Below, one piece after another: positions 1 to 38,319 of a stretch of DNA of 38,319 nt (its first letter is position 1; each line of letters starts with the position of its first letter). Source of the stretch: Candidatus Polarisedimenticolia bacterium (lineage in GTDB: Bacteria; Acidobacteriota; Polarisedimenticolia; Gp22-AA2; AA152); the NCBI GenBank assembly GCA_035764505.1, contig DASTZC010000042.1:1-38319 (forward strand), given 5' to 3'. A program made the translations under genes and the position numbers. A model generated the notes under the pieces. That model was not told the origin of the DNA. It saw only the letters and a list, made by a program, of their open reading frames with translations, and did not search any database.

Positions 1-68
1 CAGGCTCCTGGTCGCCGGTGAGAAGGGAAGCTTGTCCGCAAACGCGGCAGTCAGACCGCCGACTACGT

Positions 69-1610
69 CTACCGGTGGACTGCCGAGTCGTTGACCTGCA
101 GGCTCGAGATCATCCGCTCGAACGTCCGGCGCAGCGCGGTATAGTCCTGGCCCGGCGCAATGAACAGTGCGTAGATGACGTGGTCGTCCGGCAGCTCCCG
201 CGTGAAGACCGTCACCCGCTCCTCCAGCCCGGTCGCCGGCGAGCGGCCGGAAAGGACCAGCGAGAGCGCCGAAGCACCGTCGACCTGGTCCACGCGCTGG
301 GAGTCCTGCACGAACTTCAAATGCGAATTGGTGCGCAGGATCTGGTTCACCAGGTCGTTGGTCGCTTCGGCCAGGCTGGTGCGGCTGATGCGGTAGTTCT
401 CATCGTTGCCAGAGCCCTTGTCCCCGGTGAAGCTCTTGCCCCCGATGATGAACCGATCGTTGCCGGAGTCATCGTTATCGTTATTGAAGGGATCGTAGTG
501 GTTGACGATGACGCCGTAGACGAGATTCGGCTGATCGCCGCCCGTGTCGACGAAGCCTCCTTCCGGCGCCAGGGTCACGCCATACCCGTTGTCGGGCTCA
601 TAGACCCGCCAGTTCTCCGGGTAGTCGATGCGGAAGAAGCCGGTGCTTTGCGCATAGCTCCGGTAGGTCGTGGAGGGCTGTTCGATGTCGGGCGCGCCGG
701 ACCCGAGGGTGCCGCCGCTGCTCGGAGGGCGGCTCGTCGTGTTGCTGGCCTGCGCGATCTTCGCCATGGAAGGAGCCGCCGGCATCCCGCGCAGCTCCGC
801 GCGGACCTGCGAGAAGCCGCCCACCGGCGCGGTCTCGCGGACGGCGAGGTGCTTCCTCTCCTCGCGAATGCGGGCGGCGCGATCCGCAGGAGGCGGGTGC
901 GAGCTGAAGAACTGCTGCACCTTGCCCGGATTCCCCGACTGCTGGCTCCTGAGCAGATCGAAGAACTCGATCATGTCCTCGGGATCGTAGCCGGCCTTGG
1001 CCATCATCTGGGACCCGACGATGTCGGCCTGCGTCTCGTCGGTCCGGCTGAACTTCAGGAACAAGGCGTTCATGCCGAAGCCTCCGACCGCACCGACCAC
1101 GCGCTGCGTGGATTCCTTGCGGCCCCCGATGAGACCTCCGAGGATCCCCAGCCCCGCCTGTCCCATGTAGGCCTTCGAAGCCTGGTTGGTGCCGTGCCTG
1201 AGGGCGACGTGGGCCATCTCGTGCGCCATGACGCCGGCCAGCTGGCCCTCGTTCTTGGCCGCCTCGATGAGGCCCCGGTTCACGTACATGTAGCCTCCGG
1301 GCAAGGCGAAGGCGTTGATGTCGGAGGTATTCACCACCTTGAACTGGTAGGTGAAGTCTCCGGGCGCATAGCGGGCGAGCCGCTTGCCCACCGCGCTGAC
1401 ATACGACTGAATCGAGCTGTCGCGGAGGATCGGCATCTGGGTTTCGACCTCGGCGGCCGATTGCCTCCCGATCTCCTTGTCCTGATCGACCGAAAAAATA
1501 TTGAATCCCGGCTTGACCTTGGTCTGGGCGAACGCCTCGCCCGCGGGCAGGGCCATCAATGAAACCAGACCGCCGAGTGCGATGGCGCTCAATAGTCTCT
1601 TGATAGTCAT
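69..1610 (-). CDS. secreted M48-family zinc metalloprotease with extra C-terminal domain
   Basis: This is a 513-residue protein with a signal peptide (residues 1-28, cleavage after AFA), so it should act in the periplasm or be secreted. Residues about 40-260 are an M48 peptidase domain of the BepA/LoiP/Oma1 type: the zinc motif HEMAH is at 130-134, and SRTDETQAD near 188-196 supplies the third ligand, probably E192. M48 proteins of this sort degrade or quality-control misfolded envelope proteins. Residues about 315-513 form a separate domain with a FRIDYPENWRVYEP segment that I do not recognise; it is longer than a bare M48 protease needs. The ATG has an AGGTGAG ribosome site a few bases upstream. 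The gene is divergent from the OmpA-like lipoprotein across about 250 bp, in which I found no convincing promoter. The family call is firm; the substrate is unknown. Confidence 0.93.
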   Translation of the reverse strand: MTIKRLLSAIALGGLVSLMALPAGEAFAQTKVKPGFNIFSVDQDKEIGRQSAAEVETQMPILRDSSIQSYVSAVGKRLARYAPGDFTYQFKVVNTSDINAFALPGGYMYVNRGLIEAAKNEGQLAGVMAHEMAHVALRHGTNQASKAYMGQAGLGILGGLIGGRKESTQRVVGAVGGFGMNALFLKFSRTDETQADIVGSQMMAKAGYDPEDMIEFFDLLRSQQSGNPGKVQQFFSSHPPPADRAARIREERKHLAVRETAPVGGFSQVRAELRGMPAAPSMAKIAQASNTTSRPPSSGGTLGSGAPDIEQPSTTYRSYAQSTGFFRIDYPENWRVYEPDNGYGVTLAPEGGFVDTGGDQPNLVYGVIVNHYDPFNNDNDDSGNDRFIIGGKSFTGDKGSGNDENYRISRTSLAEATNDLVNQILRTNSHLKFVQDSQRVDQVDGASALSLVLSGRSPATGLEERVTVFTRELPDDHVIYALFIAPGQDYTALRRTFERMISSLQVNDSAVHR

Positions 1611-1862
1611 CGTCTCACCTCATTGCGAATTTCTTTCGTCAACTTCCGCCGGTACGGAGAAAAAAGGGGTTCTCGTCTGAAGCCCCCGTCCCTGTCCAGC
1701 ACATACAACCAAACAACCATACGGCATCGGCTGAATCACATCCATAGGGTATTTACTGGATCCTCCTCCGAGGATGGCTGGTGTAGCGTAGCAGGGTAGG
1801 TGCATGGCGGAGGCCTCTTCGCCGCCGGGCACCGGTCACGCAAGTTACTTAGGAGACGGAAC

Positions 1863-2588
1863 ATGAGACGACACCCAAGCGCTCCCGGCGACGAAAAGAC
1901 CTATGGGCTGCGCCGCCTGCGACAGAGCCGCGTCGGGGCCGCGTCATGCCTCGTGCTTCTTCTGGGATCATTGGCAGGTTGCGCGACGACCTCTCAGACC
2001 GCCTCAGCGCCACCGCGCGAGACCAAGCGGGACAAGACCCTCAAGGGGGCGGGCATCGGCGCCCTATCCGGCGCCGCGCTGAGCATCGCCCTGGGAAAGC
2101 GCGAGGCGGATGAGATCCTGGCGGGAACGGCCATCGGTGCGGGGATCGGGGCGGGAGTGGGCGGCTACATGGACGCCCAGGAGGAGAAGCTCGCCCGGAT
2201 CCCGGGAACTCACGTCGAGCGCGTGAGCGACGACACGCTGCTGGTGCACTTCGATTCGGACATTCTCTTCGCCGTCGATTCCGCGACGCTCAGCGCCGAC
2301 TCACAGGACACCCTTCACGAGGTCGCGGGCGTCCTCATGCAATATCCGAAGACGGCGGTCGTGATCCAGGGACACACCGATTCGACCGGCACCGAGGAGC
2401 ACAATCAGGCGCTCTCGGAGCGCCGGGCAGGGTCCGTGAGGAGCTTCCTGGTCGGACGGGGCGTGGAGGCAGACCGCATGGCCGCAATCGGCTATGGCGA
2501 AGGGATGCCCAGGGCGAGCAACGAGACCACGTCCGGAAGACAGCAGAACCGCCGCGTCGATGTCCTGCTCAAGGCCAAGGCGACCTGA
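1863..2588 (+). CDS. OmpA-family lipoprotein with glycine-zipper region
   Basis: This 241-residue protein starts at the ATG preceded by TTAGGAGACGGAAC, a good ribosome site; an in-frame ATG at 1800 has none. A hydrophobic segment ends in the lipobox LAGC (Cys40), so it is predicted to be a lipoprotein. Residues about 60-105 are Gly/Ala-rich with repeated GAGIGA patterns (glycine zipper), which usually insert in membranes. Residues about 120-241 are an OmpA C-terminal domain: FDSD start, GHTDSTGT, NQALSERRA and a terminal QNRRVDV carry the Asp and Arg positions that bind peptidoglycan. The architecture matches YiaD/Pal-like lipoproteins that tether the outer membrane to the cell wall. It is a single gene between two minus-strand genes. 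The leader before the lipobox is long (39 residues), so a later start cannot be excluded. Confidence 0.92.
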   Translation: MRRHPSAPGDEKTYGLRRLRQSRVGAASCLVLLLGSLAGCATTSQTASAPPRETKRDKTLKGAGIGALSGAALSIALGKREADEILAGTAIGAGIGAGVGGYMDAQEEKLARIPGTHVERVSDDTLLVHFDSDILFAVDSATLSADSQDTLHEVAGVLMQYPKTAVVIQGHTDSTGTEEHNQALSERRAGSVRSFLVGRGVEADRMAAIGYGEGMPRASNETTSGRQQNRRVDVLLKAKAT

Positions 2589-2603
2589 GGCGACCGCCCG
2601 CGT

Positions 2604-3680
2604 CTACTTCAACGAAGCCATGTCGATGACGAAGCGGTATTTCACGTCGCCGCGCGCCAGGCGGTCGTAGGCGTCGTTGATTTTCTGCATGGGAATCACC
2701 TCGATGTCGGAGGTGATGCCATGCTCCGCGCAGAAGGAGAGCATCTCCTGCGTCTGGCGAATCCCGCCGATGAGCGATCCGGCAAGCCGCCGCCGTCCGA
2801 AGATGAGGCCCATCGCGCCGACCGGATGAGGCGTCTCCGGGGCTCCGACCAGCGTCAGCGTGCCGTCCCGCTTCAGCAGCTCGATCAGTTGGTTCAGATC
2901 GTGTCCCGCCGAGACGGTATCCAGGATGAAATCGAAGCTCTTCACATGCTTCTGCATCGCCGCCGGATCCCGGGACAGGATGACTTCGGCCGCGCCCAGA
3001 CGGCGAGCGTCCTCCGCCTTGGCGGAAGAGGTCGTGAACAGCACGACATGGGCCCCCATGGCGCTGGCGATCTTGATCCCCATGTGACCCAGCCCGCCCA
3101 GCCCCACGATCCCGACTTTATGGCCTTTCTGCACCTTCCAGGTACGCAATGGCGAGTAGGTGGTGATTCCGGCGCACAGCAGCGGCGCGGCGCCAGCCGG
3201 ATCGAGCCCCTTCGGAACCTGCAGAACGAACGCCTCGTCGACGACGAGGCTGCTGGAGTAGCCGCCGTAGGTGACGCCGCCCAGATGCCGATCCTCTCCG
3301 TTGTAGGTGAAGGTCGCCGGTGCGATACAGAACTGCTCCTCTCCCGCGCGGCAATCGGGGCAGGTGCGGCACGAATCGACCATGCAGCCCACCGCCGCCA
3401 GGTCCCCCTCCTTGAGCTTGCTGACCCTCTTGCCCACGCGGGTGACGCGGCCGACGATCTCGTGACCGGGGACGCACGGATAGACCGTTGGCATCGTGTT
3501 CTGCCATTCGCTGCGCACCTGGTGCAGGTCCGAGTGGCAGACCCCGCAGAAGAGCACGTCCATCTGCACGTCCTCAGGGCCCGGCTCGCGGCGTCGGATG
3601 GCGGTCGGCGCCATCGGCGACGTGGCGCTCGCGGCCGCGTAGGCCTTTGCCTCGTAAATTTCGGGCATCTTCTCGCTCAT
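2604..3680 (-). CDS. zinc-dependent alcohol dehydrogenase, YahK/cinnamyl-alcohol-dehydrogenase type
   Basis: This is a 358-residue cytoplasmic medium-chain dehydrogenase that should interconvert aldehydes and alcohols. Catalytic zinc ligands are visible as C45 (FCGVCHSD), H73-E74 (PGHE) and C169 (LLCAG). The structural zinc site has C104, C107, C110 and C118. The nucleotide-binding loop is GLGGLG at 193-198, and the strand after it ends in TTSSAK with no acidic residue, which suggests NADPH rather than NADH. Length and motifs fit the YahK/AdhA/CAD group. The start is the ATG with GGAGGAG upstream; the open frame runs further 5' but that part is antisense to the peroxiredoxin gene. It is divergent from that gene, and an inverted repeat lies just upstream (separate entry). 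The physiological substrate cannot be told from sequence. Confidence 0.95.
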   Translation of the reverse strand: MSEKMPEIYEAKAYAAASATSPMAPTAIRRREPGPEDVQMDVLFCGVCHSDLHQVRSEWQNTMPTVYPCVPGHEIVGRVTRVGKRVSKLKEGDLAAVGCMVDSCRTCPDCRAGEEQFCIAPATFTYNGEDRHLGGVTYGGYSSSLVVDEAFVLQVPKGLDPAGAAPLLCAGITTYSPLRTWKVQKGHKVGIVGLGGLGHMGIKIASAMGAHVVLFTTSSAKAEDARRLGAAEVILSRDPAAMQKHVKSFDFILDTVSAGHDLNQLIELLKRDGTLTLVGAPETPHPVGAMGLIFGRRRLAGSLIGGIRQTQEMLSFCAEHGITSDIEVIPMQKINDAYDRLARGDVKYRFVIDMASLK

Positions 3681-3699
3681 GGCGGTGCTCCTCCGGAAA

Positions 3700-3719
3700 A
3701 CGGCATCATCGTATGCCGT
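3700..3719. promoter_or_regulatory. inverted repeat upstream of the alcohol dehydrogenase (possible operator)
   Basis: ACGGCAT and ATGCCGT form a perfect 7-bp inverted repeat around a 6-nt centre, 20 nt upstream of the dehydrogenase start and just 5' of its ribosome site. On the minus strand a TACAAT -10-like hexamer (3749-3754) lies 30 nt further upstream, but I see no good -35 element. The repeat could be a repressor site or simply a hairpin in the leader RNA. No regulator gene is adjacent. Confidence 0.35.
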
Positions 3720-3815
3720 GGTAAACCGCTGTTCCGCGTGAGGTCGCCATTGTACTCGCCCGGCGCTCCGGGCAGAAACGGGCGGGTGTCCAAGCCACGA
3801 TGTCGGAGGCCCGGA

Positions 3816-3845
3816 TTGCCCGGGGGACGAGCGCCGGTCTATCCT
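3816..3845 (+). promoter_or_regulatory. possible promoter of the peroxiredoxin gene
   Basis: TTGCCC and TATCCT are separated by 18 nt and would start transcription about 40 nt before the peroxiredoxin ATG. Match to the sigma70 consensus is moderate, so this is a candidate only. Confidence 0.35.
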
Positions 3846-3890
3846 CTCGCACGCCGCCGCCATCCCGCGGCGGACAAGGAGACCATTCCC

Positions 3891-4388
3891 ATGGCCATCG
3901 AAGAAGGAAAGCCCGCTCCCTCTTTCACGCTGACCGATCAGGACGGCAAGACGGTCGCGCTGAAAGACCTGCGAGGCAAGGACGTCATTCTCTATTTCTA
4001 TCCGAAGGACGACACGCCGGGATGCACGAAGGAGGCCTGCGGCTTTCGGGACCTCTGGAAGGAGATCCAGGATAGTGGCGCCGTCGTTCTCGGAATCTCC
4101 CCCGACGGCGCCGAAGAGCATGTGGCGTTCCGGAAGAAGTACAGCCTTCCCTTCACGCTCCTTTCGGATCTCGATCGGAAGGTCATGAAGGAATACGGCG
4201 CCTTCGGTGAGAAGACCCTTTACGGAAAGAAGACCGTCGGGGTCATCCGGTCCACCGTCTGGGTTGGACCCGATGGGAAAATCCGGCACCACTGGACCAG
4301 GGTGAGCGATGCGGCCTCCCACCCCGAGGCGGTGCTGGAAGTTCTGCGGGAAGAAGGAGGCAAGGCGGGCCGGTCGGCCCGGAAATAG
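3891..4388 (+). CDS. bcp: thioredoxin-dependent peroxiredoxin, BCP/PrxQ family
   Basis: This 165-residue cytoplasmic peroxidase should reduce hydrogen peroxide and organic hydroperoxides with electrons from thioredoxin. Peroxidatic Cys45 sits in PKDDTPGCTKEAC and resolving Cys50 follows five residues later, the arrangement typical of BCP/PrxQ. The rest (VLGISPDG, FTLLSDLD, the Arg in VIRSTVWV) fits the thioredoxin-fold family over its normal full length. The ATG follows ACAAGGAGACC, a strong ribosome site; the longer open frame 5' of it is antisense to the alcohol dehydrogenase. A 7-bp inverted repeat (GGCCCGG/CCGGGCC, 4376-4382 and 4397-4403) spans the stop codon but lacks a T-run, so it is not a standard terminator. 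The strong promoter of the next gene begins 20 nt after the stop. Confidence 0.95.
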   Translation: MAIEEGKPAPSFTLTDQDGKTVALKDLRGKDVILYFYPKDDTPGCTKEACGFRDLWKEIQDSGAVVLGISPDGAEEHVAFRKKYSLPFTLLSDLDRKVMKEYGAFGEKTLYGKKTVGVIRSTVWVGPDGKIRHHWTRVSDAASHPEAVLEVLREEGGKAGRSARK

Positions 4389-4407
4389 CCTTCCTGCCGG
4401 GCCCAAA

Positions 4408-4436
4408 TTGACACCCCGCTCGGGGCTGGCTAGAAT
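4408..4436 (+). promoter_or_regulatory. strong sigma70-type promoter of the kinase gene
   Basis: TTGACA (perfect -35) and TAGAAT (five of six -10 bases) are separated by exactly 17 nt, predicting a start near 4443 and a leader of about 28 nt before the kinase ATG. The spacer contains the self-complementary CCCCG-CT-CGGGG. There is no obvious Shine-Dalgarno in the short leader. Confidence 0.7.
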
Positions 4437-4470
4437 CCTCCTTCATATTTAATAGCCTGGGTGCCCGAGC

Positions 4471-6657
4471 ATGATCGGCAAGACGGTTTCCCACTATCGC
4501 GTTCTCGGCAGCCTCGGCGCCGGCGGCATGGGCGAGGTCTTCAAAGCCGAGGACCTGCGGCTCGGCCGTCCCGTCGCCCTCAAGTTCCTCCCCGAAGACA
4601 TGCTGTCCGACGCGCAGGCGCTCGAGCGCTTCCAGCGGGAGGCGCGCACCGCCTCCTCGCTCAACCATCCGCACATCTGCACCATCTACGCGGTCGACGA
4701 GCACGAGGGGCGGCACTTCATCATCATGGAGCTGCTGGAAGGCGAGACGCTGAAGCAGCGGATCGAGGGGAAGCCGATGAAGCCGGCGCCCCTCCTCGAG
4801 CTGGCCATCCAGATTGCCGACGCCCTCGAGACGGCGCACGCCAAGGGAATCGTGCATCGGGACATCAAGCCCGCGAACATCTTCGTGACGGTGCGCGGCC
4901 AGGCCAAGGTGCTGGATTTCGGCCTGGCGAAGCTGGAGAAGCCGCGGGTCGGCGAGCTTTCGGTCATGGACACCGCCGCGGCCGGCGCGCAGCTCACCAG
5001 CGCCGGAACCACGGTCGGGACGGTGGCCTACATGTCGCCGGAGCAGGCGCGTGGCGAGCCGCTGGACCAGCGCACCGACATCTTCAGCTTTGGCTCGGTG
5101 CTCTACGAGATGGCCACCGGCGCGGTTCCCTTTCCAGGCAGCACCTCGGCGGTGATCTTCGACGGCATCCTGCGGCAAGCCCCGTCGCCGCCCCAGCGCC
5201 TGAACCCGGCGCTGCCGGGCGATCTCGATCGCATCATCCAGAAGGCGATGGAGAAGGAAAGGCAGCTGCGCTACCAGGGGGCGCAGGAGCTGCGCACCGA
5301 CCTGATGCGGGTCAAGCGCGACCTCGACTCGGGGAAGACGCGCAGTGCCGGGAGCGAGAGCGGCCGCGTCGCGACCCGTCAGCCGGAGCGCTCCGTGGCG
5401 GTCCTCTACTTCGAGAACCTCAGCGGCGCGAAGGACTACGAGTATTTCCGCGACGGCATGACCGAGGACATCATCACCGAGCTGGCCAACATCAGCGAGA
5501 TCCGGGTCTTCCCGCGGCCCAGCGTGGTCAGCTACCGGGACAAGCCGACCTCGCCGGCCCAGGTGGGACAAGATCTGAATGCCGCCTACGTTCTGGGCGG
5601 CAGCTTGCGCGTCGCCGGCAACCGCCTGCGGGTCAACGCCAACCTGGTCGAGACCGCCACCGGCCTCAATCTCTGGGCCAAGCGCTACGACCGCGAAATG
5701 CAGGATGTCTTCGAGGTGCAGGACGAGATCGCGCGCTCCATCGCCGAGGCGCTGCGCATCACCCTCTCGCCGCAGGAGCACGACGCCATTGCCTCCCGCC
5801 CTACCGAGAACCTGGAGGCCTACGACTGCTACCTGCGGGGCCGCAACTACACGCGGCGCGAGAACCTCGAGTTCGCCATGCAGATGTTCGAGAAGGCCAT
5901 CAACCTCGACCCCAATTTCGCCCTGGCGCATGCCGGTCTGGGCAACATCTGCGGGCTGATCTACGAGATTCACGATCACCAGGCGCGCTGGACCGAGAAG
6001 GGGCTCGAAGCCTGCGACCGGGCGCTGTCGATCGATCCGAACCTGGCCGAGGCGCTGTCGGCCCGGGCGCGGATTTTCTACGCCGAGAAGAAATACGACG
6101 AGGCGATCCGCTACGCCAAGCTGGCCATCGGCCGCAAGGCGGACTGCGAGGGGGCCTACAACGTTCTGGCGCGCACTTATTTCGCCTCGGACCGACTGGA
6201 GGAGGGTGCGGCCTTGCTGGACGCGGCGCTCGCCGGCAGCGGGGACGACTACAACGTCTACGTCCCCTTCCTGAACATCCTCGGGAAGCTGGAGCGCACG
6301 GAGCTGCGCAAGACCCTGCAGTCGCGCTTCCTCAAGGTTCTGGAGCAGCAGCTGGAGGTCGTCCCCGAGGATGTCCGCGCCCGCATCCTGCTGGCAATCA
6401 ACTACGCCCTGGTGGCGCGCCGGACCGACGCCGTGCGCGAGCTGGAGAAGGCCGTCACCATGCGCTTCAACGATCCCAACGTCCTCTACAACGCCGCCTG
6501 TTGCTACGGCATCATGAACATGAAGCGCGAGACTCTGGAAATGCTGAAGAAGGCCAAGACCGCCGGCTACGCCAACCTGGATTGGGTCAAGCGCGATCCC
6601 GATCTCGCCTGCGTGCACGACGAGCCGGAGTTCGAGCAGCTGTTCACTTCGCACTGA
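4471..6657 (+). CDS. soluble Ser/Thr protein kinase with TolB-like region and TPR array
   Basis: This 728-residue protein starts with a Hanks-type kinase domain (about 9-280). It has the glycine loop GAGGMGEV (17-23), ATP-binding Lys38, HRDIKPAN with catalytic Asp131, DFG with Asp149, and MSPEQARG. All catalytic residues are present, so it should be active. Residues about 305-430 (SVAVLYFENLSG, DGMTEDIITEL, GGSLRVAGNRLRV) match the TolB-amino-terminal-like module often placed next to TPRs in bacterial kinases and adenylate cyclases. TPR-like helices fill about 440-728. No membrane segment is visible, unlike PknB proteins, so it is predicted to be cytosolic and to sense or bind partners through the TPRs. 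Kinases of this layout are especially common in Acidobacteriota (recalled knowledge). It is convergent with a SpoIIE-type phosphatase 48 bp away. Targets are unknown. Confidence 0.94.
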   Translation: MIGKTVSHYRVLGSLGAGGMGEVFKAEDLRLGRPVALKFLPEDMLSDAQALERFQREARTASSLNHPHICTIYAVDEHEGRHFIIMELLEGETLKQRIEGKPMKPAPLLELAIQIADALETAHAKGIVHRDIKPANIFVTVRGQAKVLDFGLAKLEKPRVGELSVMDTAAAGAQLTSAGTTVGTVAYMSPEQARGEPLDQRTDIFSFGSVLYEMATGAVPFPGSTSAVIFDGILRQAPSPPQRLNPALPGDLDRIIQKAMEKERQLRYQGAQELRTDLMRVKRDLDSGKTRSAGSESGRVATRQPERSVAVLYFENLSGAKDYEYFRDGMTEDIITELANISEIRVFPRPSVVSYRDKPTSPAQVGQDLNAAYVLGGSLRVAGNRLRVNANLVETATGLNLWAKRYDREMQDVFEVQDEIARSIAEALRITLSPQEHDAIASRPTENLEAYDCYLRGRNYTRRENLEFAMQMFEKAINLDPNFALAHAGLGNICGLIYEIHDHQARWTEKGLEACDRALSIDPNLAEALSARARIFYAEKKYDEAIRYAKLAIGRKADCEGAYNVLARTYFASDRLEEGAALLDAALAGSGDDYNVYVPFLNILGKLERTELRKTLQSRFLKVLEQQLEVVPEDVRARILLAINYALVARRTDAVRELEKAVTMRFNDPNVLYNAACCYGIMNMKRETLEMLKKAKTAGYANLDWVKRDPDLACVHDEPEFEQLFTSH

Positions 6658-6705
6658 TCGCGCGCGGCCGGCCAGCGCCGCGTCGTCCCCCGCCCCCTTC
6701 TCATC

Positions 6706-7935
6706 TCATCGATCCCGGCGCACCAGGAGGACCGACAAGTCGTCCGCGATCGGGCCGTGCCGCCGCGCGGCGCCGACGAGCGCATCCTTGAGCTGATCGA
6801 GGGGAAGCTCGGGATTCTGCGCGATCACCGCCTTGATGCCCGCCACGCCGAATTCCTCTCCCGCGCCGTTGGTCGCCTCGAGAACGCCATCCGTCACGAA
6901 GACAAACAAGTCTCCCGGCGCATCCTCCGCCGCGGCGGTCTGGAAGCTGGTATCGGGCAGGAGTCCCACCGGCAGACTGCGGCAGGTCAGCTCCGAGAAG
7001 TCCCGCTTTCCAGCCTGGTAATGAAGTATCGGCGGATGGCCTGCGAGGGCGTACCGAAGTCCCGACGGAGTGCTTCCCAGGCAGGCGACGGTGACGAACA
7101 TGTTCGGCTTCATCAGCGGCTGGATGACGGCATGCAGGCGGGGAAGAAGGTCGGAAAGCGCCCCGCCGGAAGTGAGGTGCATGCGGGCGGCACTCTTCGC
7201 CATCCCCATGACCACCCCCGGCGCGACGCCGTGGCCGGAGACGTCCGCGATGTAGGCGACCCAGCCGCTCTCGCCCGCGACCACATCGATCAAATCTCCA
7301 CCGACCTCGCCGCTGGGCTCGGAGTGGCCGTGGAACTCGTAACCGGAGTGCCGCGCCGCAATCGGCGGAACGAGAACCCGGTGGATCTCCTGCGCCAACT
7401 GCATCTCCGCGTGCACCCGGAAGTATCTCCGCCCCTCGGTGATCGAGAAGGTGAGGAAGGAGACGTATCCGCCGACGACCGCCAGGATGATGAAGATCGC
7501 GGTGATCGACAGGCGGTGCTCCAGCCGGGCCACGTCGGCGGGGCCCAGCTCCGCCTGCTGTGCCAGCCCCGGGAAGCTTCTCTTGATGAGGTATTGCAGA
7601 AAGAACTGGAGCGTGAACAGCGGCACGAGCGCCATCCAGGCGCGCGAGCGCAGCACGACGCCGAACCCGGCGTAGAGCATGGCGAACCCGCCGGAGAGCA
7701 GAACGCTAAGGACCAGGCGCGGCACGGGCTGGCGCCCCATTTCGGTGATGTCGGAGATGAAGCCGATGGTGCTGAAGAGACAGAAGACGCCTAGAAAGAA
7801 GAGGGCCGCGGACCAGCGCGGAATCTGCCTCCAGGAGTAGCCCGACGCGGCCGGCAGGGTTGGCCTCCAGGTCGACTTGGAAATCGTCGTGGGTGCTCGT
7901 CCGGCGGAGCCGCCGGCGGCCACGGATGATAGCAT
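6706..7935 (-). CDS. membrane-anchored PP2C-type (SpoIIE/RsbU) protein phosphatase
   Basis: This is a 409-residue protein. The N-terminal half has four likely membrane helices (about 42-64, 73-97, 100-120 and 143-168), followed by a short linker (EMQLAQEIHRVLVPP). The C-terminal half is a SpoIIE-type phosphatase: GEVGGDLIDVV and VADVSGHGVAPG carry the metal-binding aspartates, and TDGVLEA and ADDLSVLLVR close the domain. Such enzymes dephosphorylate Ser/Thr phosphoproteins, classically anti-sigma-factor antagonists in partner-switching pathways. No anti-sigma factor or antagonist gene lies nearby. The chosen ATG gives a complete domain but has only a weak ribosome site, and the first 35 residues look unstructured. 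Being convergent with a Ser/Thr kinase makes a functional pair possible, but nothing in the sequence proves it. Confidence 0.9.
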   Translation of the reverse strand: MLSSVAAGGSAGRAPTTISKSTWRPTLPAASGYSWRQIPRWSAALFFLGVFCLFSTIGFISDITEMGRQPVPRLVLSVLLSGGFAMLYAGFGVVLRSRAWMALVPLFTLQFFLQYLIKRSFPGLAQQAELGPADVARLEHRLSITAIFIILAVVGGYVSFLTFSITEGRRYFRVHAEMQLAQEIHRVLVPPIAARHSGYEFHGHSEPSGEVGGDLIDVVAGESGWVAYIADVSGHGVAPGVVMGMAKSAARMHLTSGGALSDLLPRLHAVIQPLMKPNMFVTVACLGSTPSGLRYALAGHPPILHYQAGKRDFSELTCRSLPVGLLPDTSFQTAAAEDAPGDLFVFVTDGVLEATNGAGEEFGVAGIKAVIAQNPELPLDQLKDALVGAARRHGPIADDLSVLLVRRDR

Positions 7936-7996
7936 GCCGCTCCCGATGCCTCATCCGCCGGCTGACGGACGGGTCATGCTCCTATATTCTGATCGC

Positions 7997-9325
7997 ATGG
8001 CCGACGCTTCTCCCTCCCTTGCAGCGCCCGAACGCCCTTCCGGAATCGCGCGGGCGCTGCGGCACCGCAACTTCCAGCTTTTCTTCTGCGGCCAGCTCCT
8101 TTCGCTGACCGGCACCTGGATGCAGAGCATCGCCCAGTCCTGGCTCGTCTACCGCATCACCGGCTCGGCCATCCTCCTGGGGACGGTCGGCTTCAGCGGG
8201 CAGATTCCCGTCTTCTTTCTGGCCCCCATCGGCGGGGCCCTGGCGGACCGTCACCGCCGCCGCCGCATCATCGTGATTACCCAGAGCGCGGCGATGATCC
8301 TTGCCTTCGTCCTCGCCGCCCTGACCTTGACCGGCCGGGTCCGGGTCTGGCACATCATGACGCTGAGCGCCCTGATGGGCGTGGTGAACGCTTTCGACAT
8401 CCCCGCCCGGCAAGCCTTTCTCGTGGAGATGGTGGGCAGGGAGGATCTGATGAACGCCATCGCGCTGAATTCTTCGATGTTCAACGGGGCTAGGCTGATT
8501 GGTCCGGCGGTGGCGGGCATCCTGGTGGCGGGCATCGGCGAAGGGTGGTGCTTCTTCGCCAACGGCGTGAGCTACCTCGCGGTGATCGCGGGGCTGTTGA
8601 TGATGCGGCTCGGTCCATGGTCGCCGCCGGAGCGGACCGCTTCCACGCTCGAGAATGTGCTCGAAGGGATGTCCTACGTCCGCCGGACGGCCCCGATCCG
8701 GGCCCTGTTGCTCCTGGTCGGCCTGGTCAGCCTCGTCGCGATGCCATATACCGTACTCATGCCGGTGTTCGCCGACACAGTCCTGCGAAGCGGACCGCGG
8801 GGGCTCGGCGTCCTGATGGGCGCCACCGGGATGGGAGCGCTGCTCGGAGCTTTGTTCGTGGCCAGCCGGCGCGGATTGCGCGGGCTGGGGAAGGTGACGG
8901 CAGCGGCGGCCGCCGGGTTCGCCGTCAGTCTGATTCTCTTCGCGATCTCACGCCGGTTCTGGCTCTCGGCGACGATGCTGGTCCCCGTGGGCTTTTGCAT
9001 GATGCTCCAGATGGCCTGCACCAACACCCTCATCCAGTCGATGGTCCCCGAGCGCCTGCGCGGACGCGTCATGGCCGTCTATTCGATGATGTTCATGGGA
9101 ATGGCTCCCATCGGCGCCCTGCTCGCCGGAGTCGCCGCCGGACATATCGGCGCCCCGCTCACCGTCAGCATCGGCGCGCTGTGCGGCCTGGCCGGCGCCG
9201 GCATCTTCGCCCGGCACCTTCCGAGCCTGCGGGGAGAAGCGACCCGGCTCATCCTTGCCCAGGGGATGATCGGCGGAGAGCCCGCTGACGAGATGAACAC
9301 GCGCGGAATCACCGCTGAAGAGTGA
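7997..9325 (+). CDS. MFS transporter, EntS/MFS_3 exporter-like
   Basis: This 442-residue integral membrane protein has about 12 hydrophobic helices. The N-terminal RHRNFQLFFCGQLLS, TWMQSIAQSWLVYRITGSA and the cytoplasmic loop GGALADRHRRRRI are typical of the enterobactin-exporter-like branch of the major facilitator superfamily (MFS_3). Members use proton-motive force to export siderophores or drugs; the substrate here is unknown. Several in-frame ATGs precede the fold (7877, 7934, 7946, 7976, 7997). I chose 7997 because it leaves a normal short N-tail. TATATT (7983-7988) sits only 8 nt upstream with a CTGACG 15 nt before it, so a leaderless transcript is possible. The gene is divergent from the phosphatase across about 60 bp. 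Confidence 0.9.
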   Translation: MADASPSLAAPERPSGIARALRHRNFQLFFCGQLLSLTGTWMQSIAQSWLVYRITGSAILLGTVGFSGQIPVFFLAPIGGALADRHRRRRIIVITQSAAMILAFVLAALTLTGRVRVWHIMTLSALMGVVNAFDIPARQAFLVEMVGREDLMNAIALNSSMFNGARLIGPAVAGILVAGIGEGWCFFANGVSYLAVIAGLLMMRLGPWSPPERTASTLENVLEGMSYVRRTAPIRALLLLVGLVSLVAMPYTVLMPVFADTVLRSGPRGLGVLMGATGMGALLGALFVASRRGLRGLGKVTAAAAAGFAVSLILFAISRRFWLSATMLVPVGFCMMLQMACTNTLIQSMVPERLRGRVMAVYSMMFMGMAPIGALLAGVAAGHIGAPLTVSIGALCGLAGAGIFARHLPSLRGEATRLILAQGMIGGEPADEMNTRGITAEE

Positions 9326-9507
9326 ATCTCCCCCGACACGAGCGTTTCAGGGAGTCCAGCGTCCGCCTGGAGGGGGCCGTCCGCTTCAGGAGGAGGTTGT
9401 GGTCGATTCGGTCCGCTGAAATGCTCCCGGTCACAGTCTGTTGCATCCGACGGGCTTCCTCCTTGAGGATATCGGCCGGCGAAGGGTCGCCTCGAGTGAC
9501 ATCAGCC

Positions 9508-10206
9508 ATGACCGCAGACCGGAACCTTCAGATCGATCTCGGCAACGGCCAGAGCGTTTCGGCCCTCCTTCGAATGCCCGACAAGTCGCTGGCCTGCCTG
9601 GTCCTCGCGCACGGGGCGGGCGCCGGCATGGCGCATCCGTTCCTCGAGTCCGTTGCCGCGAGCCTTGCCGGGCGCGGCGTCGCCACGCTGCGCTACCAGT
9701 TTCCTTACATGGAGCGAGGCTCGAAGCGGCCCGATCCGCCGAAGCTCGCGCAGGCGACCGTCCGCGCGGCCGCCGCCGCAGCACGGCGACTCGCCCCCGG
9801 CCTTCCGCTCTTCGCGGGAGGCAAGTCGTTCGGCGGTCGCATGACCTCCCAGGCCCAGGCGGAATCGCCGCTCGCCGGGGTGCGCGGCCTCGTCTTCCTG
9901 GGCTTTCCGCTGCATCCTCCCGGGCGCTCTTCGGACGAGCGCGGCAAGCATCTGCTCGACGTCCTGGTCCCGATGCTCTTCCTTCAAGGAACCCGCGACG
10001 ATTTCGCCAGCCTGTCCCTTCTCCAACCCTTGCTGCAGCGCCTCGGATCGCGCGCGACCCCCGAGCTCGTCGAAGGAGCGGATCACTCCTTCCGTGTTCC
10101 CGCCCGCGCCGGAGTCACGAGCGAGCAGGTTCTCGTTCGGATGATGGAAAGGCTCGTGGCATGGGTCGAGGAAACCGTCGGCGGGAGCAATCCAGGAACC
10201 TCCTGA
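9508..10206 (+). CDS. alpha/beta hydrolase, Tex30/KANL3-like
   Basis: This is a 232-residue cytoplasmic hydrolase with no signal peptide. The nucleophile elbow is GGKSFGG (Ser107), the acid is D164 or D165 in GTRDD, and the histidine is H193 in GADHSF. The LAHGAGAGM oxyanion segment and GGKSFGGRM elbow are the pattern of the small Tex30/KANL3-like hydrolase family (recalled knowledge). Substrates are unknown; esterase activity is the usual guess. An upstream in-frame GTG at 9322 overlaps the MFS stop as GTGA, but the 62 extra residues are Arg-rich and unlike this family, so I use the ATG at 9508. A GTG at 9496 is also possible. The ribosome site is weak. It follows the MFS gene on the same strand with a gap of about 180 bp. 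Confidence 0.85.
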   Translation: MTADRNLQIDLGNGQSVSALLRMPDKSLACLVLAHGAGAGMAHPFLESVAASLAGRGVATLRYQFPYMERGSKRPDPPKLAQATVRAAAAAARRLAPGLPLFAGGKSFGGRMTSQAQAESPLAGVRGLVFLGFPLHPPGRSSDERGKHLLDVLVPMLFLQGTRDDFASLSLLQPLLQRLGSRATPELVEGADHSFRVPARAGVTSEQVLVRMMERLVAWVEETVGGSNPGTS

Positions 10207-10568
10207 TTCCCCACGCTCGGATCACGGTCGATCAATGAAGCTTCGCCGCTCTGTTGGAAGAGCGAACGCCTCCGATCCTGAAAAAAACGGCTCCTTGTCG
10301 CAACAGCATCGGTCAAAGGAGAGGCCGTGCTGTTATGAAATAAAACCTGCGACCGTGTTTTTTCCCGCGCGAGATTTCTATTGACGCGGGGCCACACGCT
10401 GCGTATATAGATTCAGTTCCAAGCTCTCTCGAAAAAATTGCATCTGAAAAACTCTCTGCCCGGAGGTAGGGTGAAGTTTCTCTCCACCTTCCCGCTCGAT
10501 CTCTGTCCCGTCTTCGCACTCATTCTCGACCGTGCACATCCAATCCACCCATCGCGGAGAACGATGTC
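10207..10568 (+). other. non-coding region and leader upstream of the subtilase gene
   Basis: I see no gene in this 362-nt stretch. It has an imperfect stem-loop (10302-10334, AACAGCA pairing with TGCTGTT) without a T-run, the promoter given separately, and a predicted leader of about 150 nt. The leader is pyrimidine-rich and shows no riboswitch consensus that I recognise. GCGGAGAACG just before 10569 is the ribosome site. Confidence 0.6.
10381..10409 (+). promoter_or_regulatory. strong sigma70-type promoter of the subtilase gene
   Basis: TTGACG and TATATA are separated by exactly 17 nt, with an AT-rich ATTTCTA just upstream. Transcription would begin near 10416, leaving a leader of about 150 nt before the ATG. 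Confidence 0.7.
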
Positions 10569-13500
10569 ATGAAGAGGGCCTTACGGTTCGGTCTTTACCT
10601 CGCTGTCGCCCTGCTGCTCCTGCTGCCAGCCTGGCAGATGTCCATCTCCTCGTCGGGAAAGGACAAGACCAGGACCCCGGGGCAGAAGGTCGGACACCCG
10701 CCCCAGCCCGGCGCCGATTATCAGAGCCCCGGCGATCGCCACAAGGTACAGGTGAGTGACCGCGCCACTATCGAAGACCTGAAAGGCAAGGGACATCGCC
10801 TCATCGCGGACTACGGCTCGTATGCCCTCATCGAGGTCGATGCCAAGACCGCCAAGACCCTGCGCGAGAAGCCGGGGGTGGAGCGCCGCGACGAGTACAA
10901 CCTGGTGATGCTCAACACCGGTGCCCTCGACACCACCAAGGCCGAGATCCAGGCTCTCAAGGGAAAGCCGACCGATCCCCGCTTCAATCAGCTGCACATG
11001 ATCCAGTTCGCCGGCCCGATTCGGCCCGAGTGGCACCAGGAGCTGCTGAAGACCGGCGTCCAGGTGGTCACCTACATTCCGAGCAACACCTACGTCGTCT
11101 ACGGGAACCGCGGCGCCCTCCATCGCCTGCAGAGCTTCGCGAACAGTGCGAATTATGTGCAATGGGAAGGGGCCTACCAGAGTCAGTACAAGATCGATCC
11201 GTCCGTGGATACGGTCGAGCTCGACAAGGCAAACCTCGGGGTCGAAGGTCTCTACGGCATCCAGCTGATCGACGACAAGGAGCAGAATCCCGAGACGCTG
11301 GCCCTGATCGAGCAGCTGGCGCTGGAGCCGATCGTCAGCCAGTTCCGGGTCCTCGACTATCTGAACGTCATCGTGAAGCTGGCGCCCGACGCCGGCATCG
11401 AGCAGATTGCCAAGCAGCCCGACGTCATCTCGATCGCGCCGTACGAGATGCCCACCAAGATGGACGAGCGCCAGGACATGATCGTCGCCGGCAACATCAC
11501 GGCCGGACAGCCGGACGTCGGAGACTATCTGGCTTACCTGGGGGCGCAAGGGTTCACCCAGGGGCAGTTCACCTCCTCCGGCTTTGCCGTGAACCTTTCG
11601 GACAGCGGCATCGACAACGCCACCACCTCGCCGAACCACTTCGGTCTGTACGTGGGCGGCCTGCTGCCCGGCACCAGCCGCATCATCTACAACCGACTGG
11701 AAGGGACGCCGAACTCCGGCAGCACGCTCCAGGGCTGCGACGGCCACGGGACCCTCAATTCCCACGTCATCGGCGGCTTCGTGCCCGGCTCCCTGACCGG
11801 ATTTCCCTTCACCGACGCGAGCGGCTTCCGCTACGGGCTCGGAGTCTGCCCGTTCGTCAAGATAGGCTCCTCCGTCATCTTCGATCCCAATTCCTTCACC
11901 TTCCCGAACATCCTTAATCTCGAATCGAAGGCCTACAACGATGGGGCCCGGATCAGCAGCAACTCGTGGGGAGCCAACACGGCGGGCGCCTACAACATCA
12001 ACTCCCAGACCTATGACGCCGTGGTCCGCGACGCCCAGCCGGCCGGCTCCACCTTCCCGGCTGCCGGCAACCAGGAATACGTCATCGTCTTCGCCGCCGG
12101 CAACGCCGGGCCCGGCTCGCAGACCGTCGGCGCTCCCGGGACGGCGAAGAACGTCATCACGGCGGGCGCCTCCGAGAACGTGCGATCCCATAACCTCGCC
12201 AACGGCGGGAACAGCGCCGCCGGCACCGACGGCTGCAGCACTCCAGACACGGGAGCCGACAGTCCCGAGGACATCATCGGCTTCTCCAGCCGCGGTCCCA
12301 CCACGGACGGACGGCGGAAGCCGGATCTGGTGGCGCCGGGAACCCACGTCACCGGCGGCGTGTTCCAGGTGCCGTCCCCCGGCCCCAACGGCACGGCCGA
12401 TGCGTGCTTCGTCGCCAGCGGCGTCTGTGCCCTTCCCGGGAGCGGAGCCTCGGGCGATCCCGACAACTTCTTCCCGCTGGGGCAGCAGTTCTACACCACC
12501 TCGTCGGGCACCAGCCACTCCACACCGGCCATCGCCGGGATCACGGCCCTGGTCCGCCAGCGCTTCATCAACGCCGGCAAGCCGGTCCCCAGCCCCGCGC
12601 TGACCAAGGCGGTGCTGATGAACACCGCCCGCTACCTGACCGGCGCGGGCGCCAACGACACGCTGTGGTCCAACAGCCAGGGGATGGGGGAGGTCTATCT
12701 CAACTCCTTCTTCGACACCTTCGTGACCCCCACGGTGATGAAGGATGAGGTCCCTGCGGACATGTTCACCGCCACCGGCCAGCAGCGCGTCGTGACCGGA
12801 GTCGTCAACAATCCCGCGAAGGCCTATCGCGTCACCCTGGCCTGGACGGATCCGCCGGGACCGACCTCCGGCAACGCCTTCGTGAACAACCTCGATCTGG
12901 AAGTGACGGTCGGCGGCGTCACCTACAAGGGGAACGTCTTCAGCGGCGCCTTCTCCACCTCGGGCGGATCGGCCGATACGCGCAACAACGTCGAGAGCGT
13001 CTTCATCCCGGCCGGCGTGACCGGCTCCTTCATCGTGAAGGTGACGGCGACCAACATCGCCGGCGACGGTGTTCCCAACTTCGGCGGCGCGCTCGATCAG
13101 GACTATGCGCTGGTCGTCTACAACGCCACCGAGGCGGCCCTTCCCGTCATGAGCGCGGGCACGGCCACCTTCGCGACCGAGTCGTGCAGCCCGAACAATT
13201 CGGCCCCCGATCCTTCCGAAACGGTCACGATGAACCTGGCCGTCCAGAACATCGGTACCGGGAACACCACCAGCCTGGTGGGCACGCTGCAGGCGACGGG
13301 CGGCGTCAGCGCCCCCAGCGCCCCGCAGAACTACGGCGTGGTCGTGGCCGGCGGTCCCGCCGTCACGCGGCCTTTCACCTTCACCGTCAACCGGCTGTGC
13401 GGGCAGACCGTCATCCTGTCGCTGCAGCTGCAGGATGGCGCCACCGATCTGGGGACGCTGACCTACACCTTCCCGGTCGGCGTGGTGGGCCCGGGAGTTC

Positions 13501-16500
13501 CGTCCAGCTACAGCAGCGGCGGAATCGCCGTGCTCATTCCCGACCTGACGACCGTCGAGTCCTCCATCGTCATCCCCGACGCGGGCGTGGTGGGGGATGT
13601 CAACGTGAAGGTCCGTCTGGACCACACCTTCGACGGGGACCTGGTCATTTCCCTGGTCGCGCCGGATGGGACGGTGGTCAATCTCTCCAATCTGCGCGGC
13701 TCCTCGGGCGACAACTTCGGAACCGGCAACAACGACTGCTCGGGAACATCCACCGTCTTCGATGATTCCGCCGGGACCTCCATCGCGGCCGGCGCCCCGC
13801 CCTACGCGGGAAGCTTCACGCCGGAGCAGCCGCTGTCGGCTCTGAACGGCAAGACGATCACCGGCACCTGGAAGCTGCGCATCTCCGACACGGCCAACAT
13901 CGACACGGGGACCCTCGGATGCTGGGGCCTGGAGATCGACCGCCGGCAGTTCATCTGCTGCGGCGTCGCCGGCTCGCCCAACATCTCCGCCGTGCCACCT
14001 GCCACGCTCGCCAACGAGGATTGCAGCCCCGCCACGGGCGCGGTGGACCCGGGCGAGACGGTGACCATGAACTTCGCCCTGAAGAACACCGGGACCGCCA
14101 ACACCTTCAACCTGACGGCCCAACTGCTGGCCACCGGCGGGGTCACCTCGCCCGGCGGGCCGGTTTCCTACGGCACGATCATCACGGGAGGACCCGCGGT
14201 CTCGCGTCCGTTCACCTTCGTCGCCAACGCGACTTGTGGCGGCACCATCACCGCCACGCTGCATCTCCTGGACGGTGCCGTCGATCTGGGGAACGTGTCG
14301 TTCACCATCCCGGTCGGATCGCCCAGCGCGCCGCAGCCGGCGGTGACTTACACCAGCACGGCCACTCCGGCGGCCCTTCCAGACCTGACCACCACCGAGG
14401 TGCCGCTCGTCATCTCGGATTCCGGCTTCGTGGGCGACGTGAATGCCGCCATCCGCCTCAATCACACGTTCGACGGCGACCTGCTGATCAGCCTGGTCGC
14501 GCCGGACGGCACCTCCGCGATCCTCTCGAACCGCCGCGGCAGCACCGGCGACAACTACGGCACCGGCGCCAACGACTGCTCGGGAGTCTCCACGGTGTTC
14601 GACGACTCATCGGCGTCCCTCATCTCCGGCGGCACCGCTCCTTTCTCCGGAACGTTCAAGCCGGACGGGGCCCTGTCGGTTTTCAACGGCAAGCCGCTTG
14701 CCGGCACCTGGAAGCTGCGGGTTCAGGATGCCGCCAGCGGTGACGTCGGGACGCTGGGCTGCTTCAAGCTCGACATCTCACGCGCCGTGGCGGCCTGCTG
14801 CGGCGGCGGAGGTTCGCCGAGCATCGTCACCGCGACGCCCGTCCAGGTGACCTCGGAAAGCTGCAGCGCGGCCAACAGTGCGCCGGATCCCGACGAGACG
14901 GTCACCGTCAGCTTCCCGCTGCGCAACGTCGGCACCGGCCATGCCACCAACGTGGTGGCCACGCTGTTGCCGGGCGGCGGCGTGAACACGCCCAGCGGAC
15001 CGCAGTCCTACGGCGCATTGTTGACCGGCGGACCGGCCGTGGCGCGCTCCTTCACCTTCGTTCCCAGCGGCACCTGCGGAGGCAGCCTCACCGCCACCCT
15101 GCACCTGCAGGACGGCGCGCTCGATCTCGGCAACGTCTCGTTCCCATTGACGCTGGGATCGACCGCCGACACGGTATCGACCTTCTCGAATCCCGCGTCG
15201 ATCACCATCCCAGGCTCGGGGACGGGAACGTCGACCGGGGCCCCGTCGACACCCTACCCGTCCAACATCACCGTGGCCGGTCTCACCGGGACGGTGAGCA
15301 AGGTGACGGTGCGGCTGATCAACATGAACCACACCTTCCCGGGCGACATCGACATGCTGCTCGTGGGCCCGCAAGGCGACAAGTTCATCATCTTCTCGGA
15401 CGCCGGATCGGGAGTCGACCTGGTCAACAACACCGTCACGCTGGACGATACGGCCGTGGCTCTTCTGCCCTCGGCCACGGCCATCGGGACCGGGACCTTC
15501 CGTCCCACGAACTACACTACCGGCGACACCTTCCCGGTGCCGGCGCCCGCGGCGCCCTACCAGAACGCCGCCACGGCCGGGACCGCGACCTTCGCCTCGG
15601 TGTTCAACGGGAAGAACCCCAACGGGACCTGGAGCCTGTACGTCGTCGACGACGCCAGCGGCGACGTGGGGAACATCAGCGGCGGCTGGCAGCTGACCAT
15701 CACCACGCAGCTGCCCGCCTGCTGCGTGCAGGCCTGCACGCTGACCTGCCCCGGCAACATCATCCGGAACGCCGATCCTGGAGTCTGCGGAGCCACGGTC
15801 AGCTACACGACCGGCGTGAGCGGCACCTGCGGCACCTTGAGCACCGTGCCCGCTTCCGGATCGCTCTTCCCGATCGGCACGACGCCGGTGACCTCCACCG
15901 CCACGACCTCGGGCGGCGGCGTCACCACCTGCGGCTTCAATGTGACGGTCAACCAGATCGCAACCGTCTCCACGGTCACGCCCACTCCGGGCACGCAGCA
16001 ATACAGCGACCCTGTGACCTTCACCGCCACCGTCACGCCAGGAGTGTGCGACAGCACCCAGGCCGCCACCAGCGTGACCTTCTTCGTCGGCACCCAGAAC
16101 CTCGGGACGGTGCCGCTGACTCCCGGCGGAGGCGGACTGCAGGCCAGCTTGACCCGCGCGCTGGAAGAGCCGATTCCCTACGGTACGGCTCCCACGGGGC
16201 AGATGGCTCCGGGAGTCCACAACGTCACTGCGGTCCTCAACGGCACGAGCCCGTTGTTCGTCGTCACCAATCCGGCGCCGGCACCGCTGACGATCACGCA
16301 AGAGGACGCCCGGGCGACCTACACCGGGGCCCTGTTCGTCTCCACCAGCTCCGCCTCGTCCGGAACCGCCACGGTGACCCTGGCCGCGACGGTCCAGGAC
16401 ATCACCGCGACGCCTGACGCGGCGGGAGACGGCGATTTCGGCGACATCCGCCACGCCACGGTGACCTTCATCAACCGCGACACCAACACGGCGATCGCCA

Positions 16501-17174
16501 CGGTGCCGGTCGGCCTGGTCAACGGGGCCGACACCAAGACAGGCACCGCGACCTACGCCTGGGCCGTCAACATCGGAACGGCGAACTCGGCCTCGTTCAC
16601 CGTCGGCATCCGGGTGAACAACTACTACACGCGCGACGTCGCCACCGAGGACACCGTAATCACGGTTTCCAGGCCGCTGAGCGGCGATTTCATCACCGGC
16701 GGCGGCTACCTGGTGATGTCCAGCTCGGGCGGCCAGGTTCCCGGCGAGACGGGCACGAAAAACAACTTCGGGTTCGACGTGAAGTACAACAAGTCGATGA
16801 CGAACCTGCAGGGTCACATCAACACGATCGTCCGGAACGGAGGCCGCATCTACCAGATCAAGGGGACCGTGATGACCTCCCTCGCGGTCAACAGCGTAGC
16901 CGGCACCGCGGTCTTCAACGGACGGGCCAGCATCCGTGACATCACCAATCCGCTGAGTCCGATCTCCATCGACGGCAACGCCAGTCTTCAAGTGGTTATG
17001 ACCGACAACGGCGAGCCGGGGATTGACTCCGACAGCATCGGGATCACGCTGTGGGACAAGAATGGCGGGCTGTGGTTCTCGAGCAGCTGGAACGGAACGG
17101 GAACCGCAGAGCAGCTCCTCGGAGGCGGCAACCTCAAGGTGCCCCACATCGGAAGGACGCCCACGGCGAATTAA
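10569..17174 (+). CDS. very long secreted subtilisin-like serine protease, KP-43 type, with P-domain repeats
   Basis: This 2201-residue exoprotein has a signal segment (about 1-28) and a long propeptide-like region (about 50-310). The S8 catalytic domain has Asp345 (LSDSGIDN), His393 (CDGHGTLNSH) and Ser649 (SSGTSHSTPA), with the oxyanion Asn in FAAGNAGPG. It is followed by a KP-43-type jelly roll (about 730-855; LAWTDPPGP, FVNNLDLEV). Residues about 860-1717 are three tandem units, each a CARDB-like module plus a proprotein-convertase P-domain (HTFDGDLVISLVAPDG). After that come a HYR-like segment with paired cysteines (about 1720-1795), Ig-like stretches, and a C-terminal domain (about 2035-2201) starting GDFITGGGYLVM. 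The active-site loop reads GTSHSTP where most subtilases have GTSMATP. It has its own promoter and terminator, so it is probably monocistronic. Role: extracellular protein degradation, with the repeats likely for binding or stability. Confidence 0.95.
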   Translation: MKRALRFGLYLAVALLLLLPAWQMSISSSGKDKTRTPGQKVGHPPQPGADYQSPGDRHKVQVSDRATIEDLKGKGHRLIADYGSYALIEVDAKTAKTLREKPGVERRDEYNLVMLNTGALDTTKAEIQALKGKPTDPRFNQLHMIQFAGPIRPEWHQELLKTGVQVVTYIPSNTYVVYGNRGALHRLQSFANSANYVQWEGAYQSQYKIDPSVDTVELDKANLGVEGLYGIQLIDDKEQNPETLALIEQLALEPIVSQFRVLDYLNVIVKLAPDAGIEQIAKQPDVISIAPYEMPTKMDERQDMIVAGNITAGQPDVGDYLAYLGAQGFTQGQFTSSGFAVNLSDSGIDNATTSPNHFGLYVGGLLPGTSRIIYNRLEGTPNSGSTLQGCDGHGTLNSHVIGGFVPGSLTGFPFTDASGFRYGLGVCPFVKIGSSVIFDPNSFTFPNILNLESKAYNDGARISSNSWGANTAGAYNINSQTYDAVVRDAQPAGSTFPAAGNQEYVIVFAAGNAGPGSQTVGAPGTAKNVITAGASENVRSHNLANGGNSAAGTDGCSTPDTGADSPEDIIGFSSRGPTTDGRRKPDLVAPGTHVTGGVFQVPSPGPNGTADACFVASGVCALPGSGASGDPDNFFPLGQQFYTTSSGTSHSTPAIAGITALVRQRFINAGKPVPSPALTKAVLMNTARYLTGAGANDTLWSNSQGMGEVYLNSFFDTFVTPTVMKDEVPADMFTATGQQRVVTGVVNNPAKAYRVTLAWTDPPGPTSGNAFVNNLDLEVTVGGVTYKGNVFSGAFSTSGGSADTRNNVESVFIPAGVTGSFIVKVTATNIAGDGVPNFGGALDQDYALVVYNATEAALPVMSAGTATFATESCSPNNSAPDPSETVTMNLAVQNIGTGNTTSLVGTLQATGGVSAPSAPQNYGVVVAGGPAVTRPFTFTVNRLCGQTVILSLQLQDGATDLGTLTYTFPVGVVGPGVPSSYSSGGIAVLIPDLTTVESSIVIPDAGVVGDVNVKVRLDHTFDGDLVISLVAPDGTVVNLSNLRGSSGDNFGTGNNDCSGTSTVFDDSAGTSIAAGAPPYAGSFTPEQPLSALNGKTITGTWKLRISDTANIDTGTLGCWGLEIDRRQFICCGVAGSPNISAVPPATLANEDCSPATGAVDPGETVTMNFALKNTGTANTFNLTAQLLATGGVTSPGGPVSYGTIITGGPAVSRPFTFVANATCGGTITATLHLLDGAVDLGNVSFTIPVGSPSAPQPAVTYTSTATPAALPDLTTTEVPLVISDSGFVGDVNAAIRLNHTFDGDLLISLVAPDGTSAILSNRRGSTGDNYGTGANDCSGVSTVFDDSSASLISGGTAPFSGTFKPDGALSVFNGKPLAGTWKLRVQDAASGDVGTLGCFKLDISRAVAACCGGGGSPSIVTATPVQVTSESCSAANSAPDPDETVTVSFPLRNVGTGHATNVVATLLPGGGVNTPSGPQSYGALLTGGPAVARSFTFVPSGTCGGSLTATLHLQDGALDLGNVSFPLTLGSTADTVSTFSNPASITIPGSGTGTSTGAPSTPYPSNITVAGLTGTVSKVTVRLINMNHTFPGDIDMLLVGPQGDKFIIFSDAGSGVDLVNNTVTLDDTAVALLPSATAIGTGTFRPTNYTTGDTFPVPAPAAPYQNAATAGTATFASVFNGKNPNGTWSLYVVDDASGDVGNISGGWQLTITTQLPACCVQACTLTCPGNIIRNADPGVCGATVSYTTGVSGTCGTLSTVPASGSLFPIGTTPVTSTATTSGGGVTTCGFNVTVNQIATVSTVTPTPGTQQYSDPVTFTATVTPGVCDSTQAATSVTFFVGTQNLGTVPLTPGGGGLQASLTRALEEPIPYGTAPTGQMAPGVHNVTAVLNGTSPLFVVTNPAPAPLTITQEDARATYTGALFVSTSSASSGTATVTLAATVQDITATPDAAGDGDFGDIRHATVTFINRDTNTAIATVPVGLVNGADTKTGTATYAWAVNIGTANSASFTVGIRVNNYYTRDVATEDTVITVSRPLSGDFITGGGYLVMSSSGGQVPGETGTKNNFGFDVKYNKSMTNLQGHINTIVRNGGRIYQIKGTVMTSLAVNSVAGTAVFNGRASIRDITNPLSPISIDGNASLQVVMTDNGEPGIDSDSIGITLWDKNGGLWFSSSWNGTGTAEQLLGGGNLKVPHIGRTPTAN
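13147..15720 (+). repeat. three tandem in-frame repeats of about 840 bp inside the subtilase gene
   Basis: Units begin near 13147, 13981 and 14821. Each encodes E(S/D)CS...DP(S/G/D)ETVT...N(I/T/V)GT, then GGPAV(T/S/A)R, then a P-domain. Units 1 and 2 share DCSG-STVFDDS and NG(K)...GTWKLR. Unit 3 keeps the CARDB part but has a longer, diverged P-domain (MNHTFPGDIDMLLVGPQG). Units 1 and 2 are similar also at the DNA level, which points to internal duplication. Confidence 0.85.
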
Positions 17175-17193
17175 AAAGGGAGAGGGGATCTTC

Positions 17194-17225
17194 GGGGTGG
17201 GCCTGCGGGCCCACCCCATTTTTTT
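17194..17225 (+). terminator. intrinsic terminator of the subtilase gene
   Basis: A perfect 10-bp stem (GGGGTGGGCC / GGCCCACCCC) with loop TGCG is followed by A and seven T residues, 20 nt after the stop codon. Read from the minus strand the hairpin has no adjacent T-run, so it should mainly serve the plus-strand gene, though it also lies just beyond the convergent stop at 17231. Confidence 0.92.
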
Positions 17226-17230
17226 GTCCG

Positions 17231-20200
17231 CTACATGCTGCCGACGATGTTGAAGAAGGCGCCCTGGTGGTCGTAGCCCAGGTCGGTGAGGTCGTCGGAG
17301 AAATCGGTGAAGTTGTAGCCGGCGCCCATCTTCAGGTGCTTGCCGACGTAGTAATAAATCGCCCCCAAAGCACCGCTCTTCCGTTGTCCGACATCCGACA
17401 GATCGAGCACCCGCGCCTCGGCCATGCCTTCCCAGTTCTCGAGGAAGCGGAAATCGAGGCGCAGGATGCCGAGCTGGGCGTTGTTGTCGAAGAAGGTCGG
17501 ATTCACGCGATCGATGCTGACGCTTCCCACGCGGTAGGCGTACTTCCCTCCGAGGCCCCACCTGGCCGTCAGGTCGTAATTCATATCGACGGCCGCGATG
17601 CAGCTCTTCTGGATGAACTCGCTCGCGGTGTCGTCGGCACCCACCTGGCCCGCGGTCGGGAAGTTGTAGAAGTAGGTGAGCTTGACCAGAGCGTTCAGCC
17701 GATCGTTGTTCACCGGGCGATAAGCATAGCCAAGCACGCCTTCCGTGTATCCGCCATTGAAGAAATCGCCGAGCGAGCTGTCGCTGAACGAATGATTCAG
17801 CTTGCCGACCAGGCGCCAGTCGGGGTTGATCTGGAACTTGAAGGCGTTGCGGAACAGCCAGGTGGTCCGGTCGTTGGTGGTGAGGTCGAGCTGCTCGGTG
17901 TTGTCCCGGCGGTACTCGACACCGGAGGTGAGCTGCACGGATTCCTGGCTGTAGCCGACCCGGACCCCGGCCGCCTTGCGCTCGGTCTCGGCGCTGGTGA
18001 GGGCGTCAATCAGAGTGCCGTACTCGGCGCTGGCGCCGAAGTTCCAGCGCTCGTTGGCCACCAGATTGACGCCGGTGGCGTGCGTGAGACCGGTCATGGT
18101 CCCGGCGTCGTGGTAGCGCTCCTCGAGGTAGACGCTGGAGGCGTCCGCGAAGCGCTGCTTCACGCCGGTGACCAGGGTGCCCTGGCGCATCGGCACGCCG
18201 GCGTCGGTGCGGTCGTTCTCCAGCAGGTAGTTCAGGTACAGGTTGGTGCGCTCCGAGACCAGGTAGGTGGTACCGAGCCTGGCGCCGGCGCCGAGGTCCC
18301 CGTCCGACACCTCGCCGTCGAGCTTGAAGCGCTTCGTCAGGCTGTACGACCCGCCCACGCCGAAGCGACCGTTGTCCTCGCGGTCGCCATCCGAAGCCAG
18401 CGTGTCCTGGACGAAGCCGTAGGCGCGCCAGGAGGTGCCGGGATCGAAGCCCAGCTGGGCGACCGCGTCGGTGCGCTCTCCCTGCTCCTGGGTCAGCGGG
18501 ACCAGAGGGGAGTTGTCTTCGCGCCGATCGTTGCGCACGCCGGTGCTGAGGCTCCACCGGTCGGTCAGCTTGAAGCCCATGTCCAGCTCGAGCGCCCGGT
18601 GCTCCAGGCCCAGATCCTCGGTGGTCTGGTCTCCTTTGGCCGCCAGCGTCACGTGGCTTCCCATGGCCATCTTGAAGGTGCCGCCGTATTGATCGGTGTC
18701 CTTGAGCGTCGATTGTCCCTGAGCTGAATAACCGGCATCGCGGCTCTGTCCGTAGAGCGTGAGGCGGCCCTTGCCGTCATGGAAGCCGAGGCTGGCATCG
18801 GCGCGATAGGCATTCGCCTCGGCATCGGTGAACGACAGGGGGTCGGCGGCGGTGAAGCCGAATCCGCCGTCCTCGGAGCGCAGCGTGCTGGAGACCAGCC
18901 CTTCGCTGCGGCCCGCCTGCACCTTGAGCCAGGTATCGGTGCTCTTGCGCAGGGTCAGGTCGGCGCCTCCCACGTTGTTGTCGACGTCCCCTTCCTCGTT
19001 GCGATTGGCGGTCACTCCGAAGCGCACGTGATCGCCGAACCAGTAATGGCCTTGGCCTCCCGCCGCCATGAGGTCCAGATCGCCGAAGCCGGGGGTGAAC
19101 TCGTAGCGTGCCACCAGGAAGGCCTCGTCGCCGCTCAATCCGGAGGTGCGCACCAGCAGGTTGTCGTCGGCGGTCGAGGAGAGCGGCTCCGAGAGCAGCA
19201 CGCGGCCCTGCAGGTAGTCGATGTCATAGTCGATGCCGGGGCGCAGGTTGACCACCCCCATGACGATCTGCGAAGCCTTGTCGCGGATTTCGATGCGCAA
19301 GCGCTCGGAGCCGGTCAGGAGGTCCTGGTGGTGCAGGTAGTAGAGCGACCCGCCGGTGCCGCGGAACTCCTCGAAACTGGGCATCGTGCCGGGCTCGGCG
19401 GCGAAGCCGTCGGCCGAGGCCTTGTGCTCTCCGAAGCTGGTGGTGGCGCGCGAGGCGTAGTGACCGTTGGCGCCGTACAGCCCGCGGTCGACCTGGGCCA
19501 GCTCGTTGCCCAGGTAGTCGATCTTGAAGTTGCCCCACATGCCGAAGCTCTCGCCGCGGCTGGCCTTGACGTAGAACTTGCCGAGCGTCGGCGCCATCTC
19601 CTCGACCGAGCCGTCATCGCCGAAGGTCGGGTAGTGATAGTCGGGGTCGAAGCGCCGGAACAGGGCATCGGGCGACTTGTCGAGGAAGTTGCTGAACATG
19701 TCCTCCACCGGCCCTTCGCGGGTGTCGGCGCTCGCCGTCAGCTTCCAGTTCTCGTTGAGCTTGCCGTTGACGAAGAAGGCCAGACGGCCATCGAAGTTGG
19801 AATCGAACGGCTGCTGGGTGTTGTTCCCTTCCAGCTGATCCACCGGACCGCTCGAGCTGTGCGTGGAGTAGGTGAGGTCGGCCATGCCGACGTAGAACAG
19901 GTCGGTCTTCTTGAACTCCAGGTCGCGCAGGTAGACCGAGCCGTTGCCGGCGTCGTCGAGCACCGCCACCTCGACGGTGTGCGCGCCGGTGGGAAGGATC
20001 TCCTCGGCCACGAAGTTCCCCTGCGGATCGACCGGCACCTGCCGGCCGGCGACCCAGACGGTGTGGCCCGCCGGAATGCCGCCGCCCTGCACGCGGACCG
20101 TGCCGCCGTTCAACGGAATCTCGTGGCGGAACAGGTCACTCTCACCGTAGGCGGCCAGCAGCTCGCTCGGGATCGCCGGGGCCGGCGTGTAAGGAGCCTT

Positions 20201-22450
20201 GCTCTCACCTTCCGCGGGAGCGGCGGCCGCGTCTTCCGTGCCGGCCGTGCCTTCCTCGCCGGTCGCGCCTTCCGTGCCGGCCGCAAGGTTCGGCGCCTGC
20301 GCGCCATCCGCGAGCTGGCCGGTCCCGGACGCCGTGACGCCCTCTCCTGAGGGCTTCTGCTCCTGCCCCGAACCGGGGCTGGAGGGCATCTCGCGGACGA
20401 GCCATAGCGGATGCGGCTCGGTCTCGTCGAAGTGCCCCTGCGCATCGTAGGCGCGCAGCACGAACTTCAGCTCGCGCACCGGTGCCGGAAGCGCTCCGGC
20501 CGGAGGCTGCCACTCCGCCCTGCCCGTCTCGTCGACCGGCAGCGTCGCGAGCGGCGCGGCCAGCAGCGACTGGCTCTTTTCGAAGATGCGGACCTCCGCG
20601 CGCTTGATGAAGCTCGCGTAGTTGTCGTACATCTCGAAGGCCACGGAGGATGCCGAGTTGCCGTCGGGGCTCACCGACACGGCGACCGGATGCGCGGCGA
20701 CCGCCAGGCGTACTCTGGTCTCCAGGTTGTCGAAGTGGAACTGGATCTTCGCCTGGTCCAGCGCCACGTCGGTGCAGCGCTGGATGTCCTCGGAGCTCAG
20801 GCCCACGTCATCGATCGGCTTGCCGTCGACGGTGATGCGCATGACGTTGAGGTCGTACGGGCTTTGAGGCTTGACCTCCCGGGTGATGCGCGTGATGTCC
20901 ACGCCGTCATAGCTCTCGAGCGGCGCCGGCTCGTCGTAGACGGCCTGCACCCGCACGAACGACCTGTCTCCCTGGATGAAGCCGGCGTTCACGACATCGT
21001 CCGACTGCACGAACCCCCGTCCCTCGACCTCGGAAACCCTGCCCGTCAGCAGCGGATCCTGCATGAGGCTCTTCATGGCGCGCAGCGCCCGGGCGGCGGA
21101 GAGACCGATGTCATCCTTGTAGACCGAGGCGGTGCGCCGGTCGAGGCGCTCGTTCTTGGTGTAGCCGATGAAGCGCAGCCGCGCGTGGGTCCGATCCTTG
21201 ATGTCCTCCAGCGCGCGGTGCAGGGCCGCCGCGTAGCCATCGGGGATGATCGGCTGGCCGTTATCCAGCGCGATCTCCGCGAGAGGTCCCCAGGGAGGAT
21301 CGTAGACCTTCGTCACCATCTCCAATCCGCTCTCGCTGGGGCAGAGCTGCGGGCCGTCCGGCAGCTCCTGGAGCGGATCGTCGTACCAGAACTCCACCTC
21401 GACGCGGCGGTTCAAGGAGCGTCCCTGGACCGTCTCGTTGGAGGCGACCGGCTGCGAGGCGCCATGGCCGTCGCTGTCGATTCCGGAGGTCGGCAGCTTC
21501 AGGGCTTCCTTGATGGCCAGCGCCACGCGACGGGCCCGGGCCTTGGAGAGCCCCAGCGCGTCGCCATAGATGCGCTCGTCGCGCGCGCTCAGCGGCGCGT
21601 CGTCGGTGTAGCCGATGAACTTCACCGTCAGGCTCTGCTTGTCGTGCAGGTTGGCGAGCGCCTGGCGGACCTGCTGGATGAAGGCGTCGGAGACCGGCGT
21701 GGTGTCGTCCTCGTAGCGCAGCGGCACGATCAGGTTGCGCACGCGGGCCCGACGCTCCGCCCCTTCCTGGTAGCGCATCTTGCACACCGTCTGCATGCGG
21801 CAGACCTTGATGCGCTTGATGTCGTCGGAAACCACGACTTCCTCTTCCCGGGGGACCTGCTTGACCTCGTCGTACCAGACTTCGACCTCGACCCTGCGGT
21901 TGAGGGCCCGGCCTTCTTCGGTCGCATTCGAGGCGACCGGCATCGTTTCGCCGACCCACTCGTAGGTGATGGCCTCGGGCGGCAGGCCGAGGGTCTTCTT
22001 GAAATACTCGGCCACCTCGCCGGCGCGCTCGCGCGACAACCCCATGTTGTCCCCGAACTTCCTCGTCAGCTCGGGCGACAGTCGCTGCGAGTCGGCGTGC
22101 CCGACGAAGTGGACTCGGACGTTCTTGCGGTAGCGCATGCTTGCCAGGATCTTGTTGAGGCGGTCGACGTAATCTGACGGGATCTTCGCGACGCCCGACT
22201 CGAAATGGATCGGGGGCACCACGTTTCGCAGCTTGACGGTCTCGAGCTTGTCGCCCATGACCTGCCGCGTCTCCAGCTTGTCGCCCCGCTCCGCGTCGGG
22301 CGGCTCCTGCGACCATTGCTGGGGCTTCTGGTCGGGAGAGAGGTGCTTCTCGGCCTGCTCACCCGGCTGCGACTCCTCGACCTGGGCGACGCCGAGGGAG
22401 GCGGTCATCGCCAGGGCGGCCAACAGGGGCAGGAAGCGGCGCTTATTCAT
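17231..22450 (-). CDS. outer-membrane protein with three OmpA-like domains and a C-terminal beta-barrel
   Basis: This is a 1739-residue protein with a signal peptide (1-22). OmpA-like domain 1 (about 78-194: FVGHADSQ, DNMGLSRERA, LNRRVEVEVWYDE) and domain 2 (about 238-357: FIGYTDDA, GLSKARARRV, LNRRVEVEFWYDD) are canonical. Domain 3 (about 393-505) keeps FIGYT and GLSAARA but has lost the NRRVE motif, so it may not bind peptidoglycan. Next come a domain of unknown type (about 510-690), an acidic Ala/Pro/Gly linker (about 690-765), an Ig-like module (about 770-860), and roughly 870 residues of alternating strands with FYVGM-, NLYLNYLLEN- and VRVGYSQES-like segments, read as a large beta-barrel. 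The final residue is Met rather than Phe or Trp. Its ATG overlaps the upstream stop as ATGAATAA, suggesting translational coupling. It is a likely wall-anchored outer-membrane channel or scaffold working with the DUF11 protein. Confidence 0.85.
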   Translation of the reverse strand: MNKRRFLPLLAALAMTASLGVAQVEESQPGEQAEKHLSPDQKPQQWSQEPPDAERGDKLETRQVMGDKLETVKLRNVVPPIHFESGVAKIPSDYVDRLNKILASMRYRKNVRVHFVGHADSQRLSPELTRKFGDNMGLSRERAGEVAEYFKKTLGLPPEAITYEWVGETMPVASNATEEGRALNRRVEVEVWYDEVKQVPREEEVVVSDDIKRIKVCRMQTVCKMRYQEGAERRARVRNLIVPLRYEDDTTPVSDAFIQQVRQALANLHDKQSLTVKFIGYTDDAPLSARDERIYGDALGLSKARARRVALAIKEALKLPTSGIDSDGHGASQPVASNETVQGRSLNRRVEVEFWYDDPLQELPDGPQLCPSESGLEMVTKVYDPPWGPLAEIALDNGQPIIPDGYAAALHRALEDIKDRTHARLRFIGYTKNERLDRRTASVYKDDIGLSAARALRAMKSLMQDPLLTGRVSEVEGRGFVQSDDVVNAGFIQGDRSFVRVQAVYDEPAPLESYDGVDITRITREVKPQSPYDLNVMRITVDGKPIDDVGLSSEDIQRCTDVALDQAKIQFHFDNLETRVRLAVAAHPVAVSVSPDGNSASSVAFEMYDNYASFIKRAEVRIFEKSQSLLAAPLATLPVDETGRAEWQPPAGALPAPVRELKFVLRAYDAQGHFDETEPHPLWLVREMPSSPGSGQEQKPSGEGVTASGTGQLADGAQAPNLAAGTEGATGEEGTAGTEDAAAAPAEGESKAPYTPAPAIPSELLAAYGESDLFRHEIPLNGGTVRVQGGGIPAGHTVWVAGRQVPVDPQGNFVAEEILPTGAHTVEVAVLDDAGNGSVYLRDLEFKKTDLFYVGMADLTYSTHSSSGPVDQLEGNNTQQPFDSNFDGRLAFFVNGKLNENWKLTASADTREGPVEDMFSNFLDKSPDALFRRFDPDYHYPTFGDDGSVEEMAPTLGKFYVKASRGESFGMWGNFKIDYLGNELAQVDRGLYGANGHYASRATTSFGEHKASADGFAAEPGTMPSFEEFRGTGGSLYYLHHQDLLTGSERLRIEIRDKASQIVMGVVNLRPGIDYDIDYLQGRVLLSEPLSSTADDNLLVRTSGLSGDEAFLVARYEFTPGFGDLDLMAAGGQGHYWFGDHVRFGVTANRNEEGDVDNNVGGADLTLRKSTDTWLKVQAGRSEGLVSSTLRSEDGGFGFTAADPLSFTDAEANAYRADASLGFHDGKGRLTLYGQSRDAGYSAQGQSTLKDTDQYGGTFKMAMGSHVTLAAKGDQTTEDLGLEHRALELDMGFKLTDRWSLSTGVRNDRREDNSPLVPLTQEQGERTDAVAQLGFDPGTSWRAYGFVQDTLASDGDREDNGRFGVGGSYSLTKRFKLDGEVSDGDLGAGARLGTTYLVSERTNLYLNYLLENDRTDAGVPMRQGTLVTGVKQRFADASSVYLEERYHDAGTMTGLTHATGVNLVANERWNFGASAEYGTLIDALTSAETERKAAGVRVGYSQESVQLTSGVEYRRDNTEQLDLTTNDRTTWLFRNAFKFQINPDWRLVGKLNHSFSDSSLGDFFNGGYTEGVLGYAYRPVNNDRLNALVKLTYFYNFPTAGQVGADDTASEFIQKSCIAAVDMNYDLTARWGLGGKYAYRVGSVSIDRVNPTFFDNNAQLGILRLDFRFLENWEGMAEARVLDLSDVGQRKSGALGAIYYYVGKHLKMGAGYNFTDFSDDLTDLGYDHQGAFFNIVGSM

Positions 22451-25400
22451 GGCCTTCTCCCGCCGCTGCGCGGCTCAGCTTCGACTGCTTGGGTGGCGCG
22501 CCCTTGCGCCAGAAGATCTCGGGCTCGATGAGGAGCGCGTAGCTTGTCGCGTCCCAGGCCGCCATCACCTGCTGCTTGACCGCGTTCAGGCGGCGGTCGA
22601 CGAGCCCCGCGTCCTCGTTGTCGGCGATGTAGGAGAGGCGCAGCACCGCGGGTGACTTGCGCAGCTCGGCGAGCAGCAGATCGAGGCGCGGCTTCCACTG
22701 CTCGCGAAGCGCGGTCGCGTTGTGCTCGAACGCGGCATCCGACAGGTCGATGGCGACGACGCGGTGGATCGAGGCGCCGAAATTCATGCGCAGGACCTTG
22801 CCGCGCGTGGCCCGCTTGATCTGCAGCGCGTCGGTCGACATGCGGAAGCCGCTGGGCAGCGACCGCTCGTCGAGCTTCAGGACGAAGTTGCTGCCGCGGC
22901 TCTCGTGCGGCACCAGGGCGCAGGTGATGTGGTAGCGGCCGAACTCATCGGTGGTCGCCAGCAGGCCGCGGTCGGTGGCCAGCCGCACGCCGGCCAGGCC
23001 GCCTTCGCCCTGGTCCTGCACGCCGTTGCGGTTGGCGTCGTTGAACACCTTGCCGGTGATGTCGGTGCAGTCGAAGGTCGGATCGGGAATGATGCGCACG
23101 GTGGCGGTGGCCACGCCGGAGATCGGTGCCAGCGTGATGCTGCTGATCAGCTGGGCGCGGTTGGTGAACTCGCCTTCGCTCACTCCACCGCCCACCGTCA
23201 GCAGCAGCTTCACGGTGCGCGACTGCAGCCCCGCGAAGGCAAGCCCGCTCCAGGTGAGCTGCAGCCCCGCGGCCGTCGGCTCGGTCGGCACGTCGTCCAC
23301 CACCGCGGAGCCCTTCACGTAGCTGAAGCCGGCCGGGAAGGTGTCGACGATGCTCACGTCGGTGAGGCCCGTGCCCGCCAGGTTGCTCACGGTGATCACG
23401 TAGGGGACCAGCTGGCCGCGAGTGACGTTGATGAAGGGCGAGCTCTTGGAGATGGCGATGGTGCCGACGATCACCGGATCGAGCGGGATGTGGTTGTCGA
23501 AGATCTGGCTCGTGCCGGGCATCTGAGTGCCGGTCAGCATCAAGTGGAGCTGATAGACGGTGCCCGGGGTGCGCGGTGGAACCGACGGCGCCGGCTGGAA
23601 CTCCGAAGGCTGCATCTCGCAGAATTGCGCCGTGGCCGGAATGGCGTCGCCCGGGCAGACCGGCACCGAGAACGCCGCCGTCGTGGCGTCCGATGCCGGC
23701 GGGATGATTGCCGAGATGCCCGCGACGTAGGCCGGCCCCGCAGGCGGCGCCACATTGATGAGGTAGTCGCCGCCGGTCGGGCAGGCCGGGTCGTTGAAGT
23801 TGAGGCTGAACTTGTAATAGCCGTACGGGAGGGTGACCTGGCCTTGCTGGGCCGGGTCGTCGAAGCAGGTCGTCGGCAGAGGGTTGCCGCTGCCATTCGT
23901 CAGGGTCAGGGTCGCCCCGCCGATCGGGACACGGGCCATCGAGTTGTAGACGATACCGTTGGGGTCGATCGGCAGGTTCAGGTTCTGGAGATTGGCACCG
24001 GGCGACACGATGATGCCGCTGATCAGCTGCATCCCGTTGGTGAACACCGAGGAGGCCCGTCCGAGCAGTGCGGTGTTGGGTCCCGCGCCGGGCGCCCGGA
24101 ACCGGATCTCGTAGGGGGCGCCGACCACGTTGTTCGGCACGACATTCTGGATGTCGTAGTCGCCGTTCACGTCGGTCACGCCGGAGAAGAGCAGGGGACC
24201 GCCCTGGGTCAGCTCCACCGTCCAGCCGGCCAGCCTGTGCTCGCTCGCGTCCCGTACGTCATCGAAGTCGGCGTCATGCCAGACCGACCCGTGCAGCGCG
24301 GCGATGCCGGGGATGCCGCCGACCACGATCGAGACGCTGGCGCTGGCCGTCTGGGTCGGCGTGTCCCACGTGACCGTGCCGGTGTTGGTGACCGTGGTTC
24401 CCTGCGCCAGGGTGGGGTCGAGCGTGGCGCGGAAGCGCAGGATCACCGTCCCGCCGGGCGCCAGTGGACCGTACGCGGCTCCGTAGTCACCGGTGATCGT
24501 CGGGCTGGCGAAGCTCACTCCCGTGGTCGAGCCGTTCATCGTCGCGGAGCCGTTGACGTAGGTGAGCTGACCCGCGGGGAGGCTGTCGGTGACCACGACG
24601 CCGATCGCCGGCACCGCGGCGATGTTGGTGACCGTGACGACGTAATCGAGCTGGGAGCCGGGGAGCGCCGGCCCGCCGCCCACCACCGAAACCTGCTTGG
24701 TGATGGACAGCTCCTGGACCCCGCCCACCACCACGATGGTCGGCTGGTTGCCGTTGCCGGGGTTGCCATCGGCATCGGTCGGCAGATCGGGCAGCTCGAC
24801 CGTGTCGACGATCGCCTGGTTGACGATCAGCGTGCCGGCCGGCGTGCCGGAGTTGACGCTCAGGTCGTACTGCAGGGTGGCCGAAGCGCCGGGCGAGATG
24901 ACGCCGGCGCCCGCACCGGGCAACGGCGGCGTGAGATCCGACGAGCTGATGTCGATGCCCGAGGCGAGTGGGGCCACACCGCCGTCCGGCTGTCCGACCG
25001 GCAGGCCGTTGAGCGTCGTCGTATTTGCCTGGTAGGTCGTATTCGCGGGGACCGGATCGCTCAAGACCACGCCGGTCGCCGGAACTCCTCCAGAGTTCTG
25101 GATGGTGATGGTGTAGCGCAGCACGTCGCCCGGGTCGACGACGCCCGGCGTGCGCAGGTCCACGAGCAGCACGGCCGTCTTCTGCGCGTAGACCAATGGG
25201 CTGTTGCCGACCACGTCGCGCGTCGGGTCGTTGGGAATCGCGGTGTCCGGGTCGTCGGACGGCTGGTCCACGACCAGGTTCGCGATGGCGGAGACGAAGC
25301 CCTGGTTCGAGATGATCGTGCCGTTCAGGACGTTGGGATCGACGACCACGTCGAAGGTGATGACCGCCGGCGCCGACCCCCTGGGCATCGAGCCGGGCGT

Positions 25401-27578
25401 CGCCGTGGAAGGCGAGTTGATCAGCATGCCGCCGACGAGCGGGGAGGTGCCTCCAACGTCGGCGACCGGCACACCGTTCAGCCGTGTGCTGCCCGGAACG
25501 TAGGTGGTGTTCACCGGGATGGTGTCGCGCAGCGTCACGTTGACGGCGTCGTCGTTGCCGGTGTTCTGGACCGTGATGGTGTAGCGCAGCGTCTCGCCGG
25601 CCAGCAGCACGTTCGGGTCGCCGGTCAGGTCGGTGGAAATTTTCTGCACCAGGAAGGCGGCGGCCGAGATGATCCGGATGCGCGTCGGGTCCTCGTCGCC
25701 GACGACCAGCGGATCGGCGATGCCGTTGACATTGGGATCGTCGCTGGGCTGGATGAGCGAGTTGTTGGGGCGTCGCGACACCGCCTGGTCGCTGACGATG
25801 GTGTTGTTGGTCAGCGTCGAGGCAAGCGTGATGTCGAACTGGACAATCAGCTGGCTGTTGGCCGGCAGGCTCAGATTGCGGATGTCGACGAGGCCCGTCC
25901 CCTTGCTGCCGCCGTTGGCGTCGGTGTTGCTGGTGTCGGCACCGGCGGGCACCGAGACCAGCACCAGCGTGCCCGGCACGAAGGCCGCCGGGTTGTTCAG
26001 CGCGTCCAGGTCGTCGAAGATCCGGAAGTTCGGAAGCGCCTGATCGGTGGTGCGGAAGCGCAGGGTGTAGCGCAGCACGTCGCCCGGTGAGGCGGTGGTG
26101 GCCGGATTCACGCCGCTGGTGAGATCCGCCACGGTCTTCTCGAAGAAGAAGCCCGAGAGCACCACGTTCACGGTCCAGGCGTCCTCGTGGTCGAGGAAGC
26201 CGGGTGTGCCGTTGGTCAGGTTGCGATCGAATTCGACGCGGCTGGCATTGCCGTTGTCGTCGTTGAACCACTGGATGGCGCCGGCGACGTTGGTGAGGGC
26301 GACGCCGTTCTGGGTGTTGGCATCGAGCTCCGCCGTGTAGCGCACGATCAGCCGCTCGCCGGGGCCGATGCGCGCCGCGGCCGTCATCATCGTCAGGTCG
26401 AGCCGGCAGTTGGGCGCGCCGCTCCACGTCAGCAGATAGTCGATGCCCGGGTTGAGGGGGCCCTTGCCGGGGACCGGGGTGGTGCCATTAGCGGCGAAGA
26501 CCTGGGCGCTCTGAATGATGGGCGCCAGATCACACATGCCGCCCGTCGGACCGTCCGGCAGCCGATCGCGGAGATGGACGTCCCAGGCATCGGTCAGCCC
26601 GGCGTTCCGGACGTCCAGCGTGAAGTTTCCCGTCTGCCCCAGGTTCATCGTGGCCGGGCCGGTCTTGTCCATCTCCAGGACCGGCGCCGCGATGGTCAGG
26701 GGCGGCGAGATGCCGTTCTCGCCCGGCAGCGGCTCGTAGAAGACGCCCGCGATGAGCCGGCCAAAGTCCCACCGGGCGGTGTTGAAGAACGAGTTGCCCA
26801 CCACGTTCGCCGGCACGTCGTTGAGGACGAGGGTGAGCTCGATGGCGAACTGCCGCCCGGCGGTGACGATGGGGATGTTGTCCCAGGTCAGGAAGCCGCC
26901 GACGTTGGTGAAGGTGTGCGGAACGGGGCTGAGGTCGTCCAGCCAGTAAATGTTGTAGCTGACGAAGCTGACGCTCGCGTTCGCGATGGCGTTGAGGTCG
27001 TCCGTGACCGTGATGCTGTGCAGGTCGTTCACCGATCCCTGGGTGTTGATGACGGTGCCGCTGGCCGGATCGAAGAGGACCGGGATGACCATCTTGTAGG
27101 TGAAGGGGACGCCGATGGCGGCCGTGGTCTGGGTCTGCGGGAGGATCTGCTTGTCGATCTTCTCGACCGGGATCAGGAGGCTCAGGCAATTGGGGTTGAG
27201 GGTGGTGGCCGAGCCGTTGACGAGCCAGATCTTGTTCCCCTGAACGGCGAGATTGCACGACATGTTGCCGGTCATATAAACGTTGTCGAGAATGAGGAGC
27301 GTGCTTCCGGGGAGGCTTCCGAACCAGCTGATGTTCGAGGTCAGCGGGTTGGCCGCCGTGTAGTTCCGAATCGTGCAGGGGCCGTCGATGTTGATCTGAG
27401 AGGGAGGGACGGGATAGTTGACGAAGCCGTCGACGATGCCGCCGGCGTCGCCGACGCAATCGATCGCCTGCGCCCGCGCCTCGGTGGACGCGGCCGCCAG
27501 CAATACGAAGAGCAGCGGCAGCAGGACGAACGCCTTCCTGCCGATCCTCTTCACTCCGATGGGAAATCGAACCTTCAT
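22443..27578 (-). CDS. giant DUF11/SdrD-B-like surface protein
   Basis: This 1711-residue exported protein has a signal peptide (KAFVLLPLLFVLLAAAS, cleavage near ARAQA). I count at least four clear DUF11 modules (each with a Tyr-x-(I/V)-T-V-x-N core, then D(T/S/P)-(I/L/V/F)P, and a G(S/T)-x-(T/A/V)-(L/M/V)-N-G end) plus two divergent ones. Two SdrD-B-like domains carry calcium-type loops: GSVWHDADFDDVRDASE and GKVFNDANRNGVQDQGE. The last about 130 residues (IDLSDAAFEHNATAL, LRLSYIADNEDAGLVDRRL) look like a degenerate OmpA-like fold. There is no LPXTG or obvious barrel, so it probably sits on the surface or in the periplasm bound to its partner. The ATG follows GAGGG by 5 nt, and this ribosome site is buried in a hairpin behind a c-di-GMP riboswitch. 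A GTG at 27611 is in frame but lies in the hairpin loop without a ribosome site. Confidence 0.88.
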   Translation of the reverse strand: MKVRFPIGVKRIGRKAFVLLPLLFVLLAAASTEARAQAIDCVGDAGGIVDGFVNYPVPPSQINIDGPCTIRNYTAANPLTSNISWFGSLPGSTLLILDNVYMTGNMSCNLAVQGNKIWLVNGSATTLNPNCLSLLIPVEKIDKQILPQTQTTAAIGVPFTYKMVIPVLFDPASGTVINTQGSVNDLHSITVTDDLNAIANASVSFVSYNIYWLDDLSPVPHTFTNVGGFLTWDNIPIVTAGRQFAIELTLVLNDVPANVVGNSFFNTARWDFGRLIAGVFYEPLPGENGISPPLTIAAPVLEMDKTGPATMNLGQTGNFTLDVRNAGLTDAWDVHLRDRLPDGPTGGMCDLAPIIQSAQVFAANGTTPVPGKGPLNPGIDYLLTWSGAPNCRLDLTMMTAAARIGPGERLIVRYTAELDANTQNGVALTNVAGAIQWFNDDNGNASRVEFDRNLTNGTPGFLDHEDAWTVNVVLSGFFFEKTVADLTSGVNPATTASPGDVLRYTLRFRTTDQALPNFRIFDDLDALNNPAAFVPGTLVLVSVPAGADTSNTDANGGSKGTGLVDIRNLSLPANSQLIVQFDITLASTLTNNTIVSDQAVSRRPNNSLIQPSDDPNVNGIADPLVVGDEDPTRIRIISAAAFLVQKISTDLTGDPNVLLAGETLRYTITVQNTGNDDAVNVTLRDTIPVNTTYVPGSTRLNGVPVADVGGTSPLVGGMLINSPSTATPGSMPRGSAPAVITFDVVVDPNVLNGTIISNQGFVSAIANLVVDQPSDDPDTAIPNDPTRDVVGNSPLVYAQKTAVLLVDLRTPGVVDPGDVLRYTITIQNSGGVPATGVVLSDPVPANTTYQANTTTLNGLPVGQPDGGVAPLASGIDISSSDLTPPLPGAGAGVISPGASATLQYDLSVNSGTPAGTLIVNQAIVDTVELPDLPTDADGNPGNGNQPTIVVVGGVQELSITKQVSVVGGGPALPGSQLDYVVTVTNIAAVPAIGVVVTDSLPAGQLTYVNGSATMNGSTTGVSFASPTITGDYGAAYGPLAPGGTVILRFRATLDPTLAQGTTVTNTGTVTWDTPTQTASASVSIVVGGIPGIAALHGSVWHDADFDDVRDASEHRLAGWTVELTQGGPLLFSGVTDVNGDYDIQNVVPNNVVGAPYEIRFRAPGAGPNTALLGRASSVFTNGMQLISGIIVSPGANLQNLNLPIDPNGIVYNSMARVPIGGATLTLTNGSGNPLPTTCFDDPAQQGQVTLPYGYYKFSLNFNDPACPTGGDYLINVAPPAGPAYVAGISAIIPPASDATTAAFSVPVCPGDAIPATAQFCEMQPSEFQPAPSVPPRTPGTVYQLHLMLTGTQMPGTSQIFDNHIPLDPVIVGTIAISKSSPFINVTRGQLVPYVITVSNLAGTGLTDVSIVDTFPAGFSYVKGSAVVDDVPTEPTAAGLQLTWSGLAFAGLQSRTVKLLLTVGGGVSEGEFTNRAQLISSITLAPISGVATATVRIIPDPTFDCTDITGKVFNDANRNGVQDQGEGGLAGVRLATDRGLLATTDEFGRYHITCALVPHESRGSNFVLKLDERSLPSGFRMSTDALQIKRATRGKVLRMNFGASIHRVVAIDLSDAAFEHNATALREQWKPRLDLLLAELRKSPAVLRLSYIADNEDAGLVDRRLNAVKQQVMAAWDATSYALLIEPEIFWRKGAPPKQSKLSRAAAGEGHE

Positions 27579-27583
27579 CGTGG

Positions 27584-27624
27584 CCCTCGACCGCTCCCGG
27601 TAAGTCGTCACCGTCGAGGGACCG
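27584..27624 (-). promoter_or_regulatory. ribosome-site-sequestering hairpin (expression platform of the riboswitch)
   Basis: On the minus strand CCCTCGAC (27620 to 27613) pairs perfectly with GTCGAGGG (27591 to 27584), which includes the Shine-Dalgarno GAGGG of the DUF11 gene; the loop is 21 nt. The overlapping CGGTCCC (27624 to 27618) can instead pair with GGGACCG (27647 to 27641) inside the aptamer. The two pairings exclude each other, so ligand binding could decide whether the ribosome site is open. If the aptamer keeps its own GGGACCG when c-di-GMP is bound, the anti-ribosome-site strand is free and the switch would be OFF with ligand; this direction is inference. Confidence 0.65.
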
Positions 27625-27632
27625 AGGCCATG

Positions 27633-27727
27633 GATTCTGGCGGTCCCGCCGTCGTGGGGCCCCCCGGGCCCTTTAGACCGGTGACTTTGCGTCGCCGCCT
27701 TTCAGCGGCTTTGCCTTTGTCAAAATC
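27633..27727 (-). promoter_or_regulatory. cyclic-di-GMP riboswitch, GEMM-I class
   Basis: Read on the minus strand, the GEMM-I landmarks occur in order. There is AGGCAAA, then a 6-bp stem with a GAAA tetraloop (GCCGCT-GAAA-GGCGGC, tetraloop at 27703-27700), then GACGCAAAG (27693-27685), CACCGG, and TCTAAA as the tetraloop-receptor side. A GC-rich second arm with GGCGGGACCG closes the core. The whole is closed by a terminal helix GATTTTG (27727-27721) with CAGAATC (27639-27633), 7 bp with one U-G pair. That helix lies outside the consensus bases and so supports the call independently. It sits 55 nt before the DUF11 gene on the same strand. Known GEMM-I RNAs bind c-di-GMP and control motility, adhesion and envelope genes. 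Confidence 0.9.
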
Positions 27728-27747
27728 GCCTTGATCAGGCTCGCTTC

Positions 27748-27778
27748 TTCATATCCTCCTGCACACCGAGCGTTCCAA
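27748..27778 (-). promoter_or_regulatory. possible weak promoter for the riboswitch transcript
   Basis: On the minus strand TTGGAA (27778-27773) and TATGAA (27753-27748) are 19 nt apart and would start transcription about 10-15 nt before the aptamer. The spacing is long and the match moderate. Read-through from the upstream operon is equally possible, because I see no terminator between the TonB-like gene and the riboswitch. Confidence 0.3.
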
Positions 27779-27789
27779 AGACGCCGGCC

Positions 27790-28827
27790 TCACTCCGCCG
27801 GCAGGAAATCGATCGGGTACGAGATCGTCAGGGCCTGCACGCCCTCCTTGGCGCCGAAGTTGATCGTCTTCGTGATGCCCACCACCTGATCGGCGAGCTC
27901 CGGCGCGTTCATGTCGGAGGACTGCAGCTTGCACATCGACACGCTGCCGTCCGGCTCGATGGTCAATCGCAGCACCATCTGCCCCTTCAAGGTGGGATCG
28001 TTGCGCAGCGCCCGGTTGTAGAGACGGTAGAACTGCGCCTTGTAGCGATCGAAGACGATCTGGATCTCCTCGTCGGTGCGGGAGGGCCCGGGCCCACCGT
28101 GCGCCAGCGGCCGATCCCCTCCGCCGATTCCGGCGATTGGACTGACAACCTGTCCGCCACCTCCGCCTCCGGCGCCTCCGCCCCCGCCGCCTGGGCCACC
28201 GCCCTTGCCACCACCGCCCCCGCCGCCGCCTCCGACGCTGCGGCTCAGCGCGGCGACATTGATGCCGCCGCTGGAGCCTGGCGTGCCGGTCGTGAGCAGG
28301 GTGCGTGACGACGGATTGCCTTTCTCATCGGCCTCGCCCAGGCGCGCATCGGCGCCGAGCTTCGGCGTGATCTTGTCCTTGGCCAGACTCGCGAACTGAT
28401 CCTTGAGCGCCAGGATACCGGTCTTCCCCACTCTTTCCCGGGCCGTCTCCGTCACCTGGGGCGGACCCACAGGGCCCGGCGGCAGCTCTGGATTGCCCGG
28501 GGCCTTGGGGCCGGGGGGCGCCTTCGGTATCGGCTTCTCCGCGGGAGGAGGTCCGGGCGGCTTGGGTCCGACGCCCGGGCCCAACGGCAGAGGAGCTTTC
28601 GCCACCGGCGCGGGGACCGCCGCCGGCTCGGGACGGTAGAAGGAAACATCCACTTCTCTCTTCTGCGCCCGCAACGCCTCCGCCGGCACGAGCAGGAGCA
28701 GGATCACCGCGAGGGTATGGACCGCGAAGCTCGTCAGCATGGAGCGCGCGGTAGGTCCCCCGGACAGGCCGGATGCGCTCGCAACGGCCTGTACCGTCTT
28801 GACTCCTTCGGTCGGCAGCGTGCTCAT
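27790..28827 (-). CDS. TonB-like energy transducer with AgmX/PglI C-terminal domain (GltG/GltJ-like)
   Basis: This is a 345-residue inner-membrane protein with one transmembrane helix (about 30-50). It continues with a Pro-rich periplasmic stretch (about 66-125), a region ending in SRTLLTT, and a Gly-rich run of about 30 residues (199-225). The conserved C-terminal domain (about 252-345) contains IQIVFDRYKAQFYRLYNRALR, KGQMVLRLTIEPDGSV and the ELADQVV segment. This C-terminus is the AgmX/PglI type, found in GltJ and GltG of the Myxococcus gliding and sporulation machines; it is TonB-like in fold and spans from the motor to outer-envelope partners. The ATG overlaps the second ExbD stop as ATGA. 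It is the last gene of the tight operon, followed by the riboswitch. A role in classic TonB nutrient uptake is less likely because no TonB-dependent receptor is present. Confidence 0.9.
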   Translation of the reverse strand: MSTLPTEGVKTVQAVASASGLSGGPTARSMLTSFAVHTLAVILLLLVPAEALRAQKREVDVSFYRPEPAAVPAPVAKAPLPLGPGVGPKPPGPPPAEKPIPKAPPGPKAPGNPELPPGPVGPPQVTETARERVGKTGILALKDQFASLAKDKITPKLGADARLGEADEKGNPSSRTLLTTGTPGSSGGINVAALSRSVGGGGGGGGGKGGGPGGGGGGAGGGGGGQVVSPIAGIGGGDRPLAHGGPGPSRTDEEIQIVFDRYKAQFYRLYNRALRNDPTLKGQMVLRLTIEPDGSVSMCKLQSSDMNAPELADQVVGITKTINFGAKEGVQALTISYPIDFLPAE

Positions 28828-29309
28828 GGCGTGGCCGCCTCGGTTTCGGCCGTAACGACTTCGATGGTCAGATCCTCGACTCCGGTCTTCGCCAGGTCGA
28901 CGATGCGCAGGACGCCTTCATAGTTCAGGCGATCGTCGGCCGCGAGGAACAGCACCCGCTTCTCGGGGGGCCGCTTCCCCAGGGCCACCGCCACGTTGGC
29001 CGGCAGCTCGGCCACGGGGATCTCGCGCTCGCCCAGCCCGACTTTGCAGTCCTTGGGGAGACCGTTGCCTTCCGGCTGATCGAGGATGCGGCAGGCCTGC
29101 GGTCCGACGGTCAGGACCACCTGCGTATCGACGGTCTCCACGAGAGCGGGATCCGACGTCAGCCGGGGAACGTCGACCTCGTAGCCCTGCATGAGCAGCG
29201 GGACGACCACCATGAAAATGATCAGCAGCACCAGCACCACGTCGATGAGCGGCGTGATGTTGATTTCGGACTGCAGGTCGGAGCCTGAACCGCCTCCGGT
29301 GACTTGCAT
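28824..29309 (-). CDS. ExbD/TolR-family proton-channel protein, second copy
   Basis: This is a 161-residue protein with one transmembrane helix (about 21-38) and a periplasmic domain. INITPLIDVVLVLLIIFMVV carries Asp23, the conserved proton-path residue of ExbD/TolR/AglQ/AglS. The periplasmic part has an insertion with two cysteines (QACRIL and KDCKV, about residues 72-87) that the first ExbD lacks and that could form a disulfide. The start follows GGAGG and lies 3 nt after the preceding stop; the end overlaps the TonB-like start as ATGA. Two distinct ExbD/TolR proteins beside one TolQ protein is also the layout of the AglRQS motor. Confidence 0.93.
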   Translation of the reverse strand: MQVTGGGSGSDLQSEINITPLIDVVLVLLIIFMVVVPLLMQGYEVDVPRLTSDPALVETVDTQVVLTVGPQACRILDQPEGNGLPKDCKVGLGEREIPVAELPANVAVALGKRPPEKRVLFLAADDRLNYEGVLRIVDLAKTGVEDLTIEVVTAETEAATP

Positions 29310-29312
29310 GAC

Positions 29313-29735
29313 CTAGCCTCCTTCTCCTTCGCGCGCCCGCTTGGCGATCAGCGCCACCCCGTGGAAGCCGGCCTCCTCGACCTCGTGCATGGCCTGCCGG
29401 ACCTCCCCGAAGCGCAGCCGCGCGTCTCCCTGGATCACGACTTTCTTGTTCGGCTCGGCCGCAGCCACGACGCGAAGCCCCTCGCCGAAGCGCTCGGGAG
29501 AGACCTGCTCGTCGTCGATCCACAGCCCGCCGTGCTCGTCGATCGTCACCACGAGCCGCTCCGACGTGTCGCTTCCCTGCTCCACCGGCTTCGGTGTTTC
29601 CGGGAGGTCGACCTCCGGTCCGGGCCGCATCTGCGGCGTCACCACCATGAAAATGATCAGCAGCACGAGCACCACGTCGACAAGGGGCGTGACGTTGATG
29701 GCCGACTGCACTTTTCCCGGTTCACCTGGCTGCAT
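29313..29735 (-). CDS. ExbD/TolR-family proton-channel protein, first copy
   Basis: This is a 140-residue protein with one transmembrane helix (about 19-33). INVTPLVDVVLVLLIIFMVV includes Asp20, expected to carry protons between the ExbB/TolQ helices. The periplasmic domain is standard: EVDLPETPKP, VVTIDEHGGLWIDDE and KKVVIQGDARLRF. The start chosen lies 14 nt inside the end of the ExbB gene and has GAGGG before it; a further upstream ATG at 29801 would add 22 residues that are antisense-like and basic. Tight packing with ExbB and the second ExbD argues for one complex. Confidence 0.93.
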   Translation of the reverse strand: MQPGEPGKVQSAINVTPLVDVVLVLLIIFMVVTPQMRPGPEVDLPETPKPVEQGSDTSERLVVTIDEHGGLWIDDEQVSPERFGEGLRVVAAAEPNKKVVIQGDARLRFGEVRQAMHEVEEAGFHGVALIAKRAREGEGG

Positions 29736-30450
29736 GGGCCGCCCTCGGCATCTGAGGCGCTCGCATCTGGTTTTCGGTCCGACGCGCTTCGAGCAGACCA
29801 CCCAGCTTGAACAGATGGTTTACCAGCTGGGTCGAGGCCCGGTTCATCTCGACCTGGAACTGCTCGAGCTTGCCGGTGAAGTGGTTGAAGGCGACGACCG
29901 CCGGGATGGCGACGAAGATGCCCAGGGCCGTCGCCACCAGCGCCTCGGAAATACCGCCCGAGACCGCCGCCATGCCGCCCGACCCCGTGGCCGCGATGCC
30001 GCGGAACGAGCTGATGATGCCCAGCACGGTGCCGAACAGTCCGATGAAGGGCGCCGTGGAGCCGATGGTGGCCAGGTGGCCCAGTCCCCGCTTCATCTGG
30101 ATCATGGTCTCGGCCCGGGAGTCCTCGAGCGTGCTCGTGACCAGCTCGAGCGTGTCGTCGCGATCGCCGTCGTTGTTCCCCACGCCGTACTCGACGATGC
30201 CCGCCGAGACCACGTTGGCCACGTGAGAATTCGGGTGCTTGCGCGCGGCGTCCAAAACGTCCTGCAGCTCTCCTCCGTGGAGATACTTGGCGAAGGCGGG
30301 CTTGAAGGACTTCGACTGCTTGATGGCCGCGTTGAACCGGCGCTGCTTGTCCACCATCACCCCGACCGAATAGACCGAGAGCAGGGCGAGGCAGATCATC
30401 ACCGACATACCGAAGGTGCCTACGTTGCCGATTAGCTCCGCAAAACTCAT
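29722..30450 (-). CDS. MotA/TolQ/ExbB-family proton-channel protein
   Basis: This is a 242-residue inner-membrane protein with three helices: about 13-32, then the conserved pair GHLATIGSTAPFIGLFGTVL (about 122-145) and ISEALVATALGIFVAIPAVV (about 165-186). This is the full TolQ/ExbB/AglR domain. With ExbD-type partners it forms the pentamer-dimer channel that turns proton flow into mechanical work in the periplasm. The ATG overlaps the preceding stop as ATGA. The open frame extends upstream but is antisense-like there. Placement between the secreted and TPR genes and the AgmX/PglI-type transducer suggests a motor dedicated to this envelope complex rather than to general Tol-Pal or TonB function. 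Confidence 0.95.
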   Translation of the reverse strand: MSFAELIGNVGTFGMSVMICLALLSVYSVGVMVDKQRRFNAAIKQSKSFKPAFAKYLHGGELQDVLDAARKHPNSHVANVVSAGIVEYGVGNNDGDRDDTLELVTSTLEDSRAETMIQMKRGLGHLATIGSTAPFIGLFGTVLGIISSFRGIAATGSGGMAAVSGGISEALVATALGIFVAIPAVVAFNHFTGKLEQFQVEMNRASTQLVNHLFKLGGLLEARRTENQMRAPQMPRAAHAAR

Positions 30451-30980
30451 GACTTCCTCCCGTGCGCCGTGGGGGCAGGCCGCGCCGGAGGGGTTCCGGC
30501 CGGCACGCCGCTCTGGCGCGTCGTTTTTGACATCAACTCGTAGTAGTTCAGCACCCGCATGAACACCTCCTTGTCGATGGGTTGCCTGGAATCGTCCAGC
30601 ATCGTCGAGATGCCGAGCGAGGCGCCGATTTCCGAGCTCTTCCAGGGAACGATGACCAGCGCCTTGGGAGCTTCCTGGTTCCCCAGGATCGACATGCCCA
30701 GGTCGGGGTCGTCTTCTTTCGATTGCGGCTGCGCCACGGTGGCGCCTGCGGCTGTCTGGGTTTCGTCTTCCTTCTTCTGCTCCTGCCCTTCGGCCGCACC
30801 GGCGGCGGGCCTGGCCGCCTCCTCCTTCTTCTTCGTCTTCTTCTTGCCGGATGAGGCGGCGGGCTTGGCTGCGCCTTCCTTCTTCTTCGCCTGCGATTCG
30901 GCGGCGGCAGGCTTGGCCGGGTCGTCGGCCATGGCGAGCCCCGTCGCCAGCAGGAACACGAGCAACCAGCTTCGGCTCAT
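30447..30980 (-). CDS. small secreted Lys/Ala-rich protein (GltF-like by position)
   Basis: This 177-residue protein has a signal peptide ([13 protein letters not shown], about 1-18) and is therefore periplasmic. Residues about 20-90 are low-complexity Lys/Ala/Glu ([16 protein letters not shown]). The C-terminal part (about 95-160: [22 protein letters not shown], then [14 protein letters not shown]) looks folded and conserved; I recall similar segments from small proteins in Agl/Glt-like operons but cannot confirm this. It lies directly between a TPR lipoprotein (GltE-like) and the motor genes, with ATGA overlaps on both sides. Its function is not known from sequence. The charged linker could reach through the peptidoglycan or bind a partner. 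Confidence 0.85.
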
Positions 30981-31687
30981 GGCTTCCCCCCTTTGCCCTT
31001 CCCCTTGCGGTTCTGAAGGTCGGCGATCCACTTGGCGACCTCGGTGTCCCCCGGAACCAGACCCTGATAGGTCGAGTAGTGTTGCAGGGCGCACTCGGCG
31101 TCCCCGAGGTAAAGGTCACACAGGATGGCGAGGTTGCGGTGCGCGTAATGAAAGTCGGGAAATTCCGCCAGCGCCGCCTCGTAGCTGGCGCGCGCCTTGG
31201 CGAATTCCCCCTTGCGCCGCTGCACCAGTCCGAGCTCGTTGAGGGCGACGGGGTGCTTGGGATTCAGCTCCAGCGCCTGCTGCAGGCTGGATTCGGCCTT
31301 GTCGAGGTCTCCGGTCTGCGCGTAGGCCATGCCCAGATCGATGTGCGCCGCCGTCGCTTCGGGAGCGCGCTCGGTCACCTTGAGCAGCAGCGGGATGGCC
31401 TGGTCGTAACGCTCCTCCTTGAGCTTGCGCACCGCCGCCTCGTAGTCGGAGCGCGCCTCGCCGGGGATGCTCGCGGCCTGCGTGATCGTGAATCCGCCCG
31501 GGTCCCGTGCCACCGTCGCCTGCTGCACGGTCGGGTGCGCTCGCGCCGTGACCGGCTCGACCGGCGCCGCAGCCTTCTGGTGCGGTTGCGAGGCGCAGCC
31601 AATCACCAGCACCGGTGCAAGGGCCAACGCCGGAAGCAGAATGGCCCGGCCCGGCATTCTCACGGCGAGCTTGCAGCCATCTCTCAT
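30977..31687 (-). CDS. small TPR lipoprotein (GltE-like)
   Basis: This is a 236-residue protein. A hydrophobic segment ends in the lipobox VIGC (Cys31 from the chosen start), predicting a lipoprotein; no Asp follows the Cys, so outer-membrane sorting is likely. Residues about 70-220 hold tandem TPRs ([64 protein letters not shown]). TPR lipoproteins of this size act as assembly factors, as PilF does for type IV pili and GltE/AglT for the gliding machine. The ATG at 31687 overlaps the previous stop as ATGA; an internal ATG at 31657 would give a more usual signal length. The C-terminus is Lys-rich. Confidence 0.9.
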
Positions 31688-34600
31688 CGCTTCCCCCGGT
31701 GCTTCGGCGGCTTCGGCGCAGACTCGGCGCCAGGCGTAGGCTCCGTCGCCGGGGCCGGCTCGGTCGTCGGGGCCGGCTCCGTCTGCGGCGCCTCGCTTCC
31801 AGGGGCCGGCGCGGGCGGTGGCGGCGGCAGGGGCGAGCGGTAGACATATCCCTCGAGCGTGTCGAGGAAGCCGCTGCTCGTCTCCTTCTTCGCGTAGCGT
31901 CCCGGCACCAGCTCGCCCAGCCTGCCCAGGCTCTTCTCGGTCCAGGCATTGAAGACGCCGGCCCGCAGCAATTCCAGGTTCTTCTGGTGGAACTCGATGG
32001 CCTTCTCCTCGAACGGGAAGGCTTCCTCGTCGAGGGCCTGCTCGTACTCCGCCAGGTCGGCGGCGCTCAGGTCCTTGGGGCGCTCGGAGTCGGCCAGTGA
32101 GCGGCTGAAATCGTAGTAGGTCTCGGCCATGTAATAGGTGGCGGCCGCCGTGACTTCGCCGATTTCGTAGCCGACCAGCGAATCCATGGCGTCGATCGCC
32201 GCGTCCATGCGCTTCTTCTTCTCCTTCAGGCTGGTCTCGAACGGCTGCACCAGCTTCACGGCGGTGAATTCCTTGTACTGGTCCTCCGCCAGGACGAGCG
32301 CCGATCGTCCGGCGATCGTCTTGGTCCTCGGGGTCCGCTCTTTGCCGGCGCCCGCGTCGATGCGCACGATCTCCTTCAGCTCCTGCCGGTACAGGGAGTC
32401 CTCGTGCGCCGCCTTGTGGATCTCGGCGATCTTGAAGCGGGTATCGAGGGCCGTCTCGATCGGGTGGGGGAACTCGTCGACGTACTTCTTGTAGACGCCC
32501 AGCGCGTGCTGCGAATCGTTGGACTGCCCGTACAGATCTCCGGCGACCAGCAGCGCCTCGCCGCGCACCGCCGGATCCTCCGAATCGGAGGCGAAGCGCT
32601 CGTACTCTCCGGCCGCTTTCGCGAGCTGGCCGCTTTCCTTGTAGGCGAAGGCGATCTGCTTGGTGGCCTCGTGGTTCAGCTCGTGCTTCGGGTAGTCGCT
32701 GCGGAACGCCTCGAGCACCTGCGCGGCCGCGGTGTAGTCCTTCAGCTGCATCAGGGCGGCACCGGCGTCGTACTCGGCGTTCGGGCGGATGGTGGACGTG
32801 GGGGCCGCCGTGCGAATTCTCAGGAAGTGATCGGCCGCGGCGCGATAGTCCTGAGCGTCCCTCGCCAGCTCGCCCTGCTTGTAGATCGAGGCGGCGAGGT
32901 TGTCGACGAGTCCGGCGCGTGACTTGTCGTCCTGCGGCGTGGCGGCCAGCACCTGGGTGTAAGCCTTCTCGGCCTGCGGGTAGTCGGCCAGCTCGAACGA
33001 GCCGTGCGCCACGACCACCCAGGCGTCGCGCCGGATGCCCGGCTCCGCGGCCGGATAAGTGTCGATCACCCGCTGCGCGGTGCTCACGGCGGTGCGGTAG
33101 TCCTTCATCTCGAACAGGTCGTCGGCTGCCGCTCCCAGGATTTCCGCGGCGTGCTCGTGCTGCGGGAAGGTGTCGGCGAACTTGAGGGAGCTCGCGACGG
33201 TCTGGGCCTTGACGGCCCCGCGCCGCTGCTCGTCCGCGACCTTGAGCTCCTCGCGGTAGGCGTAGACCGCCGCATAGCCCGCGGCGGCTGCCTGGGGATG
33301 CTCCGGATAGCCGTAGGCGGTGTGCTCGTACTGCTTCGCAGCCTCGTCGAAGTCCTTGTGCTCGAGGAGAAGGTCCGCGAGCTTGTAGTTGACCGGCGGC
33401 GTATCGGCCTCGGTGGGAAAGGACTCGAGGTAATCGCCGTACCAGCGGACCGCCTCGCGATAGTTCGCCTGCTTCTCATCCCCTTCCGGGGCCTTCTGAT
33501 ACTGCGCGTGATAGTGCGTCGCGAGGTCGTTGAGGTTCGTCTTCAGGTAAGCCACCACTTCCGGGGCTTCTTCCAGCTTGACGTGCTTCCAGTACTCGGC
33601 CTGCAGACCGTAGCGCTGCGCGAAATCGCGCTTCGCCTCGAGCACCAGCTTGGGGAAGCCGCCCTGCGTGAAGATCTCCACGACGCGCATGCTGAACCTG
33701 GGCGCGGCGCGGTGGAACGGATGGAGAGTGATGAAGGCATTGTAGGTCTTGGCCGCGTCGTCGTAGCGCAGCTTGGCCAGGTAGTGCTCTCCCAGATTGG
33801 CGTAGATGCGGTCTTCGTAGGGGCGGCTCTTGGATCCTGTGAAGTACTCCTGGACGGCCTCCGGCCCGCCGAGGTTGCTGAAGCTCAGGCTGATGACCCG
33901 GAAGGTGTCGGCGACGCGCCGGTCGTCCTCCTCCTCGTGCCTCTCGTCGAAGTTGAAGCCGATCGAGACTTTGTAATCGAGCAGCGCCAGGTACTTGTCG
34001 AGAGCCTCCTCGTAGAGGTCCTGCTTGTAGAAGGTCCAGCCGAGCTTGTAGAGGGCGAGCTCGTAATACTCGGAGTTGGTGCCCAGGCCTATGACGGCCG
34101 AATAGGCGTTCTCCGCGTCGCGGAACTTCCGGCGCGTGAAGAAGAACTCTCCCCTCCGGAACTGCACCTCGTCGATGTGCGTGGAGCCGGGGTTCGCCTT
34201 GATCAGGCGCTCCATGACCTCCATCGCCTCTTCGGTGCGACCGAGCTCGTCGTAGGCCCGTGCCATCTGATAGAGGACCTGGTCGCTGTTCTCGTAGCTC
34301 GGGTACTCGGTGAGCAGCTTCTGATAGAGAGCAATCGCCTCGAGAGGACCCTTGGGATCGGCCGCCAGGGGCAGGGCGCCGGCATCCGGCGCGCCGCCAC
34401 CGCTCTCCTGCGGCAGACCGCTCTCCGCCGTCGTGCGCTTCTCGAAGTCCTTGTCCGATTCACGGCCCGAGGCGCGCGCGACTTCCGCCGCCAGGTTGGG
34501 CATCTTCTTTCCCTTGGGCGCTTCCCCCGACTTCGGGGCGGCCATCTGTTTCGGCCTGCCATCGCCCGCCCGGATGCCGAACTGCTTCTCGAGCTGCAGG

Positions 34601-34830
34601 TCCGCCAGCCGCCGCATCGCCTCGGGAGTCATCGCCGTCTGCGGGGTCTCCTCGAGGAAGCGCCGGTAGGCTTCCATCGCCTGATCGAGCCCCTGCTCGA
34701 CGGTCGTCTCCTGGAGATCGGGACGCACGTCACGCAGCTCCGCCAGCGTCCCCGGCGTCCTCTGATGGTGCGAGGCGCAGCCGATGACGAGGGAGGGAGC
34801 GAGCAGGATCGGGATGAATGGTCGGCGCAT
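31684..34830 (-). CDS. large TPR lipoprotein (GltD-like)
   Basis: This is a 1048-residue protein. The signal ends in VIGC (Cys18), predicting a lipoprotein. After a variable segment (about 30-160) almost the whole chain to about 990 is TPR-like helices, seen in repeats such as [61 protein letters not shown] and [20 protein letters not shown]. The tail (about 1000-1048) is Pro/Ala/Glu-rich. Such proteins serve as large periplasmic scaffolds; in Myxococcus GltD (AgmU) has that role. The start shares one base with the preceding stop (TGATG), and the open frame upstream of it is antisense-like. It shares the lipobox motif (LVIGCAS) with the next lipoprotein. The specific partner is unknown. Confidence 0.9.
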
Positions 34831-36710
34831 CAGCGTGCCTCGGCCCCGTTCTGGACCCGGGTGGCCCGATCGTAGCTGTCGGCTACGGCGAAGCGCGCCT
34901 CGGTCTGCTGGACCAGGAGGCGGTCGCGACGGAGGTTGAGCTGGTTGACGGCGACGGTCTCGATCATGGCTCCCTGGCGGCTCATCGTGGTGTCGACGCG
35001 CTCCAGCGCGGCGGCCACGCGCTCGCGCAGCCGCTCGATCTGGGCGTCGTAGCCGACGTAGCTGTGCGTCGCCGCCTGGCGGGTCCGGACGAAGGCGTCG
35101 TACTGCCGGGTGAGCGTCTCGACGTGTGTGTCCAGCTCCTCGAGGTGCTTGTAGGCGGCGCTCAGCCGATCCTGGTACTCGGTCCGGAGCCGCCAGGTCA
35201 GCGTCCCGCGCAGGCGCGCGACACGCTCGTGCAGCGCCGCCGCCTGCGGCGTGTTCGAGCTGCCCAGCGCCTTCTCGATAGCCGTGAGGCGCTCGCCGGC
35301 GATGCGCTCCTCGGCGGTGGCCAGGTATTCCGGCCGCGGCACCGTCAGCATCGCGTGCAGGCGCTCGCCCAGGTGCTTTTTTTCCTCGAGGCGCAGGCGC
35401 ATGCGCGAGTCGACCTCGCGAAACTGGGCGTCGACCTCCGGCAGGAGGGGCTCGTAGTTCTGCTTGCGCAGGCGGATGAGATCCTCGAAGGCGTCGAGAC
35501 CCGTCTTCCAGGCCGTCAGCTTGGTACGCAGGTCCTCGAGATCGAGGTAGTTGTGCAGGGCGGTCTGGAAGTCGTGGGACGCCATCAGCTCCATGAGGTA
35601 ATAGGTTTCCGGCGCGCCGGGCAGAGTGCGCAGGCGGATCACCCAGTTCTCGTCCTCGCGGCTCTCTTCGCGGGTCAGCGCCTTGAGGAACTGACCGTCC
35701 TGGATGCTGGCGATCGAGGCGTCCACCTTCTCGATCTGGCCGGTGAAGACCTCGAGGGCGTGGCCGTACATCAGCGCGGCGCGCCCGTGCAGGTTCAGGC
35801 TGGCGTAGGCATGCGGGGCGGCGAGCAGGGCTTCCTGGACCGCGACGTCGGTCGGCTCGCGGTTCACCAGAATGGTCCACGGAACCAGCGCGCGGTCGTA
35901 GTGCTCGGCCGTGGCCTCGGCCCAGCCGGCCCGCAGCAGCGCCTGGTTCGAGAACGGCCCTTCGAGGTGCACGCGGTCCAGCGATTGCTTGGCCCGATCG
36001 AACTCGCCCGCCTCGAACAGCATGGTGCCGAGCACCAGGTTGGCCTTGTCATGGATCGCCCAATCGGCGGAATCGCGGGAGGGAAGCTGCCCTGCCTTGT
36101 CCAGCTGCTCGATCGCCTCCTTGGGCCGGCCGTCCTGCAGCAGCGCGATGCCGAGGTTGTAGGCGGAGAAGCCGGCCAGACTCTCGTCGCTGCGCATCTG
36201 CTTGAGGACCTTGACGGCCTCGCCGGGCTGCCCGGTCGCCATGTCGAGGTTGGCCCGCAGGAACTCGACGTCGTCCTTGATCTCCTCGGGCACCGTGCCC
36301 TGGATCCGCCCCAGCGCGTTCTGCGCGTCGTCGAGCTGGTCCTTCTGGAATTCGATGCGGGCCAGCCGGAAGGCGGCCTCGTTGCGCACCGACTCGTCGA
36401 CGGCGCCTTCCAGGACCGCCTTGATGGCCCGGCCGGCGCGATGGTGCATGCGGTAGTCGAGCTCGAAGTCGCCCACGGAGAACTCGGCGTCATTGACGTG
36501 GTAGTGGAGCGTGTCGAGCTTGGGCTCGTCCAGGCCATGGTACTGGGCGAGCTCGGTGTCGAGCCGCTCGATGGCTTCGAAGAACTGCCCCTGATAGGCG
36601 TGATACAGCGCCTCGCCGAAATAGAGATCCTTCAAGTCGGCGCCCACGGACGGACGGGCCACGAGCCCCAGGACCAGTCCGAATCCGATGAGCCGGCGTG
36701 GCGCGCGCAT
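34830..36710 (-). CDS. secreted TPR protein with C-terminal coiled coils
   Basis: This is a 626-residue protein with a signal peptide (LIGFGLVLGLVARPSVGA, about 1-24) and no lipobox, so it is soluble in the periplasm. TPR-like helices run from about 25 to 330 (LYFGEALYHAYQGQFFEAIE, AFRLARIEFQKDQLDDAQNAL, AYNLGIALLQDGRPKEAIEQL). From about 390 to 610 the sequence is helical and highly charged, probably coiled coil (EEKKHLGERLHAML, YKHLEELDTHVETLTRQYD). It starts 6 nt after the preceding stop and ends in a TGATG overlap with the large lipoprotein. I do not recognise a named family beyond TPR. Context points to a structural part of the same envelope complex. Confidence 0.88.
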   Translation of the reverse strand: MRAPRRLIGFGLVLGLVARPSVGADLKDLYFGEALYHAYQGQFFEAIERLDTELAQYHGLDEPKLDTLHYHVNDAEFSVGDFELDYRMHHRAGRAIKAVLEGAVDESVRNEAAFRLARIEFQKDQLDDAQNALGRIQGTVPEEIKDDVEFLRANLDMATGQPGEAVKVLKQMRSDESLAGFSAYNLGIALLQDGRPKEAIEQLDKAGQLPSRDSADWAIHDKANLVLGTMLFEAGEFDRAKQSLDRVHLEGPFSNQALLRAGWAEATAEHYDRALVPWTILVNREPTDVAVQEALLAAPHAYASLNLHGRAALMYGHALEVFTGQIEKVDASIASIQDGQFLKALTREESREDENWVIRLRTLPGAPETYYLMELMASHDFQTALHNYLDLEDLRTKLTAWKTGLDAFEDLIRLRKQNYEPLLPEVDAQFREVDSRMRLRLEEKKHLGERLHAMLTVPRPEYLATAEERIAGERLTAIEKALGSSNTPQAAALHERVARLRGTLTWRLRTEYQDRLSAAYKHLEELDTHVETLTRQYDAFVRTRQAATHSYVGYDAQIERLRERVAAALERVDTTMSRQGAMIETVAVNQLNLRRDRLLVQQTEARFAVADSYDRATRVQNGAEAR

Positions 36711-36716
36711 CGTCGT

Positions 36717-37451
36717 TTACCACTCTCCCAGGGCGATCGGGGCGTCGCCGGAGCCGGCGAGCGTCAATCCCACCAGCTTCGGCTTCACTTCCTTGCTGAA
36801 GGTGAAGCTCTGCGCGTGGCTGAAATCGGAGCCGCTGTCGAGCTTCCCTTCGGCGAGCACTTCGAGCTTGTGATTCCCGGTCGCGACGTTGCCGACGTAA
36901 ATCCGCTGCACGCCGCCCTTGCGCAGGGCTTCGAGCTCCTTGGCGCTGTAGATGTAATGGGCGACGAGCTGGCCGTCGATCTGGAGCTTCACCGCGTCGA
37001 GGCGCATCGTGTCGTCCTTGGCGATCCCGACGAAGATGGCGATCTGGGTGCCCGAGGGGTACAGCAGCTTCTCCTCCAGGCCGCGCAGCTCCTGGCTCAT
37101 GCTGAGTACGTCGGATTTGATCTCCTGGATCTGCTCGTCGAGACCTCGCATCTGCTGCTGCTCGCTCTGCTTCGGATCGGCCTGCTTGACGGTGGCCGGC
37201 TTCGCGTCGCTGGACTTCGGCTCGGTCGGCTTCGCGTCGGCCGCCGGCGCCACCTGCTTCGCGCCGCCGGACTTCTGGTTGGCTTGCTTCTGAGTGCTCT
37301 TGGGCTTGCTCGGCTTCGGATCCGTTTGCTGCGCCCAGCCGTGGACGGCACCCAGGCAGAGCAGGAGCGCGACGACAAGAGCGCGCGCCGCGGCGTGCCA
37401 TCGGCCGGCTTCGCCGGCCCCTGTGTTCTTGTACCAGCTGCTTCGGGCCAT
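36717..37451 (-). CDS. secreted protein with Lys/Pro-rich linker, short coiled coil and beta-rich C-terminus
   Basis: This 244-residue protein is the first gene of the operon. A basic N-terminus and hydrophobic stretch (ALVVALLLCLGAVHGWAQ, about 24-41) form a signal peptide. Residues 42-100 are Lys/Pro/Ala/Ser-rich. Residues about 100-130 (GLDEQIQEIKSDVLSMSQEL) should be a short coiled coil. Residues about 135-244 look beta-rich (TQIAIFVGIAK, KLQIDGQLVAHYIYS, GNHKLEVLAEG), like an Ig-type or TonB-dependent-receptor accessory fold. The ATG has GAGGAAAG upstream; an ATG at 37514 would add 21 residues without a ribosome site. No named family is recognised. Position suggests a periplasmic component of the motor complex. 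Confidence 0.85.
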   Translation of the reverse strand: MARSSWYKNTGAGEAGRWHAAARALVVALLLCLGAVHGWAQQTDPKPSKPKSTQKQANQKSGGAKQVAPAADAKPTEPKSSDAKPATVKQADPKQSEQQQMRGLDEQIQEIKSDVLSMSQELRGLEEKLLYPSGTQIAIFVGIAKDDTMRLDAVKLQIDGQLVAHYIYSAKELEALRKGGVQRIYVGNVATGNHKLEVLAEGKLDSGSDFSHAQSFTFSKEVKPKLVGLTLAGSGDAPIALGEW

Positions 37452-37942
37452 GGCTTTCCTCGTTGATGAATTTCGCCCCCGGGTTACACCCCGGGAACGC
37501 GGCATGGAATCCACCCCGACAAATTAGGTTCGAGATGCGGTGTCAGCAAGGTGATAACTAAAACAGGAATGGGATCACATAAACGTCGTGTGCGGCGGCT
37601 GCCCTGGGTGACATTTTGGTGATCTCCGGCCGGTAATGCCGCGCCCCCCTGGCAAGCCGAGTCGCCCGAGACCCTTGCGGGCGTGCCCGAGTGTCCAGAT
37701 TGCCGCCGCGAGGGGAAATGGACCTCGGCGGTTTTCAGACACTCTTGGCCTGGCCGGAACCGCCTGGTGTCATGCTTCACGCAACCCCCCGTCGGGCGAC
37801 GGTGGAGCGACGTCGCGTGGGCCCCCGGGACCCGAGTCCCGGCCCCCACGAAATCGTCTCCGGGAGTAGAATGCGTCACCTCGCAGATACGAGTCAGTCG
37901 GAAGCGTTGCCCGTCCCGGGCATCATGACCAAGGAGGGTCCC
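37452..37942. other. divergent non-coding region rich in stem-loops
   Basis: I see no convincing gene in these 491 nt. The DNA holds several strong inverted repeats: CGCCCG/CGGGCG (37663-37683), a nested element closed by GAGTGTC/GACACTC (37689-37744) around CCGCC-GAGG/CCTC-GGCGG with TTTT after the inner stem, CCGTC/GACGG (37789-37802), and a 13-pair hairpin CGTGGG..CCGGGAC-CCGA-GTCCCGG..CCCACG (37816-37850). TAGAAT (37867-37872) may be a -10 box for the SYLF gene but lacks a -35. On the minus side a short CCCGGG hairpin lies near 37488-37505 in the operon leader. Confidence 0.55.
37521..37549 (-). promoter_or_regulatory. possible promoter of the nine-gene envelope operon
   Basis: On the minus strand TTGCTG (37549-37544) and TAATTT (37526-37521) are exactly 17 nt apart, placing a start about 60 nt before the first gene. 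Both hexamers are only half-matches to sigma70 consensus, but I find nothing better in the region. Confidence 0.3.
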
Positions 37943-38319
37943 ATGATTAGGAAGCTGGTGGCCGCGTCCCTGTTCCTGGGTGTTCTGGCCGTGCCGGCCG
38001 TGTTCGCCGAGGAGCAGAAGAAAGAGGAGAAGAAGGCCGAGACCAACGCCGAGAAGCGCGCCGAGATCGACAAGGCGGCCAAGGAGGCGCTGGACGAGGT
38101 CCTCGCCAAGTCCGAAGGAGCACCCGCCTTGTTCGAGAAGTCCTACGGCTATGCCGTGTTCGACAACATGAGGGTCACCTTCATCTTCACGGGAGGCGGC
38201 GGCTCCGGCGTCGCGGTCGACAAGTCGACCGGCAAGCGCACCTACATGAAGATGGGGACCGGCGGGGTGGCGCTCGGAATCGGGGCCCAGAAGTACGACG
38301 TGATCATGTTCTTCGAGAA
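37943..38319 (+). CDS. SYLF/Ysc84-domain secreted protein (truncated by window edge)
   Basis: The first 125 codons are in the window and the gene continues past the right edge. The ATG follows AAGGAGGGTCCC, an excellent ribosome site. A signal peptide (LVAASLFLGVLAVPAVFA, about 5-22) is followed by a Lys/Glu-rich helix and the start of a SYLF domain: ALFEKSYGYAVFDNM, FTGGGGSGVAVDKSTGKRTYM, GGVALGIGAQKYDVIMFF. SYLF (Ysc84) domains bind lipids, and bacterial members are secreted or periplasmic proteins of poorly known role. It is divergent from the envelope operon. No stop codon is visible, so full length is unknown. Confidence 0.88.
   Translation, partial: MIRKLVAASLFLGVLAVPAVFAEEQKKEEKKAETNAEKRAEIDKAAKEALDEVLAKSEGAPALFEKSYGYAVFDNMRVTFIFTGGGGSGVAVDKSTGKRTYMKMGTGGVALGIGAQKYDVIMFFE

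Follow-up and report, generated by a model that had tools for sequence, protein, structure and literature searches.

What does a cyclic dinucleotide aptamer govern when it lies in the middle of a run of envelope genes, and would its ligand turn those genes on or off? The question arises on the minus strand of a 38,319-nt stretch of DNA (the window; contig C42) from a Candidatus Polarisedimenticolia bacterium, where the initial annotation had read the landmarks of a GEMM-I aptamer and had proposed a comparison with RF01051 in Infernal. With cmscan and Rfam, RF01051 (c-di-GMP-I, GEMM-I) matches at window positions 27725-27636 (minus strand) with 74.6 bits (E 5.2e-13; the gathering score is 35) and over the full length of the model (positions 1-87 of 87). 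It is the sole Rfam match at the gathering threshold across the whole 38-kb window, and a search of the whole host genome with RF01051 gives no other copy. The landmarks are all found, in order:

27636..27725, minus strand: c-di-GMP-I (GEMM-I) aptamer (RF01051, full length, single genomic copy)
27721..27727, minus strand: 5′ strand of the P1 closing helix, GATTTTG, pairing with 27633-27639
27710..27715, minus strand: GGCAAA, from sequence; the first G is the equivalent of Vc2 G20, the cyclic-dinucleotide selectivity position
27700..27703, minus strand: GAAA tetraloop of P2, from sequence; unchanged in 17 orthologues
27693-27685, minus strand: landmark GACGCAAAG, from sequence
27679..27685, minus strand: 5′ strand of P3, GTCACCG (element a), a perfect complement of leader CGGTGAC
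within P3, minus strand: CACCGG and CTAAA, from sequence
near 27650-27641, minus strand: landmark GGCGGGACCG, from sequence
27641..27647, minus strand: 3′ strand of P3, GGGACCG (element b), a perfect complement of leader CGGTCCC
27633..27639, minus strand: 3′ strand of P1, CAGAATC, pairing with 27721-27727

The P1 helix (7 bp, GATTTTG/CAGAATC, including one G-U pair), described earlier as drawn from non-consensus bases, is real: five of its seven pairs undergo two-sided changes in the 17 orthologues. Over P1, P2, and P3 of these aptamers, such changes occur at 15 pairs (36 cells in all), the covariation score is reached by none of 500 shuffles, and it drops to less than half when the structure is slid along the alignment. 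Relics of the element do exist, as in locus L106, where a 26.6-bit remnant lies upstream of a DUF11 gene. That the window copy is itself a decayed, non-functional relic is, however, hardly credible, with helices kept by compensatory changes and a score of 105.7 bits, among the best, in the family model (in whose training set it stands). Compared with RF01051, the full-length match, P1/P2/P3, the GAAA loop, and the selectivity G are the same; there is no essential difference in the aptamer, and only P1 and parts of P3 carry lineage-specific bases. The element is almost certainly of a known kind, a c-di-GMP-I riboswitch with predicted ligand binding.

The first G of GGCAAA is presumably equivalent to G20 of Vc2. 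That position is G in 17/17 class-A copies, as expected for the c-di-GMP type; it biases the choice among cyclic dinucleotides without acting as an absolute filter (PMC9262584). Members of the GEMM-I family in Geobacter recognize cGAMP, as far as the citation of Kellenberger 2015 in PMC9262584 goes, and a GEMM-Ib aptamer for 3′,3′-cGAMP could be imagined here too. It is very improbable, considering the invariant G of the class-A copies and the canonical GGDEF proteins of the host; the A at the G20 position by which GEMM-Ib is recognized is replaced by G in the window aptamer. The host genome has 13 GGDEF matches over the cut-off, which makes it likely that the cell has a c-di-GMP signal.

The aptamer lies in a minus-strand block that runs from 37.4 to 17.2 kb in the order small genes, TPR/YbgF-like, ExbB/TolQ, two ExbD/TolR, AgmX-like, aptamer, DUF11, and OmpA/barrel. 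Its main genes are:

31684..35880, minus strand: TPR/YbgF-like protein, 1398 aa (Pfam, NCBIfam), syntenic in G007 and G008
29722..30447, minus strand: ExbB/TolQ/MotA-type proton channel gene (PF01618, TIGR02796), with the start of MSFAELIG.. near 30447
28824-29309 and 29313-29801, minus strand: two ExbD/TolR genes (PF02472)
27790..28827, minus strand: upstream gene, TonB-like protein of 345 aa whose C-terminal domain is of AgmX/PglI type (NF033768, 58.4 bits, cut-off 40)
22443..27578, minus strand: DUF11/SdrD_B/isopeptide-domain surface protein, 1711 aa (Pfam, NCBIfam), the presumed regulated gene
17231..22450, minus strand: next gene, 1739 aa, OmpA domains at the N terminus followed by a long C-terminal part (Pfam OmpA, orthologues)

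The aptamer starts 65 nt past the stop codon of the AgmX-like gene and ends 57 nt before the ATG of the DUF11 gene. The first reading had placed it just before a 1711-residue surface protein, and the ORF from the ATG at 27578 indeed has 1711 codons; with G at the selectivity position and the DUF11/SdrD_B gene directly downstream, the adjacency of a c-di-GMP-type aptamer to a surface module holds as well. The acidobacterial origin then suspected is consistent with the data, since the nearest named relatives of the neighboring OmpA protein are Acidobacteriota MAGs. The OmpA gene overlaps the stop of the DUF11 gene, and the C-terminal part of its product appears to be outer-membrane barrel-like. 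On the plus strand, a gene for a 2201-aa S8 protease with a proprotein-convertase P domain, HYR, and CARDB (10569-17174) converges on the OmpA gene; its tetranucleotide composition is unusual.

The upstream genes recall the Agl-Glt gliding machinery of Myxococcus (AglRQS, GltG/GltJ), with which the block shares ExbB/TolQ, two ExbD/TolR, TPR proteins, and a TonB-like protein with the AgmX/PglI C-terminal domain. In the Glt tests, only this shared C-terminal domain (NF033768) passes; for GltG and GltJ the block reaches 42.7 and 31.9 bits, where the equivalog cut-offs are 650 and 450. To our knowledge, neither the DUF11 giant nor the OmpA/barrel giant belongs to the Glt proteins.

Between the end of P1 and the DUF11 ATG, the leader is 54 nt long in the window. 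It contains the following elements:

27618..27624, minus strand: CGGTCCC (b′), a perfect complement of P3 GGGACCG, also in the left arm of the RBS hairpin
27607..27613, minus strand: CGGTGAC (a′), a perfect complement of P3 GTCACCG (CACCG and its 5′ neighbors)
27584..27627, minus strand: RBS-occluding hairpin with arms CCTCGGTCCCTCGAC .. GTCGAGGG (fold; arm-swap permutation)
27588-27584, minus strand: Shine-Dalgarno GAGGG in the 3′ arm of the hairpin, 5 nt before the ATG

The hairpin is GC-rich and closes the leader. In ten leaders from Acidobacteriota, Myxococcota, and Peristeroidobacter, cognate arms pair better than swapped ones (p = 0.0007); in ten gammaproteobacterial leaders, arm-swapping gives no support for the RBS hairpin (p = 0.45). 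The CGGTCCC/GGGACCG duplex amounts to −14.2 kcal/mol. Leader complements to each P3 strand are longer than in shuffled leaders (0/300 for either strand), and the order a, b, b′, a′ lets both leader-P3 helices form together, nested, at the expense of P3. In locus L157, where the aptamer has GTTACC, the leader has GGTAAC in place of the usual GTCACC/GGTGAC pair.

From these elements we propose that the c-di-GMP-I riboswitch very probably controls the DUF11 and OmpA/barrel half of an ExbB/ExbD proton-driven envelope operon, and predict that it does so by repressing translation. On binding, c-di-GMP would stabilize the aptamer and keep both P3 strands paired; the leader would then be free to fold its hairpin over the ribosome-binding site, and translation would be repressed. 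At low c-di-GMP, CGGUCCC and CGGUGAC would pair with the two P3 strands, open the aptamer, and free the ribosome site. Cells would thus produce the surface module when c-di-GMP is low and less of it when c-di-GMP is high.

Two parts of this proposal can be weighed separately. As to the level, control of translation is judged likely. On the minus strand of the window, the leader region shows no sigma-70-like promoter and no intrinsic terminator; in the absence of such a promoter, transcription of the aptamer probably comes from the upstream operon. The aptamer could instead govern mid-operon termination or Rho access and so attenuate the last two genes, with Rho-dependent polarity at the aptamer as one possible form. 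Relatives do offer a precedent: in two Geobacteraceae loci (L136, L141), a clear terminator-like hairpin with a T run stands behind the tandem aptamers, in place of the RBS hairpin, and a degenerate copy in G004:C115 also precedes a terminator-like hairpin. On the window minus strand, however, no terminator-like site follows the aptamer, and the hairpin that does occur sits on the Shine-Dalgarno sequence without a U tract, so transcriptional control appears improbable. The degenerate copy (L052:3796-3885) lies 284 nt after a response-regulator/GGDEF-like gene, and the gene behind its hairpin has a weak partial P0003 match.

As to the sign, repression is favored over activation, with some reserve. 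In partition-function calculations on 17 leaders, enforcing the aptamer lowers RBS accessibility by a mean of 0.040, which supports repression by the ligand. Shuffled leaders give −0.014 (sd 0.018) against this +0.040, and 0/40 shuffles reach the real value, in a test for which several ways of viewing the leader were tried; since the leaders share ancestry, shuffle tests overstate independence. About half of the leaders show no effect at all, and in the window, where plain MFE folding alone shows no switching, it is small (0.24 free, 0.17 with the aptamer). Surface adhesin-like proteins are usually wanted at high c-di-GMP, and DUF11/SdrD_B proteins are adhesin-like, so that a switch by which c-di-GMP turns the DUF11 gene on, aptamer folding disrupting the RBS hairpin, would fit a biofilm adhesin. 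On the other hand, the leader segments compete with the aptamer, and among the eight leaders that shift by at least 0.02, accessibility is lower with the aptamer in seven; activation is accordingly rather unlikely. The aptamer family itself contains both ON and OFF switches (PMC9262584), which leaves room for either sign. Vc2 of Vibrio cholerae is a translational OFF switch (PMC9262584), and the window element resembles it in aptamer type, the presence of P1, the translational platform, and the OFF sign (both predicted for the window). The two differ in that Vc2 precedes a tfoX-like gene (PMC3971182) and switches around P1, whereas the window copy precedes a DUF11/OmpA envelope module and has leader elements complementary to P3.

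The pairing of aptamer and DUF11 gene is not confined to the window. The aptamer lies before the orthologous DUF11 gene in five further genomes of the phylum. G007 and G008, which belong to another family of the same order, carry the 20-kb block in collinear form, with sharp ends and the aptamer at the same place, and its main blocks are 74-80% identical in DNA. In G001 and G002 (same genus) and G003 (same family), the aptamer was not found, and no full-length relative of the OmpA protein either. The block (17231-37401) thus occurs in another family but was not seen in two genomes from the window's own genus, a distribution that points to transfer or repeated loss. We considered whether C42 is a foreign contig in the MAG; for the whole contig, tetranucleotide distances make this unlikely. 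Window 1-10 kb lies at 114 from the host genome and at 198 from the G007 cluster region, and for window 17-36 kb the distance to the G008 cluster (123) is smaller than that to the host (171). At the left end of the contig, the M48 gene has its closest relative in a same-family genome (68%). Horizontal transfer of the 20-kb block is possible.

One scan of GTDB genomes gives 189 relatives of the OmpA protein. In the best 80 of these 189, surveyed with a model trained on 18 order-level aptamers, the aptamer occurs upstream of the DUF11 gene in 16 loci (E < 1e-10). These include two Acidobacteriota loci confirmed by RF01051 (L099, L111), L103 (placed with Myxococcota), the culturable Peristeroidobacter agariperforans (L098), and ten loci placed among Gammaproteobacteria, Woeseiaceae in many cases. 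From the class to which the window belongs, the class-A aptamer model adds G128, G145, and G043. All class-A loci read have the DUF11 orthologue behind the aptamer, with its start 40-77 nt away in nearly all. The last two of the 16, the Geobacteraceae loci L136 and L141 (L141 from the culturable Geomonas edaphica), likewise have aptamers before an orthologous DUF11-OmpA pair, but of another Rfam subclass, RF03167 (c-di-GMP-I-GGC); unlike the window copy, these are tandem and have terminator-like hairpins behind them. In the half of the OmpA tree that includes the window, no aptamer could be detected at six loci whose DUF11 gene is complete (L086, L087, L100, L112, L117, L151), and therefore the module can work without it: the aptamer is common but dispensable. 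Clustering of these labels on the OmpA tree is uninformative, because many match-less loci in the window's half of the tree end before the aptamer position.

The same switch before the same gene in several phyla suggests that a poorly known cell-envelope machine may be under c-di-GMP control. The main interest lies in this conserved cross-phylum link between a known kind of switch and an uncharacterized envelope module with motor-type genes. DUF11/OmpA giant pairs are widespread (189 OmpA-protein relatives in the one scan) and often stand beside an ExbB/ExbD-type motor; we know of no function assigned to them. That the switch is kept in Acidobacteriota, Gammaproteobacteria, and Myxococcota (and, as the other subclass, in Geobacteraceae) suggests a machine tied to the motile/sessile decision, for whose use the riboswitch offers a simple reporter. 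In the open-licence literature searched, no paper reports the link between riboswitch and envelope module, which is weak evidence of absence. Cross-phylum conservation, the likely translational platform, and the aptamer-less module of some relatives go beyond the first reading of the sequence.

In Gammaproteobacteria, a palindrome of CRP type that matches 8-10 of the 10 consensus bases lies just upstream of the aptamer in 10/10 loci (L090, L093, L095, L097, L108, L113, L123, L146, L157, L163). It is centered 32-39 nt before the modeled aptamer start and is followed by a −10-like GATAGT/CATAGT. Site and hexamer before every gammaproteobacterial copy suggest that a class II CRP-family promoter is combined with the riboswitch. 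More tentatively, with the chances somewhat against it as a whole, the ExbB-ExbD-AgmX-DUF11-OmpA genes and the riboswitch may make up a conserved envelope cassette, shared in part by horizontal transfer, with built-in c-di-GMP control, nested leader-P3 pairing, and, in Gammaproteobacteria, a second promoter input at the CRP-type site.

Other GEMM-I aptamers occur in the window's order, in two further groups of which most members lie behind good sigma-54 −24/−12 elements. The second group (L054, L056, L058, L059, L061, L062, L063, L065, in G004, G005, G007, G008, G010, G011) has GCCAAA..GACGGAAA, in which the junction pair has covaried from G-C to C-G. Its members lie before secreted proteins, which are S8 subtilases where checked, and nearly always behind a near-perfect −24/−12 element whose GC is 12-16 nt before the aptamer. 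The third group (L053, L055, L057, L060, L064) also lies before secreted proteins, with laminin-G/Ig domains where checked, and has sigma-54-like elements in several cases; in G005:C215, two of its aptamers occur within 500 bases. In other families of the phylum, the GEMM-I aptamers of L179 and L182 (G225, G064) precede multihaem cytochrome-like genes, reminiscent of Geobacter.
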